NCBI RefSeq assembly: GCF_016734805.1
Contig: NZ_JAERQG010000002.1
Span: 992,001-1,056,000 of the forward strand
From: Marivirga atlantica
GTDB lineage: Bacteria; Bacteroidota; Bacteroidia; Cytophagales; Cyclobacteriaceae
Reading direction: 5' to 3'
Length of the DNA: 64,000 nucleotides
The position numbers were made by a program, and so were the translations under genes. A model generated the notes under the pieces. The model saw nothing but the letters and a program-made list of their open reading frames with translations, was not told where the DNA came from and did not search any database. Of this stretch, positions 1-64,000 are shown one piece after another. Each line of letters begins with the position of its first letter. Positions within the stretch are counted from its first letter, which is position 1.

Positions 1-1129
1 TAGGAGCGATTTTTATAAGTAAATTTTCAAAATCTTCAGGAAAAATACGATTATTTTTTTCAGCTTTTTTCTTCCAATTCTTAATAAGTTCTGAAAGAAA
101 AAATACCTCTCTAAGATTTTTAGAATAGTGATCTTTATATTTTAATAGAAAATTTTTGTACTCTTTGGAATTTTTTTTCCAATCTTGATAAAGAACTTTA
201 CCTAATTCGCGATGATGAATTCGTTCTACAAACCAAGGACGTAATTTCATCTCTAAGTTAAATTTCAAATCTTTTGGAATTCCTTCTTTATCCAAAACTA
301 GCTCTGTATTAAACGAATGAATTGACTCTGCTACGTTTAACGCATGGTAATTAAAGTCTAAAATAATTCCCACACTATCAGCCGATAATTCCAAATTAAT
401 TGAACTCTTTTTTTGTTCAAACGGTGAATACAAAAAGCTGAGAGCAGATTGTAATTCATCCTTTACAAAAAGTGAATTACCGAGTGACCTTCCTTTATTA
501 CCAAATAAATCTTCAATTTCGAATACTTCTCTTTGCTCATAATATTTGTCAATCTGAACTGGATTATCCTCGGTTCCTAAAAGCCATAACCTTGTATAAG
601 AACTATTAGTAGTTCTATTTGATACCCATTCTGGGGCATCAAATTCATCATTGTAAATAAAATCTTTCCAAGAAACTTTAACAATGTTGACAATGGTACT
701 ATTTTCAGTTGAAGTTTCTACAATTAAAGTTGGGGCAATTCTTTGAGCCGCAAGTCTACCTATACCCTTATCTCCTAAAACAATTTCATCTCCGTCTTTA
801 GCTTTTTCTCTTTGTTCTTTTTTAACAGTAGAACCTACTTCAAAAAAACCTTCTTGAAGTTTTTTATAATTCATCCCAACACCATCGTCTTCAACAATGA
901 TCAAACCATTTAGGCTAGTATTATTAAATATTTCATAAAGAACCTCAGGAATAGGTTGTGTTAACCTGGCCTTATCTATTCGATCAAATCCTGATAAAAA
1001 TTGAATACTTACGTTTGACGCTTTTGCGTCATATGAATTTTTAATTAGTTCAGTAATTGCAACTTCGTCTGTGGTAATCAATTCATACCCTAAATGCCTA
1101 ATTATTCGAGGATTATAAGTAAATTTCAT
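1..1129 (-). CDS. GHKL (HSP90-like) ATPase, MORC-like, partial at window edge
   Basis: This is the 5' part of a minus-strand gene cut by the left edge; 376 codons are open from an ATG at 1127-1129. The N-terminal 150 residues are a GHKL (Bergerat) ATPase: N-box ELIKNSYDA (residues 27-35), G1 box DDGVGM (81-86) and G2 box GDKGIGRLAAQRIA (119-132). The layout resembles bacterial HSP90-like/paraMORC ATPases rather than histidine kinases: there is no HisKA domain and the ATPase comes first. The region after residue 200 is Lys/Glu/Asn rich and I do not recognise it. Families with this head act as ATP-gated clamps, and several are found in defence loci, but no partner gene is visible here. Function beyond ATP binding is unknown. 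Confidence 0.85.
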   Translation of the reverse strand, partial: MKFTYNPRIIRHLGYELITTDEVAITELIKNSYDAKASNVSIQFLSGFDRIDKARLTQPIPEVLYEIFNNTSLNGLIIVEDDGVGMNYKKLQEGFFEVGSTVKKEQREKAKDGDEIVLGDKGIGRLAAQRIAPTLIVETSTENSTIVNIVKVSWKDFIYNDEFDAPEWVSNRTTNSSYTRLWLLGTEDNPVQIDKYYEQREVFEIEDLFGNKGRSLGNSLFVKDELQSALSFLYSPFEQKKSSINLELSADSVGIILDFNYHALNVAESIHSFNTELVLDKEGIPKDLKFNLEMKLRPWFVERIHHRELGKVLYQDWKKNSKEYKNFLLKYKDHYSKNLREVFFLSELIKNWKKKAEKNNRIFPEDFENLLIKIAP

Positions 1130-1423
1130 TGGCTCTATCTTATTATTATATTTTTCTTCAGATAAATTTCATTCAACTGATGCTCAATATAGCGACAGAT
1201 ATTCAATAGACCGTATGCTAAAGCTTTTAGAAATCAGTTTTACAGGCATGTTTTTTAGGTTTTAGTTGAACTTATTTAATATGTAAGATAAAGGAAATTA
1301 GTAAATTTGTATAAGCTACATCCTTAATTTTCTATAAATTAAAGCTTTTCTTCGTTGAACGTATCAACTAAACTCAATTGCTAACAATAAACTCTAAACT
1401 ATCTCTGTTGTTAAGCTGTGTAA

Positions 1424-1840
1424 TCATTCCAATTTAGGTGGTTTCCTTAAGGCTTTCTTTTCGCCATGGAGCTTTTTAGCTTTTAACCTTTTCTTGATAG
1501 CCGATTTGCTCGGCTTAGTTGCCTTGCGTTCTTTCTGCTTTTCAAAGGCTTTCTTAACCAGTCTATCCAGTTTTTTAAAAGCAATGGTTTTGTTTTTAAG
1601 CTGTGAGCGTTGGCTATCCACCGCAATTAGTAAGTCACCAGCATTAGTCAATCTTTTCCCTAAGCTTGCTTGCAGTTGTTCTCGCTGTTCTTGCTTGAGT
1701 ACTTTAGAATCAATTACATTCCATTTGAGGATTACCTTTGTCTCTACCTTGTTTACGTGCTGTCCGCCCGGCCCGCCACTGCGAGCTGTCTGAATCACTA
1801 CTTCTTTCCGAATAGCCGTTAAGGATGGCCTTGCTACCAT
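1424..1840 (-). CDS. arfB: Ribosome-rescue peptidyl-tRNA hydrolase ArfB (YaeJ)
   Basis: At 138 aa it matches the usual ArfB length (about 140). The release-factor GGQ motif lies in SGGPGGQHVNKVETKV (residues ~21-36), followed by the compact domain-3 fold. The tail is Lys/Arg rich (KERKATKPSKSAIKKRLKAK and on), as needed to thread into the empty mRNA channel of stalled ribosomes. ArfB hydrolyses peptidyl-tRNA on ribosomes stalled without a stop codon. It lacks the codon-recognition domain of RF1/RF2, so it is not a true release factor. It is monocistronic and the next gene is 70 bp upstream on the same strand. Confidence 0.93.
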   Translation of the reverse strand: MVARPSLTAIRKEVVIQTARSGGPGGQHVNKVETKVILKWNVIDSKVLKQEQREQLQASLGKRLTNAGDLLIAVDSQRSQLKNKTIAFKKLDRLVKKAFEKQKERKATKPSKSAIKKRLKAKKLHGEKKALRKPPKLE

Positions 1841-1910
1841 AAATCTAACTTTTGATTTACTAACAGCGAGTTCATTTAGTTGTTCCTAGCATATGAAAAA
1901 GAAGTGCTTA

Positions 1911-2606
1911 TCAATCCTCAAAGAAGAACTCTCCTTTTATCAGCCAGGAAAAACCAAAACTTTCTATGGCAAGTACTTCCATCCAGAAAGTGATTTTGAG
2001 GGCATCATAACGTGCTTCGCTGATAATATCGGTATAGCTCAATAAACCAATTACCGCTATGGACAGCACCATCAGCACGGCACATACACGGTAAATAGTG
2101 TTTCTGATAATTTTATTTTTACTTCGCTCTCCTTTTGGCTTATTGGATTTCACAAATAAGAAGAATGACATATAGGCCAGTGCCATAAAGAAAACCGCAG
2201 CAGCAAGCAGGTGAAACTTCTCGCTTACCGTATTGGGTGGCGTATAGCTAATGGCAAAGCTGTCCTCCAACAAACAAGGATTGGCCAATAAGTTATCTGT
2301 AGGAAATAAGATGACACAAATAGCAGCTACGCCTGCTATGCAGGAAGCAATAAAATCGGCTTTCTTGTCCTTATAGTTATACACAATTAGGAACATGGAA
2401 AGCGTAGCCATCACGCCAATAAAGATGCTATTCGATCGGGTATAATAGTAATGACTGATAGATTTCAGTACTTCCACATGGCCTGAAGTAAGGTATAAAA
2501 ACAACCAAAGTAAAAGCGGCAACAGCATGCCATTTAAGCCTACTACTCTTCTGAAGTTTTTGGTAGAACTAAGCCAGATGTTGGGGCTTGAATTTTGCGT
2601 ACTCAT
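1911..2606 (-). CDS. Six-helix membrane protein, DUF998-like
   Basis: The protein has 231 aa with about six hydrophobic helices (near residues 23-41, 58-76, 84-103, 130-150, 170-190 and 205-222) and no signal peptide. Layout and the conserved-looking SISHYYYTRSNSIFIG stretch after helix 1 recall DUF998-type membrane proteins. No catalytic motif is visible, so the function is unknown. It follows the LuxR-type gene on the same strand after about 90 bp, and that gap holds a 9-bp inverted repeat (2661-2680) that could be an operator. The family assignment is tentative; the membrane call is firm. Confidence 0.7.
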   Translation of the reverse strand: MSTQNSSPNIWLSSTKNFRRVVGLNGMLLPLLLWLFLYLTSGHVEVLKSISHYYYTRSNSIFIGVMATLSMFLIVYNYKDKKADFIASCIAGVAAICVILFPTDNLLANPCLLEDSFAISYTPPNTVSEKFHLLAAAVFFMALAYMSFFLFVKSNKPKGERSKNKIIRNTIYRVCAVLMVLSIAVIGLLSYTDIISEARYDALKITFWMEVLAIESFGFSWLIKGEFFFED

Positions 2607-2660
2607 AATATCCTAGATAGATCCTACTTATAAATAGCGTTAATTTACGAAATACTAGCA

Positions 2661-2680
2661 ATACCCAAGTTTGGGTATTT
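2661..2680. promoter_or_regulatory. Inverted repeat, candidate operator
   Basis: AATACCCAA-GT-TTGGGTATT has perfect 9-bp arms around a 2-nt spacer. It lies between the end of the LuxR-type gene and the start of the DUF998-like gene, 55 bp upstream of the latter's ATG. The short spacer and lack of a following T-run (on the minus strand it leads into GCTAGTATTTCG) argue for a protein-binding site over a terminator. LuxR-type HTH proteins bind dyads of this size, so the neighbouring regulator is a natural candidate. Confidence 0.5.
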
Positions 2681-2698
2681 ATAACGCAAAATTAACCA

Positions 2699-2998
2699 TC
2701 AGACTAAATTAAAGGCCAAAGCAAACTGAAATAACTCCACTGCAGATTTAGCTTTCAGCTTTCTGATAATATTTTTACGATGTTGCTCCACGGTAAGCCT
2801 GCTAATATAAAGCATCTCCCCTATTTGTGGATTATTATAACCCTCTGCCAGGTATTGTAGAATTTCCTTTTCGCGCTGAGTTAAACATTGAAACTTTTGT
2901 TGATGTGCTAATCTGAATTGTTCCTGCTTCCTGATTCTTTTTAATTTAAAGGCAAAGGAGGAAAGCTTATCTCGCCTTTGTAAGGTTGTGGTTGACAT
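2699..2998 (-). CDS. Small LuxR-type HTH transcription regulator
   Basis: A stand-alone LuxR/GerE HTH domain fills the C-terminal ~65 residues: LTQREKEILQYLAEGYNNPQIG then a recognition helix around SRLTVEQHRKNIIRKLKAKS. There is no receiver or other sensory domain; the N-terminal ~35 residues are basic (KLKRIRKQEQFRLAHQQK). The chosen start is the ATG at 2996-2998 (MSTTTLQRR). The frame is open upstream to an ATG at 3037 and a GTG at 3043, so up to 15 more residues are possible. It may control the membrane-protein gene just downstream. Domain certain, target inferred. Confidence 0.85.
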   Translation of the reverse strand: MSTTTLQRRDKLSSFAFKLKRIRKQEQFRLAHQQKFQCLTQREKEILQYLAEGYNNPQIGEMLYISRLTVEQHRKNIIRKLKAKSAVELFQFALAFNLV

Positions 2999-3239
2999 GG
3001 TTCGTATATTAGGTTGACGTAATGAAAATACAAACATCTGCACCGATCAGTCAAGTTAAAATTCAAATATTTTCAAATAAAGCTTTGATTCGCAATTAGT
3101 TACGATGGTATTTAAATTAAATAATCTACCTTAATGGACACTCATCTTATAAAAAGATCATACTCATTACTTTGAGTGAAATTAATTTTATTTATTAAAA
3201 CCCAACCACATTCCTTAATTTACAGCTTAAAATGAAGAC

Positions 3240-4481
3240 ATGAGTATATTTCAAATCATAACTATCTTATTTGTTATCTCGGCTCTTTTCAGCTACATCA
3301 ATGTCCGCTTTTTCAAGTTGCCCACCACCATTGGCTTAATGATTATGGCGATGATATTCACTTTGTGTATTACGATATCCTCTTTATTTACTGATGTTCT
3401 GTTAAAAGAAGCAGTTGCTATCATCAACTCAATTGATTTTAAAGAAGTATTGATGGATGTGATGCTAAGTTTCCTGCTTTTTGCCGGTGCTTTGCATACT
3501 AATTTGACACACATTAAAACACAGCGCTACCCAATCTTTTTGTTCGCCACCTTTGGCGTGTTAGTATCAACCTTCCTGATTGGCACTATAGCTTTTTATT
3601 TACTTAATTTCATGCACTTACCTATCAGCTACCTGCAAGCCTTGCTTTTTGGTGCCTTAATCTCTCCTACTGATCCCATTGCCGTATTAGGGATCCTTAA
3701 AAAGGCTGGAGCACCTAAAAATCTTGAAACCAAAATTGTAGGAGAAAGTCTTTTTAATGATGGTATAGGCGTTGTGATTTTCCTTACGCTCTTTCAACTG
3801 GCGGCAAGCCCTGAGGCTGATGTTTCTTTGTCGCATATAGGTTTTCTCTTTCTGGAAGAAGTAGGCGGAGGAATCCTGTTAGGTTTGGGCCTGGGTTACC
3901 TTACCTATTGGCTGTTAAAATCTATTGATAATTATGAAACGGAAGTGATGCTCACCATTGCTATGGTCAGCGGAGGTTATTTGTTGGCCAGCAGTCTGCA
4001 TTTTTCAGGTCCATTAGCCATGGTGGTGGCCGGTCTTTTCATAGGCAGCGACAATAAAAGAACCACATCAATGAGTGAGGTGACTGAACGCTATGTAGAT
4101 AAGTTCTGGGAGTTGTTGGATATATTGCTTAATGCCATACTCTTTGTTTTAATAGGCTTAGAAGTATTGATCTTGAGCTTTGAAGGTAATTTCGTTCTTG
4201 CAGGCCTCATACTTATTCCAGTGGCACTATTGTGTAGATACCTAGCCCTTTCAGGTCCTATTATCCTCTTAAAAAAGCGATTGAACTTTGTACCCAACAC
4301 AGGTCTGATTATGACCTGGGGAGGATTGAGAGGTGGAATTTCTATTGCTCTTGCCCTTTCCTTAACCGATGAAATGAATCGCGAACTTATTGTGGCCATT
4401 ACTTATATCATCGTTGTCTTTAGCATAATTGTACAAGGCCTTACTGTAGAGAAAGTGCTGAAATGGTTGAAGGTCAGTTGA
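3240..4481 (+). CDS. Na+/H+ antiporter, CPA1/NhaP family
   Basis: This 413-aa protein has about 12 membrane helices and the CPA1 signatures SPTDPIAVLGIL (~residue 141), GESLFNDGIGVVIF (~168, with the ESLFNDG ion-binding Asp) and GGLRGGISIALALS near the C-terminus. It should exchange Na+ (or K+) for protons across the cytoplasmic membrane, giving pH and salt homeostasis. There is no C-terminal RCK or cyclic-nucleotide domain, so it is the short NhaP type. It is transcribed alone, divergent from the LuxR-type gene, and ends at a strong hairpin shared with the convergent peptidase gene. Confidence 0.93.
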   Translation: MSIFQIITILFVISALFSYINVRFFKLPTTIGLMIMAMIFTLCITISSLFTDVLLKEAVAIINSIDFKEVLMDVMLSFLLFAGALHTNLTHIKTQRYPIFLFATFGVLVSTFLIGTIAFYLLNFMHLPISYLQALLFGALISPTDPIAVLGILKKAGAPKNLETKIVGESLFNDGIGVVIFLTLFQLAASPEADVSLSHIGFLFLEEVGGGILLGLGLGYLTYWLLKSIDNYETEVMLTIAMVSGGYLLASSLHFSGPLAMVVAGLFIGSDNKRTTSMSEVTERYVDKFWELLDILLNAILFVLIGLEVLILSFEGNFVLAGLILIPVALLCRYLALSGPIILLKKRLNFVPNTGLIMTWGGLRGGISIALALSLTDEMNRELIVAITYIIVVFSIIVQGLTVEKVLKWLKVS

Positions 4482-4507
4482 GGATAACACTTGATTGGTT
4501 TCAATGA

Positions 4508-4545
4508 AATAAGGGGAATCATTTTAAGAACTGATTCCCCTTATT
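4508..4545. terminator. Bidirectional intrinsic terminator
   Basis: A perfect 14-bp stem, AATAAGGGGAATCA (4508-4521) with TGATTCCCCTTATT (4532-4545), closes a 10-nt loop. It lies between the convergent antiporter gene (ends 4481) and the ABC/M1 gene (ends 4549), and has the G/C block and A/T flanks expected of a two-way terminator. Confidence 0.85.
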
Positions 4546-4548
4546 GAC

Positions 4549-7500
4549 TTATAATGCTTTTAAATTATTACTAACATTCTTATCGAGTAATACATGATGA
4601 GGATCGATACCAACTAAGGTCGGTTTGTCTTCTACTATGAAAGATAATTCTGTTATCTCTGCATCAATAAATTGGTCTTTAAGGTAAAGTATATGCTGCT
4701 CTTTAAACCTATCTCCGTTAAAGATTCCAATCTTAACGGGCAGACTAAATTCAGCCTTCTCTTTGCTGCCGAAACCATCTTCTTCCCATTTTTCAGCTTT
4801 TAAAGTCATTGTAACTTCATAAGTGCCGTTGTCTAATTCTTTATAATCAGCCTGCTCAACTGATACATCATAGGTTACTATTTTCTTAAACCAATCATTT
4901 AATAACTCATGCTGAGTTGGTGGTGTTACTGCATATAATTCAGTCAATAACTCATTAACGGTAGCGGGTTCTTGCGGGTAAGCATACTTATCAATCAGAT
5001 TTTTGAGCGCCTTATTCAATGCCGCTTCTCCAATTAATTCCTTTACGGCATACATGACCTTTATCCCTTTGCTATAAGGGATATGTTGATGATCATATCC
5101 GGCTTTATACAACGGCACTTCCTCCTTAAATCCTCTATTTCCAAAATAAATACCTTGCTCAATATCCAAGGCATCGGTAATAAGCCTGTGGTTTTTATAG
5201 GCATGTTCATAGATCATCAATTCTGTATATTGTGCAAGTGTTTCCGAAAGTACAATAGCTCCTTCCATAACAGGTGCATCAAGCTGACCGCCCCACCATT
5301 GATGTCCCAACTCATGCCCTACAAACTGAGCAATTACATCTATGTCCGATGAGTCTTTTATCTGTGTAATAAAGCCCATCTTTTCATTATGATAAATAGT
5401 ATTCGGATAGCTGGTTGCTCCAAAACCACCTGTAAAACTTGCTACTTCAGCATACCTGAAATGATCGTATTGATAGGCTCCGAAATGCTTAGTGCAGTAA
5501 TCAAGTGTTTGTTTGCTTAGCTCTATAATCCTGTCCACATTATATTGGTGTTTAGGATGCGCATAGACTTCAATATCCACTCCCTTATACGCGACAGTTT
5601 TCTTTGCATAGACTGCTGATGAAAAGGCAAAACGAAAAGGAATTTTCCGATCCATTTTGTAATGGAAATAATTTCGATTGCCTTCAGTCCATTGTTTGAT
5701 AAGCTTACCCTGACCAATAGCAGTTTGCGGTGCTTTGGTTGATACGATGGTCTCATAACTGATATAGTCATACATATCTTTACCAACTGCTTTTTCTTTT
5801 TCAAAATCCTCAAATGTATTGATGCGCTCAATCCTTTCAGGCATACCACGTTCTTTTCTGGCATCTACGCTTGTAATTTCCATCTCAGGATTATAACCGA
5901 ATTGTGGAAAAAACTCGCTGATCCGCATAAATGAGCCGTTTCCTATAATGGCATTCTTGATATCATGCTGTGCAAAACCTGACCATCCGGATTCAAAACG
6001 AACAAATACGGAACATGCTTCATCAGGTTTTAAGACTTCATCGAAGTCTATCCAGAATTGACCAAACCGCCCATCAGGATTTACTAACTCTCCTTTTTCA
6101 ATGAAAATAGAATCTAATCTGGAGGCCTTATGCAAATAGAGCAAAGCTTTACGCATAGGCTTTTTAGTTTTATTCCTTATCTGATAGCTTACTTCCACTT
6201 TATATTTTTGTTGATCAGGATATAAGTCTACCTTAGAATTAACTGAGGTAATTACAGGTTGAGGCATCTCCTCATAAGCCTTGTACTTTTCTTCATATTG
6301 TTGTGCCCAATCTCTCACCTGTTCATTGGTAACATACTCATGTGCTATATTGGTTTTATAGAAAATAAAACCTGCACTTCCGAGGGGCACCAATATTCCG
6401 AAAGCCATAAACAGACTATTTCTTAGCGTAAGCTGTCTGAAAAAATTGAAAATTCGCTCTTTAAAGCTATAGGCTTCACCCCTTCTCCAGAAACCATAAG
6501 TTAGGAGGCCGAAAATCATTGCCAAACCTACCGAGTACAGCATACGCCAATGAAATGCCTCCGCATATGCGCCAAAACCATTAAAGTCAGTATAGTCTAC
6601 TGGTGATAAAGTAAAGAGTGGAGCTGCATACCTTAATAGCGGATGTTCAATTCCTATGATAGTACTCAATGGGGAGGTGAATAATAGTACAACTGCGGCT
6701 GTTAGCAACATACCAAGGTATCTGTTGGTTACTACTGATTGTATTAATAACGATAATACCGACACTAAAACCAATGGCAATCCCGCATAATAGAAGACTT
6801 TGAGATAGACCAAAAGCTCAAGCTCAGTATAGCCCATACTTAATTGAGTGCCAATGGTCATCAGTATATTTACCATTATAAAAATGAATGGAATACTAGT
6901 AAGGGCTACTAGATTAGAACTATATAATATGAAATTACTTACCGGGCTTGCATCATTGATACTATGTATTTTCAATAGTCTATTTCTCCATATTTGCTCG
7001 TTGCTGTAAAAAATGATTATAAATAGTCCGAATACAGGTATCATATCCATAATCAGACTTATCATATTGGCAGTAATCGGGTAAGGTCCTTCCATTCTGC
7101 TACCACCGCTTAGCATGCCAAATAGCTCCATGCCAAAAATGAAAATCCATAGTAACAGTATGATCAAAAATGGTATAGACTTAACGATGGCATTCAACTG
7201 AATCCTGAATAAGGACCACCACATTAATCTTCTAGTATTACGATTATTTGGATCAACTTCAACAGGATGATAAGCGGCTGATGGTACATCCCTGGTATCT
7301 TGAGCTTCGGATTTTTTTTCTTTTCTATCATTTAGCGTTCTAAATGAAAAGTTCGAATAGGTAAAATATAGGCTTATCAGTGCTACAGACAACCATATAA
7401 TTCTATTAATTAGAAAATGACCTTTAAGCGCAATACTTTGTGTATTCATTTCGATGATGGACCAATCTTTGGTTTGCTCAAAGAAGGCAGACATTCCTAA

Positions 7501-8145
7501 TGGATCTAGCAAAGCAGCTATTTTTACTGCCTCAGCACTAGCAGGAGAAACCCCTGCCATCCATGGTGCACCGGCAAAAATAGAGCCCGCCATATAAAGC
7601 ACATAAAGTAGAATACCAGAAACATAAACTCCTATCCTATTCTTGGTTAGACTTGATACTGCTAATGTAAATGCTGAGAATAGTAATACATTAGGTAACA
7701 TAATAACCAATAAGTTCCAGCCATAATGCCAAACAGGAAAGTCTCCTAATCGCTCGGCAGCTACGGAAGGTGATAGAGGTGCCAACATCATACCCAGCAC
7801 AATAAATGAACAGGTAATGAAGGCTGCCGAAAAGAGACCAATAAATTTGGACCCAAGGTATTGAAATTTATTTACCTGAGAGGTGTTTATTAGTGCTTCC
7901 ATTTTACTCTCTGAAGCTCTGAGAATAGCGTTGGCTCCTAAAAGACTTACTACAAAAATGGCTCCTATAGAGGTTAGTGCTATACCATAACCTATTAAAT
8001 AAGGTGAATTAATGTTAACCTGTGGTATTTTTATTCCGAAGGCAGTTAACATAAAACCAAAAAAGACAAATGCCACCGCACCTACCAAAAACAATAGGCT
8101 CTTGATATGATACTTTATTTCAAATGCCAGTAACCTGCTTAACAT
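4549..8145 (-). CDS. ABC-2 permease fused to M1-family zinc aminopeptidase
   Basis: The 1198-aa protein joins two ABC-2 type permease units (helices over residues ~1-270 and ~310-600) to a C-terminal gluzincin peptidase (~650-1198). Zinc ligands are H944 and H948 in HELGH plus E968 in VLSETLAQY; HELGHQWWG is typical of M1. The HEXXH-to-Glu gap is one residue longer than in classic M1 enzymes, a trait I recall from other Bacteroidota fusions of this type. The peptidase should face the periplasm. The gene overlaps its ATPase partner (8139-9041) by 7 bp, so they form one exporter. The substrate is unknown; a self-protection or peptide-clearing role is inference. Confidence 0.9.
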   Translation of the reverse strand: MLSRLLAFEIKYHIKSLLFLVGAVAFVFFGFMLTAFGIKIPQVNINSPYLIGYGIALTSIGAIFVVSLLGANAILRASESKMEALINTSQVNKFQYLGSKFIGLFSAAFITCSFIVLGMMLAPLSPSVAAERLGDFPVWHYGWNLLVIMLPNVLLFSAFTLAVSSLTKNRIGVYVSGILLYVLYMAGSIFAGAPWMAGVSPASAEAVKIAALLDPLGMSAFFEQTKDWSIIEMNTQSIALKGHFLINRIIWLSVALISLYFTYSNFSFRTLNDRKEKKSEAQDTRDVPSAAYHPVEVDPNNRNTRRLMWWSLFRIQLNAIVKSIPFLIILLLWIFIFGMELFGMLSGGSRMEGPYPITANMISLIMDMIPVFGLFIIIFYSNEQIWRNRLLKIHSINDASPVSNFILYSSNLVALTSIPFIFIMVNILMTIGTQLSMGYTELELLVYLKVFYYAGLPLVLVSVLSLLIQSVVTNRYLGMLLTAAVVLLFTSPLSTIIGIEHPLLRYAAPLFTLSPVDYTDFNGFGAYAEAFHWRMLYSVGLAMIFGLLTYGFWRRGEAYSFKERIFNFFRQLTLRNSLFMAFGILVPLGSAGFIFYKTNIAHEYVTNEQVRDWAQQYEEKYKAYEEMPQPVITSVNSKVDLYPDQQKYKVEVSYQIRNKTKKPMRKALLYLHKASRLDSIFIEKGELVNPDGRFGQFWIDFDEVLKPDEACSVFVRFESGWSGFAQHDIKNAIIGNGSFMRISEFFPQFGYNPEMEITSVDARKERGMPERIERINTFEDFEKEKAVGKDMYDYISYETIVSTKAPQTAIGQGKLIKQWTEGNRNYFHYKMDRKIPFRFAFSSAVYAKKTVAYKGVDIEVYAHPKHQYNVDRIIELSKQTLDYCTKHFGAYQYDHFRYAEVASFTGGFGATSYPNTIYHNEKMGFITQIKDSSDIDVIAQFVGHELGHQWWGGQLDAPVMEGAIVLSETLAQYTELMIYEHAYKNHRLITDALDIEQGIYFGNRGFKEEVPLYKAGYDHQHIPYSKGIKVMYAVKELIGEAALNKALKNLIDKYAYPQEPATVNELLTELYAVTPPTQHELLNDWFKKIVTYDVSVEQADYKELDNGTYEVTMTLKAEKWEEDGFGSKEKAEFSLPVKIGIFNGDRFKEQHILYLKDQFIDAEITELSFIVEDKPTLVGIDPHHVLLDKNVSNNLKAL

Positions 8146-9041
8146 GCTACTCCCTCCTTTCTACCTATTGGGAAACCACGCATTAAAGAGAAATAAACCT
8201 CTTCGAGACCGGCATCTACAAGTTCAAAACCTTCTTCTGGCTGGCGATCAGCATAAACATGTATTTGCGTATTTCCTGCAAATAAGCGGCTAGATATCAC
8301 ATTAAATGATTTTTGATGAGCTTCTAGGGTCTCCTTTTTAATTTCCTTCTTCCATATATGTCCATTTAAATTGGTCATCAGTTCCTTAGGAGAACCTTCC
8401 AGTAATATCTTGCCACCACCCATCACAGCCATTTTGGTGCATAAATCTCTCACATCTTCTACTATATGCGTGGACAGCACAACTATCACCTGCTCACCAA
8501 TTTCACTCAATAGGTTATGAAATCTATTACGTTCTTCAGGATCTAGTCCTGCAGTCGGTTCATCAACAATAATGACTTTTGGATTACCTAACAGGGCCTG
8601 TGCAATGCCAAATCGTTGCTTCATCCCTCCTGAGTAGCTACTCACTGATTTCTTTCTATGTTGGTATAAATTAGTCTGCACTAAAAGAGATTCAATCTGT
8701 TCCTTTCGGATTTTTTGATTGAAAATCCCTTTTAGTATGGCCATGTGATTGAGTAGTTCAACAGCTGACACCTTGGGGTATACGCCAAATTCTTGAGGTA
8801 AATAACCCAAATGTTTACGGATAAATTGAGGCTGCTCGCCAATGTCAGTACCATTAAAGATTACATTTCCTTTATCTGGTAATTGAAGTGCAGCAATTGT
8901 ACGCATCAATGATGATTTACCAGCGCCATTTGGGCCGAGTAAACCGAACATTCCATTTTCAAGGGTGAGATTAATTTGCTGTAAGGCTTTCACACCATTA
9001 CTATAGGTTTTTGAGAGATGATTAATTTCGAGTGTATTCAT
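8139..9041 (-). CDS. ABC transporter ATP-binding protein
   Basis: This 300-aa ABC-2 exporter ATPase has Walker A GPNGAGKSS (~residues 36-44), the Q-loop near YLPQEFG, signature SSYSGGMKQR, Walker B VIIVDEPTAGLDPEE and the H-loop in VVLSTHIVED. About 90 residues follow the ATPase fold, as is common in exporters of this class. It pairs with the overlapping permease/M1 gene downstream. Divergent from it is a LytS/LytTR two-component pair, and the 182-bp spacer holds two direct-repeat pairs that could bind the LytTR regulator. Regulation of the exporter by that pair is inferred from position. Confidence 0.92.
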   Translation of the reverse strand: MNTLEINHLSKTYSNGVKALQQINLTLENGMFGLLGPNGAGKSSLMRTIAALQLPDKGNVIFNGTDIGEQPQFIRKHLGYLPQEFGVYPKVSAVELLNHMAILKGIFNQKIRKEQIESLLVQTNLYQHRKKSVSSYSGGMKQRFGIAQALLGNPKVIIVDEPTAGLDPEERNRFHNLLSEIGEQVIVVLSTHIVEDVRDLCTKMAVMGGGKILLEGSPKELMTNLNGHIWKKEIKKETLEAHQKSFNVISSRLFAGNTQIHVYADRQPEEGFELVDAGLEEVYFSLMRGFPIGRKEGVAC

Positions 9042-9098
9042 TTTTCTTGAGTTGGTTTACCCGAAACTAGAGTGGACAAACTAAGGCAACAATTTAGA

Positions 9099-9128
9099 AT
9101 GATGAGCTGGTCAAATATTGTGATGAAC
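9099..9128 (+). promoter_or_regulatory. Direct repeat pair A, candidate LytTR-regulator site
   Basis: ATGATGAGC (9099-9107) and GTGATGAAC (9120-9128) agree at 7 of 9 bases and start 21 bp apart, leaving a 12-nt spacer. This is the architecture known for LytTR proteins such as AgrA (9-bp direct repeats about two helical turns apart). It lies 58 bp upstream of the ABC ATPase start, and the orientation is opposite to pair B. Binding is inferred. Confidence 0.6.
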
Positions 9129-9149
9129 TACCTTGTTTAGTTGGTTTTA

Positions 9150-9180
9150 CTTTCATCATGTATATTGAGCCTTTCATCAT
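9150..9180 (-). promoter_or_regulatory. Direct repeat pair B, candidate LytTR-regulator site
   Basis: CTTTCATCAT occurs exactly at 9150-9159 and 9171-9180, again with a 21-bp period. Read on the minus strand the half-site is ATGATGAAA, the same core as pair A. The array ends 6 bp before a likely -33 TTG at 9187-9189, where an activator would sit. Confidence 0.65.
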
Positions 9181-9186
9181 ACTTTT

Positions 9187-9217
9187 TTGATAAAGGAGTT
9201 CAATTCATCTTTATTTG
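9187..9217 (+). promoter_or_regulatory. Putative promoter of the LytS/LytTR operon
   Basis: TTG (9187-9189), a 20-nt spacer and TTTATTTG (9210-9217) match the Bacteroidota form TTG-N-TAnnTTTG with one mismatch in the -7 element. The start ATG follows at 9224, so the leader would be nearly absent. A weak -7 element would fit activation from the adjacent repeats. Confidence 0.45.
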
Positions 9218-9223
9218 TAGCCT

Positions 9224-10720
9224 ATGAAAGTGTTAAAAAGTTTGGAGAATTTTCTCCTTAAGAGTGATAGCTGGATTTTCATTGTCTATCTATTGGTTGC
9301 CAGTCATTTAGAAGTACAGATGCATGATGAAATGTTGATTGAAGACTATTTAGACAATATTTTACTGCTGTTTGCCATTTTTTCGCCACTGTTATTCCTT
9401 GAGTTTTTTAAATCTAAGTTCAGTGATCTATCAAAAAATAAGTTTACACTTCATCTGTCTTATTTTGGTATTCAGGCCATTTATTTGGTCATTATAAATC
9501 TACTAAATACAAGTCTGTATAACACGCCTCTATTCAGCTTACCAGAAGAGATTCTGGTACTTGTAAGTGTTTATTGGATATTGATAGCGATTGGGCTTCA
9601 TGTATTTAAAATATACAGAGGACGCTTTAAGTGGGTAAAAAAGATTAGATATATCAACCTGAATAAGGCACTTATATTATCACTCCTGCTAATAGCTGGC
9701 CTAATGGCATTACTTATCATTTCAGATTATGACAATTTTACAAGAAACCGCATAGTGGATGCAGGCATTGACTATAAAATAGTAATGAAAAGATTTCCTT
9801 TATTTCTAAGCATTTGGCTTCAAGTGTTTATAGCCTATATGGCAGGATTCTTCTTCTATTACCTTAATGCTAATTTCCTCATCCCTAAGCTATTAAGGCA
9901 AAGAGGTATTCTCTTTTACATTTTCGGTGGTTTAGGAACTATCTTTATCTTCTATCCTTTGATGGGTACTATTTTAAAATATCTCCCACTTCATCAAACA
10001 GTGCCGATCTTATTGCCTAGTGAAAATTATCAGGTGATGGACCCTATTAATGGAGCCGTTGTTTTTGGAATTATGATTGTTAGCATACCCCTCGTTCTCA
10101 CCTTGGATTGGTTCAAACAGAACAATGAAATAGTTCAACTTGAAAAACAAAATATTGAGACAGAATTAGACCTTTTGAAACAACAGATAAATCCACATTT
10201 CTTCTTTAATACCTTGAATAATTTGTATGCCATGAGCCTTGCTAAATCAGATCAAACCTCAGAAGTGGTCATGCAATTATCAGAATTAATGCGTTATGTC
10301 ATTTATAGAGGTAAGGAAGAAAAAGTCACCCTGGAGGAAGAATTAAAATACATTGAGGATTATATTAGTTTGCAACAAATCAGGCTACATCAGAAACTTG
10401 ATTTAGCTATATATAAAAACATTTCAAACAAAGACTTAACCCTTGCCCCGCTCCTATTAATTATTTTGGTAGAAAATGCTTTTAAACATGGCATTGAGCC
10501 TGCTGAAGGAAGTGCTCACTTAATCATCGATATTAAAGCCGATGAAAATACATTTTTCTTCCAATGTAGTAATACCTATGAAGAAGAAACTAGCAAGAAT
10601 GGCATAGGATTAGAAAACTTAAAGCGCAGGCTAGAAATTTTGTATCCGGAGCAACACCAACTATCTTTAATTAAAGAAGACAAACAGTTTATTGCTCAAC
10701 TTAAAATAAACTTTGCATGA
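9224..10720 (+). CDS. Sensor histidine kinase, LytS/YehU type
   Basis: The 498-aa protein has about eight N-terminal membrane helices (residues ~15-300) and no extracytoplasmic sensor domain, then a His_kinase/HATPase pair. The phosphorylated His is H325 in QQINPHFFFNTLNNL, the signature of LytS/YehU kinases. The N-box ILVENAFKHGIEP and G-box NGIGLENLKRR are present. The stop overlaps the start of the LytTR regulator (ATGA, 10717-10720), so the two are co-translated. The ligand is unknown; a link to the divergent exporter is inferred from the shared regulatory region. Confidence 0.93.
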   Translation: MKVLKSLENFLLKSDSWIFIVYLLVASHLEVQMHDEMLIEDYLDNILLLFAIFSPLLFLEFFKSKFSDLSKNKFTLHLSYFGIQAIYLVIINLLNTSLYNTPLFSLPEEILVLVSVYWILIAIGLHVFKIYRGRFKWVKKIRYINLNKALILSLLLIAGLMALLIISDYDNFTRNRIVDAGIDYKIVMKRFPLFLSIWLQVFIAYMAGFFFYYLNANFLIPKLLRQRGILFYIFGGLGTIFIFYPLMGTILKYLPLHQTVPILLPSENYQVMDPINGAVVFGIMIVSIPLVLTLDWFKQNNEIVQLEKQNIETELDLLKQQINPHFFFNTLNNLYAMSLAKSDQTSEVVMQLSELMRYVIYRGKEEKVTLEEELKYIEDYISLQQIRLHQKLDLAIYKNISNKDLTLAPLLLIILVENAFKHGIEPAEGSAHLIIDIKADENTFFFQCSNTYEEETSKNGIGLENLKRRLEILYPEQHQLSLIKEDKQFIAQLKINFA

Positions 10721-11445
10721 AGTTAAGGGCCCTGGTGATAGATGATGAACCTCTTGCGCATGATGTTATCAAAACTTATGCGGAAGATATTCCTTTTTTA
10801 GACATAGTGGGACACTGTTATTTAGCGACAGAGGCGATTAGCTTTTTGAATGAAAACCATGTAGATCTGCTTTTCCTCGATATTCAAATGCCAAAGCTTA
10901 AAGGGAATGAGTTTTTAAGAACGCTCACTAAGAAACCGGCAGTAATAATCACTTCTGCTTATGAAGAATATGCACTCGAAAGCTTTGAGTTAGATGCTAC
11001 GGATTATCTCTTAAAGCCCTTTAGGTTTGATCGGTTCTTAAAGGCTGTCAATAAAGTTCATGACCACATTCAACTAAAAAATGAACAATTGCATGAAAAT
11101 GAAGCCAATGAAGAAGGGAATCATGAAGAAAGCACTTCAAGTTATTTAATGCTCAAGGTAGACAAAAGGCAAATTCATATTGACAGTCGTCAAATCAATT
11201 ATTTGGAAAGCTATGGCAATTATGTAAAAGTATGGATAGATACAGCCTATCATCTTACACCACGCACGTTGAGTAGTTTTGAAGAACAATTGAATAACAA
11301 AGAGTTTTTAAGAGTGCATAAATCCTTTATAGTCCAAAAGGCTTCAATAAATTATATTGAAGGCAACAGAATTGTGCTTAAAAATAAATCAGAAATACCC
11401 ATAGGTAAAAGCTATAAACAACAGTTTAAGGAAGGTTTATTTTGA
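10717..11445 (+). CDS. LytTR-family response regulator
   Basis: The 242-aa protein has an N-terminal receiver domain (acidic pocket D9-D10, phospho-acceptor D55 in LLFLDIQMPK, Lys in YLLKPF near residue 103) and a C-terminal LytTR DNA-binding domain (~145-242). Family hallmarks include the ILYLESYGNYVK-like stretch and FLRVHKSFIVQ. An acidic linker (EQLHENEANEEGN) joins them. It overlaps its kinase by 4 bp. LytTR domains bind tandem 9-bp repeats 21 bp apart, and two such pairs sit upstream of this operon, so autoregulation and control of the exporter are likely. Confidence 0.94.
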   Translation: MKLRALVIDDEPLAHDVIKTYAEDIPFLDIVGHCYLATEAISFLNENHVDLLFLDIQMPKLKGNEFLRTLTKKPAVIITSAYEEYALESFELDATDYLLKPFRFDRFLKAVNKVHDHIQLKNEQLHENEANEEGNHEESTSSYLMLKVDKRQIHIDSRQINYLESYGNYVKVWIDTAYHLTPRTLSSFEEQLNNKEFLRVHKSFIVQKASINYIEGNRIVLKNKSEIPIGKSYKQQFKEGLF

Positions 11446-11466
11446 TAACAGCCAGAGTGATGCAGG

Positions 11467-12063
11467 TCATTGCTCTCTGATTTTGACTCCTGTCACCCTT
11501 TCGCATACTTTAAGGAATTCATCCTGTAGTTGTTCATCATCTGCAGCTTGGTTGTAGGCTTGCGGGTGCTGATGAAAATAGTATTGACCGCTGGCCGTGG
11601 CATCAGGATGAGTTGCTAACCAAAGCTGGGTTTCATACCCTTTCTGCAAGTCATCAGGCGCACCAGCTCCGCCCATTTTTGTAGGTACCCAACCCGGATT
11701 CACTGCATTCACTTTTATGCTCGGGTATCGTTTGGCCAAGGCTTTGGTGAGTAGCAAAATATGTAATTTAGTATCTCCATAGCCAATACCTTTACAGTCA
11801 CCAGCCAATTGCTCCAATTTAGCTTGTCCATTGCTGTGCAGACCAGAGCTCAAATAAATCAAACGAGGAGGTAATTTTACCAAAGCCGTAAGCAGATAGG
11901 GAGCAAAGGTGTTCACCTCTGCCAGGCGCTTTCCATCTCCCTGATAGATGCCAGCATTATGAATAATGGTGTCAAAAGGTCCTTGTGCATTAATTTTATC
12001 TGCTAAAGCTTTGGTTGCTTCTCGATCTGATAAATCTCCGATGATATAAAGCTTACCAGCCAA
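11467..12063 (-). pseudogene. Short-chain dehydrogenase lacking its NAD-binding N-terminus
   Basis: The frame encodes the middle and C-terminal parts of an SDR: the NNAG-like IHNAGIY, the catalytic Ser region IYLSSGLH, Y-x3-K in YGDTK and NPGWVPTKMGG. What is missing is the first beta-alpha-beta unit with TGxxxGxG. The only start in frame is a TTG at 12061-12063, with an in-frame TAA just upstream, and just 28 bp separate it from the next gene, so the missing ~35-45 residues are not in another frame nearby. It is probably a remnant left by a deletion. A functional truncated enzyme is possible but unlikely. Confidence 0.65.
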
Positions 12064-12091
12064 AATTTTGTTTTATTTCTCTTGAAAACAA

Positions 12092-12349
12092 TCACTTAAC
12101 GCGTGATTCAGAGTACAAGTCGTAAGCTGCCACCAATGACTCTCTCACGGAAGAACTTCGGAAGCTTTCATAAGAGTTTATTTGTTCTCGCTCTTCAACA
12201 TAAACAGGAAGGTAAACTTCATCAAAGGCATCCCATACAATAAGTAAATAGGCGTAGCCAATTTTGCTGTCCCGACCTTTTTCAAGCCATTGGTCAAACT
12301 CTGCTTCATCTAAACTTTTGGGGAAATCCGTATTATCAAACATTGTCAT
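12092..12349 (-). CDS. Hypothetical protein
   Basis: About 85 aa, acidic, with no signal peptide or membrane segment; I do not recognise it. The chosen start is the ATG at 12347-12349 (MTMFDNTDF); the frame runs upstream to a TTG at 12367. It contains SLDEAEFDQWLEKGRDSKIG, then a hydrophobic core (YAYLLIVWDAFDEVYLPVYV) and a Ser-rich end. It lies between another small hypothetical and the truncated SDR, all on the minus strand, but with no overlaps that would prove an operon. Confidence 0.6.
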   Translation of the reverse strand: MTMFDNTDFPKSLDEAEFDQWLEKGRDSKIGYAYLLIVWDAFDEVYLPVYVEEREQINSYESFRSSSVRESLVAAYDLYSESRVK

Positions 12350-12407
12350 TAAAGTATGAGTATGCAAATTAAGCAGGCCATGGCTTAAAGAGCAATTCTT
12401 TTAGAAT

Positions 12408-12656
12408 CTATCCTACTCTAACTATGTTGGAAATATTTTCTAATTCAATGCGGTAGCTGGCCCATCGCTTACCCTTTACAATAAGTGCCGGTGGTAATTC
12501 AGGTACCTTTACTTCACTGTATTCTTTGGCTTCCTTCGCAGCTGTTTCATGCGATGATAGGTTAACATCTATCACATCGCCATTTTTCATTATTACCTCT
12601 AGTTGAGCACCAATCGGTAAATCTTTAATTATGTCGTTTACTTCTTGCTCTGTCAT
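12408..12656 (-). CDS. Hypothetical protein
   Basis: An 82-aa soluble protein of unknown function. The first 30 residues (IIKDLPIGAQLEVIMKNGDVIDVNLSS, positions ~9-35) look like a small beta-barrel of the kind in Sm-like or translation-factor folds: a GAxLEV strand, then a GD turn and another strand. The end again alternates hydrophobic and polar residues. A perfect 16-nt palindrome (12682-12697) lies 26 bp upstream of its ATG and could be its operator. The fold comment is a guess; the reading frame is credible. Confidence 0.6.
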   Translation of the reverse strand: MTEQEVNDIIKDLPIGAQLEVIMKNGDVIDVNLSSHETAAKEAKEYSEVKVPELPPALIVKGKRWASYRIELENISNIVRVG

Positions 12657-12681
12657 ATAACCGTTGTTTTTATGCTAAAAC

Positions 12682-12697
12682 CTCTTTTGCAAAAGAG
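12682..12697. promoter_or_regulatory. Perfect 16-nt palindrome, candidate operator
   Basis: CTCTTTTGCAAAAGAG is a perfect dyad without spacer, placed in the gap between the divergent genes 12408-12656 (minus) and 12822-13151 (plus) and closest to the former. With no loop or T-run it is not a terminator, which leaves a dimeric repressor site as the simplest reading. Confidence 0.45.
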
Positions 12698-12821
12698 TTG
12701 TTTGAGGTACCCCATAAATTAAGCGTTTCACAAAATGGGAATTAGGCGAATCACTCATGGCAGGCTTTTCTAACTGATTTAAATTTGAAATATCAAAAAT
12801 TAAAACCAAACTATTTCAATT

Positions 12822-13151
12822 ATGCCTAGATATACCAATTTAAAAATGGAAGCTTTTGAGAAACAAATCACATCAGACCCTAATGCTATAGTGTTGGATG
12901 TGAGAACTCCGGCTGAATACGCAGATGGTCATCTGGAAATGGCCATAAATGTACCTAACATTAAAGAAATAATAGATTCATTAGATCCTTCAAAGCACTA
13001 TTTTCTACATTGCCGAGTTGGTGGCAGAAGTGCAGTGGCTTCATTGGTGCTAGCCAATCGCGGATTTCAACATGTATTTAATTTAAGTGATTTGATTGAA
13101 AATACTTCACTTCCTCTTGTTAAAAACAAAGCTAAAAGCCTTGCGGCATAA
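12822..13151 (+). CDS. Rhodanese-like sulfurtransferase domain protein
   Basis: A single rhodanese domain of 109 aa. DVRTPAEYADGHLEMAINVPN (residues ~25-45) is the CH2A-type element, and the active loop HCRVGGRSAVAS carries the catalytic Cys that takes up the persulfide sulfur. The C-R-x-G-x-R-S loop fits single-domain GlpE-like enzymes. No signal peptide, so it is cytoplasmic. It has no operon partner: 80 bp separate it from the open frame leading into glnS. The sulfur acceptor cannot be told from context. Confidence 0.92.
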   Translation: MPRYTNLKMEAFEKQITSDPNAIVLDVRTPAEYADGHLEMAINVPNIKEIIDSLDPSKHYFLHCRVGGRSAVASLVLANRGFQHVFNLSDLIENTSLPLVKNKAKSLAA

Positions 13152-13322
13152 TATTTAAAGAACTTTCGTTGGACAATACAAAACTATTCAGCGATTTAAA
13201 TAATGGTGGCTGAGGTGTTTACAATCTTTTAATGATTGTTTTTGGTAGAGCAAGGTTTTACCTCAGCCCCGTTATTAAATTAATGAGCTCTCTCTTAAAG
13301 CTATTTATTATCCACTTACTCA

Positions 13323-13352
13323 TTGTAATTGCGTGTATTTCCGATAATTTTG
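13323..13352 (+). promoter_or_regulatory. Promoter of glnS
   Basis: TTG (13323-13325), a 19-nt spacer and a perfect -7 element TAATTTTG (13345-13352) fit the Bacteroidota consensus. The -7 ends 20 bp before the ATG at 13373. This supports that start over the upstream ATG at 13232, which would lie before the transcription start. Confidence 0.7.
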
Positions 13353-13372
13353 CTCGTCAATTATCAATACAA

Positions 13373-15406
13373 ATGAAAGAAGGATATAACTCATTAAATT
13401 TTATAGAACAGATAGTAGCCGATGATTTAAAAGAAGGCATATCTCAAAAGTCATTAAGATTTAGATTTCCCCCTGAACCTAATGGTTACTTACACATTGG
13501 TCATGCAGCTTCCATTTGCTTAAATTTTGGGTTAGGGGAAGATAACCAGGCCCCGGTTAATTTGCGTTTTGATGATACCAACCCTATTAAAGAAGAGCAG
13601 GAGTTCGTTGATTCAATTAAAAACGATATCGAGTGGTTAGGTTTTAAATGGGCAAAAGAGTGTTACACTTCTGATTACTTTCAACAGCTTTACGATTGGG
13701 CGATACAATTAATAAAAGATGGCAAGGCCTATGTTGATGGTCAATCAGCTGCCTTAATGGCCGAACAAAAAGGCACTCCAACAACTCCAGGAAAGGCAAG
13801 TCCTTACAGAGATACCCCAGTTGAAGAAAACCTTCGATTATTTGAGGAAATGAAAGATGGTAAACATGCAGAAGGGACTTATGTATTGAGAGCAAAGATT
13901 GATATGGCCTCTCCTAATATGCTCATGCGTGATCCGCTCATGTACCGTATTCTTAACAAGCCCCACCATAGAACAGGAAGTGAATGGTGTATATATCCGA
14001 TGTACGACTGGGCTCACGGCCAATCAGATTATGTGGAGCAGGTTTCCCACTCTATCTGTACACTAGAATTTAAGCCTCACAGAGAGTTATATGATTGGTT
14101 CCTTGATCAAATCATCGACCCGGACAAACTAAGACCGAAACAAAGAGAGTTTGCCCGTAGAAATTTGAGCTATACTGTAATGAGCAAAAGAAAATTGCTC
14201 GAATTAGTACAAAGCAAAACCGTAGCTGGTTGGGACGATCCTCGTATGCCTACTATTTCCGGTTTACGCAGAAGAGGTTATACGCCAGAATCGATCAGGA
14301 AATTCAGTGAAGTATCCGGCATCACCAAACGTGATAGCGTAACCGATGTGTCATTGTTGGAATACTGCATCAGAGAAGACCTCAACAAAAATGCTACAAG
14401 AGTGATGGGCGTGCTTGATCCTGTCAAGTTAATTCTGGGCAACTACCCTGCCGACAAAACAGAAATGTTAATAGCAGAGAATAATCCTGAGATAGAAAAC
14501 TCTGGATCGCATGAGGTGCCTTTCAGTAAAGAATTATACATTGAAAGAGAGGATTTTAAAGAAGAGGCCAATAGCAAATACTTCAGGTTAACATTAGGTA
14601 AAGAAGTAAGACTAAAAAATGCCTATATCATTAAAGGTGAGTCTGTTGAAAAGGATGTAAATGGTCGTATTACAGCTATTCATTGTAGCGTAGATTTAGA
14701 TTCACGCTCAGGAAGTGGTACCGAAGCCAGCATGCGCAAAGTGAAAGGTACGTTGCACTGGGTTTCTATTGAGCATGCCGTAAAAGCTGAAATAAGAGAG
14801 TATGACCGACTATTCCTTGATGAAGCACCCGATAGCCACGAAGAAAAAGGTTTTATGGAGTTCATCAACCCTGATTCACTCAACATAGTGAAAGAAGCTT
14901 ATGTAGAGCCTTTCCTTCAGAGTGCTTCTATAGATGACAAATTTCAATTTCAGCGAGTAGGCTATTTCACTTTAGACAAGGATAGCAAAGCAGATCACTT
15001 GGTTTTTAATAAGACAGTTGGCTTAAAAGATTCATGGGCCAAACAACAGCCTAAGGACAATCAGCCGAAGCAGCAGTCAAATAAAGGCCAGCAAAATCAG
15101 CCTAAGAGAAGTGCAATTAGCGAAATCCAGAAAATAAGTAAAAAATACACCAACCTATCAGGTGATAAACTGGAAAGTGCCAAAGAGAACATTCTCCAGC
15201 TAGCGGAAGAAGTGACTTATGAGGATTTACAACCGTTATTTAATACTGCAGCTAAAAAGGTAGGAACGCGCATTGGCGTTACCCTTGCGCTAGGCGTATT
15301 ATTAAAGAAGGGGCAGGCAAAGAATGATGAGATAGAGCAATTTATCGAGGCTGGAAAAAATGACCCTAATGAGTTGCTCAACGAAGCGGCCAAAATGATT
15401 GGTTAA
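13373..15406 (+). CDS. glnS: Glutamine-tRNA ligase with extra C-terminal domain
   Basis: GlnRS charges tRNA-Gln with glutamine. From the ATG at 13373 it has 677 aa. The class I motifs are HIGH in FPPEPNGYLHIGHA and the KMSKS-equivalent VMSKR. The anticodon-binding beta-barrels end near residue 555, the usual length of a bacterial GlnRS. Then come a Gln/Lys/Asn-rich linker (~556-580) and a ~95-residue helical domain (~581-677) that I do not recognise. The frame is open upstream to 13232, but a promoter at 13323-13352 and a hydrophobic, non-GlnRS prefix argue for 13373. A terminator follows. Confidence 0.95.
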   Translation: MKEGYNSLNFIEQIVADDLKEGISQKSLRFRFPPEPNGYLHIGHAASICLNFGLGEDNQAPVNLRFDDTNPIKEEQEFVDSIKNDIEWLGFKWAKECYTSDYFQQLYDWAIQLIKDGKAYVDGQSAALMAEQKGTPTTPGKASPYRDTPVEENLRLFEEMKDGKHAEGTYVLRAKIDMASPNMLMRDPLMYRILNKPHHRTGSEWCIYPMYDWAHGQSDYVEQVSHSICTLEFKPHRELYDWFLDQIIDPDKLRPKQREFARRNLSYTVMSKRKLLELVQSKTVAGWDDPRMPTISGLRRRGYTPESIRKFSEVSGITKRDSVTDVSLLEYCIREDLNKNATRVMGVLDPVKLILGNYPADKTEMLIAENNPEIENSGSHEVPFSKELYIEREDFKEEANSKYFRLTLGKEVRLKNAYIIKGESVEKDVNGRITAIHCSVDLDSRSGSGTEASMRKVKGTLHWVSIEHAVKAEIREYDRLFLDEAPDSHEEKGFMEFINPDSLNIVKEAYVEPFLQSASIDDKFQFQRVGYFTLDKDSKADHLVFNKTVGLKDSWAKQQPKDNQPKQQSNKGQQNQPKRSAISEIQKISKKYTNLSGDKLESAKENILQLAEEVTYEDLQPLFNTAAKKVGTRIGVTLALGVLLKKGQAKNDEIEQFIEAGKNDPNELLNEAAKMIG

Positions 15407-15428
15407 TTAATCTAATAATTACGAAAGT

Positions 15429-15456
15429 AAAAGGGAGCCTAAGAGCTCCCTTTTTT
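15429..15456 (+). terminator. Intrinsic terminator of glnS
   Basis: AAAAGGGAGC (15429-15438) pairs with GCTCCCTTTT (15445-15454) around a 6-nt loop and runs straight into a T-tract, 23 bp after the glnS stop. Confidence 0.9.
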
Positions 15457-15546
15457 ATTATTTAAAATTTGGTGCAGCTTTTTGAGTCTAATTATAAAAT
15501 ATAATAATTGAAGCTTTACCAAGCTGAGGGAATTTGAATGATTCAT

Positions 15547-17628
15547 CTAAACTCTTTTAACATCTATTAAAAAATCCAGGGCGTGACCTTGAGAATCATC
15601 TACTGGAAGTTCGACCTTTACTTTGGTGTATTTGTATGGTTCAGATTCAAGACTTATCTGCCCTTTTAGTACGTCTACTGATTTCCTCACAATATAAAGA
15701 CCTAAGCCATTACCTTTAGAGTATTCAGTACCCACATAGAACATATCAAATAACTTATTAGACAATTTATCATCTACACCAATACCATTATCCTTGACTT
15801 CAATACATAGCTTATCAGCCTCCTGAGAAATTTTTAGCTGGACTTTCCTGATATTTGAGTGTTTGATACTGCTGAAAAAGAAGGCGTTATCTAATAAATT
15901 GCTGATTATCACTTCTACAAGGTAGGGAATAGTAACCACCGTTAATTCTTTGTTGCAGTCTAATTCAAAAGTAAGGTTTCCAGCTTCAATAATTGAACTA
16001 AATCTTTCAGAGACCTCTTTAGCCAGATTATATATATTAACCTTTTTAAACTTACCTGGCTGATGTATTTCACTTATGGTGCTCAGTTTCTTAAGAAGCT
16101 TATCCATTTGACTATTTGTCTTAAGAATAAGGTTGGTTAGCTGATCATTCTTTGTATCTCTTGATATGAGGTCACTTAAACCGGCAATTGAACAAATAGG
16201 TGCTCTTAAATCATGTGATGCCCGATAGAGCACCATGTCTAATTCTTTAAATGTTTGCTCAAGTAAGTTAGTTCTTTCAGAAACTATAGTCTCAAGGTTC
16301 TGATTAATGTTATTGACCTTTTCGTTGGCAACTACTAATTGTCTTTGCTGCTTTTTAAGCCTACCCCATAAATAAATTAAGAGTATAATGAGCAAAGCAA
16401 AAAATATAGTGATCGCACTTATAAACAATATTCTCTGTTGAAAGCGTTTTTTTTCATCTAACCTCTTTTGTTCACTTTCAGATAGCTTATCCTCTAACTC
16501 GGTTAAGTTGAAGTATTTAACCTTCAATTCGTTGATCATTTCTTTATAACCACTGAGGTTTTCATAGAATTCATTCTCATTAGAAAGAAGTAATTCTTCT
16601 AATTGATTGATATCATCTAATAAGCTGGCGCGTTCCTGTTTATTCAGGTTGGCTATGCCATTGCTAAGTTTTTCTTTTACCAATTCAATTTTATTTGTGA
16701 AGGCAGATTTTTGAGCATTTAATCTATTCCCCTCTCGTCTCACCTCTTTTAGTAAATTTTCCAAATCACGTTCTACAATTGTTGTATCTGTGATATATGT
16801 TATAAAGGAAGTAGAATCATTTGATTGACTAATTTCGGCCAACAAGGATTGAAATTTATCATCTAATTTTTGCCTGGTGGATTCACTTAATTCTTCTATT
16901 TTAGCATCCTTTAGAAGCGTATAGAATAATGTAAGATCGTCAATTGAGTCAATCTTATTTGAAATAAAAATTTCCCAATTGGGATCAGATGCTGACTTAT
17001 CAATCGCATCTAATGAAGGTGTATCCTTATCTATAATTGTTACTTGTTGCTTTAGTCTTTCAACCCTAAGAACATACTGATCGTTTTGATAACTGACATT
17101 TTGAGGAATGTAACCTTCCACATTAAATTGACTTGTTTCTATTATGCGTTCATTTAATGCCAGTGGGACAATGGCTATTCCATTAGTATTAGTAGCTATA
17201 TTTACAGTTTTCTCACCAATATAGGTTAGCTTAGCTCCAGCAACAACATCATTGTTTTCATCTTTCAGTAAGAGCTTTACATCTCGGTAGCTTTTCTTTC
17301 GGATAGTAAGCTCTAAAATGCCTTTGCTCAAATTCCAGGAAGCAGCCTCCAGGGTAGGATCACCTACTTCAACAGATTTTATTGGAAGCTCATCTTTTTT
17401 AAGGTTGGCAAATGCCAAACCTTTATCATTAAGCTCAACGTATTTTCCTTGATTAATAGAGATTTTAATATTTCCGTAAGGTGTCAGTGATTCATTGAAA
17501 GCCTTAATTTGAATAACTTGAGTATCCTGTGCCTTTAAATGCTCTACTGATATTAACAAAATGCCTATTAATAGTATATGATATACACTTGTGTAAAGCC
17601 TTTTATATTTAAAAGCTCTAACAGACAT
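15547..17628 (-). CDS. Histidine kinase at the end of the adhesin/PorP operon
   Basis: The 693-aa protein has a signal peptide (cut near LKAQD), a periplasmic region with two carboxypeptidase-regulatory-like beta domains (~35-200), a long coiled coil (~230-395), one membrane helix (~402-424), then HisKA with H472 in YRASHDLRAP, N-box NLLDNAFFFS, and G boxes DNGIGV and GNGLGLYIV. It lacks a receiver domain and no response regulator is adjacent. It sits 8 bp after the PD40 gene as the last member of the HYR-PorP-PD40 operon. Sensing the state of the surface machinery is inferred from that position. Confidence 0.9.
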   Translation of the reverse strand: MSVRAFKYKRLYTSVYHILLIGILLISVEHLKAQDTQVIQIKAFNESLTPYGNIKISINQGKYVELNDKGLAFANLKKDELPIKSVEVGDPTLEAASWNLSKGILELTIRKKSYRDVKLLLKDENNDVVAGAKLTYIGEKTVNIATNTNGIAIVPLALNERIIETSQFNVEGYIPQNVSYQNDQYVLRVERLKQQVTIIDKDTPSLDAIDKSASDPNWEIFISNKIDSIDDLTLFYTLLKDAKIEELSESTRQKLDDKFQSLLAEISQSNDSTSFITYITDTTIVERDLENLLKEVRREGNRLNAQKSAFTNKIELVKEKLSNGIANLNKQERASLLDDINQLEELLLSNENEFYENLSGYKEMINELKVKYFNLTELEDKLSESEQKRLDEKKRFQQRILFISAITIFFALLIILLIYLWGRLKKQQRQLVVANEKVNNINQNLETIVSERTNLLEQTFKELDMVLYRASHDLRAPICSIAGLSDLISRDTKNDQLTNLILKTNSQMDKLLKKLSTISEIHQPGKFKKVNIYNLAKEVSERFSSIIEAGNLTFELDCNKELTVVTIPYLVEVIISNLLDNAFFFSSIKHSNIRKVQLKISQEADKLCIEVKDNGIGVDDKLSNKLFDMFYVGTEYSKGNGLGLYIVRKSVDVLKGQISLESEPYKYTKVKVELPVDDSQGHALDFLIDVKRV

Positions 17629-17636
17629 TTATACTT

Positions 17637-19268
17637 CTATTTAGGTTTCTTGAAATCATCATTTACAACAACTATTTCATAGCTGTCATTCGCTTTTGAG
17701 TATTTGGGTACCTCAAAACTAACAATTCCATCCAATTCATCACTCACTATTCTGATTTTATATTGGCTATAATAAGGCACTGTGAAGGAAAAATTGCCTT
17801 CCTTATCTGAGTTTGTTTCCAGCACCTTTTGCTGATTCTTGTTGTCTATTAATACCATTCTCACGTTAGGTAGTAATTCTAATTCGGTTGAATCCATCCA
17901 GTTGTGCTCGATGAATTTCACCTTCCCGCTCACTTCTAAAGGATAACTTTGAAGCCCCATATCAAACTCATAAATATCATCATCTAGCCCTCCCCTTTTT
18001 CTATTGGACGTAAGAAAGCCATGACGATTCAGTGAGTCAATGGATAAGGCAAAGTCATCAAAGCCTGAATTAATAGGATAACCAAGGTTTTCTAATTCTC
18101 CATATCGCTCGCCTATCTTCTTTACTTTAAAAAGATCAAAACCTCCTAAACCAGGATGACCGTTCGAGGCAAAATAAAAAATACCATCTTGTCCCATAAA
18201 AGGATGTATTTCATCCCCTGCAGTATTAATTACCTCGCCTACATTACCTGGTTTACTCCAACTACTGTCGGTTAAAACAGACTTGTAAATATCCTTACCT
18301 CCGTAGCCTCCAGGTATTTCTGCACTGAAATAAATTTCAGTACCACCTTCATTCATCCAGGGTTCATAAAGTGAATAAGCAATATTGTTATGCGGAAACT
18401 CAGCAACTATACTCCATTTTTTACCTTTCTTTCGGGCAAAGAATATTTGTAAGGGATAAACACCTTTTGCATTAGGCTTAGCTGCCGACATGGAGAGCAC
18501 CATTTCATTATAATCATTAAAGAAGGAAAAAGAAGCTACATGATAGTTAGCGCCTAGTGATTGTGCAAACGGTTCTGAATCTTCATATACCAAAGCATTT
18601 ATATCAAAAGGATCTGGACGCGTGTCTGTTCTGTAGAAATGATAGAAAGATGTGCCTGCCTTCGTATCTAATTTTTTAATAAGAGAAACAGCTGGTTTAT
18701 TGGATGTAAAAACTACCCCATCATCATATAAAGATGCCTTTAATTCGCTATACTCTGTATTGATGGAAATGTATTTTACTGCATTCTCAAGAGAGTCTTC
18801 TAATAAGTAATTAATATTATTTAACCGCCATATTCTGGCTGCCAGCATTTCATTTTGCTGGTCTTTACTGTATGCCTGTTGATAAATCTCAAGAGCTTTT
18901 TGATAATCTCCTATTGATGTTAATGATTCAGCATAATAGAATTTATCGATCTCAGAAAGCCTGTTTTCCTCACTAAATTTTTCATACTTCAACTTGGCAT
19001 TTGCATAGTTATGGGTAAAATAATAACTCCTCGCTAGCCTTAAATTAATAGTGGAAGGTGCCTCTTTACTCTGAGCAAGATCCTTATAAATTCTGATTGC
19101 TTCTAAATAATTCCCATTGACATAATAATCATCCGCCTTGGCTAAATTATTATTGAACATGCCAATAACAGAATCCTGAGCATTAAGCTGAAGGGTAGAT
19201 AGAAAAAAAGCACCAAGAAATAATGCTTTCAAACTTTTAGTTATGTGATGTAGCACTTTCTCTTTCAT
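17637..19268 (-). CDS. TPR/PD40 periplasmic protein, type IX secretion accessory
   Basis: The 543-aa protein has a signal peptide (cleavage near LNAQD), N-terminal TPR-like helices (~35-165), and a WD40-like PD40 propeller (~175-430) with repeats such as EIYFSAEIPGGYGGKDIYKS, FYFASNGHPGLGGFDLFKVK and GFLTSNRKRGGLDDDIYEFD. A carboxypeptidase-regulatory-like domain follows. Related PorE-type proteins end in an OmpA peptidoglycan-binding domain; this one does not. It overlaps the PorP/SprF gene by 4 bp (ATGA), so both are co-translated. A role in mounting or exporting the adjacent adhesin is inferred from that context. Confidence 0.88.
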   Translation of the reverse strand: MKEKVLHHITKSLKALFLGAFFLSTLQLNAQDSVIGMFNNNLAKADDYYVNGNYLEAIRIYKDLAQSKEAPSTINLRLARSYYFTHNYANAKLKYEKFSEENRLSEIDKFYYAESLTSIGDYQKALEIYQQAYSKDQQNEMLAARIWRLNNINYLLEDSLENAVKYISINTEYSELKASLYDDGVVFTSNKPAVSLIKKLDTKAGTSFYHFYRTDTRPDPFDINALVYEDSEPFAQSLGANYHVASFSFFNDYNEMVLSMSAAKPNAKGVYPLQIFFARKKGKKWSIVAEFPHNNIAYSLYEPWMNEGGTEIYFSAEIPGGYGGKDIYKSVLTDSSWSKPGNVGEVINTAGDEIHPFMGQDGIFYFASNGHPGLGGFDLFKVKKIGERYGELENLGYPINSGFDDFALSIDSLNRHGFLTSNRKRGGLDDDIYEFDMGLQSYPLEVSGKVKFIEHNWMDSTELELLPNVRMVLIDNKNQQKVLETNSDKEGNFSFTVPYYSQYKIRIVSDELDGIVSFEVPKYSKANDSYEIVVVNDDFKKPK

Positions 19269-20194
19269 CTTGGAGAAACCACTTTAGCATATTTAAACTT
19301 AAATAAATAGCGGAGCATAATTTCGCTGGAACTTCTGGTTATGGCACCTACTTCTCCTATGGGAATGTCATAAGCATAACCTATTTGCAACTGAGGTGTA
19401 ATATGTAATTTCAGTAATAAATCAATGGATTCATCTTTCCTATAAGAAACACCCGCAGATATAATATCATAATAAGTGGTATTTATATTAAGGTCATATG
19501 AAAAGGGTGTTCCTTTATAATATTTCAGTAAAATACTAGGGATCAGTTTAAAGCTTTCATTTAGATCAAAACTGTATTTTGTAAAAAGTAAATGATTAAG
19601 ATTGGTTGGATTTACTTTGATAGTATCGCCAAGTTCATATACTGGTGGTAAAAGTTGGGGAACTGCATATCCTATCTGAAGGTTCCTGTTTCTAAAAAAC
19701 AAGCCCAGCCCAGCGTCTAAATATGTTTCGTTAAGATTATTAAAAGAGGCAACATTATCGGGAGTTCCTCTTTCTAGGGATTGATAATCGGACTGTCTAT
19801 TGGTGATTCCCGCTTTAATACCAAATGAGAGAAAGCTATTGACTCCAGTTTTAAGGTGATAAGCAAAATTTGCCGCGGCATCCAATTGGGTATGAATTCC
19901 AATGGTTTCGCGATGCAACAGTAACCCTGTGCCAAATTTCTTTCTTTTAAAAAGACTATGAGCACTTAGTGTTTGAGATTGAGGAGCACCATCTATACCA
20001 GACCATTGATCACGATGGATAAGATTTAATGATAAGGCCTCATCAGCACCAACATAAGCAGGGTTTATAATGGACTGGTCATACATATACTGGGTAAACT
20101 GATTACCCTGTTGCCCATAAGAATACTGAACGCTTAGAGAAGCAATAAGAAAGTTTAGAAAGAATAAATATGTAACAGGTATCGATCTCCTCAT
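19265..20194 (-). CDS. PorP/SprF-family outer-membrane protein
   Basis: The 309-aa protein has a signal peptide (cut near VQYSYGQQ) and the family start QFTQYMYDQSIINPAYVGA; the rest is a beta-barrel with alternating hydrophobic strands. PorP/SprF proteins act with the type IX secretion system: SprF of Flavobacterium is needed to place the SprB adhesin on the surface. It starts 1 bp after the stop of a HYR-repeat protein with a type B sorting tail, the same arrangement as sprB-sprF, so it most likely serves that adhesin. It overlaps the downstream PD40 gene. Confidence 0.93.
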   Translation of the reverse strand: MRRSIPVTYLFFLNFLIASLSVQYSYGQQGNQFTQYMYDQSIINPAYVGADEALSLNLIHRDQWSGIDGAPQSQTLSAHSLFKRKKFGTGLLLHRETIGIHTQLDAAANFAYHLKTGVNSFLSFGIKAGITNRQSDYQSLERGTPDNVASFNNLNETYLDAGLGLFFRNRNLQIGYAVPQLLPPVYELGDTIKVNPTNLNHLLFTKYSFDLNESFKLIPSILLKYYKGTPFSYDLNINTTYYDIISAGVSYRKDESIDLLLKLHITPQLQIGYAYDIPIGEVGAITRSSSEIMLRYLFKFKYAKVVSPR

Positions 20195-20195
20195 G

Positions 20196-23100
20196 CTATC
20201 TGATTACTTCTATAAAGCCTTTTTTTGTTTGAGTAACTGAATTAGATTTAACAGTAATATAGTAAAAATAGGTGCCTGTAGGTACTACTTCTCCATTTTG
20301 GTTTGTTCCATCCCACACCACTTGTTCATTGTCATAAGCTTTCGCTTTAAATATTTGACCTCCCCACCTATCAACGATAACTACTTCATTATTCGGGAAA
20401 TTTTGTAAATCTGATACAATCCATAAATCATTATTACCATCTCCGTTTGGTGTTACCAACTTACTTACCTCAAATTCAATATCTCTTATACTTACATCCA
20501 CCACAAAAGAACAACTTAATTCATTTCCAAGAGAATCCGTAAAAACATAAGTAACTGTGGTGCTACCCTCATTAAATGTATCTCCCGGTTCATGACTTTT
20601 TTGTGCCTGAAAGACAGAACAAAAGCTGTTGACTTCAGGCTCTTGCCATTCTACTATTGCTGAACCACTATCATCAGTTTCAACAGTAATATCATTAGGA
20701 CAATTGATAATTTCTGGCATCTGGTTATTCTCAACCTTCACCTTAAAGGAGCAACTACTTTCATTACCCGCATCATCGGTAAATGTATATATCACTTCAG
20801 TTGTACCAACAGAAAAAATATTTCCTGATTTGAAGTTACTGTTGATGATGATATTGTCATTGGCACAGTTATCACTTAACTCAGGTTCGTTCCAGTTAAC
20901 TACTGATTCACAAGTATCATCCACTTTTACCAATATATCTTCAGGACAAGAACTAATTGAAGGCGCTGTTTGGTCAACAACATTCACAATAAATGAGCAT
21001 GAGGCATCATAACCAGCCGTATCAGTTGCTGTGTAGGTTACAACAGTTTCACCCAGTTCAAAAATACTCCCGGAAGCAATATCACTTGTAATCTCAAGTT
21101 CACTGCAATCATTAAATACCGGGGATTCCCATGAAACAACAGCCTGACAATTATCATCCGCCCCTACTACAATATCTTCTACACAAGAAACAAGTACAGG
21201 CTCATCTTCATCCTCTACGATTACGCTGAATGTACACGTAGTACTATTGCCACTTAAATCAGTAGCCGTATAAGTTACTTCTGTTATTCCTAAGGGAAAC
21301 TTATTTCCAGGAGCATGTGATGATACAATTTGAATCTGTTCATCACAATTATCTGCTGCTACCGGAACCGACCAATTAGCAGATGCTTCACAATTATTAT
21401 CTGCTACTACTTGAATATCAGATGGGCAATTGGTGAAAGTTGGAGCTGTTACATCTTGCACTATTACATTAAAGGAGCAGGTACTGGTATTACCAGCATC
21501 ATCAGTTGCTGCATAAGTAACCTGCGTTGTTCCTCTTTCAAAAGATTGTCCTGAACTGTGGGTCTTTTCAATTGTCAGATTGTTATCACAATTATCTGTG
21601 AATGTTGGTGTTGACCATGTAGCAGTAGCGGCACAGCTAAATGCAGGTAATGTAAGTACAATATCTTCAGGACAAGAAGTTATTTCAGGTGAGCTTTCAT
21701 CTATTACAGTTACATTAAAGCTACAACTTGAAGTATTACCAAAATCATCTTCAGCAGTGTATGTAACCTCAGTGACGCCTAAATTAAATGTGCTTCCTGA
21801 GGCAAAATCACTAGTAAGGGTAAAGCTACTGCAATCTTCGAAAGTCGGGTTTTCCCAACTTACTACGGCCTGACAATCATTATTAGCAGCTATTTCAATA
21901 TCAGCAACACAATTGACTAATGTGGGTGCAACACCATCCGTAACACGAACATTAAAAGAACATGTTGATGAATTACCACTTGCATCTGTCGCGGTATAAA
22001 CAACCTCTGTTAGACCGATTGGAAAAGAAGAACCTGATTCAATCGAGGGAATTAAATCGACAGTTTCTCCACAGTTATCTGTAACTAAAGGAGTATTCCA
22101 TGTCACTATTGCCTCACAATTATCTGCGGCAACAGCCTCCAGATCGGCAAGACAGTTTGTAAAAACAGGAGCAGTTTCATCATTTACTGTAACATTAAAT
22201 GAACAGCTAATTTCATTACCTGAATCATCTGTAGCTGTATAAACAACTTCCGTTGTGCCCGCTTGAAAGGCATCTCCAGGAGCATGAGAACTCTCTACAG
22301 TTAATGTAGCGTCACAATTATCTGTAAAAACTGGCGGAGTCCAGCTAGCTGTAACAGTGCAGGAGGAACTACTTGAAGCTAAAGTAATATCATTTGGACA
22401 TGAAACAATTTGAGGAAGTGTTTCATCTTTAACGATCACATTGAAACTGCATGTTGCAATATTTCCTGCTTCGTCTTTTGCTGTATAAGTAATTGTGGTT
22501 GTGCCTACTGAGAAATCATCACCTGAAGAATGGCTACTACTCAAACTTACATTAGAAGTACAATTATCACTCACTGTTGGTGCTGTCCAGTTGGCAGTAG
22601 CTAAACAGTTTTCATCAGCGTTCAACATAATATCATCAGGACAATTACTAAAAACCGGATTAGTCTGATCTGTTACCAGAACTTCAAAGTTAAAGCTGCT
22701 TTGATTACCAGCCTCATCAGTTGCTGTGTATGTCACTGTTGTACTTCCTATTGGAAATTGATCGCCAGAATTAAAATCCTGATCTATTGTAATATTACTG
22801 CTACAATTATCTGTTATAACAGGAGCACTCCAGTTGGCGATAGCATTACACGAGGCATCTGCAGCCAGATTTATCGTAGTTAAATCAGATTCAAACTCAG
22901 GAGCTGAATTGTCATTAACTGTAACGGAAAAGGAACAAAAAGCGCTATTACCCGCTGCATCAGTTGCGACATAATTTACAGTAGTGGTACCTAATGGAAA
23001 AGTATCACCAGAATCAAAATTGGCCGTTGGCGTAATACTACCATCACAATTATCAGTAACTGTTGGGACATCCCAATTAACAACAGCTTCGCAATTAGCA

Positions 23101-24464
23101 TTAGCAGATATCTGAATACTCGGAGGACAAAGTGTAAATACTGGATTTGTTACATCAGAGACTGTTACATTAAATGAGCAGGTGGTTTGATTACCTTCAG
23201 AATCTGTGGCTGTTATGTTTACAACAGTAGTTCCCAGCGGAAAGGTATCTCCCGAGCTATAATTGCTTGAAACGGTAAATGCACTACACTTATCATCAAA
23301 AGTTGGATTAGTCCAGGTTGCAGTTGCTTCACAATTGCCATTAGCATCAAGTGAAATATTCGTAGGGCAACCTGATACAGTCGGTGGAGTTTGGTCTTCT
23401 ACTGTTACATTAAATGAACCTATAGTTTCGTTTCCTCTGGCATCAATAGCGGTATAAATTACCGAATTAACACCCAGATCAAAATTAAAATTCGGTGCGT
23501 GTGTTTTATCAACCGTAACCGTACCACCGCAATTATCCACGGCCGTGACTGTGGGCCAACTGACCATTCTTTTACAATTATTCGCATTGGCAGCCACTGT
23601 AATATTACCCGGTAAATTGGTGAAAACCGGACCTGTATTGTCTACAACTGTTACATCAAAGGAACAAGTAGCTTCATTTCCTGCCTCATCTAAGACAGAA
23701 TAAGTAACTGTAGTAGTGCCTAATGAGAACTCAAAATCCTCAGCATAATCAGCAGTAGGTACCAAGCCTGAAGTACAGTTATCGGTAGCAGTAACAGTTG
23801 GCCAATCGGTTAATACTGCCTTACAATTTGCATCTGCTTGAATAACTTTATCTGAGGCCGGACATCCACTCAATACAGGATCAATATTATCATTAACAGT
23901 AACTGAAAAAGAAGCAATATCGTCAACACTGGCACCGCGTATGGCAACATAAGTTACATCAGTTGTACCGATAGGAAAATCATCTCCCACTTGATAGGTA
24001 GATGACAGCATTACACCACAATTGTTTGGAGGCACCCATGCAACAGCCGTATTGCAGCTTGTACCTGCGGTTATTGTTATGTCAGAAGGTAAATCAAAAA
24101 ATTGATATTTTACAGTTACATCGAAACTGCAAGTAGACTCTTGACCCAAAATGTTGGTGAATGTATAAGTTACTGTAGTAGTGCCAACTGGAAACTGGTC
24201 TCCGGGTGAAAAGTTACTATCAGGCGTTAAAGGGATACCTAAGATATCATCATCTGCAGTAGGTTCAGTCCAGCTAACTGCTACTGCACAGTCATCAACA
24301 ATTTGAGTGGTAATATCTGAAGGACAATTAGAAACTGTTGGAGCCTGCTTAGTTTTATTTAGTTCTACCGCGCAAATTCCATCAGGTGACAAAATCAATA
24401 TTAAGCCTATTACCAGTGGCAACTTGCTCTGAAAATTCTTAACTAAATATTTCCCCCAATTCAT
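20196..24464 (-). CDS. Giant HYR-repeat surface adhesin with type IX sorting domain
   Basis: The 1422-aa protein has a signal peptide (~1-32), then 16 tandem HYR domains of about 80 residues (~40-1330), each with the pattern CP-DI-(A)-C-A-W-P-DNC-FP-GTT-V-YTATD-GN-CSF-V-V. Repeats 2, 4 and 7 lack some Cys residues. The C-terminus is a CHU_C gliding-type domain beginning VTPNGDGNNDLW and ending KKGFIEVIR, the T9SS type B sorting signal. It should be secreted by the type IX system and displayed on the cell surface as an adhesin, as SprB is. It heads a four-gene operon with PorP/SprF, PD40 and a kinase. The ligand is unknown. Confidence 0.93.
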   Translation of the reverse strand: MNWGKYLVKNFQSKLPLVIGLILILSPDGICAVELNKTKQAPTVSNCPSDITTQIVDDCAVAVSWTEPTADDDILGIPLTPDSNFSPGDQFPVGTTTVTYTFTNILGQESTCSFDVTVKYQFFDLPSDITITAGTSCNTAVAWVPPNNCGVMLSSTYQVGDDFPIGTTDVTYVAIRGASVDDIASFSVTVNDNIDPVLSGCPASDKVIQADANCKAVLTDWPTVTATDNCTSGLVPTADYAEDFEFSLGTTTVTYSVLDEAGNEATCSFDVTVVDNTGPVFTNLPGNITVAANANNCKRMVSWPTVTAVDNCGGTVTVDKTHAPNFNFDLGVNSVIYTAIDARGNETIGSFNVTVEDQTPPTVSGCPTNISLDANGNCEATATWTNPTFDDKCSAFTVSSNYSSGDTFPLGTTVVNITATDSEGNQTTCSFNVTVSDVTNPVFTLCPPSIQISANANCEAVVNWDVPTVTDNCDGSITPTANFDSGDTFPLGTTTVNYVATDAAGNSAFCSFSVTVNDNSAPEFESDLTTINLAADASCNAIANWSAPVITDNCSSNITIDQDFNSGDQFPIGSTTVTYTATDEAGNQSSFNFEVLVTDQTNPVFSNCPDDIMLNADENCLATANWTAPTVSDNCTSNVSLSSSHSSGDDFSVGTTTITYTAKDEAGNIATCSFNVIVKDETLPQIVSCPNDITLASSSSSCTVTASWTPPVFTDNCDATLTVESSHAPGDAFQAGTTEVVYTATDDSGNEISCSFNVTVNDETAPVFTNCLADLEAVAADNCEAIVTWNTPLVTDNCGETVDLIPSIESGSSFPIGLTEVVYTATDASGNSSTCSFNVRVTDGVAPTLVNCVADIEIAANNDCQAVVSWENPTFEDCSSFTLTSDFASGSTFNLGVTEVTYTAEDDFGNTSSCSFNVTVIDESSPEITSCPEDIVLTLPAFSCAATATWSTPTFTDNCDNNLTIEKTHSSGQSFERGTTQVTYAATDDAGNTSTCSFNVIVQDVTAPTFTNCPSDIQVVADNNCEASANWSVPVAADNCDEQIQIVSSHAPGNKFPLGITEVTYTATDLSGNSTTCTFSVIVEDEDEPVLVSCVEDIVVGADDNCQAVVSWESPVFNDCSELEITSDIASGSIFELGETVVTYTATDTAGYDASCSFIVNVVDQTAPSISSCPEDILVKVDDTCESVVNWNEPELSDNCANDNIIINSNFKSGNIFSVGTTEVIYTFTDDAGNESSCSFKVKVENNQMPEIINCPNDITVETDDSGSAIVEWQEPEVNSFCSVFQAQKSHEPGDTFNEGSTTVTYVFTDSLGNELSCSFVVDVSIRDIEFEVSKLVTPNGDGNNDLWIVSDLQNFPNNEVVIVDRWGGQIFKAKAYDNEQVVWDGTNQNGEVVPTGTYFYYITVKSNSVTQTKKGFIEVIR

Positions 24465-24498
24465 TTCTACTTTTCCTAAACAGAAAGATATATAAAAG

Positions 24499-24524
24499 CC
24501 CCTAAATATAAAACAATTTAGGGG
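24499..24524 (-). terminator. Intrinsic terminator after the PepSY gene
   Basis: CCCCTAAAT (24499-24507) pairs with ATTTAGGGG (24516-24524) around an 8-nt loop. On the minus strand the hairpin is followed by CTTTTATAT. It lies 47 bp past the stop of the PepSY gene and just before the adhesin operon, so it separates the two units. Confidence 0.75.
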
Positions 24525-24570
24525 TATTATGATGGTGGTTCAATTAGGGTTCATGTAATGTTTAAGGATT

Positions 24571-25710
24571 CTAAGACACTACTTTAACAGAATGATTTTT
24601 TCTATTTTTGGTTTTATTTCGTCTTCCTATCCAAATTAAGAAGCCGGTTACCGGTAAGGTTGCTATTAATAAGCTACAAAGAAAGGCGAATAGTTTTCCA
24701 ACAAAACCCAATATTGCTCCTGTGTGAATATCGTAATTCATTCTAATAAGTTTATCGGCTGAGTCAGCATTCTTTAGCTGTCCGTAAATATGATCCACCT
24801 CTAGCTGTTTTAATGAATACTGGTCATAATACAAATAATCCATCTTCCAATACGTGTCAACTTCATGATTCACCTCCATCAGAATAGGTGCCTGCTCATT
24901 GTTAGGAAAATGCGCTTCAATAGAAGCAGCCTGAGGATATTGAGCTACTGTTCGTTCCCATAATAAATCAACTGGATTTGTAACGGTTGCTTTCAAAGAG
25001 TCTATTTGTGAATTAGGAGCAATATATTCAAGAGACTTCTTACCTCCTACTGCTGTATGCAGCCCATCTCTAAACCATTCAAAACCCCAAATTAAACCTG
25101 TTAATGCAAAAATGATTGCCACAAAAGCTACATAAAAACCAATTACACTATGTAAATCATAATTTTTTCTGCGCCAACGTGCATTCCATTTAATTTTAAA
25201 ACTCTTCTTGCGCCCTTTCTTCTTGCGTGGCCACCATAAAAACAGACCTGATATGATCATGATCAAAAAAATAAGGGTAAAACTCGCAACTAATGGTTGA
25301 CCAATATTAGGGGGAAGCCATAGATAAAAGTGACCGTCAAGAACAATCCTAAAAAAATCAGCATACTCATTTTTCACCTTTAGAACATCCCCTGAATAGG
25401 GATTTACATAAACGAAGTAATAATACTTCTCTGCAAATGAATAATAAATAGCTTTGGCGGACTTATCAGTACCAAGGTATTGAACACCGTGCAAATGCTT
25501 TCCGGGTAATTGTTGATCTGCTATTTCTTTTATTTTACTTGGAGGAAGTATTTCAAGCTGTTGAGGTGCTACATGTATATAGTCATAAAGCAAATTCTTT
25601 ATTTCAAACTGAAATGCATACAGACAACCTGTTATGGCTACAATAAAAACCACCAGCCCGGAACTTAATCCGAGCCAGAGGTGTGTTTTCCTAATTACTT
25701 TTTTGAGCAT
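24571..25710 (-). CDS. PepSY-associated membrane protein, siderophore reductase-like
   Basis: The 379-aa protein has four membrane helices (~13-33, 138-160, 190-212 and 335-358) with a large periplasmic part, the PepSY_TM (PiuB-like) layout. The start KKVIRKTHLWLGLSSGLVVFIVAITGCLYAF and the basic cytoplasmic patch WWPRKKKGRKKSFKIKW are typical, and conserved His residues in the helices could bind haem. Family members are thought to reduce ferric siderophores taken up by TonB receptors. It starts 6 bp after the receptor gene, which fits. The electron donor is unknown. Confidence 0.88.
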   Translation of the reverse strand: MLKKVIRKTHLWLGLSSGLVVFIVAITGCLYAFQFEIKNLLYDYIHVAPQQLEILPPSKIKEIADQQLPGKHLHGVQYLGTDKSAKAIYYSFAEKYYYFVYVNPYSGDVLKVKNEYADFFRIVLDGHFYLWLPPNIGQPLVASFTLIFLIMIISGLFLWWPRKKKGRKKSFKIKWNARWRRKNYDLHSVIGFYVAFVAIIFALTGLIWGFEWFRDGLHTAVGGKKSLEYIAPNSQIDSLKATVTNPVDLLWERTVAQYPQAASIEAHFPNNEQAPILMEVNHEVDTYWKMDYLYYDQYSLKQLEVDHIYGQLKNADSADKLIRMNYDIHTGAILGFVGKLFAFLCSLLIATLPVTGFLIWIGRRNKTKNRKNHSVKVVS

Positions 25711-25716
25711 GTCAGA

Positions 25717-28086
25717 TTAAAATTTCTGCGTGAGGTTCAATCTGAAATTAATTCCCGGCTCTGCCTGCCAATAGTAAAAATCGGCATAAGCACTGCCAGA
25801 ATAGAGATATTCATCTAGCAGATTATTGACATTCAAACCTACCCTTAATCCTTTCAACTCATAAGCAAGGGCAGCATCCAATCTAAAATAATCTGGTAGT
25901 AATGATTGATTGTCCGCACCCCAATTCCATGAGGAGCGATCATTCTGGTATTGACTTCCCAGTGAAATTGAAAATCCATTTAATGAAGTAGTAGGGAGTT
26001 GGTATTTAATCCATGCGTTAGTTATATGTTTCGCATGTCCGGCTACTCTTGTACCAATAATTTCTTTGTTAGTATCTTCAGTAATCTCAACATTGGTAAA
26101 TGCATAATTAAAAACAAGACTTATGTCATCAGTTATTTTACCCTGTGCATCAAACTCAATTCCTTTAGAAACGGCTTCTCCTAATTGAATTTGTGCATTA
26201 GGATTTTCTTTTAGTACTTCCTGATCAGGATGGCCAACTACCATATTTTGTTTGGTGATTTGATACGCTGCCAGTGTAGTGCTCCAACTCTCATCAAACC
26301 AATTTCTTTTAATGCCGAATTCAATGTTATTTGCTCTTACCGGAACGAAAGCTTCTCCATCTACCGTAGCTCCTGAAACAGGATTGAAGGATTGATCAAA
26401 AACACCGTAAACGGAGGTATAAGGTGTTACCGCATAATTTAGGCCTACACGCGGAGAAAAAACCTGATCATGAGTAGTGCTTCCATAGCTCCAACCATTG
26501 TAATCGGTGAATCGTCCGGCTAAAGTAAGTTTCAGCTTATTTTCTAAGATGGAAAGCTGATCTTGTGCGTAAAAAGAAGCATATTGTTGCCCAATTATGG
26601 CAGGATAACTTCCTGAAGTGGCTCTTTTTCGGATAGACTGAGACCTATCAAAATCTGGAATTTGGTCTGCTGGCAAACCGTAAGTAGGATTGTAAATATT
26701 GAATGTTCTTTCAGGACCAATAATTCCCGTCTGCCACCAATCGGCAAAGTAATCCTTCTGCCCTAAATCCAAACCAATTAAAAAATTATGGTTTATGGCT
26801 CCTGTTGATTCTTCTCCCGTCAAAAATAATTGACCAAGTTTGGACTCATTTAAAGCATCAAAACTGCTCATGGTTCTTACTACATCTCCATTCTTGGCCA
26901 CCGAATTAACCCATAAAGATGATCCTTCCTGACCGTATAAAATATAAGCCAGCTTAGCTGTCAGCTTCCAATTGTCACTAATGCTATGCTCAAAATCAAT
27001 AAATAAATTGTGTTCATCAACAATTGTAGGATCAATATTAGGCTCAGCAAGGGTAAAATCTCGAGGTAAATCAGCAAAACCATTAGGTGAAAAAACATAG
27101 GCCGAGCCTACTAATGACATTTGCATATATTGGTAAATATATGAAGCTGTAATTTTACTTGTTTCATTAATTTGATAAGATACTGATGGTGCTATGGTGT
27201 AGCGCTTGGTAAAATCATAAGCTCGTTGAGTACCTTTAGTTGATGCCATAGCATTCATACGATATAATAATTTATCATTGTTAGCGACTTTCCCACCCAG
27301 GTCAATGGCTCCTCTTAAGGTATTAAAGCTACCTAGTGTAAAAGATGCTTCATTGGACTGAAACAAATTAGGTTTCTTTGTAACCACATTGTATAAACCT
27401 CCGGGTTCACCTGATGAAAGCATAAAACCAGCAGGACCTTTCACAAATTCAATTCTGTCAACTATGGCCATGTCTTCTGAAAGAGGACCCCAGGGAACAT
27501 CAACATTAAAACCATTTCTAAATGCAGGAATTTTAAATCCACGCATGTTAATCCTTGCAAATGTTCCCCAATGTTCAATCATTTGCGCACCACTGACATT
27601 ACGCGTTACAGTTTCCAACATATCAAAAGATTGTTGATCTTGAATAAGCTCATCACTAATTACCTGTATATTTTGAGCAGTCCTGATTAATGGCTCCTGC
27701 AACCTTAGTGAACTCGATGGTAACTTTTGAAGATAGTTATCTGACTTACCCACAACTGATACTTCGTTTAAACTAGAAGATGCCGGTTCGAGTGTAATAG
27801 CGTTGAGCTTAAGCTTTTGATCTCTGGATAGCTCAACAGCTATTGCTTGAGGCGTAAAATCGATAAAAGAAATTCGAAGTATATATGAGCCCTGTGGAAC
27901 AGATTGAATAATGAAGTTTCCTGAATCATCTGTAACCGATCCTAAGGGAGTATTCAATAATTGCACATTAGCGTAAGCAAGCGGTTCACCATTTGACTTT
28001 TGCACCTGCCCTTCAATGCTCGATTGAGCCATGGCTTCAAAACAACTAATGAAGGTTAATAGAATTGATAAGTAGAGTGTTTTCAT
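25717..28086 (-). CDS. TonB-dependent siderophore receptor
   Basis: The 789-aa outer-membrane receptor has a signal peptide (cut near EAMAQS), a carboxypeptidase-regulatory-like domain (~22-105, start IEGQVQKSNGEPLAYANVQL), a plug domain (~115-235, with MRGFKIPAFRNGF and VDRIEFVKGPAGFMLSSGEPGG), then a 22-strand type barrel ending in an aromatic residue (LNLTQKF). Plug sequence and length match FhuA/FecA-like siderophore receptors. Together with the PepSY gene 6 bp downstream it forms an iron-uptake unit. No clear Fur box was seen in the AT-rich upstream region (28087-28272). Confidence 0.93.
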   Translation of the reverse strand: MKTLYLSILLTFISCFEAMAQSSIEGQVQKSNGEPLAYANVQLLNTPLGSVTDDSGNFIIQSVPQGSYILRISFIDFTPQAIAVELSRDQKLKLNAITLEPASSSLNEVSVVGKSDNYLQKLPSSSLRLQEPLIRTAQNIQVISDELIQDQQSFDMLETVTRNVSGAQMIEHWGTFARINMRGFKIPAFRNGFNVDVPWGPLSEDMAIVDRIEFVKGPAGFMLSSGEPGGLYNVVTKKPNLFQSNEASFTLGSFNTLRGAIDLGGKVANNDKLLYRMNAMASTKGTQRAYDFTKRYTIAPSVSYQINETSKITASYIYQYMQMSLVGSAYVFSPNGFADLPRDFTLAEPNIDPTIVDEHNLFIDFEHSISDNWKLTAKLAYILYGQEGSSLWVNSVAKNGDVVRTMSSFDALNESKLGQLFLTGEESTGAINHNFLIGLDLGQKDYFADWWQTGIIGPERTFNIYNPTYGLPADQIPDFDRSQSIRKRATSGSYPAIIGQQYASFYAQDQLSILENKLKLTLAGRFTDYNGWSYGSTTHDQVFSPRVGLNYAVTPYTSVYGVFDQSFNPVSGATVDGEAFVPVRANNIEFGIKRNWFDESWSTTLAAYQITKQNMVVGHPDQEVLKENPNAQIQLGEAVSKGIEFDAQGKITDDISLVFNYAFTNVEITEDTNKEIIGTRVAGHAKHITNAWIKYQLPTTSLNGFSISLGSQYQNDRSSWNWGADNQSLLPDYFRLDAALAYELKGLRVGLNVNNLLDEYLYSGSAYADFYYWQAEPGINFRLNLTQKF

Positions 28087-28272
28087 GTCTTATATTAATT
28101 TAGATTAATTATAAATAATAAGACAATTTTAGAATCTACTTAATAAAAAAGCAATCTATTTAGAATATTTCTAAATAGTATTTTGAAAATCCTTAATCTT
28201 TCTTGATTACAGAATAGAAATAAATAGAATAATACTACTAATGATTACAGATTGATGAACAACTCACGATAA

Positions 28273-29481
28273 CTAAAAAGTAAACACCAAGCCTATATCA
28301 ATTCCAAGGCTATATGGTTTAAGACTGAAAAGCTGCTCGCCATTTCCATTATAGTTGTTAAATGTATAGCTAATAACTGGAGCTATCCTAAACTGAAGCT
28401 TAGTGTTCATCCTAAAATAATTATTATAGCTCATATTGAAGTAATACATTTGATTTCCGTAAAATTGCTTATCACCAAGCTGATAATGTCCTTCCAACTG
28501 AAAATCAATCCATTGGCTTAATGGTCTTCTTTCAAGCACTTTATACTTTACTCCTAATTGAAGGCCCGTAGAGAAGTTGGTAATTTTAAAGGACTCAATT
28601 ATGGTCTCTTTATAAGTGGCTAATGTCAAACCATTGTCTGACTGCGTAACATTAATAGAATCAGATTGTGCATTATAGTAACCTACCTTGATTTTTTGAG
28701 ACTGTCGCACCAAAGAGAGACCTGCATATAATTTCCACCTGTCCTTCAAGCTCTTTTCAAAACCAAAAGATGTTCTAAAACCTACCCTATCCCAACTAAG
28801 TGCATCGCTCTGAACATATTCAATTACATGATCATCCATGAGGTTAGGATTAATTTTGTGATACGAACTAAAACCTTGAAATGAGAAATATGCATTGTAA
28901 AATTGCTTCTTTGGTTTTACTATAGGCTCTTTTATCAATTTGGGTAGTGCGACAGTATTTATTCTTTTATTAAAGTAAATGGAATCTTGTAATGGTATAA
29001 ATTGTCGTCCTACTAAAGTGTTCCAAACAGGCTCATCTTTAAATGATGAGCCAATAGCCTCTTTAGCGTATTCAGTAGAATTAATGAACTTACTATTATA
29101 AAATGAGCTAAATGTTTTCTTTTTAGAATGGCTTGCATTTTCACTCATATTATCTTCAGCACTAGCAATGCTAATGTTTGAATTTGCTTGATCAAACTCA
29201 ATGTTATCTTTAACTGCTACTTGTAATTGGCTGGTAGAATTAACCCTGTTATTAAGCTCATTTGAAAGGCTTTGAATTTCTGTAGTGGTTTTTAAGTCAT
29301 CGCTGTTATTTGAATTAAAATAGTAGGTGCTACCAGCTCCTAGAAATAGTAACAGCAGCAGTACTCCATATTTCCAGTTACCAGATCCATTTGGTAGTTT
29401 AGCACCAATGCTAGTCCACAATGAAGCATCAGCATTAGCCTCATAATTGGCCACTCTATTTTTCCAATCTTTATTTTCCAT
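28273..29481 (-). CDS. Putative anti-sigma-like protein with large periplasmic domain
   Basis: The 402-aa protein has a short cytoplasmic N-terminus (~1-35), one membrane helix (~37-55, YGVLLLLLFLGAGSTYYF) and a long extracytoplasmic part whose C-terminal ~230 residues have alternating, aromatic-rich strands like an outer-membrane beta-barrel protein. Its start overlaps the ECF sigma gene by 11 bp, the arrangement of sigma/anti-sigma pairs. The N-terminal segment is shorter than usual anti-sigma domains. A barrel joined to an inner-membrane anchor is odd topology, so the barrel-like part may be a soluble beta domain. Function inferred from position. Confidence 0.7.
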   Translation of the reverse strand: MENKDWKNRVANYEANADASLWTSIGAKLPNGSGNWKYGVLLLLLFLGAGSTYYFNSNNSDDLKTTTEIQSLSNELNNRVNSTSQLQVAVKDNIEFDQANSNISIASAEDNMSENASHSKKKTFSSFYNSKFINSTEYAKEAIGSSFKDEPVWNTLVGRQFIPLQDSIYFNKRINTVALPKLIKEPIVKPKKQFYNAYFSFQGFSSYHKINPNLMDDHVIEYVQSDALSWDRVGFRTSFGFEKSLKDRWKLYAGLSLVRQSQKIKVGYYNAQSDSINVTQSDNGLTLATYKETIIESFKITNFSTGLQLGVKYKVLERRPLSQWIDFQLEGHYQLGDKQFYGNQMYYFNMSYNNYFRMNTKLQFRIAPVISYTFNNYNGNGEQLFSLKPYSLGIDIGLVFTF

Positions 29482-30028
29482 CAGCTTTCTCGTAAATTAG
29501 ATGCTCCCTATCTTTTAACAATAGTTTATTTAGCAAAGCTTTAGCCTTATTCAACTGAGATTTTGAAGTACCTACAGCTATATTGAGCATTTCTGCTATT
29601 TCTTTGTGTGCATAACCTTCAATTACATACATGTTAAAAACCACCTTATACCCATCAGGTAAAAGATTTATAACTTGAATGATTTCTTCAGTTTCCATTT
29701 TGTCAAACAACTGCTCATAATGATCATTAGCAAGCTCATATTCAGCTTCTACATTATCTTGAACAATAACCTTCTTCCTATGCCCATCTATGCAAGTGTG
29801 TATGGTAATTCGCTTCATCCATAACCAAAAGGACTTATGATCTCTGAGCTTATTGATTTGGTTAAATATTTTAATGAAAGCTTCCTGAAAACAATCCTCA
29901 GCTTCCTCCTTATTAGCACAATAGCGCATACAGATACCCATTACTTGCTTATAGCATTCCTTATAAAGAGCTTCTTGTGCTCTCCTATTATTCTTTTTAC
30001 ATTTCTTTATTAAAGCCTCCAGACTCAT
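29471..30028 (-). CDS. ECF-type RNA polymerase sigma factor
   Basis: The 185-aa sigma-70 family member has region 2 (~18-85, with EEAEDCFQEAFIKIFNQI and FWLWMKRITIHTCID) and region 4 (~120-178, LPDGYKVVFNMYVIEGYAHKEIAE then a recognition helix around GTSKSQLNKAK). The ATG at 30026-30028 is preferred; the frame also allows a TTG at 30037. It overlaps the anti-sigma-like gene by 11 bp. A hairpin (30041-30062) sits just before the start, after the surface lipoprotein gene. Its regulon is unknown. Confidence 0.9.
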   Translation of the reverse strand: MSLEALIKKCKKNNRRAQEALYKECYKQVMGICMRYCANKEEAEDCFQEAFIKIFNQINKLRDHKSFWLWMKRITIHTCIDGHRKKVIVQDNVEAEYELANDHYEQLFDKMETEEIIQVINLLPDGYKVVFNMYVIEGYAHKEIAEMLNIAVGTSKSQLNKAKALLNKLLLKDREHLIYEKADGK

Positions 30029-30040
30029 TAAATACAATAA

Positions 30041-30062
30041 GAAGGGAGCTTTAACTCCCTTC
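30041..30062 (-). terminator. Hairpin between lipoprotein and sigma genes
   Basis: GAAGGGAG (30041-30048) pairs with CTCCCTTC (30055-30062) around 6 nt. On the minus strand it follows the lipoprotein stop and is trailed by TTATTGTATTT, a weak T-tract. It may be a partial terminator or attenuator, placed 13 nt before the sigma ATG. Confidence 0.55.
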
Positions 30063-30093
30063 CTTTTAAGGTTGATACTTTAAAATATTAGTT

Positions 30094-31365
30094 TTAAGGT
30101 TTTTGAATCGTTATCTGTGCCGTGTCACATTCGTTTCCTTCACACACCAAGTAGCTAAATTGCTCTGCAACATCGTTTTGCCATGCAGCGCTATCAGCTA
30201 AGTATCTCACATAAAGGTAACCAGCTTCATTTTTTATTTGAGCTTGCCCAAATGATAGGTTCATTGAGTCTGGTATCGAAATGCTAAATTGTCCGGGTAA
30301 GCCACAGTATACATCATTGCTTAAAATATCCATATCAAGTACAGCGGTAGAGTCTATATTTAAAGTGAAGAAATCATCTGAAAGAGAAAGCACGTTACAA
30401 CTACTATCGTTTGCCGGTGCCATAACTTCAATAACATGACTGCCAGTGTAAGACCGCCCATTAGCTAGAGTTACTTCATACCAAAGTGAATCGATTCCTT
30501 CAATTGATGGGGTAAACTTGGCTACATTATTATTAATTGCTTCAATAACACCCAATGAAATTTGTCCGTAATTAATTTGGCTTACAGCGTTGTTACAAAT
30601 GCTATCAGTAGCTGTAACATCAATATACAGCACCGAATCAAGTGGTATAGCATCAAAGCCAGAATACGCCTCTATATAGCAAGTATCTTGATCAGAAGTC
30701 ATAAACACCTCGAGAAATCCATATATCGCTGTGGCTTCATCTGCAGGGCCAATCAATTTGGCTTCATAAACGATACTGTCACTGATAAAATTAGCGGTAT
30801 CCTCGAGGGTGTAGCTTATAGCATTATTTGCAGTTATAGTTGCTGTTCCAAAGTTTGGAGCACCAATAATATTGAGTTTATCCAGTGTATATTGACACAG
30901 TATATCATTAGCCAATACACCAACTTCGGCTGATAAACTCCCCTCAATGTAGAGGACGTCATTCTTAGCATAAGGCATACAGGAATCAGTTTCAAATTGA
31001 CTAGAGTCACCAATATTTACAATAATAGAATCCGTAAAACTCTGACTTGGGGTGCTTACCTCAAATATGATGTAATCCTTACCACTTGCACTTTCATTAG
31101 CAGTATATTTAACTAACTGATTTTTTAACCAGCTTACTTCTGATTTATCACTTTGGTGATTAAGTGAGATAGATGCATTTTCTAAAGGATCACCTAAAAC
31201 ATTTATCACCATAGGTTCCCCTTTTATGGCAAATATTTCACTATTGTTAATTACCGAATGTTCATCAAGTGTACTTTTCGGAAGAACATCCTCTCCAAGT
31301 TGATCGCATGACCAAAGTGCCGCAATCATGCAAATTAATAGTAATGTTACTCTGTAGATACGCAT
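30094..31365 (-). CDS. Surface lipoprotein with repeated beta domains
   Basis: The 423-aa protein starts with a lipoprotein signal peptide, lipobox ALWSC at residues ~16-20. The mature part shows about three repeats of a ~110-residue beta domain, each with a VLANDILC- or ILSNDVYCG-like turn (near residues 150, 255 and 350) recalling cadherin-like/Big_9 bacterial repeats. It is rich in Asp and Ser, with paired Cys. No enzymatic motif is visible. It lies upstream of the ECF sigma pair on the same strand and could be part of that system, though a hairpin separates them. Confidence 0.7.
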   Translation of the reverse strand: MRIYRVTLLLICMIAALWSCDQLGEDVLPKSTLDEHSVINNSEIFAIKGEPMVINVLGDPLENASISLNHQSDKSEVSWLKNQLVKYTANESASGKDYIIFEVSTPSQSFTDSIIVNIGDSSQFETDSCMPYAKNDVLYIEGSLSAEVGVLANDILCQYTLDKLNIIGAPNFGTATITANNAISYTLEDTANFISDSIVYEAKLIGPADEATAIYGFLEVFMTSDQDTCYIEAYSGFDAIPLDSVLYIDVTATDSICNNAVSQINYGQISLGVIEAINNNVAKFTPSIEGIDSLWYEVTLANGRSYTGSHVIEVMAPANDSSCNVLSLSDDFFTLNIDSTAVLDMDILSNDVYCGLPGQFSISIPDSMNLSFGQAQIKNEAGYLYVRYLADSAAWQNDVAEQFSYLVCEGNECDTAQITIQKP

Positions 31366-31486
31366 AATTCTAAAGTTAAAGTTTCTGTTTATTAGAAGGG
31401 CGCAACTCAGGTAAAAAAGGTTGCCTGAGCTAACAAAAAGTTTCTTATCTCTCTGAACATAATGTGGAAATAACTGTAATTAACTT

Positions 31487-31990
31487 ATGAGTAGAGCATT
31501 TGTAAAAGAAGATGATCAGGAAGAAGCTCCATTTGTTCCACCAAGAGCAGCTTTGCCTAACAGTGTTGTCAATTATGTAACACCTAACGGGATGAGTCAA
31601 TTATACAATGAGAAAGATTCATTAATCGATCAAAGAGAAAAAATTCAAGCGTTAGAAGATGAGAAAATAAGACGTCATGAGTTAGCCATAGTAAATGGTA
31701 AGTTAACTCTATTGGAACAACGAATTAACAGTGCGAGGGTAATCCTGCCGGATGATCAGCCGCAAAATGAAATTCGTTTTGGTGCTACAGTTGAGCTTTC
31801 TATTGACAATAAGATAAGTACCTTTCAAATAGTAGGAGCTGATGAGTCCAATGTAAAAGATGGGAAAATAGCCTTCTTTTCACCTATTGCTAAAACTATC
31901 ATCGGCAAGAAAAAGAATGATAAAGCCGTTTTAAAATTGGGTAAAGAAAAAAGATCAATTGAGATTAAACAAATCTCGTATCTTAATTAG
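31487..31990 (+). CDS. GreA/GreB-family transcription factor, divergent coiled coil
   Basis: The 167-aa protein starts with MSRAFVKEDD, the GreB-like opening, has an N-terminal helical hairpin (~38-88), then the FKBP-like C-terminal domain (~98-165, FGATVELSIDN, AFFSPIAKTIIGKKKNDKAV). Gre factors insert the hairpin into RNA polymerase's secondary channel to trigger RNA cleavage. Here the usual tip motif with GDLxENxEY is absent; the tip region reads ALEDEKIRRHELA. Acidic residues remain, but cleavage activity is not assured. The last 8 bp overlap the convergent PD40/OmpA gene. Confidence 0.85.
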   Translation: MSRAFVKEDDQEEAPFVPPRAALPNSVVNYVTPNGMSQLYNEKDSLIDQREKIQALEDEKIRRHELAIVNGKLTLLEQRINSARVILPDDQPQNEIRFGATVELSIDNKISTFQIVGADESNVKDGKIAFFSPIAKTIIGKKKNDKAVLKLGKEKRSIEIKQISYLN

Positions 31991-33962
31991 AAGCAGCCTT
32001 TAACGCACTTTTATGATGAAAACTCAATGTTAGTTCAACTCTCCTATTTAATGCGCGTTTTTCTATCTTATCATTGTCTGCAATCGGATTAGCTTCACCC
32101 TCTGCTATTATTTCTACATGCTCTGCATGCAAACCGTGTTCTTTCATCCACTGCTTTACTGCTTTTGCTCTTTGTTCCGCTAAATACTTATTATAAGTTT
32201 CATCTCCTATACTACAGGTATAGCCTATTAAATCAACTTTATCGATCTCTTCATCCTTAATCAGTTTGGCTATCTCAATTAATAATTCTTGATCTTCATT
32301 GATTGCATAACTATCAAAGTCGAAGTGAATTTTAAATGTTTTTTTCTTACTTAAAAGTGTTGACTGGTTTATCAATGAATCGGAAGCAGATTCGTTTGCA
32401 GCAGCCACAACTTGCAATTCTTTCCAGTCAGTTCGTTTGATCAAGAAATCAATTCTATTGTTTATGTTAAAAGCTGAATTGACATGCTTTTTATAATTGT
32501 CAGCATTTTCAGCATTGCTTCCTTCAGGCCTTAACAACAATCGTTGCGGATTAAAGCCCTGTTCTACGTAAAAGTCCTTTATCTTCATTATCCTGCTCAA
32601 AGATAATTCCATATTAGCCACACTATCTTCATAGTCATGTGCATGTCCTACTATCTCAATTTGCAGACCTTCATTTTGTTGAAAGATTTCCAACAGTCTT
32701 ACCAGTTCAAAATAAGTAGAGCTTACAAACTCATCTGTTTTATACTCAAATTGAATGTTATGGCTGGTAAATTTCTCATCTTTTCTTATTGGAACTGTAT
32801 GTATATCAGCAGTTTCTTCTTTATAAGTAGTTTGCTTTTCTAAATCGATATAATGACTCTCACTAATGTGCCCTGATTTATTTACATAGAAGAAATATGA
32901 TCCACCTGTAGGTAGTATGGCATTGAAGCTATTGGACTCGTATTCTACAAATATCTCCGATTCACTCGCACTTGTTGTTAAAAAATTGACATGATAGTCA
33001 ATGCTGTCATCCTCATTATTAGCAAGCAAAAACTCACCTGTGAGTAAAATAACAGGATCTGGCCTAAACTGATAAGGAATGGTTATCGAAAATATATCTC
33101 GGCTATCATCTCTTCCATTTTTATCGCTCACATAATATCCAATAGTTCCATTAGCAGGTATGGTATAATATGCTTCGAAAGATTCTGTATTTACATCAGG
33201 ACCAAGGTTTTCTGGTTTGGACCAATTTGTCCAGGTTGAATCTAGTCTTTTAGAATAAAAAATATCTGCCCCACCGTAGTTTTCATGCCCCATTGATGCA
33301 AAAAATAAGGTCTTATTATCTGCGGCTAAAAAAGGAGAGAACTCTGGGTGCTTTGTATTAATCTGTTGACCCAGATTAATGGGTTTTGACCAACTATTAT
33401 CTTTCAGCTTTCTACTTACATACAAGTCCTGATCGCCAAAGCTATCATCACGCTCTACTGCAATAAGTAATTCTTGACCGTTACTACTAAAAAAGTAATC
33501 AATAAAATCACTATGGTTATGAAAATCTTGAATAGGTAGAATCTGTGGTACACTCCAACCACTATCTGTTCGATGACTAACAGCCACACCATCTGTCTTT
33601 TTATTGTCCACATAAGCATTTAGCAGGTAAAGAGATTCACCATTCGGAGATATTGAAACAACACCGTTTGGCATTTCATTATTGAGTGGTTCACCTATGT
33701 TTACGGATTTCGACCAGCCTCTTTTGCCGTACTTACTGTAATAAATATCCTGTTCATCATATCTCCCATTGATGTTCTCCGGGGTGTTTTGTCTTGCAAA
33801 AAATAGGGTATTCCCATCTGCTGAAATCATTGGTTTGGTTTCAACATAAGATGTATTTATAGAATCCGACAGATTATTTTTAATAATCTCCTGACCGTAA
33901 AGTGGGGTAAAATAAAGTGATAATAATAAGGTTGAAATAGCGGATATCTTCAATACTTTCAT
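31983..33962 (-). CDS. PD40 propeller protein with two OmpA-like domains
   Basis: The 659-aa protein has a signal peptide (cut near LYGQE), a PD40 propeller (~35-290; repeats TLFFARQNTPENINGRYDEQ, TLFFASMGHENYGGADIFYS, GYYVSDKNGRDDSRDIFS) and a linker. Two OmpA-like domains follow in tandem: a first, divergent one (~390-510, QIEIVGHAHDYEDSVANMELS, NNRIDFLI) and a second with canonical peptidoglycan-binding features (~545-650, GYTCSIGDETYNKYLAEQRA, RALNRRVELT). Such proteins link the outer membrane to peptidoglycan. It is transcribed alone from a promoter near 34020. Confidence 0.9.
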   Translation of the reverse strand: MKVLKISAISTLLLSLYFTPLYGQEIIKNNLSDSINTSYVETKPMISADGNTLFFARQNTPENINGRYDEQDIYYSKYGKRGWSKSVNIGEPLNNEMPNGVVSISPNGESLYLLNAYVDNKKTDGVAVSHRTDSGWSVPQILPIQDFHNHSDFIDYFFSSNGQELLIAVERDDSFGDQDLYVSRKLKDNSWSKPINLGQQINTKHPEFSPFLAADNKTLFFASMGHENYGGADIFYSKRLDSTWTNWSKPENLGPDVNTESFEAYYTIPANGTIGYYVSDKNGRDDSRDIFSITIPYQFRPDPVILLTGEFLLANNEDDSIDYHVNFLTTSASESEIFVEYESNSFNAILPTGGSYFFYVNKSGHISESHYIDLEKQTTYKEETADIHTVPIRKDEKFTSHNIQFEYKTDEFVSSTYFELVRLLEIFQQNEGLQIEIVGHAHDYEDSVANMELSLSRIMKIKDFYVEQGFNPQRLLLRPEGSNAENADNYKKHVNSAFNINNRIDFLIKRTDWKELQVVAAANESASDSLINQSTLLSKKKTFKIHFDFDSYAINEDQELLIEIAKLIKDEEIDKVDLIGYTCSIGDETYNKYLAEQRAKAVKQWMKEHGLHAEHVEIIAEGEANPIADNDKIEKRALNRRVELTLSFHHKSALKAASN

Positions 33963-34019
33963 GGTTCTATAGTTAAGGTTGATCCACTCAACATCTCTTA
34001 CTTAAATTAAAAGATTAAG

Positions 34020-34027
34020 CAAATATA
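34020..34027 (-). promoter_or_regulatory. Putative -7 element of the PD40/OmpA gene
   Basis: CAAATATA on the plus strand reads TATATTTG on the minus strand, a perfect Bacteroidota -7 element 58 bp upstream of the start. A TTG at -33 was not found. Confidence 0.4.
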
Positions 34028-34253
34028 CATAAAAACTTGATATTCAGTGTAAAATAAAAATAATTAGTGCATTAAACTAAAGAATCATTAGTGTTTAAAG
34101 CTATCAGCATTGTACTGAAGTATGAAATGATTAGCTTTAAGCTTAGATAAAGTATTAGTAAAAAGGTAGGCTTTAGAATAGGTTTTAATGGACTTTTGAC
34201 TAAAATTTGTGTTTATTATCATTAGTTGGTAAAGTAATCAAAAAACTAATCTT

Positions 34254-36527
34254 TTGAGATATAGTAAATTAATTATTACAGGCCTATTTTTCTTCAATTT
34301 TAATACAGCAGATTTATCCGGCCAAAACCAGCAATTATATCAACTGGATAGCCTGAAAGCTGAATTACGCAATAATAAAATTACGGATACAGTTAGGGCT
34401 GAGTTATTGTTGGATATTGCTTTTGTTTACCGCAATGTATCAATAGACTCTGCAAAGCATTATGCGCAACAAAGCCTCTCCTATTCAAAATCAATTGATT
34501 ACCTAAAAGGTCAGGTTCAAGCCATCCGAAATATAGGATTGAGCTATTTGAGAGAAGGTAATTATGATACGGCAATCGTACTGGCAAATAGAGCAGCCAT
34601 TACGGCTAAAAAGAATAATCTAAGCACTAACCTGGCAGACGCTTACAATACACTAGGTATTGCTCATTATAGAAAATCCAATTATGATAGTGCCAGATTC
34701 TATTATGAAGAAAGCGCTAAATTATTTAGAAATATTAATGGAAGAGAAGCAGATGTAGCAGGCGCTTATTTGAATATTGGTTCCATTTATGAGAGTCAGG
34801 GAAACTATATTGATGCCCTCAAGAATTTTCAGGAATCTTTACTGGTTTTCGAGCAACAAGATCATAAAATGGGCATTGCCAGCGCAAGTTACAATCTCGC
34901 TAACCTTTTTAAAAAACAAGGTGATATAAAGAAAGCCCTACAATACATGGAAAGAACGGTTGCTATTGACAGCCTTACTGGAAATAAACAAGGATATGCT
35001 GAATCATTAGGGCAATTAGCTGGCCTCTATCTTGAAAACAGTGATACGGCAGAGGCCATTTATAAATATAAATCTTCCATAAACTTGAGTAATCAGGTAG
35101 GTTCTAAATGCCGTGCTATAAACCAAATTAGAAATCTTGGCGAAATCTATTTGCTTCAGGAACGACTAGATTCGGCTTATCAATATTTAAACAAGGCGGT
35201 TGAAACTGCAGAAAGCTGCAAAACACTTGGTTTAATTGTCTCGAGCTACATACAGTTCAGCAAATACCTTATCAAAACAATTCAGAGAAATAGAGCCGTA
35301 GAAATGCTTGAGAAGGCACACCTTATTGCTAATAAAGAAGGATATAAAAGCCAGCAGGAACAGGCCTCTAATTTATTATATGAACTCTATAAAAAATTAG
35401 GTGAGCGCGAAAAGGCTCTCTATTATCTTGAAATTGCTGATCAACTGGAAGATGAACTTTTTAATGCTGAAAACACTAGAAAAATAGCCCAGCTTGAAGC
35501 TGAATACCTTATTGAAAAGGAAAGGCAGAAATTTCAGCACGATCAGGAACTACGCGATATAACTTATAATGAAAGTCTGGCAGAAGAAAAGAGAAGAAAT
35601 TTATTGTTCATCATTGTAGCAATCGCACTTCTTTTGATAATGCTCGTACTATTAAGACTCTATTATATCCGGACAAAATATAACAAGCTGTTGAACAAAC
35701 AGAATGAAGAAATTACCTTACAAAATGCTCAGATTAATGAACAAATAGAAGAAATCTCTCATCAAAGTGAGCTATTACAGAATAGAGCGAATTTACTTGA
35801 GGAACAAAGTAATCAGCTGAACTTAGCCAATAAGGATCTTAAACAAATCAATGAAGAAAAAAATACTATTATTGGCATTGTCGCTCATGATCTTAAAAGT
35901 CCTATAAATCAAATACAAGGCTTACTAGAATTAATGAGATTGGAATCTGATTCAGAGGCTTTACTAAACCAATATCTTTCTAAAATTGAGGATTCTGCGA
36001 AGCGTTCGATAGAAATGATTGATAGGATACTCGATATAAGTGCGGCAGAAAACAAGGAAATCAAAGTTAAACTTCAACCAATTGACTTGAAGTCATTTAC
36101 AGCCAAACTCGTTAATGGATTTGACACCAAGGCATCAAAAAAGGCCATTCAAATTGATTTTGAAGCCAGGCAGACCGCCCAAATACAGACCGATCCATTA
36201 TTACTTACAGAGATCATTGAAAACCTTCTATCAAATGCACTAAAATACTCTCCAATGGAGAGCAGAATTAGAGTTGTGCTAGATAGCACCAAACTTCACC
36301 ATCAAATTCATGTAAGTGACGATGGACCCGGAATAAGTAAAGAGGAACAAAGAAATATGTTTGACAGCTATACACAGCTAAGTGCAAAACCTACTGCAGA
36401 CGAGAAATCTACTGGCCTTGGTTTGTCAATTGTCAAAAGATATCTTAATGTACTAAACTATGATATTGAATGTATCAGTGATGGAAAAAGTGGTACTACA
36501 TTTATTATAAAGATTCCAATTCAATAA
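34254..36527 (+). CDS. TPR-containing histidine kinase
   Basis: The 757-aa protein has a signal peptide (cut near LSGQN), nine or so TPR repeats (~30-410, e.g. DAYNTLGIAHYRKSNYDSAR), a coiled coil, one membrane helix (~455-475), a second coiled coil, and HisKA-HATPase with H545 in VAHDLKSP, N-box NLLSNALKYSP and G boxes DDGPGI and STGLGLSIVKRY. The start is a TTG at 34254: the frame has a stop 24 bp upstream and no ATG before the signal peptide. No response regulator is adjacent. It is convergent, 4 bp apart, with a related kinase. The TPR region should be periplasmic. Confidence 0.92.
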   Translation: MRYSKLIITGLFFFNFNTADLSGQNQQLYQLDSLKAELRNNKITDTVRAELLLDIAFVYRNVSIDSAKHYAQQSLSYSKSIDYLKGQVQAIRNIGLSYLREGNYDTAIVLANRAAITAKKNNLSTNLADAYNTLGIAHYRKSNYDSARFYYEESAKLFRNINGREADVAGAYLNIGSIYESQGNYIDALKNFQESLLVFEQQDHKMGIASASYNLANLFKKQGDIKKALQYMERTVAIDSLTGNKQGYAESLGQLAGLYLENSDTAEAIYKYKSSINLSNQVGSKCRAINQIRNLGEIYLLQERLDSAYQYLNKAVETAESCKTLGLIVSSYIQFSKYLIKTIQRNRAVEMLEKAHLIANKEGYKSQQEQASNLLYELYKKLGEREKALYYLEIADQLEDELFNAENTRKIAQLEAEYLIEKERQKFQHDQELRDITYNESLAEEKRRNLLFIIVAIALLLIMLVLLRLYYIRTKYNKLLNKQNEEITLQNAQINEQIEEISHQSELLQNRANLLEEQSNQLNLANKDLKQINEEKNTIIGIVAHDLKSPINQIQGLLELMRLESDSEALLNQYLSKIEDSAKRSIEMIDRILDISAAENKEIKVKLQPIDLKSFTAKLVNGFDTKASKKAIQIDFEARQTAQIQTDPLLLTEIIENLLSNALKYSPMESRIRVVLDSTKLHHQIHVSDDGPGISKEEQRNMFDSYTQLSAKPTADEKSTGLGLSIVKRYLNVLNYDIECISDGKSGTTFIIKIPIQ

Positions 36528-36531
36528 AAGG

Positions 36532-37866
36532 TTAGTTACTCAGCGGCAATTCAACTACAAAAGTTGCTCCTTTAGTTGATGCTTCTCTGTCATATCGTAC
36601 AGTACCATTATTAGTTTCCACATAACGCTTTACCAAGGATAAGCCTAAACCAGTTGAGCTTTCACCAGCAGTAGGTCTTGTACTTAACTTGGAAAACTTT
36701 TTGAAAAGGTGATCTTCCTCTTCCGGATGAATACCTGGGCCTTGATCTGCAACAGAAATTTGAATATAGTCATTCTTTGAATTTAACGTCACCGTTACAT
36801 TCTTTTGCGGTTGTGAAAACTTTATTGCATTAGATAAAAGATTCTCGAATATTAGGTTAACATAAGTCTTATCAACTACAACAGTTGTTTTATCAGTGTA
36901 GCATAGCAGATTAATCTTGATAGACTTTTTGCTAGCCAAACCCTGCATTTTATTAATCAATTCATCTAATAAGGGTAATAAATCAATCTTCTTAAAATCT
37001 ACTTTATCACTCTCTTGTTCACTTCTATCCATTTCAAGCACTCTGTTGACCAGATTTTCAGCATTGAGCGAAGTTTGTAAAATCAACTCTTTACATTCAT
37101 CTTTCCGTTCTGCATCAGTTTCCATATCCATCATTCGAATAAGTCCTTTGATATTACCCAATGGCCCTCTTAAATCGTGTGATAATATGCGTATTATATA
37201 GTCCTTCTCTTCTATTAAACTTTTTAATTCTTCCTTTTGCTCACTAATGACTGCCTGTTGTTGCAATAATTCGGCATTTTGATTAGCTACTCGTTGTAGC
37301 GCCTTTTGCTGCGTAAATTCAAAAACCATAGCAATAAAAAGAATAATCAACAACAAGCCAGGAACTATAGCGGTAAACCACTCAGACCTTAAAGATTTGT
37401 CATAAGCTTCAGGAAAGGGATACTCTTTAATAGCAAGAAAGCCAATAAAAACCATTGTGGTGAAGCTTATTGCTCCCCAAAATACTGCTGAAGTTCTGTT
37501 TACAATAAGAAGCGCTAATACTGGTATGGAGACAATCCATGGATACAAGGCAGATTCAGTACCTCCTGAATAATAAGCCAATGTTGTTACCGCAATGGCA
37601 CCTATCAAAACGTAGATATTACCTATCCCAATAATAGGGATTTTGGTCTTTACCAAAAATGGTAACAAAAGAAAACCCACAACATTCATGAGCATCATAT
37701 AAATGCCCATTTGAAAGGAGAAGTAGAAACTAAGCCATAAGTAGGAGTTAGAAAATAGTGAAGTTAAAAGTGATCCTCTTACTAAGAGGCGTGCCTTTCT
37801 CAACTCATCATCAGACTTGAACCGATCAGGGTGAATAAAAAAATCTATTAAACCATTAAGTACCAT
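36532..37866 (-). CDS. Membrane histidine kinase
   Basis: The 444-aa protein has five to six membrane helices in the first ~190 residues (7TM-like sensor with short loops), a coiled-coil linker, HisKA with H230 in LSHDLRGP, and HATPase with N-box NLLSNAIKFS and G boxes DQGPGI and STGLGLSLVKRY. The kinase core is closest within the window to the convergent TPR kinase (34254-36527), sharing phrases such as RPTAGESSTGLGLS against KPTADEKSTGLGLS. No receiver domain or adjacent regulator. The signal sensed is unknown; the small loops suggest a membrane or lipid cue (inference). Confidence 0.92.
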   Translation of the reverse strand: MVLNGLIDFFIHPDRFKSDDELRKARLLVRGSLLTSLFSNSYLWLSFYFSFQMGIYMMLMNVVGFLLLPFLVKTKIPIIGIGNIYVLIGAIAVTTLAYYSGGTESALYPWIVSIPVLALLIVNRTSAVFWGAISFTTMVFIGFLAIKEYPFPEAYDKSLRSEWFTAIVPGLLLIILFIAMVFEFTQQKALQRVANQNAELLQQQAVISEQKEELKSLIEEKDYIIRILSHDLRGPLGNIKGLIRMMDMETDAERKDECKELILQTSLNAENLVNRVLEMDRSEQESDKVDFKKIDLLPLLDELINKMQGLASKKSIKINLLCYTDKTTVVVDKTYVNLIFENLLSNAIKFSQPQKNVTVTLNSKNDYIQISVADQGPGIHPEEEDHLFKKFSKLSTRPTAGESSTGLGLSLVKRYVETNNGTVRYDREASTKGATFVVELPLSN

Positions 37867-38011
37867 GCAACATTAAAAATATGCTTTACAATGATGTAAT
37901 TATAATTCTGGTTCAAGTTTAAATATGCTTTTCGTTTACGGCTGGTTTTAGTCAGACCAGCCTAACAGTTCGTTCGGTTAACAATTTAATTATACAAAGC
38001 GATATTTCCTA

Positions 38012-38689
38012 CTACATGATCAAAACAAGCTTCCAGCCTAGCATGGCACTCACAACAATCCAAAAACCTTCTAAAATGCCCAAACCAATTGATTTACCAA
38101 TCTTATTATGTTCAGATAAACGTATAAGCATGGGTAATGACAACGAAATAAGAGCTTCGGAAATAATAATATATACAGGTGCATTAAACACCATCAAAGT
38201 ATTTGGATGATAAAACCACCAGCCAGCATTATTGGCTAAATGTTCGTATAATGGGATATACATTCCACCTGCAATACATAAGATGATAGAAGCTTTTAAA
38301 ACTTTAAACTTCTGCGTTAACAATACCCCAATAAAGCTCAACTGAAGAATAATGTTGGACCATGCGAAAGGCATATAAGCAGGTGAATCCCAAATCATGG
38401 CTTCTTTGGCAGGATAAACCAAACTATTGATAACACTTACCAAATAATAGTCGGCTATCAATTCCATAAAACCTGCAATGGTACCGATAATTGCAAGTCT
38501 CAGAATCAGTTGATTTTTAAACTTAACAGCATAAAACCAATAGAAAGTGTATAGCAAAAAGGTAATAACACTTGCACTCCAAGGCCCTGCCGTAGTAATT
38601 GAGCTACCCAAGGACCATAGCACAAGAATAAAAGCGGTTGAAAGAATAACTCGTGTACTCTGCTTATTTAAGCCGTTGATAGTTTCCAT
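38012..38689 (-). CDS. Hypothetical multi-pass membrane protein
   Basis: The 225-aa protein has about seven hydrophobic helices and no signal peptide. A central stretch YIPLYEHLANNAGWWFYHPN, with acidic and aromatic residues near the membrane face, recalls carotenoid- or lipid-modifying membrane proteins, but I cannot assign a family. Its start is 3 bp after the stop of the DUF2236 oxygenase-like gene, so they are one transcript and may share a substrate. The 145 bp beyond the stop contain a small hairpin (37940-37962). Confidence 0.65.
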   Translation of the reverse strand: METINGLNKQSTRVILSTAFILVLWSLGSSITTAGPWSASVITFLLYTFYWFYAVKFKNQLILRLAIIGTIAGFMELIADYYLVSVINSLVYPAKEAMIWDSPAYMPFAWSNIILQLSFIGVLLTQKFKVLKASIILCIAGGMYIPLYEHLANNAGWWFYHPNTLMVFNAPVYIIISEALISLSLPMLIRLSEHNKIGKSIGLGILEGFWIVVSAMLGWKLVLIM

Positions 38690-38692
38690 AGA

Positions 38693-39919
38693 TTAAAAGT
38701 TTTGGTTGAGGTTCCAGTTTTGGGTTAATGATGGTGGTATATAAAAATGAACTGACTTATTCTCATTAAAATGATGTATTATACTTTTTAAAAGCACTTT
38801 ATTAAATACACCACTTATCTCCTGAATGAATTTATGATGCTCAAGCTTACTAATATCTTTTGTGAAGAATTTAGTAAGCCTTAAGGCTACATCATCCTTT
38901 TTATTATCTCCATCTTTTAAACCGATATATTGAGCCAATGGCTTACCACTACCCTGTTCAAAATCCTGAAGAAAATACTGTATCATATATTCCGGTACAC
39001 CTCTAAAAATATTACCCGGCATGGTATGATTAATAAAATTGATACAGGATGCTGTTAATGCAATGCCAGATTCAGAAGTATCTGCTTGATGCTTGAGTAT
39101 TTTATTGGCTAAGTCAAAAGCATTCTCATAAGTGTCAGGAATTAAGGCTTCCTTTATTCCCATCAAATGACCAACTACCTGCCAGCAGTGTAAATAGCCT
39201 TCTATTTGGTTTTCGGATAGATTTATATCCAGTCGCTCAAGCCCTTTTAATATTACTGGTGCAAATGACATTAAGGTACCGGCCAGGTCTTCCTGATTTA
39301 TCGGCTCTCCCAGATCATGGGCATCCCATTGGAAACCGTTTTTACTAGCCTGATATTTGAGATAATATCTAATGGAGGCATGAATTAATCTTACTTTCTG
39401 AATGGTCACCAAACCAGTTCCGTCAGCTGAGAGTCCTCCGGGGCTCATCACATTAAAGATCATTTGGCCTGTTTCCATTAATCTTCTGACTAAAGGATCC
39501 ATGTCTTTATAATGGGTCATCAAACGGCCTGTATCAAAAAGTACTTGAGCACCTTTTGCGCAGGTATAACACATGGGCAAGGAACTTACGTTCAGCAACA
39601 TGAATATTTCTGGACCAAACTCGGCAAACACCTGCTCACCAACTTTGATCTTATCGGCATCATACCAATCAGGTAGTTGAGCTGAATCAATAAAGTATTT
39701 GTCTAGGGTTAATTTTAACTCACCTTCAAACTGTTTGAAAGTTTGTTCATTAAAAGTGTGATTACTTACAAGAGTTACGAAAACAGCATTGAGATGCTCG
39801 GCATTACCGCTATCTATCACCTGTTTTATAACGTTGTCAGCTAATTCATCAGTTATATGTCTACAGCTTTCAAGAAAAGGAATTGTAATTTCGTTTTGGT
39901 TGAATTCTAAGGATGCCAT
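38693..39919 (-). CDS. DUF2236 (MpaB/rubber-oxygenase-like) haem protein
   Basis: This 408-aa protein shows the DUF2236 pattern shared with MpaB and latex-clearing Lcp oxygenases: VRLIHASIRYYL (residues ~178-189, with the conserved R-x2-H-x3-R), then GEPINQEDLAGTLMSF and LHCWQVVGHLMGI. Lcp relatives bind b-type haem and cleave polyisoprene, so a b-haem and an oxidative reaction on a hydrophobic substrate are plausible. There is no signal peptide. The small membrane protein follows 3 bp later. A 39-nt near-perfect hairpin (39928-39966) sits right before its start. Substrate unknown. Confidence 0.82.
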   Translation of the reverse strand: MASLEFNQNEITIPFLESCRHITDELADNVIKQVIDSGNAEHLNAVFVTLVSNHTFNEQTFKQFEGELKLTLDKYFIDSAQLPDWYDADKIKVGEQVFAEFGPEIFMLLNVSSLPMCYTCAKGAQVLFDTGRLMTHYKDMDPLVRRLMETGQMIFNVMSPGGLSADGTGLVTIQKVRLIHASIRYYLKYQASKNGFQWDAHDLGEPINQEDLAGTLMSFAPVILKGLERLDINLSENQIEGYLHCWQVVGHLMGIKEALIPDTYENAFDLANKILKHQADTSESGIALTASCINFINHTMPGNIFRGVPEYMIQYFLQDFEQGSGKPLAQYIGLKDGDNKKDDVALRLTKFFTKDISKLEHHKFIQEISGVFNKVLLKSIIHHFNENKSVHFYIPPSLTQNWNLNQNF

Positions 39920-39927
39920 TAGGTTTT

Positions 39928-39966
39928 TTAAGCAAAATATTAAATCATATTTAATATTTTGCTTAA
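39928..39966. promoter_or_regulatory. Long perfect inverted repeat before the DUF2236 gene
   Basis: TTAAGCAAAATATTAAAT (39928-39945) and its exact complement (39949-39966) flank the loop CAT, an 18-bp stem. It begins 8 nt upstream of the start ATG and 13 nt after the stop of the flavoprotein-like gene. It is all A/T save one G-C pair per half, and neither side carries a clean T-run, so a regulator site or leader hairpin fits better than a terminator. Confidence 0.6.
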
Positions 39967-39979
39967 CACTCTGAAAATA

Positions 39980-40555
39980 TCATGGCACTAACCAACTGCT
40001 CTTGTTATTTTTTAAATCAATACACACTCTAATATGCTCACTTCCATTGAGTTGAAGTACCGCTATTACTTTTATGTTAAATTCTATCACAGCAAAGTGT
40101 TCCTCATCAAATTCTTTTTTGAAAGTATGAGCTCTCTCTAAACTTTTAACTTCACTTCCCGGTGCTTTCGTAGTGTTATAGGCTTCCTTGCCCCCTTTCA
40201 AATTCAGCCAATGACTTAGCGCCAGATCATTCTGATGATGTACATGCGCCTCACCAATTAATTTTAGCTGGATTTTGTGCCCTTTATCGTAAGCTAGAAT
40301 GGTAGCGTTCTTGTTTTCTTTTAATTCATGGACTTTGCTCGACCGCTCATCGGTATAAATAATAGCAGCTTGATCATTCTCATTAAAGTTCCTTAACACA
40401 ACGGTCCTTAAATTTGGCGTATCATTTTTAATAGTTGCAAGCGTAACAAAGTGCATAGCTGACCTATTATCAGCCGCTGCCCTTTTTAATAAATCGAATA
40501 CGGTTCTCTTGATCTCTGGTAAGCTATCTTCAGATTTAATATAATTACTACTCAT
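39980..40555 (-). CDS. Pyridoxamine 5'-phosphate oxidase-like FMN protein
   Basis: This 191-aa protein has the split-barrel flavin-binding fold: FVTLATIKNDTPNLRTVVLRNF (residues ~37-58) with the RTVVLR phosphate-binding stretch, and IIYTDERSSKVHELKENKNATILAY, as in PNPOx-like proteins of the Alr4036 type. True PdxH enzymes have a C-terminal WxxxRLxxR-type motif that is absent here, so PLP synthesis is unlikely; an FMN-dependent reductase is more probable. Its start overlaps the SRPBCC gene by 4 bp (ATGA). Confidence 0.83.
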   Translation of the reverse strand: MSSNYIKSEDSLPEIKRTVFDLLKRAAADNRSAMHFVTLATIKNDTPNLRTVVLRNFNENDQAAIIYTDERSSKVHELKENKNATILAYDKGHKIQLKLIGEAHVHHQNDLALSHWLNLKGGKEAYNTTKAPGSEVKSLERAHTFKKEFDEEHFAVIEFNIKVIAVLQLNGSEHIRVCIDLKNNKSSWLVP

Positions 40556-41061
40556 TTAATTCTCTTTTTAATCGACCTGTCCATCCAATTACCAAAGCGC
40601 GACCAAAACAAGCCCTGTGACCAACTCCACATGCCATATATTGAAGGTTGTACAAATGAGCTCAGCTTAACAGTAAAATGCGTTCCTTTTTCTGTTGGTG
40701 CACTACTAAACTCCAGGCGATAAGGACGAATTAATCGGAAACTGATAGCATAACTTCCATAGAAGTACTGGAGGTCTCGATAATGGGCATTGACTTCTCC
40801 TATTTCTCCAGCTAAAGAAAGTAAAGGACCATGATGTATATTGAGCACACCTTTTGAAAAAGCACTACTTTCTTCAGGCTTTAAAAGAAACTCAACCCGG
40901 TAAGGGAAAATCTGTGATTTGGTAAAAGTTTTGGGATCATTTAGCCAATCCCACACTTGTGCCTCATTATATTGAGACTTAAAGGTTTTCTCAAAAATGT
41001 GGTTTCTGAAATGGCTAGGCTTAGCATTTTTAACCGCTCTTTTGTCTGACATTAAAACCAA
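40552..41061 (-). CDS. SRPBCC/START-like domain protein
   Basis: This 169-aa protein is predicted to have the helix-grip SRPBCC fold: an initial helix (EAQVWDWLNDP), alternating strands with paired aromatic residues (YRLEFSSAPTEKGTHFTVKLSS) and a long C-terminal amphipathic helix (QGLFWSRFGNWMDRSIKKRIK). These folds bind hydrophobic ligands. No catalytic residue stands out. It is co-translated with the flavoprotein-like gene by a 4-bp overlap. The fold assignment rests on pattern only. Confidence 0.7.
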   Translation of the reverse strand: MVLMSDKRAVKNAKPSHFRNHIFEKTFKSQYNEAQVWDWLNDPKTFTKSQIFPYRVEFLLKPEESSAFSKGVLNIHHGPLLSLAGEIGEVNAHYRDLQYFYGSYAISFRLIRPYRLEFSSAPTEKGTHFTVKLSSFVQPSIYGMWSWSQGLFWSRFGNWMDRSIKKRIK

Positions 41062-41106
41062 ACACCATCTTACTGATGATGTTTGAAAATAAAATCATCA
41101 AAAGAG

Positions 41107-41517
41107 TTACTCCGCAGCTAACGTTTCCTCTTCAAGTAAGAAAGCTTTCGCCTGGCCCTCGTTACCAAATATTTTAAATGGCACACCAAATTTATTCACA
41201 GCACTCAATAGCATATTAAGGTAGTATCTTTTAAAAACGTTGGCATCCGTGATAATAGCTACTTTCTCCAGACCAACTTCTATAGCCGCGGGAATCATTT
41301 CTTTCTCGAACCATTTTCTATTTTCTGGAGATACAACACCTTGATTAGTGGTATCGGATAATACGTATTTCATTAAATGAGTCTTTGCATAAGCGAGCAT
41401 GTTTTCAAAAACATCTCTGTACTGATCCATAGTGCAATTGCTCTTCCAAACTACAAAACCAATTTTCGTATCAGGATTGTAATCTATTGAAGCATGAGGT
41501 TTATCATATATTATCAT
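41107..41517 (-). CDS. STAS/SpoIIAA-like protein
   Basis: This 136-aa protein matches the layout of SpoIIAA/STAS-like proteins common in Cytophagales: strand-helix alternation from DYNPDTKIGFVVWKSNCTMDQYRDVFENML to KYVLSDTTNQGVVSPENRKWFEKEMIP and a final KVAIITDANVFKRYYLNMLL. No DNA-binding domain and no membrane segment. STAS-like proteins often sit in regulatory cascades or bind nucleotides or lipids; no partner is visible here. The next gene is 83 bp away. Confidence 0.65.
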   Translation of the reverse strand: MIIYDKPHASIDYNPDTKIGFVVWKSNCTMDQYRDVFENMLAYAKTHLMKYVLSDTTNQGVVSPENRKWFEKEMIPAAIEVGLEKVAIITDANVFKRYYLNMLLSAVNKFGVPFKIFGNEGQAKAFLLEEETLAAE

Positions 41518-41600
41518 AACTAGAAATTTTACAAGAATTTAGAAAAAAATTATATTCTTGAAAAGTTACTTTAGATAAAATGTACCTTTGAAACGATTAA

Positions 41601-42851
41601 TCAGAAATACTGACCAAGACCTATCACAATTCCATTGCTACCTGAAGCACCCTTGAAATCAGCTCCGTAGTCAATTCGTAAAATGGCATTATGTATCTTT
41701 TTATGGATGAATCTAATTCCTAATCCTCCAAAGTATTCCTGGTTTTCATACATCATAAAGTCATCAAAGCCACCGCCTGGTGTACGCCATGTCCCTGTAT
41801 CCATAAAAGCAACCAACTGAAGTGCTAGTTTTTGCTTGTTCAATAGGCTATGTCTGTATTCTGCATTCAATACTAAGGTACCAGTCCCACGGTCTACTCT
41901 ATTACCAACGCCTCTAATATTTAAGTAGCTATCCAATACAAATGGTGCAAAGGGGCTGTTGTTATTTGAAGAAAGACCCAGGCGAAGGCGAACTGCCAAG
42001 TTTCCCTTTTCTCTTATTTTCTTATAATACTTAAAGTCATTATAGCCGATAAAAAACAAGGGATAATCAGAAAATGACCTCACATGTTGTAACGTTAGCT
42101 GATTGGTATAACCCCATAATTGAAAATAATGCTGCTTTATCTGTTGATGTTTAAATATCAATTTTAAAAGCATTTTTTTCTCAAAGGCATAGCTAGGAGC
42201 ACCTTCCACTAAAGTAGATGTTGCTGTATACTCCTCAGTAAAAAAAGCTCCACCAAATAATAAGCTGTTATTAAAATTAAAATGATGTACTAAATCTGCT
42301 CCATAAGTATAATTGTCATAATTATAGAATACTTCACCAGCATCGAAAAACAATGGTTCTAAAGTGCTCCACTTGATATAATTAAAGTTCACATCCCATT
42401 GTGTACATTTTATTCTTATCAAATTTAAATGTACGGCTACGCTACTCCTATCATAATACTGATAGTAAGCATAAAACTTATGTCCCATTCCTAGTAGATT
42501 AACGTCCGAGGTACCAAGCTGGAACCAAAAGTTATTGGTCAAACTTCCAAAGTTCACAATTGGTAACAGTGTGAAAAGTTCTTTGAACACGTAAGTTAAA
42601 ACAAGACCTTCATCAGTAACATCTAGTTGATAACTCACATCACCAAACATTTCAAGGTTAGTTAGCCTGTTAATCTCTCTATGTATCTTAGCAGTATCAG
42701 GCTCATCTCCTATTTGGGTATCAATAAATTTGTTGATATAAACCTCTTTAGTTTTGTCAATGCCCTTAAATTGAATGGCAATAATCTTGTCTTGAGCAAG
42801 AGATTCAAAGCTCACAATTAGGTAGCCAACCAATAAGACAAGTCGAAACAT
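41601..42851 (-). CDS. Outer-membrane protein of the BamA/TamA (D15) family
   Basis: The 416-aa protein has a signal peptide (cut near SLAQDK), one POTRA-like domain (~25-95, IAIQFKGIDKTKEVYINKFI) and a beta-barrel of about 300 residues containing surface-antigen motifs such as LNIRGVGNRVDRGTGTLVLN and HSLLNKQKLALQLVAFMDTG, ending in an aromatic residue (GLGQYF). BamA proper has five POTRA domains; one POTRA with a 16-strand barrel suits a smaller two-partner or accessory export role. It starts 9 bp after the gene 42861-43733 stops. Confidence 0.85.
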   Translation of the reverse strand: MFRLVLLVGYLIVSFESLAQDKIIAIQFKGIDKTKEVYINKFIDTQIGDEPDTAKIHREINRLTNLEMFGDVSYQLDVTDEGLVLTYVFKELFTLLPIVNFGSLTNNFWFQLGTSDVNLLGMGHKFYAYYQYYDRSSVAVHLNLIRIKCTQWDVNFNYIKWSTLEPLFFDAGEVFYNYDNYTYGADLVHHFNFNNSLLFGGAFFTEEYTATSTLVEGAPSYAFEKKMLLKLIFKHQQIKQHYFQLWGYTNQLTLQHVRSFSDYPLFFIGYNDFKYYKKIREKGNLAVRLRLGLSSNNNSPFAPFVLDSYLNIRGVGNRVDRGTGTLVLNAEYRHSLLNKQKLALQLVAFMDTGTWRTPGGGFDDFMMYENQEYFGGLGIRFIHKKIHNAILRIDYGADFKGASGSNGIVIGLGQYF

Positions 42852-42860
42852 ATACTAAAA

Positions 42861-43733
42861 CTACTGTCTTATCAGTCTTATCCCAAGATTAAATGTATTT
42901 CCTGCACCGGCTCCTTCACTCCCAGCCCAAAATGAAGTATATAATAACTCCAGCTCAACAAATTGTGGCATTAATTGATATTTGGCTCCGAGCCCACTTT
43001 GAACAAAGTAATTATTAAAAGCCTCAAAGCTTTGTCCCTGATCATTATAGTGTGTAGGAAAATATTCAACCATACCGTATAAAGTCCACCTGGTGGTAGG
43101 GAAATAACTCAAAAAGCCACTTGTCTGCGTTTGCAGGAAGTTATTCTCTCGGAAAGAGTCACGCACAAAATTCATCCAGAAAGCTTGTTGAAAGAACAAT
43201 TGAAGTTTATTGCTAATTGGTTTATCATAGTAGAACTGAGTCAACCACAGACTTTTATCAGTTTCTAAAAAAGGGTAAGGACCACCCTCATCAGGAAGAG
43301 GTGCTTCTAAATCCTGTTCTAGTGGCCAAAGAAAAGTAGATTGAATGGAAAGCCGTTTCAGGTTCTTAAAAGGTGCTATTTTAATTTTAGGCCCAAAACC
43401 AGTAATTGCTGTTCTGTTATTTAAATTCTCATCTTCATAATTAACCTGCTTCACCCAAACATCCAGTCCTAAATTAAGCTGGTCATTCACACCATACAAA
43501 AATTGATTAATAGATGTAAAATAGGTTTGTCTACCACCATTAATAGGCTCTTTATTTAAAGGTCTTTCTCCAAAGGCCTTTGTTTGGGTATATAGATTCT
43601 GAAAACTTTTAAACTCCCATTCGCCCCTGTCAAATAATATTGAGGGTGTATAAGTCTGCAGGTTTTCCTGAGCAAGCAAGCCTAATGGAAGGCTACTAAA
43701 AAGGCTGATAAGTATTAAGGTTCTTTTTATCAT
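42861..43733 (-). CDS. Outer-membrane beta-barrel protein
   Basis: The 290-aa protein has a signal peptide (cleaved near LLAQEN) and alternating aromatic strands to the end, with no other domain: QLNLGLDVWVKQVNYED, LSIQSTFLWPLEQDLEAP, QLFFQQAFWMNFVRDS, RWTLYGMVEYFPTHYND, FVELELLYTSFWAG. This fits a porin-like or transporter barrel. It is read just before the BamA-like gene (9 bp gap) and may be its client or partner. Family not recognised. Confidence 0.7.
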   Translation of the reverse strand: MIKRTLILISLFSSLPLGLLAQENLQTYTPSILFDRGEWEFKSFQNLYTQTKAFGERPLNKEPINGGRQTYFTSINQFLYGVNDQLNLGLDVWVKQVNYEDENLNNRTAITGFGPKIKIAPFKNLKRLSIQSTFLWPLEQDLEAPLPDEGGPYPFLETDKSLWLTQFYYDKPISNKLQLFFQQAFWMNFVRDSFRENNFLQTQTSGFLSYFPTTRWTLYGMVEYFPTHYNDQGQSFEAFNNYFVQSGLGAKYQLMPQFVELELLYTSFWAGSEGAGAGNTFNLGIRLIRQ

Positions 43734-43846
43734 ACTTCAATGTAGCACGGCATGAGTCATATCAACTGTCATGGAGCAGACAGAGCTTTTCATTTCATGA
43801 TGGCTAATTCTTCCAAACAAGTGTTAGGCAAGCCCTGTTTAGTTTC

Positions 43847-43854
43847 TATATTTG
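43847..43854 (+). promoter_or_regulatory. Putative -7 element of the acyl-CoA dehydrogenase gene
   Basis: TATATTTG is an exact match to TAnnTTTG, 31 bp upstream of the ATG at 43885. The -33 TTG was not seen at good spacing. Confidence 0.4.
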
Positions 43855-43884
43855 TTGAAAAATTAAAAGTCAAACTATATTAAT

Positions 43885-44775
43885 ATGAAAAATATTGCAG
43901 TAATAGGTTCCGGAACTATGGGTAATGGCATTGCACATGTTTTTGCTCAAAATGATTTTAAGGTTTCCCTAATTGACATCAAGCAAGAAGCATTAGACAA
44001 AGCCCTTCAAACCATAGAAAAAAACCTTGACAGGCAAGTAAAGAAAGAAATTATTGACGAAGCCAAAAAGGCGGACACTCTAAAAAATATTACCACCTAT
44101 ACTTCTGTTAAAGAAGGTGCAGCAAATGCGGAATTAGTGGTAGAAGCAGCAACTGAAAATGTTGATTTAAAGCTGAACATCTTCAAAGAACTTGATCAGG
44201 TTTGTAACGATAACACCATTCTGGCTTCTAATACCAGCTCAATTAGCATTACTAAAATTGCTGCTGTTACGAACAGACCAGATAAAGTGATTGGCATGCA
44301 TTTTATGAATCCTGTTCCAGTGATGAAGTTAGTTGAGGTAATCAGGGGCTATAGCACTTCTGATGAAGTAACTGATCAAATTATGGAGCTTTCAAAAAGC
44401 TTGGGCAAGATACCAGAAATGACTAATGATTATCCTGGTTTTATTGCTAATAGAATTTTAATGCCAATGATCAATGAAGCTATTTTTAGCTTATTTGAAG
44501 GCGTAGCTGGTGTTAAAGAAATTGATTCAATTATGAAGTTAGGTATGGCGCACCCTATGGGGCCATTACAACTAGCTGATTTTATTGGACTAGATGTTTG
44601 CCTGAGCATTCTAAACGTACTACATGATGGATTAGGTGACCCTAAATACAGACCATGTCCTTTATTGATTAACATGGTGCAAGCTGGTAAAATGGGTATT
44701 AAATCAGGTGAAGGTTTTTATTCATATGGCCATGGTACTAAAGATTTAATAGTAGCAGATACATTTAAGAAATAA
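43885..44775 (+). CDS. 3-hydroxyacyl-CoA (3-hydroxybutyryl-CoA) dehydrogenase
   Basis: The 296-aa enzyme oxidises L-3-hydroxyacyl-CoA with NAD. The N-terminal Rossmann fold starts IGSGTMGNGIAHVFA (~residues 6-20), the catalytic His lies in GMHFMNPVPVMKLVEV (~139-154), and the C-terminal dimerisation part contains DYPGFIANRILMPMINEA. Length and single-domain layout fit the short 3-hydroxybutyryl-CoA type rather than the FadB multifunctional protein. Could serve butyrate metabolism or beta-oxidation; context does not decide. The DUF3820 gene starts at the next base after its stop, so they are co-transcribed. Confidence 0.92.
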   Translation: MKNIAVIGSGTMGNGIAHVFAQNDFKVSLIDIKQEALDKALQTIEKNLDRQVKKEIIDEAKKADTLKNITTYTSVKEGAANAELVVEAATENVDLKLNIFKELDQVCNDNTILASNTSSISITKIAAVTNRPDKVIGMHFMNPVPVMKLVEVIRGYSTSDEVTDQIMELSKSLGKIPEMTNDYPGFIANRILMPMINEAIFSLFEGVAGVKEIDSIMKLGMAHPMGPLQLADFIGLDVCLSILNVLHDGLGDPKYRPCPLLINMVQAGKMGIKSGEGFYSYGHGTKDLIVADTFKK

Positions 44776-45000
44776 ATGGAAGGATTAAATCCTGAAATTC
44801 TAAAAGACTTAGTAAGAGTTAAAATGCCCTTTGGAAAATATAAGGGCATTTTACTTTGTAATCTTCCTGTTTCCTACCTTGAATGGTTTAAGCGTAAAGA
44901 TGGTTTTCCTGCAGGAAAATTGGGCATGCAATTGGAAACACTTTGGGTAATCAAAACCAATGGATTGGAAGAGATTTTACATCAACTAAAAGGTAGATAG
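44776..45000 (+). CDS. DUF3820 protein
   Basis: A 74-aa protein with the family signature MPFGKYKGILLCNLPVSYLEWF followed by KDGFPAGKLGMQL. DUF3820 is a small domain also found in exonuclease-like proteins and may bind nucleic acid, but its role is unknown. It follows the dehydrogenase without a gap and ends 7 bp before the convergent exosortase-associated gene; no terminator is seen between them. Confidence 0.85.
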   Translation: MEGLNPEILKDLVRVKMPFGKYKGILLCNLPVSYLEWFKRKDGFPAGKLGMQLETLWVIKTNGLEEILHQLKGR

Positions 45001-45007
45001 CTCTTAT

Positions 45008-45436
45008 CTATTTTCCTGTATTGACCTTGTTCTCTTGAATGTAAATAGCTGGGATTAGCAAAACCATAAGCGTTGGATTTACAATAAGCCTGTGGAGAAA
45101 TGAGATATACATGTGATCCATGGTAACAGAAAATCTCAAAATGAAATAGGGTATCAATAAAAATAGTAATCCGAAGAGTTCTACTATAAGTCCGAAGCGC
45201 ACATACTTTCGCTGATAAAATAATGCATATATCAACAACAACATGAGGTTGTCATTCATTAAAAAGCGCAAACTCCTATTGAAAATAAAGCGTGTTTTGA
45301 AGGATGCTTCGTTTAGTATTAGTTGGCTGTAGTCAAACTTCTGAAAAATGAATACGAGCCCCAGACATATAAAGCAGAAGACAATTAACGCTAATCGTTT
45401 TGATCTGTCTGGTTGTAATTGATTACTTTTTAGCAT
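45008..45436 (-). CDS. Exosortase F system-associated membrane protein
   Basis: This 142-aa protein has four membrane helices (~14-32, 55-73, 80-100, 115-133), with positively charged loops and no catalytic motif. Length and its place right after xrtF (14-bp overlap) match the small companion protein seen with exosortase F in Bacteroidota. It probably assists the exosortase in the membrane. No target protein with the matching C-terminal sorting signal is found in this window. Confidence 0.8.
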   Translation of the reverse strand: MLKSNQLQPDRSKRLALIVFCFICLGLVFIFQKFDYSQLILNEASFKTRFIFNRSLRFLMNDNLMLLLIYALFYQRKYVRFGLIVELFGLLFLLIPYFILRFSVTMDHMYISFLHRLIVNPTLMVLLIPAIYIQENKVNTGK

Positions 45437-45950
45437 CTATTTTAAATATCCATAATGCCCATAAACCAAAAACCGCTATGTATATAAATGCAGTAAACAG
45501 AAATTTGTGAGAAAAATAAAGCAGCTTTGGCAGTGATAAGGTGACATGATACAAAAGATCTATCCTTAAGAGATTAAATAAATGAACTACTATTAATCCT
45601 ACTGGAACAAACCATAGCATTTTCATTGAAGGTCTACTGTAGGCAAAAACAAAGGCTATGAATATAATCATAACGTTTAGACCATTACAACCTTCATAAA
45701 CAGAAAGAACAGCTCGTTCATCTTTAAAAATATAGACACTCTTTAAATCTTCTTTGGGACCAGTAGTGATGTTTTCATTATAAAGAGACAGCACATCGGC
45801 CGTTTGCTCGGTCACAAATTGTGTCATCCAATCTGCTTTTTCAGAGTAAGCATCAAGATAAAAGCCGTAAAGTACATTCAAGATTATGTAGAGCCCCAGA
45901 AACTTCCCAAGGAATAAAATTGAGGGTTTAAAATCGGCAAACAAACTCAT
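45423..45950 (-). CDS. xrtF: Exosortase F
   Basis: The 175-aa membrane protein has about five helices and the exosortase catalytic set: C88 in EGCNGLNV, R129 in NLLRIDLLYH and H148 in YFSHKFLF. Exosortases process PEP-CTERM-like proteins, usually next to polysaccharide genes. The short length and EGCNG context fit the F subtype of Bacteroidota. It overlaps its partner gene by 14 bp and the upstream acetyltransferase by 4 bp, forming a compact operon with two NeuD-like acetyltransferases. Confidence 0.9.
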   Translation of the reverse strand: MSLFADFKPSILFLGKFLGLYIILNVLYGFYLDAYSEKADWMTQFVTEQTADVLSLYNENITTGPKEDLKSVYIFKDERAVLSVYEGCNGLNVMIIFIAFVFAYSRPSMKMLWFVPVGLIVVHLFNLLRIDLLYHVTLSLPKLLYFSHKFLFTAFIYIAVFGLWALWIFKIDAKK

Positions 45951-46576
45951 GAATCAATCTCTTTTGCGGGAACACCAACAGCCGTTTTACCAGCTGATAA
46001 ATCTGAGGTGAGTACAGCGCCTGATCCTAATACACTTTGTTTCTCCAGTATAATGCCATTTAAAATGTTAGCACCGCTCCCTACAAAAGCACCTTCCTTC
46101 AAATGCACATTTCCTGATAAATTGGCTCCTGGCATTACAGAACTATAATCGTCAAGCTGACAGTCATGACCAATGGTAGCATTAAGATTGACAACAGTAA
46201 ATTTGCCTACCTTGATATTGGTTGTAAAGTTTGCTCCGGCACAAATAATGCTTCCTTCACCAACATCTAGCAAATCATTAAAAATTGCATAAGGAGAAAC
46301 CAAGCTTAAAAAGCTAACTTTTGGGTTAACTATTTGATCAACTATGACTTTTCTTACTTGACCATTACCAATCGCCACTACCACACTAATATTCTCATTA
46401 TAGCTATTTAAGTGACTAATTGTACCCAAGTAAAGCTTATCTAGTTCCTTAGATTTATCTTCATCATCAAAATATCCTAAGAAGCGATAATGATATTGTT
46501 TTTTAATAAGCTGTTGCAAAATAAGATTAACCTCTCTACCAAACCCTCCTGCTCCTATAATCGCCACGTCAGTCAT
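45947..46576 (-). CDS. NeuD/PglD-like sugar O- or N-acetyltransferase
   Basis: The 209-aa protein begins with a Rossmann-like sugar-nucleotide domain (VAIIGAGGFGREVNLILQQL, residues ~4-23) and continues with a left-handed beta-helix of hexapeptide repeats (~100-205; VGEGSIICAGANFTTNIKVG, VLGSGAVLTSDL, AVGVPAKEI). H in NATIGHDCQL matches the catalytic base of PglD. It transfers acetyl from acetyl-CoA to a nucleotide-linked amino sugar. It is followed by xrtF and preceded by a paralogue with 4-bp overlaps. Substrate unknown. Confidence 0.88.
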   Translation of the reverse strand: MTDVAIIGAGGFGREVNLILQQLIKKQYHYRFLGYFDDEDKSKELDKLYLGTISHLNSYNENISVVVAIGNGQVRKVIVDQIVNPKVSFLSLVSPYAIFNDLLDVGEGSIICAGANFTTNIKVGKFTVVNLNATIGHDCQLDDYSSVMPGANLSGNVHLKEGAFVGSGANILNGIILEKQSVLGSGAVLTSDLSAGKTAVGVPAKEIDS

Positions 46577-47175
46577 GCTTCAACACTTTTAACAATTTTC
46601 CCTGGGTTTCCCACCACTACAGAATAATCAGGAACATCCTGCGTAATCACAGCTCCGGCACCAATAACGCACCACTTACCAATATTTACTAAAGGAATTA
46701 CCGTTGCTCCAGCTCCAATTAAAGTACCCTCTCCTACAGATACGCCACCACATACTCCAACATTTGGTGCAATATGAGCAAAATCACCTATCTCACAATC
46801 ATGATCTACACTGGCGGAAGTATTAATAATTACATGCTCTCCTATTATTGTATCGGCATTAATCACTGTTCTAGGCATGAGAACTGTACCCTCTCCAATT
46901 TGAACATTAGAACCCAAAACTGATGTTGCATGAATGGCACGACCAAAATTAGCCTCAATAGCCTCTACTACTTTCTTTCTGGTTTTATTAACACCTATTG
47001 ATATAATGCAATCGGTACCATCATTAGAGAAATCCTTGGTTTTTCCTATAACAGGTATATCCCAAAGAGATTTTTTGCTCTCATCTTCATCGAAAAAAGC
47101 TTTTACCTTAATTCCCTGAGAGGAAAGTATATCTACGATGACCTTGGCATGTCCGCTTGCTCCAAATAAATACAT
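46573..47175 (-). CDS. NeuD/PglD-like acetyltransferase, second copy
   Basis: The 200-aa protein has the same architecture as its neighbour: MYLFGASGHAKVIVDIL at the start, hexapeptide helix (TVLMPRTVINADTIIGEHVI, SVDHDCEIGDFAHIAPNVGV, GAGATVIPLVNIGKWCVIGAG) and VVVGNPGKIV at the end. The catalytic His is in SVDHDCEIGD. It belongs to the same family as the downstream gene but is clearly diverged, so the two may modify different sugars or positions. It begins the operon that ends with xrtF. Confidence 0.88.
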   Translation of the reverse strand: MYLFGASGHAKVIVDILSSQGIKVKAFFDEDESKKSLWDIPVIGKTKDFSNDGTDCIISIGVNKTRKKVVEAIEANFGRAIHATSVLGSNVQIGEGTVLMPRTVINADTIIGEHVIINTSASVDHDCEIGDFAHIAPNVGVCGGVSVGEGTLIGAGATVIPLVNIGKWCVIGAGAVITQDVPDYSVVVGNPGKIVKSVEA

Positions 47176-47255
47176 AGCATAAACTTAGACTAATATTGAA
47201 AATTATTCAAACAGCAGTTTGATAATAATTGAAATCCAGAATTCGTAGGTTTTGC

Positions 47256-48401
47256 TTATTTAAGCAGGCCTTCTTTAACCAGCTCATTAATAACTAATTC
47301 CGTCATTTCACTTTTAAATTTAAACTCATCGCGTGTATCCATCACATAAGCCTTTAGCTTCATTTTCAAATAAGAACCTGATTGATTAATTTCATGAAAG
47401 AATAATACCACTATCGGTTTATTGAGATAAACATACTTTGAGGTAGCTGCTGCTTCTGTGGCAATCGCCCTTACTTTGGTAGTATCAGTATCATTAGGAA
47501 GAAATATTTCTGCCACTACCTGACAATTGAGTTCTCCACTATTACTGTTTGAAACAGAACCACTCATCATGACTGAGTTTGGCACAGATACTAAGGAGTC
47601 ATCAGGAGTGACAATCCTGGTGGAACGGAGACCAATTTCTACTACTTCGCCATAATACTTATCTACTTCTATTTTATCTCCGCTAACAAATGGTCTGTCC
47701 AATAAAATAACGATTCCACCAAATATATTCTTGAGGATATCCTGAGAAGCGAAACCAACAGCTACACCTATTGAGGCTGAAAAAGCCAGCATTGTTGTGA
47801 TAGATGGTCTAAAAACTACCACTATTATCAGCGTAATAATGGTACTCCACGTAACAATTTTAATGATTGGAATAGCTCCCTTAAAGGTTATTCTATAATT
47901 AGGACTTCTTTCAGCTAACGCATTTAACAGGTAGCTTAATAACCTGATAATAAAATAGCCAAAAACTAGAAAAACGATAGAATAGAAAATATTATCGCCA
48001 GAAATCAACTTGGCTATAGTTTCCAATTTATCGTCTCCCTCATCAGACTTAGTTTCACTTTTATTCTTGGTATTTTTATTACCGAGTAGCTCTTCAGATT
48101 TATTTTGGACAGTATCTTTCTGAGCTGCTGATTTTGTCGAATCCTTCTTTAGAGGTGCCGGAAGCTTTGTTGATTTGTTTAAACTCTTTGCTATTGAATC
48201 TGGCAAAACTCTTGGTTGACCGATAGGCTTTACTTCTATTGAACTGTCAGCACGGGCTAGAGAATCATTCTCCAGAGCCTTTCCCAAACTATCCATCTCC
48301 TTTACAATATCATTCTGCGAATAGAGTGGACTAACACTTACTGAACAAAGCAGAATTAGGATGATGAATAATGAATTAAATATATTTTTTAAAGCGCTCA
48401 C
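47256..48401 (-). CDS. MscS-family mechanosensitive channel
   Basis: The 381-aa protein has a signal peptide (cut near LYSQN), a Lys/Ser-rich periplasmic stretch (~30-125), three membrane helices (~135-225) and the MscS core: TM3 with AFSASIGVAVGFASQDILKNIFGGIVILLD and the beta domain DKIEVDKYYGEVVEIGLRSTRI. It releases solutes under osmotic shock. The start is a GTG at 48399-48401 sharing one base with the stop TAG of the upstream ATPase gene, so translation is coupled. A long periplasmic extension is unusual for the small MscS type. Confidence 0.92.
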   Translation of the reverse strand: MSALKNIFNSLFIILILLCSVSVSPLYSQNDIVKEMDSLGKALENDSLARADSSIEVKPIGQPRVLPDSIAKSLNKSTKLPAPLKKDSTKSAAQKDTVQNKSEELLGNKNTKNKSETKSDEGDDKLETIAKLISGDNIFYSIVFLVFGYFIIRLLSYLLNALAERSPNYRITFKGAIPIIKIVTWSTIITLIIVVVFRPSITTMLAFSASIGVAVGFASQDILKNIFGGIVILLDRPFVSGDKIEVDKYYGEVVEIGLRSTRIVTPDDSLVSVPNSVMMSGSVSNSNSGELNCQVVAEIFLPNDTDTTKVRAIATEAAATSKYVYLNKPIVVLFFHEINQSGSYLKMKLKAYVMDTRDEFKFKSEMTELVINELVKEGLLK

Positions 48402-51304
48402 TAGCTTATCAAATTTTTAACTTTTAATAATTGTACTGTATTTCGAAATATAATCGGGTTTACCAAAAAGAAATCTTCTTCCTCAATTAAAACCCCATCT
48501 TCCAACATTTCTATAATCATGAAGCGCACTTTTTGCTCATTCATATTAAGCACTCTGGCCGCTTGCATTACGTTTAAACCATCGTGTAAAATAAGGGCGT
48601 GAAGCAGAAACACCCTATCAGCCTGCAATGAATTAAGGAAACTGAAATCAGGCTTCTCAAAACTTTTAATGGTGATGCTGTGCCCATCAACCGACTTGGT
48701 GCTCAAGAGCCAATACATAAGCGCCATACTTACATTACTTTTAGAGAAACTATGGAGCTCTTTAAAGAATTTGCTTCTAAGAAATTCCTGTTTTTCTTCA
48801 TCATTGAGTTTCTTAAACTTTTTATCATCAGCCAATTCAGCTGGTGCCTCAAAATTGATTTTGAAACCACTTACTCTATTTCTTTTGATTACCAGTTTAC
48901 TGATGGTATCAGCATCCATTTGCTCGAGCACTATGGGGTAACTGAAGAATGCATTGATCTTGAGGGTACGTTCTAAGTAACGATATGCATACAAAGAAAC
49001 TGAAACCATCCAAAAAATATTCTTTTGAGTAGCCGCAATGATGTCTATTAATTCAATAAGTGCTTTTTGCCCACCAATCACTCTCAAGTACAGATTTTGT
49101 AAATCTTCTACTATGATGATTCTTTTAGTGCCTCCATTTAAATAAGCAATTAATTTATCCGCTGAATCTATATCCGGCTGCTTTAAGGTTTGAGCAAACT
49201 TATCTATCAGCACATTGCGGTCTATCTGATTTCCTGTAAATGATAAGCGTACAAAAGCGTGCTTTAGTTTAACAGTTTTTAAAACATAGTTGATTAATGA
49301 AGTCATTCCACTCCACTTTTCTCCAGTGAGTATTACATCACCATAATGACCTTCCTGCCAGGCTGTATAGGCACTATTAAACCGTTCCAACTCCTTTTCT
49401 CTACCTTCAAATAGCACAGTATCATCCAAAGGCTCAATGGCATATAGTCTTTTATAGATAAGTGGTAAACCATCTATAGTTTTCTTAGCGATATTAAGAA
49501 AGTCAGAAACTTCTCTATTGGGTTGATCGGTAACATTGATAGAGAAAAATTTCCTGTTGATCTGCTCTACCTGATTAATCGCCCAATTGTATTGAACAGT
49601 GCCATAGGCTTTTACTTTATCCCAATAATCTGATACGGTAGACCTAATTTGCTTATTAAATGCTTCTGATTTTTGCAGGGCCTTGGCCTTGCTAATCCTA
49701 AGTTTTAAGGCGGCAATATTTTCCTTATTGTTAAGCTCATTAATTTCAACGGTAAGGCTGTTTTCTATACTATCAAGCTCCTTTAAGGTATTATCTATTA
49801 AATGATCAAGCTGATCCTTAATTTCCTGATTGGCATTTATGGCTCTTTCAAAACCTTCTTTTAATATATGCTGTATATCAGCAGCATCAAGCTCTTCATT
49901 TAAAGCATTGGAAGCCGTATTGAGTACATAGTTAACTATTTCGTCAATATCACCAGCTGCAACCAGTAGCTTATCCATTTTACTGAAAATGGTACCTTTT
50001 AAGTCTTCTATTTTTTCATTGATGAGCGGTACTAACTCAAAGGATAGCAATTCGTGATTTGAAATATTAGACAATTCACTATCCGGCAGAGGCTCATCAT
50101 AAACACCTGACTTAACCACTACATATTCAGCCTCAAGACTATTTATTCTTTCCTCTATTTTATGCTCAAATTTATCGAGTTGGTTGAGGAGACTATTCTC
50201 GCTTAAGCTAGTTTCAAAGCCTGACAAAAGTCCCATGTTAAGGTCTTTTTTAGACTGATAGGTCAATTGTGCTATTAGCTTTTTAAGCGCTTCACTGTCG
50301 TGCCCATCTTCTGTAAAATTTTTGAGTGATCGTTGAAGAAATGAGGATATTTCCTGTTGATAATTCTTTTCAACTTTATTCTGCCAATCTTCGATATTCT
50401 TTTCTAGCTCCTCTTTGTGGTAGTTAAGATGGGCTTTTAAAGCAGATAGCTCTAATTTTGAGCGCCAATCCTCAAAGTTAGCATGGATGGTATTTTCCCA
50501 TTTTCCAAACTGCTCTTCCCAGTCTTCTATTGCCTCTTCTTCCTTCTTTTCAAGGTAAGCCATCCTCAGCTTTTTGTCATCATGCTCAATGGTGTCCACC
50601 AGTTCATAAGCCTTATGAAATTCATTACTGGCATTCTCGTACCAATCCTGGATAATATCAGTAGCCTCTGCCTTTAGCGTAGCAAAATCTTCTTCAAGCT
50701 TTTTTGGCTCAAGTTGCTGATGTACTTTAAGCTCTGCTAATTTTTCAATAAACAGTCTGTTCGTTTTATCCTCTATCTGCTGCCAAACTTTGTAAAAAGG
50801 CCTGATTAAATGCGCTTCTGTTAATTGCTTGACGGGAATTGCGTGACTCCAATATTTTAATGGCTTTTTATCTTTTCGAAACAGGTTAGCGATGTAGAAA
50901 GGAATTTTGCTTAAATGGAAAGCGACAATCTTAAAGCTCTTTCTGAATTTTAGCCAGCCACTATCCGCTTCATCAATTCTAAAACGAAGAGCAAGCTGCT
51001 CTTTCACTTCAATTTCAGGCAGTTTTCTTAAAAAGAAATCCTTTTCTCCAAAAAAGTCTGCACTAAGAATTTGTAGATCAGCAGCTTTAGGTTTACTACT
51101 AAAGTTGTTGCTTAATACTTTGCGAATACGTTGACAGCTTTCATCTTCAGAAGGACCAGCTTCATCCTTATATTCCTGATTGATACTAGCCACACGCTCT
51201 GCAAGCTCTTTTAAATAATCTTCTCGCTCACCAATTCGTTTTGAGATGTGCCGCAACAAAAATTTATACCACGTAATACAATGTTCGGTATAATTATCCT
51301 TCAT
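48401..51304 (-). CDS. Large coiled-coil protein with AAA-like ATPase domain
   Basis: The 967-aa protein has ~640 residues of charged helices and coiled coil with no membrane anchor, then an AAA/STAND-like domain (~640-900): P-loop GEKWSGMTS at residues ~661-669 and Walker B IIIVED at ~729-734. The Walker A Lys is replaced by Met. A winged-helix-like end (~900-960, LNVMQAARVLNMNEQKVRFM) follows. It shares the GTG/TAG junction with the MscS gene downstream. A perfect palindrome (51324-51341) lies 20 bp upstream of its start. I do not recognise a named family; a role tied to the channel is inferred. Confidence 0.8.
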   Translation of the reverse strand: MKDNYTEHCITWYKFLLRHISKRIGEREDYLKELAERVASINQEYKDEAGPSEDESCQRIRKVLSNNFSSKPKAADLQILSADFFGEKDFFLRKLPEIEVKEQLALRFRIDEADSGWLKFRKSFKIVAFHLSKIPFYIANLFRKDKKPLKYWSHAIPVKQLTEAHLIRPFYKVWQQIEDKTNRLFIEKLAELKVHQQLEPKKLEEDFATLKAEATDIIQDWYENASNEFHKAYELVDTIEHDDKKLRMAYLEKKEEEAIEDWEEQFGKWENTIHANFEDWRSKLELSALKAHLNYHKEELEKNIEDWQNKVEKNYQQEISSFLQRSLKNFTEDGHDSEALKKLIAQLTYQSKKDLNMGLLSGFETSLSENSLLNQLDKFEHKIEERINSLEAEYVVVKSGVYDEPLPDSELSNISNHELLSFELVPLINEKIEDLKGTIFSKMDKLLVAAGDIDEIVNYVLNTASNALNEELDAADIQHILKEGFERAINANQEIKDQLDHLIDNTLKELDSIENSLTVEINELNNKENIAALKLRISKAKALQKSEAFNKQIRSTVSDYWDKVKAYGTVQYNWAINQVEQINRKFFSINVTDQPNREVSDFLNIAKKTIDGLPLIYKRLYAIEPLDDTVLFEGREKELERFNSAYTAWQEGHYGDVILTGEKWSGMTSLINYVLKTVKLKHAFVRLSFTGNQIDRNVLIDKFAQTLKQPDIDSADKLIAYLNGGTKRIIIVEDLQNLYLRVIGGQKALIELIDIIAATQKNIFWMVSVSLYAYRYLERTLKINAFFSYPIVLEQMDADTISKLVIKRNRVSGFKINFEAPAELADDKKFKKLNDEEKQEFLRSKFFKELHSFSKSNVSMALMYWLLSTKSVDGHSITIKSFEKPDFSFLNSLQADRVFLLHALILHDGLNVMQAARVLNMNEQKVRFMIIEMLEDGVLIEEEDFFLVNPIIFRNTVQLLKVKNLIS

Positions 51305-51323
51305 GTATTTAATTCTAATTAAT

Positions 51324-51341
51324 TGGTTAATGCATTAACCA
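51324..51341. promoter_or_regulatory. Perfect 18-nt palindrome, candidate operator
   Basis: TGGTTAATGCATTAACCA is a perfect dyad with no spacer, 20 nt upstream of the ATPase/MscS operon start. No T-run follows, so it is not a terminator. Length and symmetry suit a dimeric regulator acting on this operon. Confidence 0.55.
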
Positions 51342-51546
51342 GCAAGTGCAATACGTAAACCTATAAAAAAGGATGTAGTTAACACTCACTTAAGGCCTAA
51401 GTTACATAATAATATTTGCTAGCCTATTGTTATTGCATGCTGCTATTATTAATCATTCTTTAATGTAATATGCTTAATCAAAACTTCTCCACTAAAATGA
51501 GCGCTCATAATTACAGATCAAGGTGTCATAGCAGTATAAATTTCCT

Positions 51547-51554
51547 TACCTTTG
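51547..51554 (+). promoter_or_regulatory. Putative -7 element of the ABC-F gene
   Basis: TACCTTTG matches TAnnTTTG exactly, 20 bp upstream of the ATG at 51574. The -33 region has no clear TTG. Confidence 0.4.
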
Positions 51555-51567
51555 CGCTTTGAAATAA

Positions 51568-53199
<1,632 letters not shown>

Positions 53200-53238
53200 C
53201 AAATGGTTAGTCGTTAGTCGGCATCTTTATCTATAGTC

Positions 53239-53278
53239 AAAAAGAAAGCCTGATTGCATACAATCAGGCTTTCTTTTT
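53239..53278. terminator. Intrinsic terminator, copy 1 of a repeated hairpin
   Basis: An 18-bp perfect stem (53239-53256 with 53261-53278) around loop CATA; the core is GCCTGATTG/CAATCAGGC with A/T flanks. It lies between the convergent ABC-F and DUF1772 genes and can serve both. Confidence 0.88.
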
Positions 53279-53316
53279 GTGGCAGACTTCACGAAGCTAG
53301 TTCGCAGTACGTTCAT

Positions 53317-53793
53317 TCAGTTTTTACTGACGCTATTTGTTTGAATTTTAATCAAGGCTAGCATTAAAAAGACCAGAGAAGTAAATTCAAGTACAATTCG
53401 TCCCCAATGCCAATAATTCCAAACTATTAATTCCTTTTTTAGTGCCGCTTCTGTAAAATGAGCCTCATAAAACAATTCATTTGTTCCTTTGAAATAAACA
53501 TAAAAACTCACTATAAAAAGAATCGCAAAAAAGGAGGAAACCAGTGCAAATTTCAAACCGCTTGAATTAATTCTTTTGCAATAAACAGCAACTGAAATAG
53601 GGATTAGTGCAGCAATAATGGTTAGTACAGTATAGAAACGGCCTATTACAGGACCGTGTTGAGCATAGTATGTATAAAAATCACTGGCTGATAAAGATTT
53701 CCAGTACGGAACAAGCAAAACGCCTTCTGTAATTTGGCTGCCGATAAAAATTGAGAAAACGACTACAGCGAGGTAAAGAACAAATTGTTTCAT
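53317..53793 (-). CDS. DUF1772-like membrane protein
   Basis: The chosen start is the ATG at 53791-53793 (MKQFVLYLAVVV); the frame continues to a TTG at 53820. The 158-aa protein has four helices and the family-like pattern GSQITEGVLLVPYWKSLSASDFYTYYAQHGPVIGRFY (first ~45 residues, with the HGP element). DUF1772 relatives include anthrone oxygenase-like proteins, but most have no known activity. It is a single gene between two copies of the same terminator-like hairpin. Confidence 0.75.
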   Translation of the reverse strand: MKQFVLYLAVVVFSIFIGSQITEGVLLVPYWKSLSASDFYTYYAQHGPVIGRFYTVLTIIAALIPISVAVYCKRINSSGLKFALVSSFFAILFIVSFYVYFKGTNELFYEAHFTEAALKKELIVWNYWHWGRIVLEFTSLVFLMLALIKIQTNSVSKN

Positions 53794-53881
53794 AAATAAA
53801 TTTATTAAACAATTATTCAATTGACACAGCCTAAAAATACTCGATAAGGAAAAATATTGGTCTCAGGAATATTCTAGTCAA

Positions 53882-53915
53882 AAAAGGCCTGATTGCACGC
53901 AACCAGGCCTTTTTG
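53882..53915. terminator. Terminator-like hairpin, copy 2
   Basis: AAAAAGGCCTGATTG (53882-53896), loop CACG, then CAACCAGGCCTTTTT (53901-53915); 15 bp with one A/C mismatch and a T-run on the plus side. It is upstream of both neighbouring divergent genes, so no annotated gene ends at it. Confidence 0.75.
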
Positions 53916-54008
53916 TATTGAATTCTTACATAAATTAATTTTCACTAACTTCATAAAGAAGATTCAATCTTCTCAAGTAATTATATTAAATTATTATATA
54001 ATAATACC

Positions 54009-54818
54009 GTGAATCCATTAAGAACCTATCCGAACCTAAGTCGATTACTTCTTTTTGTGGTTCTTACAGCTATTGCACTTATTCTGCCTGACTTTTTACC
54101 CTTACCTGAGAATACTGCAAAGGTCTTTCCTTTTGTAGGCTTAATATTGGTTGTTCTGGCTAATTGGGCTTTATATAAAACAGAAAATAAAAACTTAGAC
54201 GATTTAGGCTTCAATTTTAAAATACAAAATCTCAAATATCTCCCTACTGGACTTATTTTGGGCATTTTGGCTGTGCTGGTAGGATACTACCTAAAATCTT
54301 TTTTAACGAATGATAAAATAATTGTTCAACAAGAAATTGATTTTGGAGATTTAGCTAAACAGCTTTATTGGATTCTTCCAACAGCTGCAGTCCAAGAATT
54401 TATTTGTAGAAGCTATGGCTATAAAAAGTTGATTTCAACCTATAATTTAAAAATAGCAAATCTTGTAGTGGTTATCATATTTATTTCCATGCATAATATC
54501 TTTAACATAGGGATATTTGGAGCCTTATTCTACTCAATTTCATTAATTATTGGGCACTGCGTTTTTGCTAATGCCCTTCTAAGATCTGGAACAATTTATT
54601 TTGCTATAGGCATACATTGGGGAAGTAATATGGCTAACAACCAGCTATTTACTGAAAACCAATTATCTACGTCTATTCTATTTTTAGAAAAAGCTGTTCA
54701 GGAAGAAGCAGCTGGCTTTAACCCATTAGGTATTTTACTTTACTTGATTACTTTAAACATAGGCTTTATATTATTGTGGCTCTTTATTAAGAAATGGAGG
54801 CAGAATGAGAAGGCTTAA
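54009..54818 (+). CDS. CPBP-family intramembrane protease
   Basis: The 269-aa protein has eight helices and CPBP motifs: motif 1 as QEFICR where the family has EExxxR, motif 2 around FISMHNIFNIG with a His, and the C-terminal HWGSNMANNQ. Family members are Abi/CAAX-type metal-dependent proteases, some of them bacteriocin-immunity proteins. The first Glu of the motif is Gln here, so activity is uncertain. The start is a GTG at 54009. A terminator follows at 54845-54880. Its neighbours give no substrate. Confidence 0.8.
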   Translation: MNPLRTYPNLSRLLLFVVLTAIALILPDFLPLPENTAKVFPFVGLILVVLANWALYKTENKNLDDLGFNFKIQNLKYLPTGLILGILAVLVGYYLKSFLTNDKIIVQQEIDFGDLAKQLYWILPTAAVQEFICRSYGYKKLISTYNLKIANLVVVIIFISMHNIFNIGIFGALFYSISLIIGHCVFANALLRSGTIYFAIGIHWGSNMANNQLFTENQLSTSILFLEKAVQEEAAGFNPLGILLYLITLNIGFILLWLFIKKWRQNEKA

Positions 54819-54844
54819 TTCCATTTGTTCTTAACCAAGTAAAA

Positions 54845-54880
54845 AAAGTCTGATTGTATGCAATCAGGCTTTCTATTTTT
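54845..54880 (+). terminator. Intrinsic terminator, copy 3
   Basis: AAAGTCTGATTG (54845-54856), loop TATG, CAATCAGGCTTT (54861-54872): 12 bp with one G-T pair, followed by CTATTTTT. It ends the CPBP gene and shares its core with the hairpins at 53239 and 53882. Confidence 0.85.
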
Positions 54881-54947
54881 ACATGATTCCTTTACCAATT
54901 AGTTGTTACTATAACCAACAACAAATACAATTCTATCTGTCATCTAA

Positions 54948-55001
54948 TGTAAAGCCGTTAATAACGGAATAATCAGCTAAACATTTATTTATGGCTTTAC
55001 A
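54948..55001. repeat. Nested inverted repeats in an intergenic region
   Basis: TGTAAAGCC (54948-54956) and its exact complement GGCTTTACA (54993-55001) enclose CCGTTAATAACGG (54955-54967), itself a 6-bp dyad. The 296-bp gap 54819-55114 holds no credible gene. The structure may be an element end or a leader of the SIR2 gene, but that is not shown. Confidence 0.45.
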
Positions 55002-55081
55002 ATGCTTTTAGTCATGTTTTACTAACTTGAGCAATAAATGATATAGTACGGATATAATAGCTTTAGTTATTATATTCGGAT

Positions 55082-55095
55082 GTTGGGCGTAATTA
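55082..55095 (+). repeat. Left inverted repeat flanking the SIR2 gene
   Basis: GTTGGGCGTAATTA matches the complement of 56365-56378 at 13 of 14 bases. It starts 33 bp before the SIR2 ATG. GTTGGGC also fits the GTTRRRY core of integron attC sites, but no full attC is shown. Confidence 0.6.
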
Positions 55096-55114
55096 GACAA
55101 AACCCTGAATTTGA

Positions 55115-56299
55115 ATGAAAAAATTATTGATATTTCTTGGAGCTGGAGCTTCTATCGAATTTGGTATGCCAAGTGTAAGCGAAATTGATAAATTATTTGA
55201 AAGATGGGCAAGTGATAATTACAGTTTAAAAAACAAAGAAGAAAGTAAAAATTTATATACTTGGCTCAAAGAAAAAATACAAATACACAGAAAGGAAAAT
55301 GCAAAAACTGGAATTAAGTATGAGTTGAATTTTGAAACTTTATTATTTACAATGCAAAACATTTCTTCTATTAGTAACGAAGAAAATATAGACTATAATA
55401 AAAGTTTAAAAGCATTTATAAGATTAAATGAATTTCCAGAGATCATTACTCGTTACAGAAAAGAAAAAAGAGCAGATGGAAATGATTTTAAGGATATGCA
55501 AGCATCCTTAACTGACCAATTGTTAATTTACATTAGAAGAAAATGTTTAACCCTAAATGATGATAAAAGAGAGGAGTTAAATAATGCAAAACAATTCTTT
55601 AATACTTTAAAAGAAGATTATGATTTAGGATTTATTAATCTAAATTATGATAATGTAATACTAAATGTTTTACCAGATTTATCTACGGGTTTTAATCTCG
55701 AAGATGGAAAATTTGATAAGACAGAGTTTTATAGTCGTAAATGGAATTTTTGCTATCATTTACACGGTTCAATTCACTTCAATATGACAAATGATGGACC
55801 TTTAACACATAACATAACTTGGGAAAAAGATTTAAATAAAAACTTTCAAACTAGGTCTACAAACAGAAATGTAAATTACACAAGCGAAGGTAATTACCAT
55901 TTGAATTCAACAATCATCTCTGGACTAGATAAAGCGAACCAATTATTAAGAGCGCCTTTTAGACAATACTATATGAAAATTGATAGTCTTGTCAATGAAT
56001 CAGATGCAATTTTATTTATTGGTTATGGGTTCAACGATATGCACCTTAATAAAATATTTCCCTCACATCGTTTTTCACCTAATAAAAAAAGAAATGCAGT
56101 TGTTATTGATTATGCAACAGAAGATACTAACTCAATACAAATGCATAACAATAGTGATTGGTCACATAGACTTTTCGAAACAATACCATATAACTTTTAT
56201 GATTTCGGAATAAGTAAATACTTACCTATAGATGAAACTATTTTGTACTATAAAAAAATAGCACATTCGAGTCTTCAAGAAATGAAAAGTATCCATTAA
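55115..56299 (+). CDS. SIR2-domain protein, probably defence-related, C-terminal frameshift
   Basis: The 394-aa protein is SIR2-like: nucleotide-binding LGAGASIEFGMPSV (residues ~8-21), NYD at 177-179, HLHGS with the catalytic-type His around 215-217, and ILFIGYGFNDMHLN (~295). Such proteins break down NAD+ in several phage-defence systems (e.g. Thoeris, DSR), but this one stands alone. The annotated end QEMKSIH looks wrong: in the -1 frame the sequence NEKYPLSVWYNGFLEACQNS and on stays open to a TAA at 56365, so a lost A near 56278-56281 would restore about 25 more residues. Very AT rich, with an inverted repeat on each side. Confidence 0.85.
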   Translation: MKKLLIFLGAGASIEFGMPSVSEIDKLFERWASDNYSLKNKEESKNLYTWLKEKIQIHRKENAKTGIKYELNFETLLFTMQNISSISNEENIDYNKSLKAFIRLNEFPEIITRYRKEKRADGNDFKDMQASLTDQLLIYIRRKCLTLNDDKREELNNAKQFFNTLKEDYDLGFINLNYDNVILNVLPDLSTGFNLEDGKFDKTEFYSRKWNFCYHLHGSIHFNMTNDGPLTHNITWEKDLNKNFQTRSTNRNVNYTSEGNYHLNSTIISGLDKANQLLRAPFRQYYMKIDSLVNESDAILFIGYGFNDMHLNKIFPSHRFSPNKKRNAVVIDYATEDTNSIQMHNNSDWSHRLFETIPYNFYDFGISKYLPIDETILYYKKIAHSSLQEMKSIH

Positions 56300-56364
56300 G
56301 TGTTTGGTATAATGGTTTTTTAGAGGCTTGCCAAAATAGTGAAAAGTTTAAGAAAGAATTAAAA

Positions 56365-56378
56365 TAACTACGCCCAAC
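56365..56378 (-). repeat. Right inverted repeat flanking the SIR2 gene
   Basis: TAACTACGCCCAAC is the complement (13/14) of the left repeat, and its first three bases are the stop codon of the frameshift-restored SIR2 reading frame. The two repeats define a 1297-bp unit. Confidence 0.6.
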
Positions 56379-56529
56379 AATGGCTATAAGTAATTGCTTG
56401 TTCTCGCCTACCTCTGAAAATCCTCGCGGATTTCCAGTTTGGTGTGTGCTTGCAAAGTTAAGTGCTAACCCACGCAACTATTAATATCCCAACTGTTAGA
56501 GGTAACATGAGAAATAACAATCGAAATCA
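56379..56529. other. Non-coding region after the SIR2 cassette
   Basis: There is no credible gene on either strand; a short minus-strand open frame here looks accidental. A small hairpin is visible in GAAAATCC-TCGC-GGATTTCC (56416-56435), and GC content is higher than in the flanking genes. I recall similar sequence as an intergenic repeat in other Bacteroidota genomes, but that needs a database search. Confidence 0.4.
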
Positions 56530-56558
56530 TTGAATTCAGATTTATTTTTTTAATTTTG
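56530..56558 (+). promoter_or_regulatory. Promoter of the TetR-type gene
   Basis: TTG (56530-56532), an 18-nt spacer and the perfect -7 element TAATTTTG (56551-56558) match the Bacteroidota consensus. Transcription would start near 56564, which supports translation from the ATG at 56583 rather than the TTG at 56556 inside the promoter. Confidence 0.65.
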
Positions 56559-56561
56559 TAT

Positions 56562-56579
56562 CAATCATTACAAAAAAGA
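56562..56579 (+). repeat. 18-nt leader repeat, copy 1 (TetR gene)
   Basis: CAATCATTACAAAAAAGA is identical to 57188-57205 and sits 3 nt before the ATG at 56583. TTTTGTA-N8-TACAAAA (56554-56575) adds a 7-bp dyad, a possible autoregulatory operator. The copy at 57188 lies just before the SDR start. Confidence 0.5.
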
Positions 56580-56582
56580 CAA

Positions 56583-57164
56583 ATGAAAGGAAGACCAATC
56601 GTCTTTAAAAACGAGGAAATGGTACTCAAGGCCCAGGAACTTTTTTGGGAAAAAGGCTATACTGCCACATCCTTGTCTGAACTAAGTGCTGCAACAGGAG
56701 CAGGAGCAGGTAGCCTATACAACACTTTTAAAGGTGGAAAAAAAGAACTGTTCAAAAAATCTCTATATCAACGCAAAGAAGATTTAGAGGACTTCAAAAC
56801 TGTACTAGAAAAAAGCGATAATCCTATTGAATTAATCAAAGCATTTTTCTTGAGTGTAGCAACTGAATCAAAAAAGTCTCACTTTAAAGGCTGTATTGTA
56901 GCAAATACAATTGTTGAAATGACTTTTATAAATGAAGAGCTAGGAAATGATGCGATAGACATTTTGAAAGAGACAGAAAAACTCTACACCAGAACTATTC
57001 TTTCAGAACAAAAAAGAGGCAATATCAAATCAAAAATACCAGCCCCTGTTTTAGCCAGGCACCTCATTACGCTTTGGTGCGGAATTAACACATTACGAAG
57101 AGTTTATCCAGACAAAGAAATTCTGAGACAACAAATTGAATTACAGCTACAGATTATCAAATAA
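56583..57164 (+). CDS. TetR-family transcriptional regulator
   Basis: From the ATG at 56583 the protein has 193 aa (MKGRPIVFKNEEM). The N-terminal HTH is clear: AQELFWEKGYTATSLSELSAATGAGAGSLYNTFKGGKKELF (residues ~16-56), then a helical ligand-binding domain. Such regulators usually repress themselves and an adjacent gene. The SDR gene follows 42 bp later and carries the same 18-nt leader. The inducer is unknown; quinone or aldehyde detoxification would suit the SDR target but is inference. Confidence 0.9.
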   Translation: MKGRPIVFKNEEMVLKAQELFWEKGYTATSLSELSAATGAGAGSLYNTFKGGKKELFKKSLYQRKEDLEDFKTVLEKSDNPIELIKAFFLSVATESKKSHFKGCIVANTIVEMTFINEELGNDAIDILKETEKLYTRTILSEQKRGNIKSKIPAPVLARHLITLWCGINTLRRVYPDKEILRQQIELQLQIIK

Positions 57165-57187
57165 AAAAAAATTAAGTATTTATTTAA

Positions 57188-57205
57188 CAATCATTACAAA
57201 AAAGA
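57188..57205 (+). repeat. 18-nt leader repeat, copy 2 (SDR gene)
   Basis: CAATCATTACAAAAAAGA exactly as at 56562-56579, ending 1 nt before the SDR ATG at 57207. The repetition of a whole leader suggests a shared operator or a shared translation signal. Confidence 0.5.
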
Positions 57206-57206
57206 A

Positions 57207-57998
57207 ATGGATTTAAAATTAAAGGGAAAAAAAGCATTTATAAGTGGTTCAACGCAAGGCATTGGTTTTGCTATCGCACAGCAACTATTGCAAGAAGGAG
57301 CTTCTGTAACGATAAATGGCAGACAAAAGTCAAAAACAGAACAATCGAAACAACAATTACAAAAACAATTTCCTGATAGCCAGATTTCAGCAATCTCAGC
57401 AGATTTTTCAAAAAAAGAAGAAGTAGAAAGTCTACTTCAGTACCTAACTGACATAGATATTTTGGTAAACAATGTTGGGATTTTTGAAGTGGAAGAGTTT
57501 CAAAATGTAACTGATAAAGATTGGTACGACTACTTTGAGATAAATGTAATGAGTGGTGTTCGCTTATCTCGAAAGCTATTGCCTCAAATGCAAAATAAAA
57601 ATTGGGGTCGAATTATTTTTATTAGCAGCGAATCAGGAGTGAATGTACCTGAAAATATGATTCACTATGGTATGTCCAAAGCAGCAATGTCAGCTGTTGC
57701 TAATGGACTTTCTAAATTGACAAAGGGTACCCAAGTTACAGTAAATACAGTTTTAGGTGGACCTACCTATTCCGATGGGGTTTCAAAGGTGGTTGAGCAA
57801 ATTGCAGAAGCTCAAAATTTAGAGATTGAACAAATGAAAAATGCGATTATACAACAGTCTAATCCACACATTTTATTACAGCGATTTATTAACCCAAATG
57901 AAATTGCAAATTTAGTCACTTACCTGGCAAGTCCCCTTTCTATTGCTACAAATGGAGCAACTTTAAGAGCAGATTCGGGAGTACTAAAGACGATTTAA
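57207..57998 (+). CDS. SDR-family oxidoreductase
   Basis: The 263-aa protein is a complete classical SDR: NAD(P)-binding SGSTQGIGFAIA (residues ~11-22), NNVGIF (~88-93), catalytic Ser in FISSESG and YxxxK in YGMSK (~152-156). Gly residues in the ST-QGIG element vary from TGxxxGIG (Ser for Gly at position 1), which is common. It is likely regulated by the TetR-type protein next door. The substrate is unknown; this layout recalls 3-oxoacyl-ACP reductase-like enzymes used as general carbonyl reductases. Confidence 0.9.
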   Translation: MDLKLKGKKAFISGSTQGIGFAIAQQLLQEGASVTINGRQKSKTEQSKQQLQKQFPDSQISAISADFSKKEEVESLLQYLTDIDILVNNVGIFEVEEFQNVTDKDWYDYFEINVMSGVRLSRKLLPQMQNKNWGRIIFISSESGVNVPENMIHYGMSKAAMSAVANGLSKLTKGTQVTVNTVLGGPTYSDGVSKVVEQIAEAQNLEIEQMKNAIIQQSNPHILLQRFINPNEIANLVTYLASPLSIATNGATLRADSGVLKTI

Positions 57999-58036
57999 AA
58001 ACGAAACAACTCAATGCAAAATATATTATTTAGATT

Positions 58037-58282
58037 ATGATAGAGATATTTATTACTGATATTCAAAACGAAATTCAACTGAACAAAATCGTGAACTCAA
58101 TCAAAACAGATAGTCCTGAACTAAAAGTTAGTTACGACCTGAACGAAACCGAAAAACAATATCCTTGCGGACATACGGTATTAAGGTTAGAGGGTAATAA
58201 AATTAATGCTGATAAAATTTTGATAGCAGTTAATAGTTATGACCATAATTGTGAAATTTTGGAAGACAAAATTTGCATATAA
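58037..58282 (+). CDS. Hypothetical small protein, ferredoxin-like fold suspected
   Basis: The 81-aa protein has the spacing of a beta-alpha-beta-beta-alpha-beta metal-chaperone-like fold (MIEIFITDIQNEIQLNKIVN at the start) with Cys residues in YPCGHTV, HNCEIL and KICI, but the CxxC of HMA domains is missing. It lies 38 bp after the SDR gene and 11 bp before the methyltransferase ATG on the same strand, so it may belong to that transcript. Not recognised. Confidence 0.6.
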   Translation: MIEIFITDIQNEIQLNKIVNSIKTDSPELKVSYDLNETEKQYPCGHTVLRLEGNKINADKILIAVNSYDHNCEILEDKICI

Positions 58283-58293
58283 TAAAAGTATCA

Positions 58294-58914
58294 ATGACTG
58301 AATTTTGGGAGCAAGCATTCAAGGACAATCAAGAAATGTGGGGGGCAGAACCTGCCAAGTCAACCGTTATAACGAAAGACTTTTTTGCTAAACATAATAT
58401 AAAAAATGTCCTCATTCCAGGGATTGGCTATGGTCGGAATGCCCAAATTTTCCGAAAAAATGGAATGTCTGTAACGGGAATTGAAATCTCACAAACCGCT
58501 ATTGACATAGCACACGAACATTTTGGTAATGATTTATTAATCCACCACGGTTCAGTAACCGAAATGCCGTTTGATGATAAATTGTATGAAGGAATATTTT
58601 GTTACGGACTAATTTACTTGCTAAATATAGACGAAAGAAAAAAACTAATTCAAGACTGTTTTAATCAGTTGACCGAAACGGGATTTATGGTGTTTACGGC
58701 AATTACGAAAGACGCTCAAACTTATGGACAAGGAAAACTTGTAAGTCAGGATCGTTTTGAAATGTTTGGCGGTGTTAAAATTTTCTTCTACGATAAAGAA
58801 TCTATAAAAGAAGAGTTTGGAGATTATGGTTTACTTGAAACTACAGAAGTAATTGAAAACTACCCATTTTATTTAGTAAAATGTAAAAAGCACTTAGCAA
58901 TAGAGCAAAAATAA
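58294..58914 (+). CDS. Class I SAM-dependent methyltransferase
   Basis: From the ATG at 58294 (MTEFWEQAFKDN) the protein has 206 aa. Motif I is VLIPGIGYGRNAQIF (residues ~39-53), with GIEIS at the next strand and FDDKLYEGIFCYGL in the motif IV region. The N-terminal FWEQAF-WG pattern resembles TPMT/TehB-like methyltransferases that detoxify small molecules such as thiols or tellurite. The frame is open upstream to a TTG at 58273. The substrate cannot be told from sequence. Confidence 0.88.
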   Translation: MTEFWEQAFKDNQEMWGAEPAKSTVITKDFFAKHNIKNVLIPGIGYGRNAQIFRKNGMSVTGIEISQTAIDIAHEHFGNDLLIHHGSVTEMPFDDKLYEGIFCYGLIYLLNIDERKKLIQDCFNQLTETGFMVFTAITKDAQTYGQGKLVSQDRFEMFGGVKIFFYDKESIKEEFGDYGLLETTEVIENYPFYLVKCKKHLAIEQK

Positions 58915-59116
58915 CACTTCCGATAGCATTTTATAAAAGTAATATCGGTTCTAGTGGACACTCGAAAAGTTCTTATTTTTAATTAAGTATATTGCTATTT
59001 GAGAAGGAAAGTGTATATAATCCGCTACTGCTCTTATACAAACCGTTACAACTAATTCTAAATACAAATTTCAAACATTACTTATTACAATCAATAAAAC
59101 ATAAGCAGCATTACTA

Positions 59117-59148
59117 TTTGAATTTTGTTGTCGTATATACTATATTTA
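59117..59148 (+). promoter_or_regulatory. Putative promoter of the VOC-EVE-MarR operon
   Basis: TTTG (59117-59120), a 20-nt spacer and TATATTTA (59141-59148), one mismatch from TAnnTTTG. It places the transcript start after the ATG at 59148, so translation should begin at 59172. Confidence 0.45.
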
Positions 59149-59171
59149 TGACTACATTAATTCAAGATAAA

Positions 59172-59531
59172 ATGAGACAATTAACATTTGCATCACTACA
59201 AGTGAAAAATCTGGAAGCATCAAGAGACTTCTACACCAAAAAATTAGGCTTTGAAATAGATAACTCCAATCCACAAGCTTACATTTTCAAGTACAATCAA
59301 GGACAAGCAAGTTTTGCTATCCGAACACCTCTTGAACCAATTGAGGGCAAAGAATTGGGAGTGGGCGTGTCACTGTGGTTTGCTGTCACCGAAGATTTGG
59401 ACCAACTGAATGACAAATACATTGCCAACGGCATATCTACGGTAGAACCGATTTTTGAAACGCCATTTGGTAGGGCATTCCACCTAAAGGACATTGACGG
59501 TTATAAACTTACTTTTTTAGCTCCGAAATGA
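59172..59531 (+). CDS. VOC-family (glyoxalase-like) protein
   Basis: From the ATG at 59172 the protein has 119 aa with the paired beta-alpha-beta-beta-beta units of the vicinal oxygen chelate fold: FASLQVKNLEASRDFYTKKLGFEID (residues ~5-29) and VSLWFAVTEDLDQLNDKYIANGI. It ends with GRAFHLKDIDGYKLTF, the usual last strand with its Asp/Glu region. Members bind divalent metals or antibiotics; this one could be a lyase, dioxygenase or resistance protein. It overlaps the EVE gene by 4 bp (ATGA). Confidence 0.88.
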   Translation: MRQLTFASLQVKNLEASRDFYTKKLGFEIDNSNPQAYIFKYNQGQASFAIRTPLEPIEGKELGVGVSLWFAVTEDLDQLNDKYIANGISTVEPIFETPFGRAFHLKDIDGYKLTFLAPK

Positions 59532-59983
59532 ACGAAAGAGGAATTAAATATTGGGTAATCACAGCTTCAAAAGATCATGTTAAAAATGGAGTTGTACAAG
59601 GCATTGCACAAGCTTGTCATGGAAAAGCCTCACCTTTAAAAAGAATGAAAAAGGGAGATTTTGTACTTTACTATTCAGCAAAGCAAACTTTGGGTAAGCC
59701 TGAAAAATGTCAGGAATTTACAGCATTGGGAAAAGTCGCTGATGATGAGGTATATCAACATCAAGTTTCGGAAGACTTTTGTCCTTCAAGACGTAACATT
59801 GAATTTATGCCATGTAAAGACACTTCTATTTTACCTTTAATCAACGATTTACATTTTATCCCAAACAAAAAGCGTTGGGGATATCCATTACGTTTTGGAA
59901 TTCTTGAAATCAACAAACACGATTTTGATTTAATCTCATCACAAATGCTAGAACACTACCATGCCGAAGGAAATCGAATTTAA
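59528..59983 (+). CDS. EVE-domain protein
   Basis: The 151-aa protein is one EVE domain: KYWVITASKDHVKNGVVQGIAQACHGK at the start, then KRMKKGDFVLYYSAKQTLGKPEKCQEFTALGKV and RRNIEFMPCKDTSILPLIN. EVE domains share the PUA/YTH/ASCH fold and bind modified bases; they often occur with restriction or RNA-modification genes. The start overlaps the VOC stop by 4 bp and the end overlaps the MarR gene by 23 bp, so all three form one operon. A role as a reader of modified nucleic acid is inference. Confidence 0.9.
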   Translation: MNERGIKYWVITASKDHVKNGVVQGIAQACHGKASPLKRMKKGDFVLYYSAKQTLGKPEKCQEFTALGKVADDEVYQHQVSEDFCPSRRNIEFMPCKDTSILPLINDLHFIPNKKRWGYPLRFGILEINKHDFDLISSQMLEHYHAEGNRI

Positions 59984-60422
59984 GTTTAAGAGCCCTAATG
60001 ATAGTCCGGGTTATTTGCTTGGACAAGCAACTATGCTTTGGCAACGTAAACTAAAAAAGGTATTAGACCCTTTAAACCTGACACATACACAGTTTGTCTT
60101 GTTGGCTGCTTTAGGTTGGCTTTCAAAAAAGAACAATGCTGTAACACAAGTTGACATTGCCAACCAAAGTAATGCGGATAGAATGATGGTATCTAAGGTA
60201 CTGAGAACTTTGAAAGAAAAGAAATTCATTAGTAGGCAAGAGCATCCCACTGATACAAGAGCCAAAGTGATTAAATTAACCAACGAAGGAGCGGAAGCGC
60301 TACAAAAAGCATTAACCGCTGTGGAAGATGCCGACATAGCATTCTTTTCTGCATTAGGAGATGATTTAACCTCATTTAATCAAAATATGGTGAAATTAAC
60401 TGAACGAAATAAAGAGGAATAG
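59961..60422 (+). CDS. MarR-family transcriptional regulator
   Basis: The 153-aa protein has the winged-HTH pattern of MarR: LNLTHTQFVLLAALGWLSKK (residues ~33-52), VTQVDIANQSNADRMMVSKVLRTLKEKKFISRQEHPTDTRAKV with the typical wing D-x-R, then dimer helices. It overlaps the EVE gene by 23 bp and ends the VOC-EVE-MarR operon, which it probably autoregulates in response to a small-molecule stress. No inducer can be named. Confidence 0.9.
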   Translation: MPKEIEFKFKSPNDSPGYLLGQATMLWQRKLKKVLDPLNLTHTQFVLLAALGWLSKKNNAVTQVDIANQSNADRMMVSKVLRTLKEKKFISRQEHPTDTRAKVIKLTNEGAEALQKALTAVEDADIAFFSALGDDLTSFNQNMVKLTERNKEE

Positions 60423-60558
60423 AGCACACTGCATTAATATTGTGTATAAGCATTAGTAGATTAAGTGCTATTTTGAAATGTAAAGCTATAAATGAAAGGT
60501 GGATACAAACCACAAAATTTATTGCATTCCTAATAATCTTCTTAAGATAAAGTAAAAA

Positions 60559-61029
60559 TCACTCCCCTTCCTCAGCCTCATCTAGCACCTCCCAGGTGTG
60601 GTCTGCCAAGAGTTTTACAGTGGCTAAATATTGCATAGAGCTGCTTCTGCCCCACTCTTGCGGTGCAATTAATGAAAGTACATCTTCATTTTTGCTGTTC
60701 TGGTATAAATAGTAGGTATGGTTAATTAATGGTTCGAAACTGATCTTAGCCAGGTAAATACGCTCAGAAATTTCTACCCTGTTTTGAATGGCTTTGGCTT
60801 GCTCGGCCAACAGCTGCATCTGCTCATAAATCTGGCCCATTTGGCTTTCTGTCTGCTGATGCATAGCCGCTACTGCCCTGCCCTTAATTTTACCTTTATC
60901 GGTAGGTTTTATGATGGCACTACCTGAATGATGCGGAAAAGAAATAGTGCCGGGCTTATCGGTTGTACCTTCCTTCATCTTCTCCAGATCAATTTTATTT
61001 ACATCTATCTTTTTACCTTGCTCACTCAT
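60559..61029 (-). CDS. DUF2452 protein
   Basis: The 156-aa protein is soluble, Lys/Glu rich at the N-terminus (INKIDLEKMKEG-type), with the DUF2452-like stretch TISFPHHSGSAIIKPTDKGKIKGRAVAAMHQQTESQMGQIYEQMQLLAEQAKAIQNRVEISERIYLAKISFEP (~residues 28-100) and a C-terminal EVLDEAEEGE tail. Function unknown. Its start overlaps the small membrane protein by 8 bp. Family name from memory, so the label is moderate. Confidence 0.75.
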   Translation of the reverse strand: MSEQGKKIDVNKIDLEKMKEGTTDKPGTISFPHHSGSAIIKPTDKGKIKGRAVAAMHQQTESQMGQIYEQMQLLAEQAKAIQNRVEISERIYLAKISFEPLINHTYYLYQNSKNEDVLSLIAPQEWGRSSSMQYLATVKLLADHTWEVLDEAEEGE

Positions 61030-61222
61030 CTTGCTTATTCAACTTTTGCTTTTCAGACTTAACAGCAGCACTGTCTATAATCATCAAACTACTATCTTGT
61101 AAGGCACTTTTTGGCGGTTTCCCCTTGGGGAATTTAGTTCTGGTGGACATATCATATACCACATAAAACACGATGGCGATAAACACCAACCCAATAATCA
61201 GGAAAACCTTAGATTTCTTCAT
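61022..61222 (-). CDS. Small single-helix membrane protein
   Basis: A 66-aa protein with one membrane helix (VFLIIGLVFIAIVFYVVYDM, residues ~6-25), a KSK start and a charged C-terminal half (TRTKFPKGKPPKS, SAAVKSEKQKLNKQDE). It overlaps the DUF2452 gene by 8 bp, so the two are co-translated and may form a complex. Not recognised. Confidence 0.65.
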   Translation of the reverse strand: MKKSKVFLIIGLVFIAIVFYVVYDMSTRTKFPKGKPPKSALQDSSLMIIDSAAVKSEKQKLNKQDE

Positions 61223-61267
61223 TTTTACTTATTGATAAGCTTAACAGCTAAAAAAGGATTTGGTTTC

Positions 61268-62764
61268 TTATTCTTTTTTGGAGTCCCAATTTAGGATATT
61301 TTTGAAAAATCCTTCTTCTTTCTCAACCAAAAGCGATTGCATAAAACCATAATAAACTTTGATGCCATTACCCAACACTTTGGTACTGATGCGTTCATTA
61401 TCACTATGGATGGAGTTAATGTCCGATTCATCTACCACAGCAGGTATCAGCCCATATGCAGGAATATCATAAGAACGGAAAACACTATTATCGCTGGTGG
61501 CGGGAAATAAGAAAGGTATCGTTTCAGATTCTGGAAACTCCCTGCTGATAGATTCCTCAATAGCATCGTATATTTTATTGGTTTTTGAAGGCTTGGCTTC
61601 AGGGCTTTGTGAGATAACGGATATCTCAATATTATTATTATCAAGCTTACGTTCAATATAACGTAAAAAGCTTTTTACTGAAGTACCAGGCACTAATCTG
61701 CAATCAAGCGTTGCGGTAGCATAATTACTAATTTGATTGGGTGGCCCCGGAGGATTCTGAATATTGGTAACTGTAATGGTATTGGTTAATAAGGAAGAAA
61801 GAAAGGGTTCTCTTTCAATCTGCTTACGGACAAAGGGCGCTAATATTGACCAATTTATATTTCTTATGAAAAAGCCTCTGATGCCACCTTCGGCTTTACC
61901 AAGTTTCTTAAACATCTGGCGTGTGCTTCTATTAAAAAATAAGAGCACCTTTCTATTAGTTAAATTATTCAAGCTACTGATCAACTGAAGGTTAGCGTAA
62001 TTTTTACCAGGCGCAGCACCATGACCAGCGTTATTATTCATCACCTTTAATTTCACCCACAGGCTTTGCTTTTCAGCCACTGAAACTCCAAAAATTACTT
62101 TGTCAGGATTACTCTTAAGCACATTTCTATAACCTGCTCCACCTTCTCCTAAAACGGCTACTGCGTTAAGTTCCTCTTTATGATTCTGCATCATATAATG
62201 CGCGCCTGTTTTACCACCCATTTCCTCACCTGATAGAAAGAGTACAGTTACATTAAAGGGGAATTCTTCATTAGGATATTGTTCCTTGAAAAGTTCTACA
62301 GCCTTTAATTGCATAATGCCTAATCCTTTGCAATCTAAAGCACCACGGCCATAAATATATTCACCATCGAAATAACCGCTGAAAGGTCCATACTTCCATG
62401 CCTCCAAAGCTTCGGCAGGCACTACATCGATGTGATTCTGTAAAATAATATTAGGTTTACCGGATGATAAAGGATATAAAGAAGCGGCCAGGTTATATCT
62501 ATCTTCATCATCCGAAAATACTCTCAGATTAAGTGAGGTTGAATCCGTGATATAATTTGAAATAAAAAGTCCTGCTTCTTTTTCAGAGCCACTCACTGAA
62601 CTTTTCTGAATATAATTGGAAAGCAAACTGACTGTTTCATCATAGCTGACTTCCTTGGGCCAGTTTTTTGTTGAATCACTTTCAACCGAACTGAAAGAAA
62701 GAAGCTCTATTGGCGCCAGCAAAACACCGATAATCACAAATAATGTTAAAAATCCTTTATACAT
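61268..62764 (-). CDS. M20-family metallopeptidase (PM20D1/carboxypeptidase-like)
   Basis: From the ATG at 62762-62764 the protein has 498 aa with an N-terminal membrane anchor or signal (GFLTLFVIIGVLLAPIELLS). M20 zinc motifs are IILQNHIDVVPAE, GRGALDCKGLGIMQL, FLSGEEMGGKTGA and a late TSDNSVFRSYDIPAYGL, with the dimerisation domain in between. It should cut small peptides or N-acyl amino acids in the periplasm. Earlier starts exist (TTG at 62803) but the likely transcript start at ~62796 excludes that one. Confidence 0.9.
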   Translation of the reverse strand: MYKGFLTLFVIIGVLLAPIELLSFSSVESDSTKNWPKEVSYDETVSLLSNYIQKSSVSGSEKEAGLFISNYITDSTSLNLRVFSDDEDRYNLAASLYPLSSGKPNIILQNHIDVVPAEALEAWKYGPFSGYFDGEYIYGRGALDCKGLGIMQLKAVELFKEQYPNEEFPFNVTVLFLSGEEMGGKTGAHYMMQNHKEELNAVAVLGEGGAGYRNVLKSNPDKVIFGVSVAEKQSLWVKLKVMNNNAGHGAAPGKNYANLQLISSLNNLTNRKVLLFFNRSTRQMFKKLGKAEGGIRGFFIRNINWSILAPFVRKQIEREPFLSSLLTNTITVTNIQNPPGPPNQISNYATATLDCRLVPGTSVKSFLRYIERKLDNNNIEISVISQSPEAKPSKTNKIYDAIEESISREFPESETIPFLFPATSDNSVFRSYDIPAYGLIPAVVDESDINSIHSDNERISTKVLGNGIKVYYGFMQSLLVEKEEGFFKNILNWDSKKE

Positions 62765-62800
62765 ATTTTTTTGACTGCTACCCTGTTGCACAACAACAAA

Positions 62801-62808
62801 CAAAACTA
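62801..62808 (-). promoter_or_regulatory. Putative -7 element of the M20 peptidase gene
   Basis: CAAAACTA on the plus strand reads TAGTTTTG on the minus strand, an exact match to TAnnTTTG, 36 bp before the ATG. Confidence 0.4.
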
Positions 62809-62900
62809 AAAAGTTACTTAAACTTTTATAAGAATAAGGTGCCCTATTCGACCAAATGCGTAATAAAAATTATAAAATTGCAGGATAGTATATTTCTATA

Positions 62901-63977
62901 GTGACAAGAAAAATCATACATATTGATATGGATGCCTTTTACGCCTCCGTGGAGCAGCTTGACTTCCCTGAATTGAGAGGGAAACCCATTGCTGTTGGTG
63001 GCAATAAAGAAAGAGGTGTAGTTGCAGCAGCCAGCTATGAAGCGCGTAAATATGGCGTTCATTCAGCCATGCCTTCTAAAATAGCAGCCAGTAAATGCAA
63101 AGACCTCATCTTTGTAAAGGCACGGTTTGACAGGTATACCGAAATAAGCCGCAGCATTAGAGAAATATTCCTAAGCCATACCGATTTAGTAGAACCACTT
63201 TCTTTAGATGAAGCCTATCTTGATGTTACCCAAAACAAACAAGGCATTGAGACCGCTACTGACATCGCTATATCCATCAAAAAGCAGATCAAAGAAGAAC
63301 TGGGATTAACGGCTTCAGCAGGTGTGTCTGTCAATAAGTTTCTAGCTAAAATAGCCTCTGACTATCGAAAACCAGATGGCTTATACATCATCAAACCCCA
63401 TCAGGTAGAAAGATTTATTGAACAGTTACCAATCAAAAAATTCTTTGGGGTGGGCAAAGTTACTGCTGAGAAAATGCACAAAATGGGCATCTTCCATGGC
63501 AGAGATTTAAAAGAGAAATCATTGCAAACGCTCACCAACTATTTCGGTAAGGCTGGTAAATACTATTATGAAGTAAGTAGAGGAATTGACAACCGATCAG
63601 TTAATCCTAACAGAATCAGAAAGTCAATCGGAGCAGAAAACACATTTAGCGAAAGCCTCGCCACTCATGATGAATTAAAAGAGAAGATGTACCCTATCAT
63701 CGAAAAAGTATGGGAGCGTTATCAAAAAGCAAAAGCCAAAGCGCATACACAAACCTTAAAGGTGAAATACGATGATTTTACCCAGATTACCAGAAGCAAA
63801 ACTACCGATAACATCATCAAAGATAAAATAGCTTTTGAACAGGCTATCGATGCTTTAATCGACCAGGTTGAACTTGAGCAAAAAGTAAGATTGATTGGCT
63901 GCTCCTTATCTAACTTTGAACTGGAAGAGGAAACTGAAAAGACTAAACAAGAGCAGCAGCTTACATTGAGGTTTTAA
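62901..63977 (+). CDS. dinB: DNA polymerase IV
   Basis: The 358-aa Y-family polymerase bypasses DNA lesions. Palm motifs: IHIDMDAFYASVEQ (residues ~6-19, catalytic Asp) and SLDEAYLDVT (~101-110, Asp-Glu). The thumb HhH and little-finger domains follow (ASAGVSVNKFLAKIASDYRKP; SIGAENTFSESLATH). The protein ends EKTKQEQQLTLRF; QLTLRF fits a C-terminal beta-clamp binding peptide. The start is a GTG at 62901. It is divergent from the M20 peptidase gene and no SOS box was recognised in the gap. Confidence 0.95.
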   Translation: MTRKIIHIDMDAFYASVEQLDFPELRGKPIAVGGNKERGVVAAASYEARKYGVHSAMPSKIAASKCKDLIFVKARFDRYTEISRSIREIFLSHTDLVEPLSLDEAYLDVTQNKQGIETATDIAISIKKQIKEELGLTASAGVSVNKFLAKIASDYRKPDGLYIIKPHQVERFIEQLPIKKFFGVGKVTAEKMHKMGIFHGRDLKEKSLQTLTNYFGKAGKYYYEVSRGIDNRSVNPNRIRKSIGAENTFSESLATHDELKEKMYPIIEKVWERYQKAKAKAHTQTLKVKYDDFTQITRSKTTDNIIKDKIAFEQAIDALIDQVELEQKVRLIGCSLSNFELEEETEKTKQEQQLTLRF

Positions 63978-64000
63978 TATAAAGTTGCATTCAGAAATTC

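Follow-up and report, generated by a model that had tools for sequence, protein, structure and literature searches.

The recognition consensus of AgrA-type LytTR regulators contains GTT, and in the agr system the P2 promoter drives the regulator's own operon. In Staphylococcus agr, direct repeats for the LytTR regulator AgrA are located immediately upstream of each of two promoters, P2 and P3, within one intergenic region (PMC4227749). LytTR Regulatory Systems (LRS) likewise use direct repeats; these are 11–13 bp apart, lie mostly about 10 bp upstream of the -35 element and serve positive feedback, and in S. mutans, for systems such as HdrRM and BrsRM, they lie 4–11 bp upstream of -35, with some of the systems linked to ABC transporters (PMC6193735). 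In E. coli the receiver-LytTR regulator YpdB has a single target gene, yhjX, and a direct repeat of the 10-bp GGCATTTCAT, which contains TTTCAT (PMC4847170). LytTR regulators are common in Bacteroidetes: 4 to 20 per genome have been reported in five Flavobacterium genomes, in an article whose available part does not give the sites (PMC5395568). Judged by title and the opening of the abstract, none of the literature matches listed deals with a LytTR operator from this phylum.

Here we describe two mirrored pairs of direct repeats between an exporter operon and a kinase-regulator operon in the window, a 64-kb stretch of Marivirga atlantica DNA. From their sequence and setting, we consider it very probable that the four sites are LytTR operators of the neighbouring response regulator, which would couple its autoactivation to activation of the exporter.

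Genes, repeats and predicted promoters of the intergenic region

The gap between the two operons is 182 bp long and extends from the start codon of an ABC ATPase (9041, minus strand) to that of a histidine kinase (9224, plus strand). The exporter operon begins with the ABC transporter ATPase (300 aa, 8139..9041, minus; Pfam ABC_tran 2.3e-30), which is 50–71% identical in ten relatives, and continues with an ABC-2 type permease fused to an M1 peptidase domain (1198 aa, 4549..8145, minus; Pfam ABC2_membrane_3 1.6e-8, Peptidase_M1 4.8e-14). In the M1 domain we see by eye HELGH and then 19 residues to the glutamate of SETLAQY; in M1 peptidases the usual spacing from HExxH to the glutamate is 18, one fewer than here. 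No functional study of a permease-peptidase fusion appeared in the available parts of the literature matches listed.

On the other side of the gap the first gene encodes a histidine kinase (498 aa, 9224..10720, plus; Pfam His_kinase PF06580 3.1e-26), which we read as a membrane protein of the LytS type from its family and sequence. It is followed by a response regulator of 242 aa (10717..11445, plus) that has both parts expected of a LytTR response regulator, a receiver (Response_reg 1.3e-19, 70.9 bits with a cut-off of 30.2) and a C-terminal LytTR DNA-binding domain (LytTR 4.1e-19, 69.0 bits with a cut-off of 22.6). We presume that this regulator would be the protein that binds the four sites. 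For these proteins no NCBIfam row shown was above its cut-off, and the regulator came nearest to BtsR (125.1 bits, cut-off 246). BtsR and YpdB are related systems whose kinases are of the LytS type. Among the ORFs of at least 80 aa in positions 1–20000 of the window, we noticed no neighbour that resembles AgrB. Further along, a long ORF at 13232–15406 resembles by eye a glutaminyl-tRNA synthetase with an unusual hydrophobic N-terminal stretch; perhaps its start is called too early.

The gap contains two direct-repeat pairs, each with a start-to-start offset of 21 bp, which together form a mirror-image set of four sites. On the plus strand the copies are ATGATGAGC (9099–9107) and GTGATGAAC (9120–9128), an imperfect pair with 7 of 9 positions identical. 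On the minus strand TTTCATCAT occurs exactly at 9151–9159 and again at 9172–9180, and here the identity extends to 10 bp, with CTTTCATCAT starting at 9150 and 9171. Read towards the exporter, the putative exporter-side operator is AGTTCATCAC (9120..9129, minus), the repeat farther from the promoter, and then, 21 bp from it, the nearer repeat AGCTCATCAT (9099..9108, minus). Read towards the kinase, the putative kinase-side operator is CTTTCATCAT twice, the farther copy at 9150..9159 and the nearer at 9171..9180 (both plus), again 21 bp apart. The assignments come from the repeat match and a leave-one-out matrix described below. Direct repeats of about 10 bp with a start-to-start spacing of 21–22 bp, the form of a LytTR operator, are therefore present on both sides.

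An earlier note on this DNA had placed 21-bp-offset pairs at 9099/9120 on the plus strand and 9151/9172 on the minus strand, next to a LytTR regulator gene and facing opposite genes. The positions agree with ours, the Pfam LytTR match confirms the regulator, and the kinase-side pair does point to the kinase operon and the exporter-side pair to the exporter operon. The common core that it gave, ATGATGA, is found in three of the four copies and not in the remaining one; what all four, and so both exporter-side copies, share is TGATGA.

With the window 10-mer as probe, we compared the pairs with 2,000 dinucleotide-shuffled versions of the gap. The kinase-side pair was reached in none of them (p ~0.0005, with a probe taken from that same pair), and for the exporter-side pair p was ~0.014. 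With a matrix built from other genomes only, the two pairs were ranks 1 and 2 of the 127,916 positions in the window; the sites behind this matrix had first been chosen for their resemblance to the window 10-mer, a choice that favours the kinase-side pair. The core by itself is not rare: TGATGA-N15-TGATGA is found at 14 places in the genome, two of which are the array, and its reversed control at 2. This count and the p of the exporter-side pair are what could be said for chance repeats in AT-rich DNA. The exporter-side pair would be weak if this genome were all there was, and the real evidence is conservation.

Each pair adjoins a predicted promoter. On the exporter side (minus strand) a putative -33 element, the TTG of AAATTG, lies at 9090..9092, 6 bp beyond the promoter-proximal repeat, and a putative -7 element, TAGTTTCG, at 9062..9069. 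On the kinase side (plus strand) a putative -33 element TTTG lies at 9186..9189, 5 bp beyond the promoter-proximal repeat, and a putative -7 element, TTTATTTG, at 9210..9217, which would leave a very short leader with almost nothing before the start codon, a point against the proposed reading. Both -7 elements match TAnnTTTG at 5 of 6 positions, both spacers are 20 bp and both -33 elements are at a conserved position. The Bacteroides -33/-7 consensus is TTTG/TAnnTTTG (PMC2483708).

Across loci the TTG or TTTG starts 5–6 bp past the second repeat. Alignment column 41 was T in all 16 pairs that had been chosen by their repeats alone, and among 20 pairs (10 loci, G332 left out) T occupied column 41 in 20 and column 42 in 19, while column 43 was G in 15. 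A TAnnTTTG-like -7 element comes 17–21 bp further on. When spacers of 17–23 were allowed, the 22 flanks collected 98 of 132 possible matches to it; the mean for mononucleotide shuffles was 73.1 (sd 3.9), and 0 of 2,000 reached the observed value. Sigma-70-like sites in 8950–9350 were at chance level, with 2 found and 1.7 expected. The weak promoter proposed earlier, 6 bp past the proximal pair, was thus not borne out as such a site, and the pairs adjoin Bacteroidetes-type -33/-7 elements instead.

By sequence prediction, then, the repeats are just upstream of the -33 elements, as LytTR operators are upstream of -35. Two LytTR molecules side by side on one face of a pair in this position are the layout of autoactivating LytTR systems (PMC6193735; PMC4227749), and we therefore read the region as one of positive feedback plus exporter activation. 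The regulator might instead bind the four sites and repress one or both operons, or activate one and block the other. Two operator pairs share one short gap, in which a bound protein could interfere with polymerase. We nevertheless regard repression as decidedly unlikely, since both pairs are wholly upstream of the -33 elements at a near-fixed distance, which is the activation position in LytTR systems according to the available parts of two reports (PMC6193735; PMC4227749), and since no repeat in the window overlaps a predicted -7 element or a start codon.

Conservation and specificity of the repeat pairs

Searches with the kinase at E <= 1e-60 gave matches in 7 of 295 genomes of the family, 5 of 390 of the order and 4 of 395 of the class, samples that overlap and each include the window's own genome. 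The divergent order, with the M1-permease and ABC ATPase on one side and the kinase and LytTR regulator on the other, is kept in ten relatives of the class (G003, G057, G025, G261, G332, G317, G482, G933, G949 and G813; the window is G000). Their kinases are 32–46% identical to that of the window, and the matched proteins overall 25–71%. Family searches round G317 and G933 found no further locus, and a contig search with the kinase as query gave a distant match in one firmicute, which was dropped. G275 and G280 have the kinase and a regulator nearer to the sister clade described below, the ABC/M1 pair is absent from the stretch fetched, and neither model nor matrix scoring found a good repeat site in them.

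We found that an offset of 21 bp is favoured in the relatives as well. With the window 10-mer as probe, the two-site score summed over the ten relatives was 169 at offset 21 on the kinase side (at most 141 at the other offsets of 12–33) and 158 on the exporter side (at most 140), making 21 the sole clear outlier. A motif-free test, in which the best 10-mer direct repeat was summed over ten regions, gave 88 at offset 21, and no other offset exceeded 74; G332 was left out of this test and G025 was represented by its array-bearing part only. When 2,000 dinucleotide shuffles were made per region, the kinase-facing pair had p <= 0.0045 in 10 of the 11 loci, the window included, and p 0.12 in G057. 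The exporter-facing pair had p <= 0.0025 in 7 of these 11 loci; its p in the window was 0.014, and in G003, G057 and G813 its best match by the window 10-mer was misplaced or not significant.

The leave-one-out matrix spans 43 bp (the pair plus -33), was built without the genome under test and was run over 12–64 kb on both strands. Its training sites were first chosen by likeness to the window 10-mer, and G332, whose regulator is 99% identical to that of G317, was omitted from the matrix training as well as from the sequence model and the phase statistic described below. In 11 of 11 loci one kinase-facing and one exporter-facing intergenic site were the top two. The earlier note had made its proposal depend on conservation of the repeats where the gene order is kept, and this is what we observe in 10 of 10 relatives. 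Chance repeats are already refuted by the offset-21 peaks, both with the window motif and motif-free, together with these ranks in loci with matched proteins so far diverged, and we give that explanation practically no credence. The conserved columns of the half-site are TTnnTCAT. A simple pattern search of 8 genomes that allowed 3 mismatches was not used as evidence, since its matches were far too many (29–87 per strand per genome, and 9–55 for the reversed control).

Both sides are clear in 7 of the 10 relatives. G057 is the weakest case and is degenerate on both sides, with 21.2 and 16.6 bits by the leave-one-out matrix and 9.8 for the next position. Its pairs were missed by consensus matching, from which G057 was first read as lacking repeats, a reading overturned by the matrix; the sequence model gives a 6.4-bit partial match, and G057 is absent among the genome-search matches listed. 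The exporter side of G003 scored 16.5 bits by matrix (next 6.7) and 14.4 bits by model. By the leave-one-out matrix the exporter side of the window scored 14.7 bits (next 12.6 in 64 kb) and that of G813 8.6 bits (next 6.9), the last being doubtful and near noise.

It could be that only the kinase-side pair works as an operator, with a copy on the exporter side that is weak or vestigial. The scores of G813 and of the window would fit this, and the kinase-side pair outscored the exporter-side pair in 10 of 11 loci by the leave-one-out matrix and in 9 of 10 even when the matrix was made from other genomes' exporter-side pairs. Still, the exporter-facing pair is among the top two in every locus, reaches at least 20 bits in 7 of 11 and marks the start of a lengthened operon in G025; we find a vestigial exporter side unlikely.

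In G025 the exporter-facing pair is separated from the ABC ATPase by two reading frames that run the same way as the ATPase, one of 77 aa without a Pfam match and one of 273 aa with a Pfam Rce1-like (CAAX-protease-like) domain (L069 8303–9124, minus). The exporter-facing pair (L069 9438–9468) is about 50 bp upstream of the first inserted frame and not beside the ATPase gene. The pair seems to follow the start of the lengthened operon, in which the frames and the ATPase would share one transcript. CAAX/Rce1-like proteases are often tied to peptide processing or self-immunity.

A sequence model was built from 16 pairs and searched in 16 whole genomes; of the roughly 5,900–10,500 first-look candidates in each, 150 were scored. 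Below E 1e-3 it matched just the 16 training pairs, in nine genomes, and training pairs match by construction. With 150 candidates scored per genome and part of the weak matches listed, weaker targets may exist elsewhere in these genomes. The third-best match in the window's genome (E 0.014) is inside the best-match range of six genomes of the same genus without the locus (0.0039–0.087).

The ABC/M1 fusion itself is common, with matches in 188 of 390 genomes at E <= 1e-80. We ran the model on 25 ABC/M1 loci in which 1.5 kb of sequence was available upstream of the M1 match, and the best score was 10.8 bits; neighbours were checked in 12 of these loci, five of which have the sister-clade pair and seven none. 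In G347 a 10.8-bit model match (E 0.1) lies 33–71 bp upstream of the ATPase, with no kinase-regulator match nearby, which shows that traces of the motif can occur where the regulator is absent. G477, where the sister-clade pair is present, has the second-best model match, of 8.5 bits, just upstream of the ATPase gene. Eight regulator-less transporter loci from seven genomes scored -1.8 to 7.6 bits by the matrix, with no good match. Second ABC/M1 copies are present in the window's genome and in G003; they have no kinase-regulator match beside them, and their best matrix scores are 11.4 and 6.7 bits. The second fusion of the window's genome and its ATPase (28% identical; L152 2752–7235 and 8527–9670, G000:C7:555000–568000) have upstream of them, in the same direction, what appear by eye to be an ECF sigma factor-like frame (203 aa) and a possible anti-sigma (180 aa), and no LytTR pair.

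The sites might be those of another DNA-binding protein, either a global one or one with its gene elsewhere, and the LytTR gene would then be no more than a neighbour. The match in G347 could be taken this way. So could the half-site, which counts against the operator reading: the kinase-side repeats have TTT in place of the GTT of the AgrA-type consensus, and the one exporter-side repeat with GTT lacks the full consensus. In the loci examined, however, the good pairs occur together with this clade of regulators; there is no other strong match in the nine carrying genomes at 150 candidates each, and no good one in the eight regulator-less loci scored by matrix. Direct repeats 21 bp apart are typical of LytTR proteins, and the GTT-type repeats of the sister clade are also 21 bp apart, as expected if site and regulator change together. 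We therefore consider a different binder very unlikely and retain the neighbouring regulator as the probable one.

Spacing between the pairs and the sister clade

The distance from the start of the exporter pair to the start of the kinase pair is 41 bp in G813, 51 bp in the window and in G482, 52 bp in G949, 62 bp in G003, G057, G261 and G933, and 63 bp in G317 and G332; in G025 it is 458 bp. The spacings of the ten loci other than G025 (41, 51–52 and 62–63 bp) are near multiples of 10.5 bp, and they differ from one another by whole helical turns. The phase statistic, for which G332 and G025 were left out, was R 0.97 with a Rayleigh p of ~2e-4 (n=9), a p that is only a guide as the loci are taken as independent though related. 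In a tree of ATPase, regulator and kinase the window (51) groups with G003 (62) at support 90, and G482 (51) groups with G261, G317 and G332 (62–63) at support 50. Since the spacing differs between tree neighbours, it seems to have changed by about one turn more than once. Four changes by 10–11 or 21 bp would have a chance of ~0.002 under uniform indels of 1–25 bp, a rough count on a tree with several weak nodes (support 32–58). The constant phase suggests that all four bound molecules would be on one face of the DNA, where they may interact.

Five loci (G341, G369, G472, G477 and G461) have the same four-gene order and more distant regulators, 38–46% identical to the array-bearing ones over four full-length rows, the row of G472 ending early at a stop. 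The LytTR region differs between the clades (LTPRTLSSFE-like versus I-HEKIS-like). The window motif was not found as a good pair in these five loci, whose best matrix scores were 10.3–13.9 bits; in three of them (G341, G477 and G461) the best match is weak, intergenic and faces the exporter. Upstream of the kinase, GTT-type repeats are found in three copies at 21-bp steps in the four sister-clade loci aligned (intergenic regions L140, L142, L144 and L145; G369 left out). With the seed GGTTG, which was chosen by eye, offset 21 was the best of 15–27, with a pair sum of 35 (next 32) and a triple sum of 49 (next 42). This is suggestive only of site and regulator changing together between the clades. 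In G341 and G477 the pair spacing is 74.

A more ambitious reading is that the four sites form one helically phased operator, in which four LytTR molecules on a single face would couple both promoters. The spacing would then be quantised at 41, 51–52, 62–63 and perhaps, in the sister clade, 74, only whole-turn changes being tolerated, and the half-site would drift with the recognition region of the regulator (TTnnTCAT versus the GTT type of the sister clade). We put this forward tentatively, with rather less than even confidence. If true, it would make a LytTR control region one cooperative unit, in a phylum for which the literature matches listed showed no described LytTR operator. If the phasing holds up, the loci would offer a natural series of 41, 51, 62 and perhaps 74 bp for cooperation of LytTR dimers across a divergent promoter region.

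Proposed regulation and comparison with known systems

Our model is that two molecules of the phosphorylated regulator would bind each pair, both on one face of the DNA, and that the bound regulator would aid RNA polymerase at the adjacent promoter. A signal sensed by the kinase would in this way switch on the kinase-regulator operon, giving positive feedback, together with the ABC/M1-peptidase exporter. Being closer to the consensus, the kinase-side pair should be the first to fill; because it scores higher, the regulator's own operon is predicted to respond at lower regulator levels. We would guess that the signal is a peptide, given that the exporter carries a peptidase domain and that one relative has a CAAX-type protease. 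The data, backed by 11 loci, define a half-site with its spacing, a promoter geometry and a predicted target, and they link a widespread permease-peptidase fusion to a sensor.

By sequence arrangement the region has the two-promoter layout of agr, with a pair beside each divergent promoter, one of them the regulator's own; by rank this is true of 11 of 11 loci, weakly in G057, G003 and G813. It differs from agr P2/P3 in phylum, promoter type and half-site and in having a kinase of the LytS type. The output here would be an ABC/M1-peptidase exporter, whereas that of agr is the regulatory RNA RNAIII. In LRS the LytTR protein is encoded with a membrane inhibitor, whereas here its partner is a His_kinase protein and the regulator has a receiver; the available part of the LRS report describes no second pair facing a divergent operon (PMC6193735). 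For YpdB the available part of the report describes no mirrored autoregulatory pair (PMC4847170), and the conserved columns found here do not correspond one-to-one with GGCATTTCAT. LytTR direct-repeat operators as a kind, and agr P2/P3 with a similar two-pair plan, were already known; what is new is the half-site and the conserved phasing, along with the phylum and the target.
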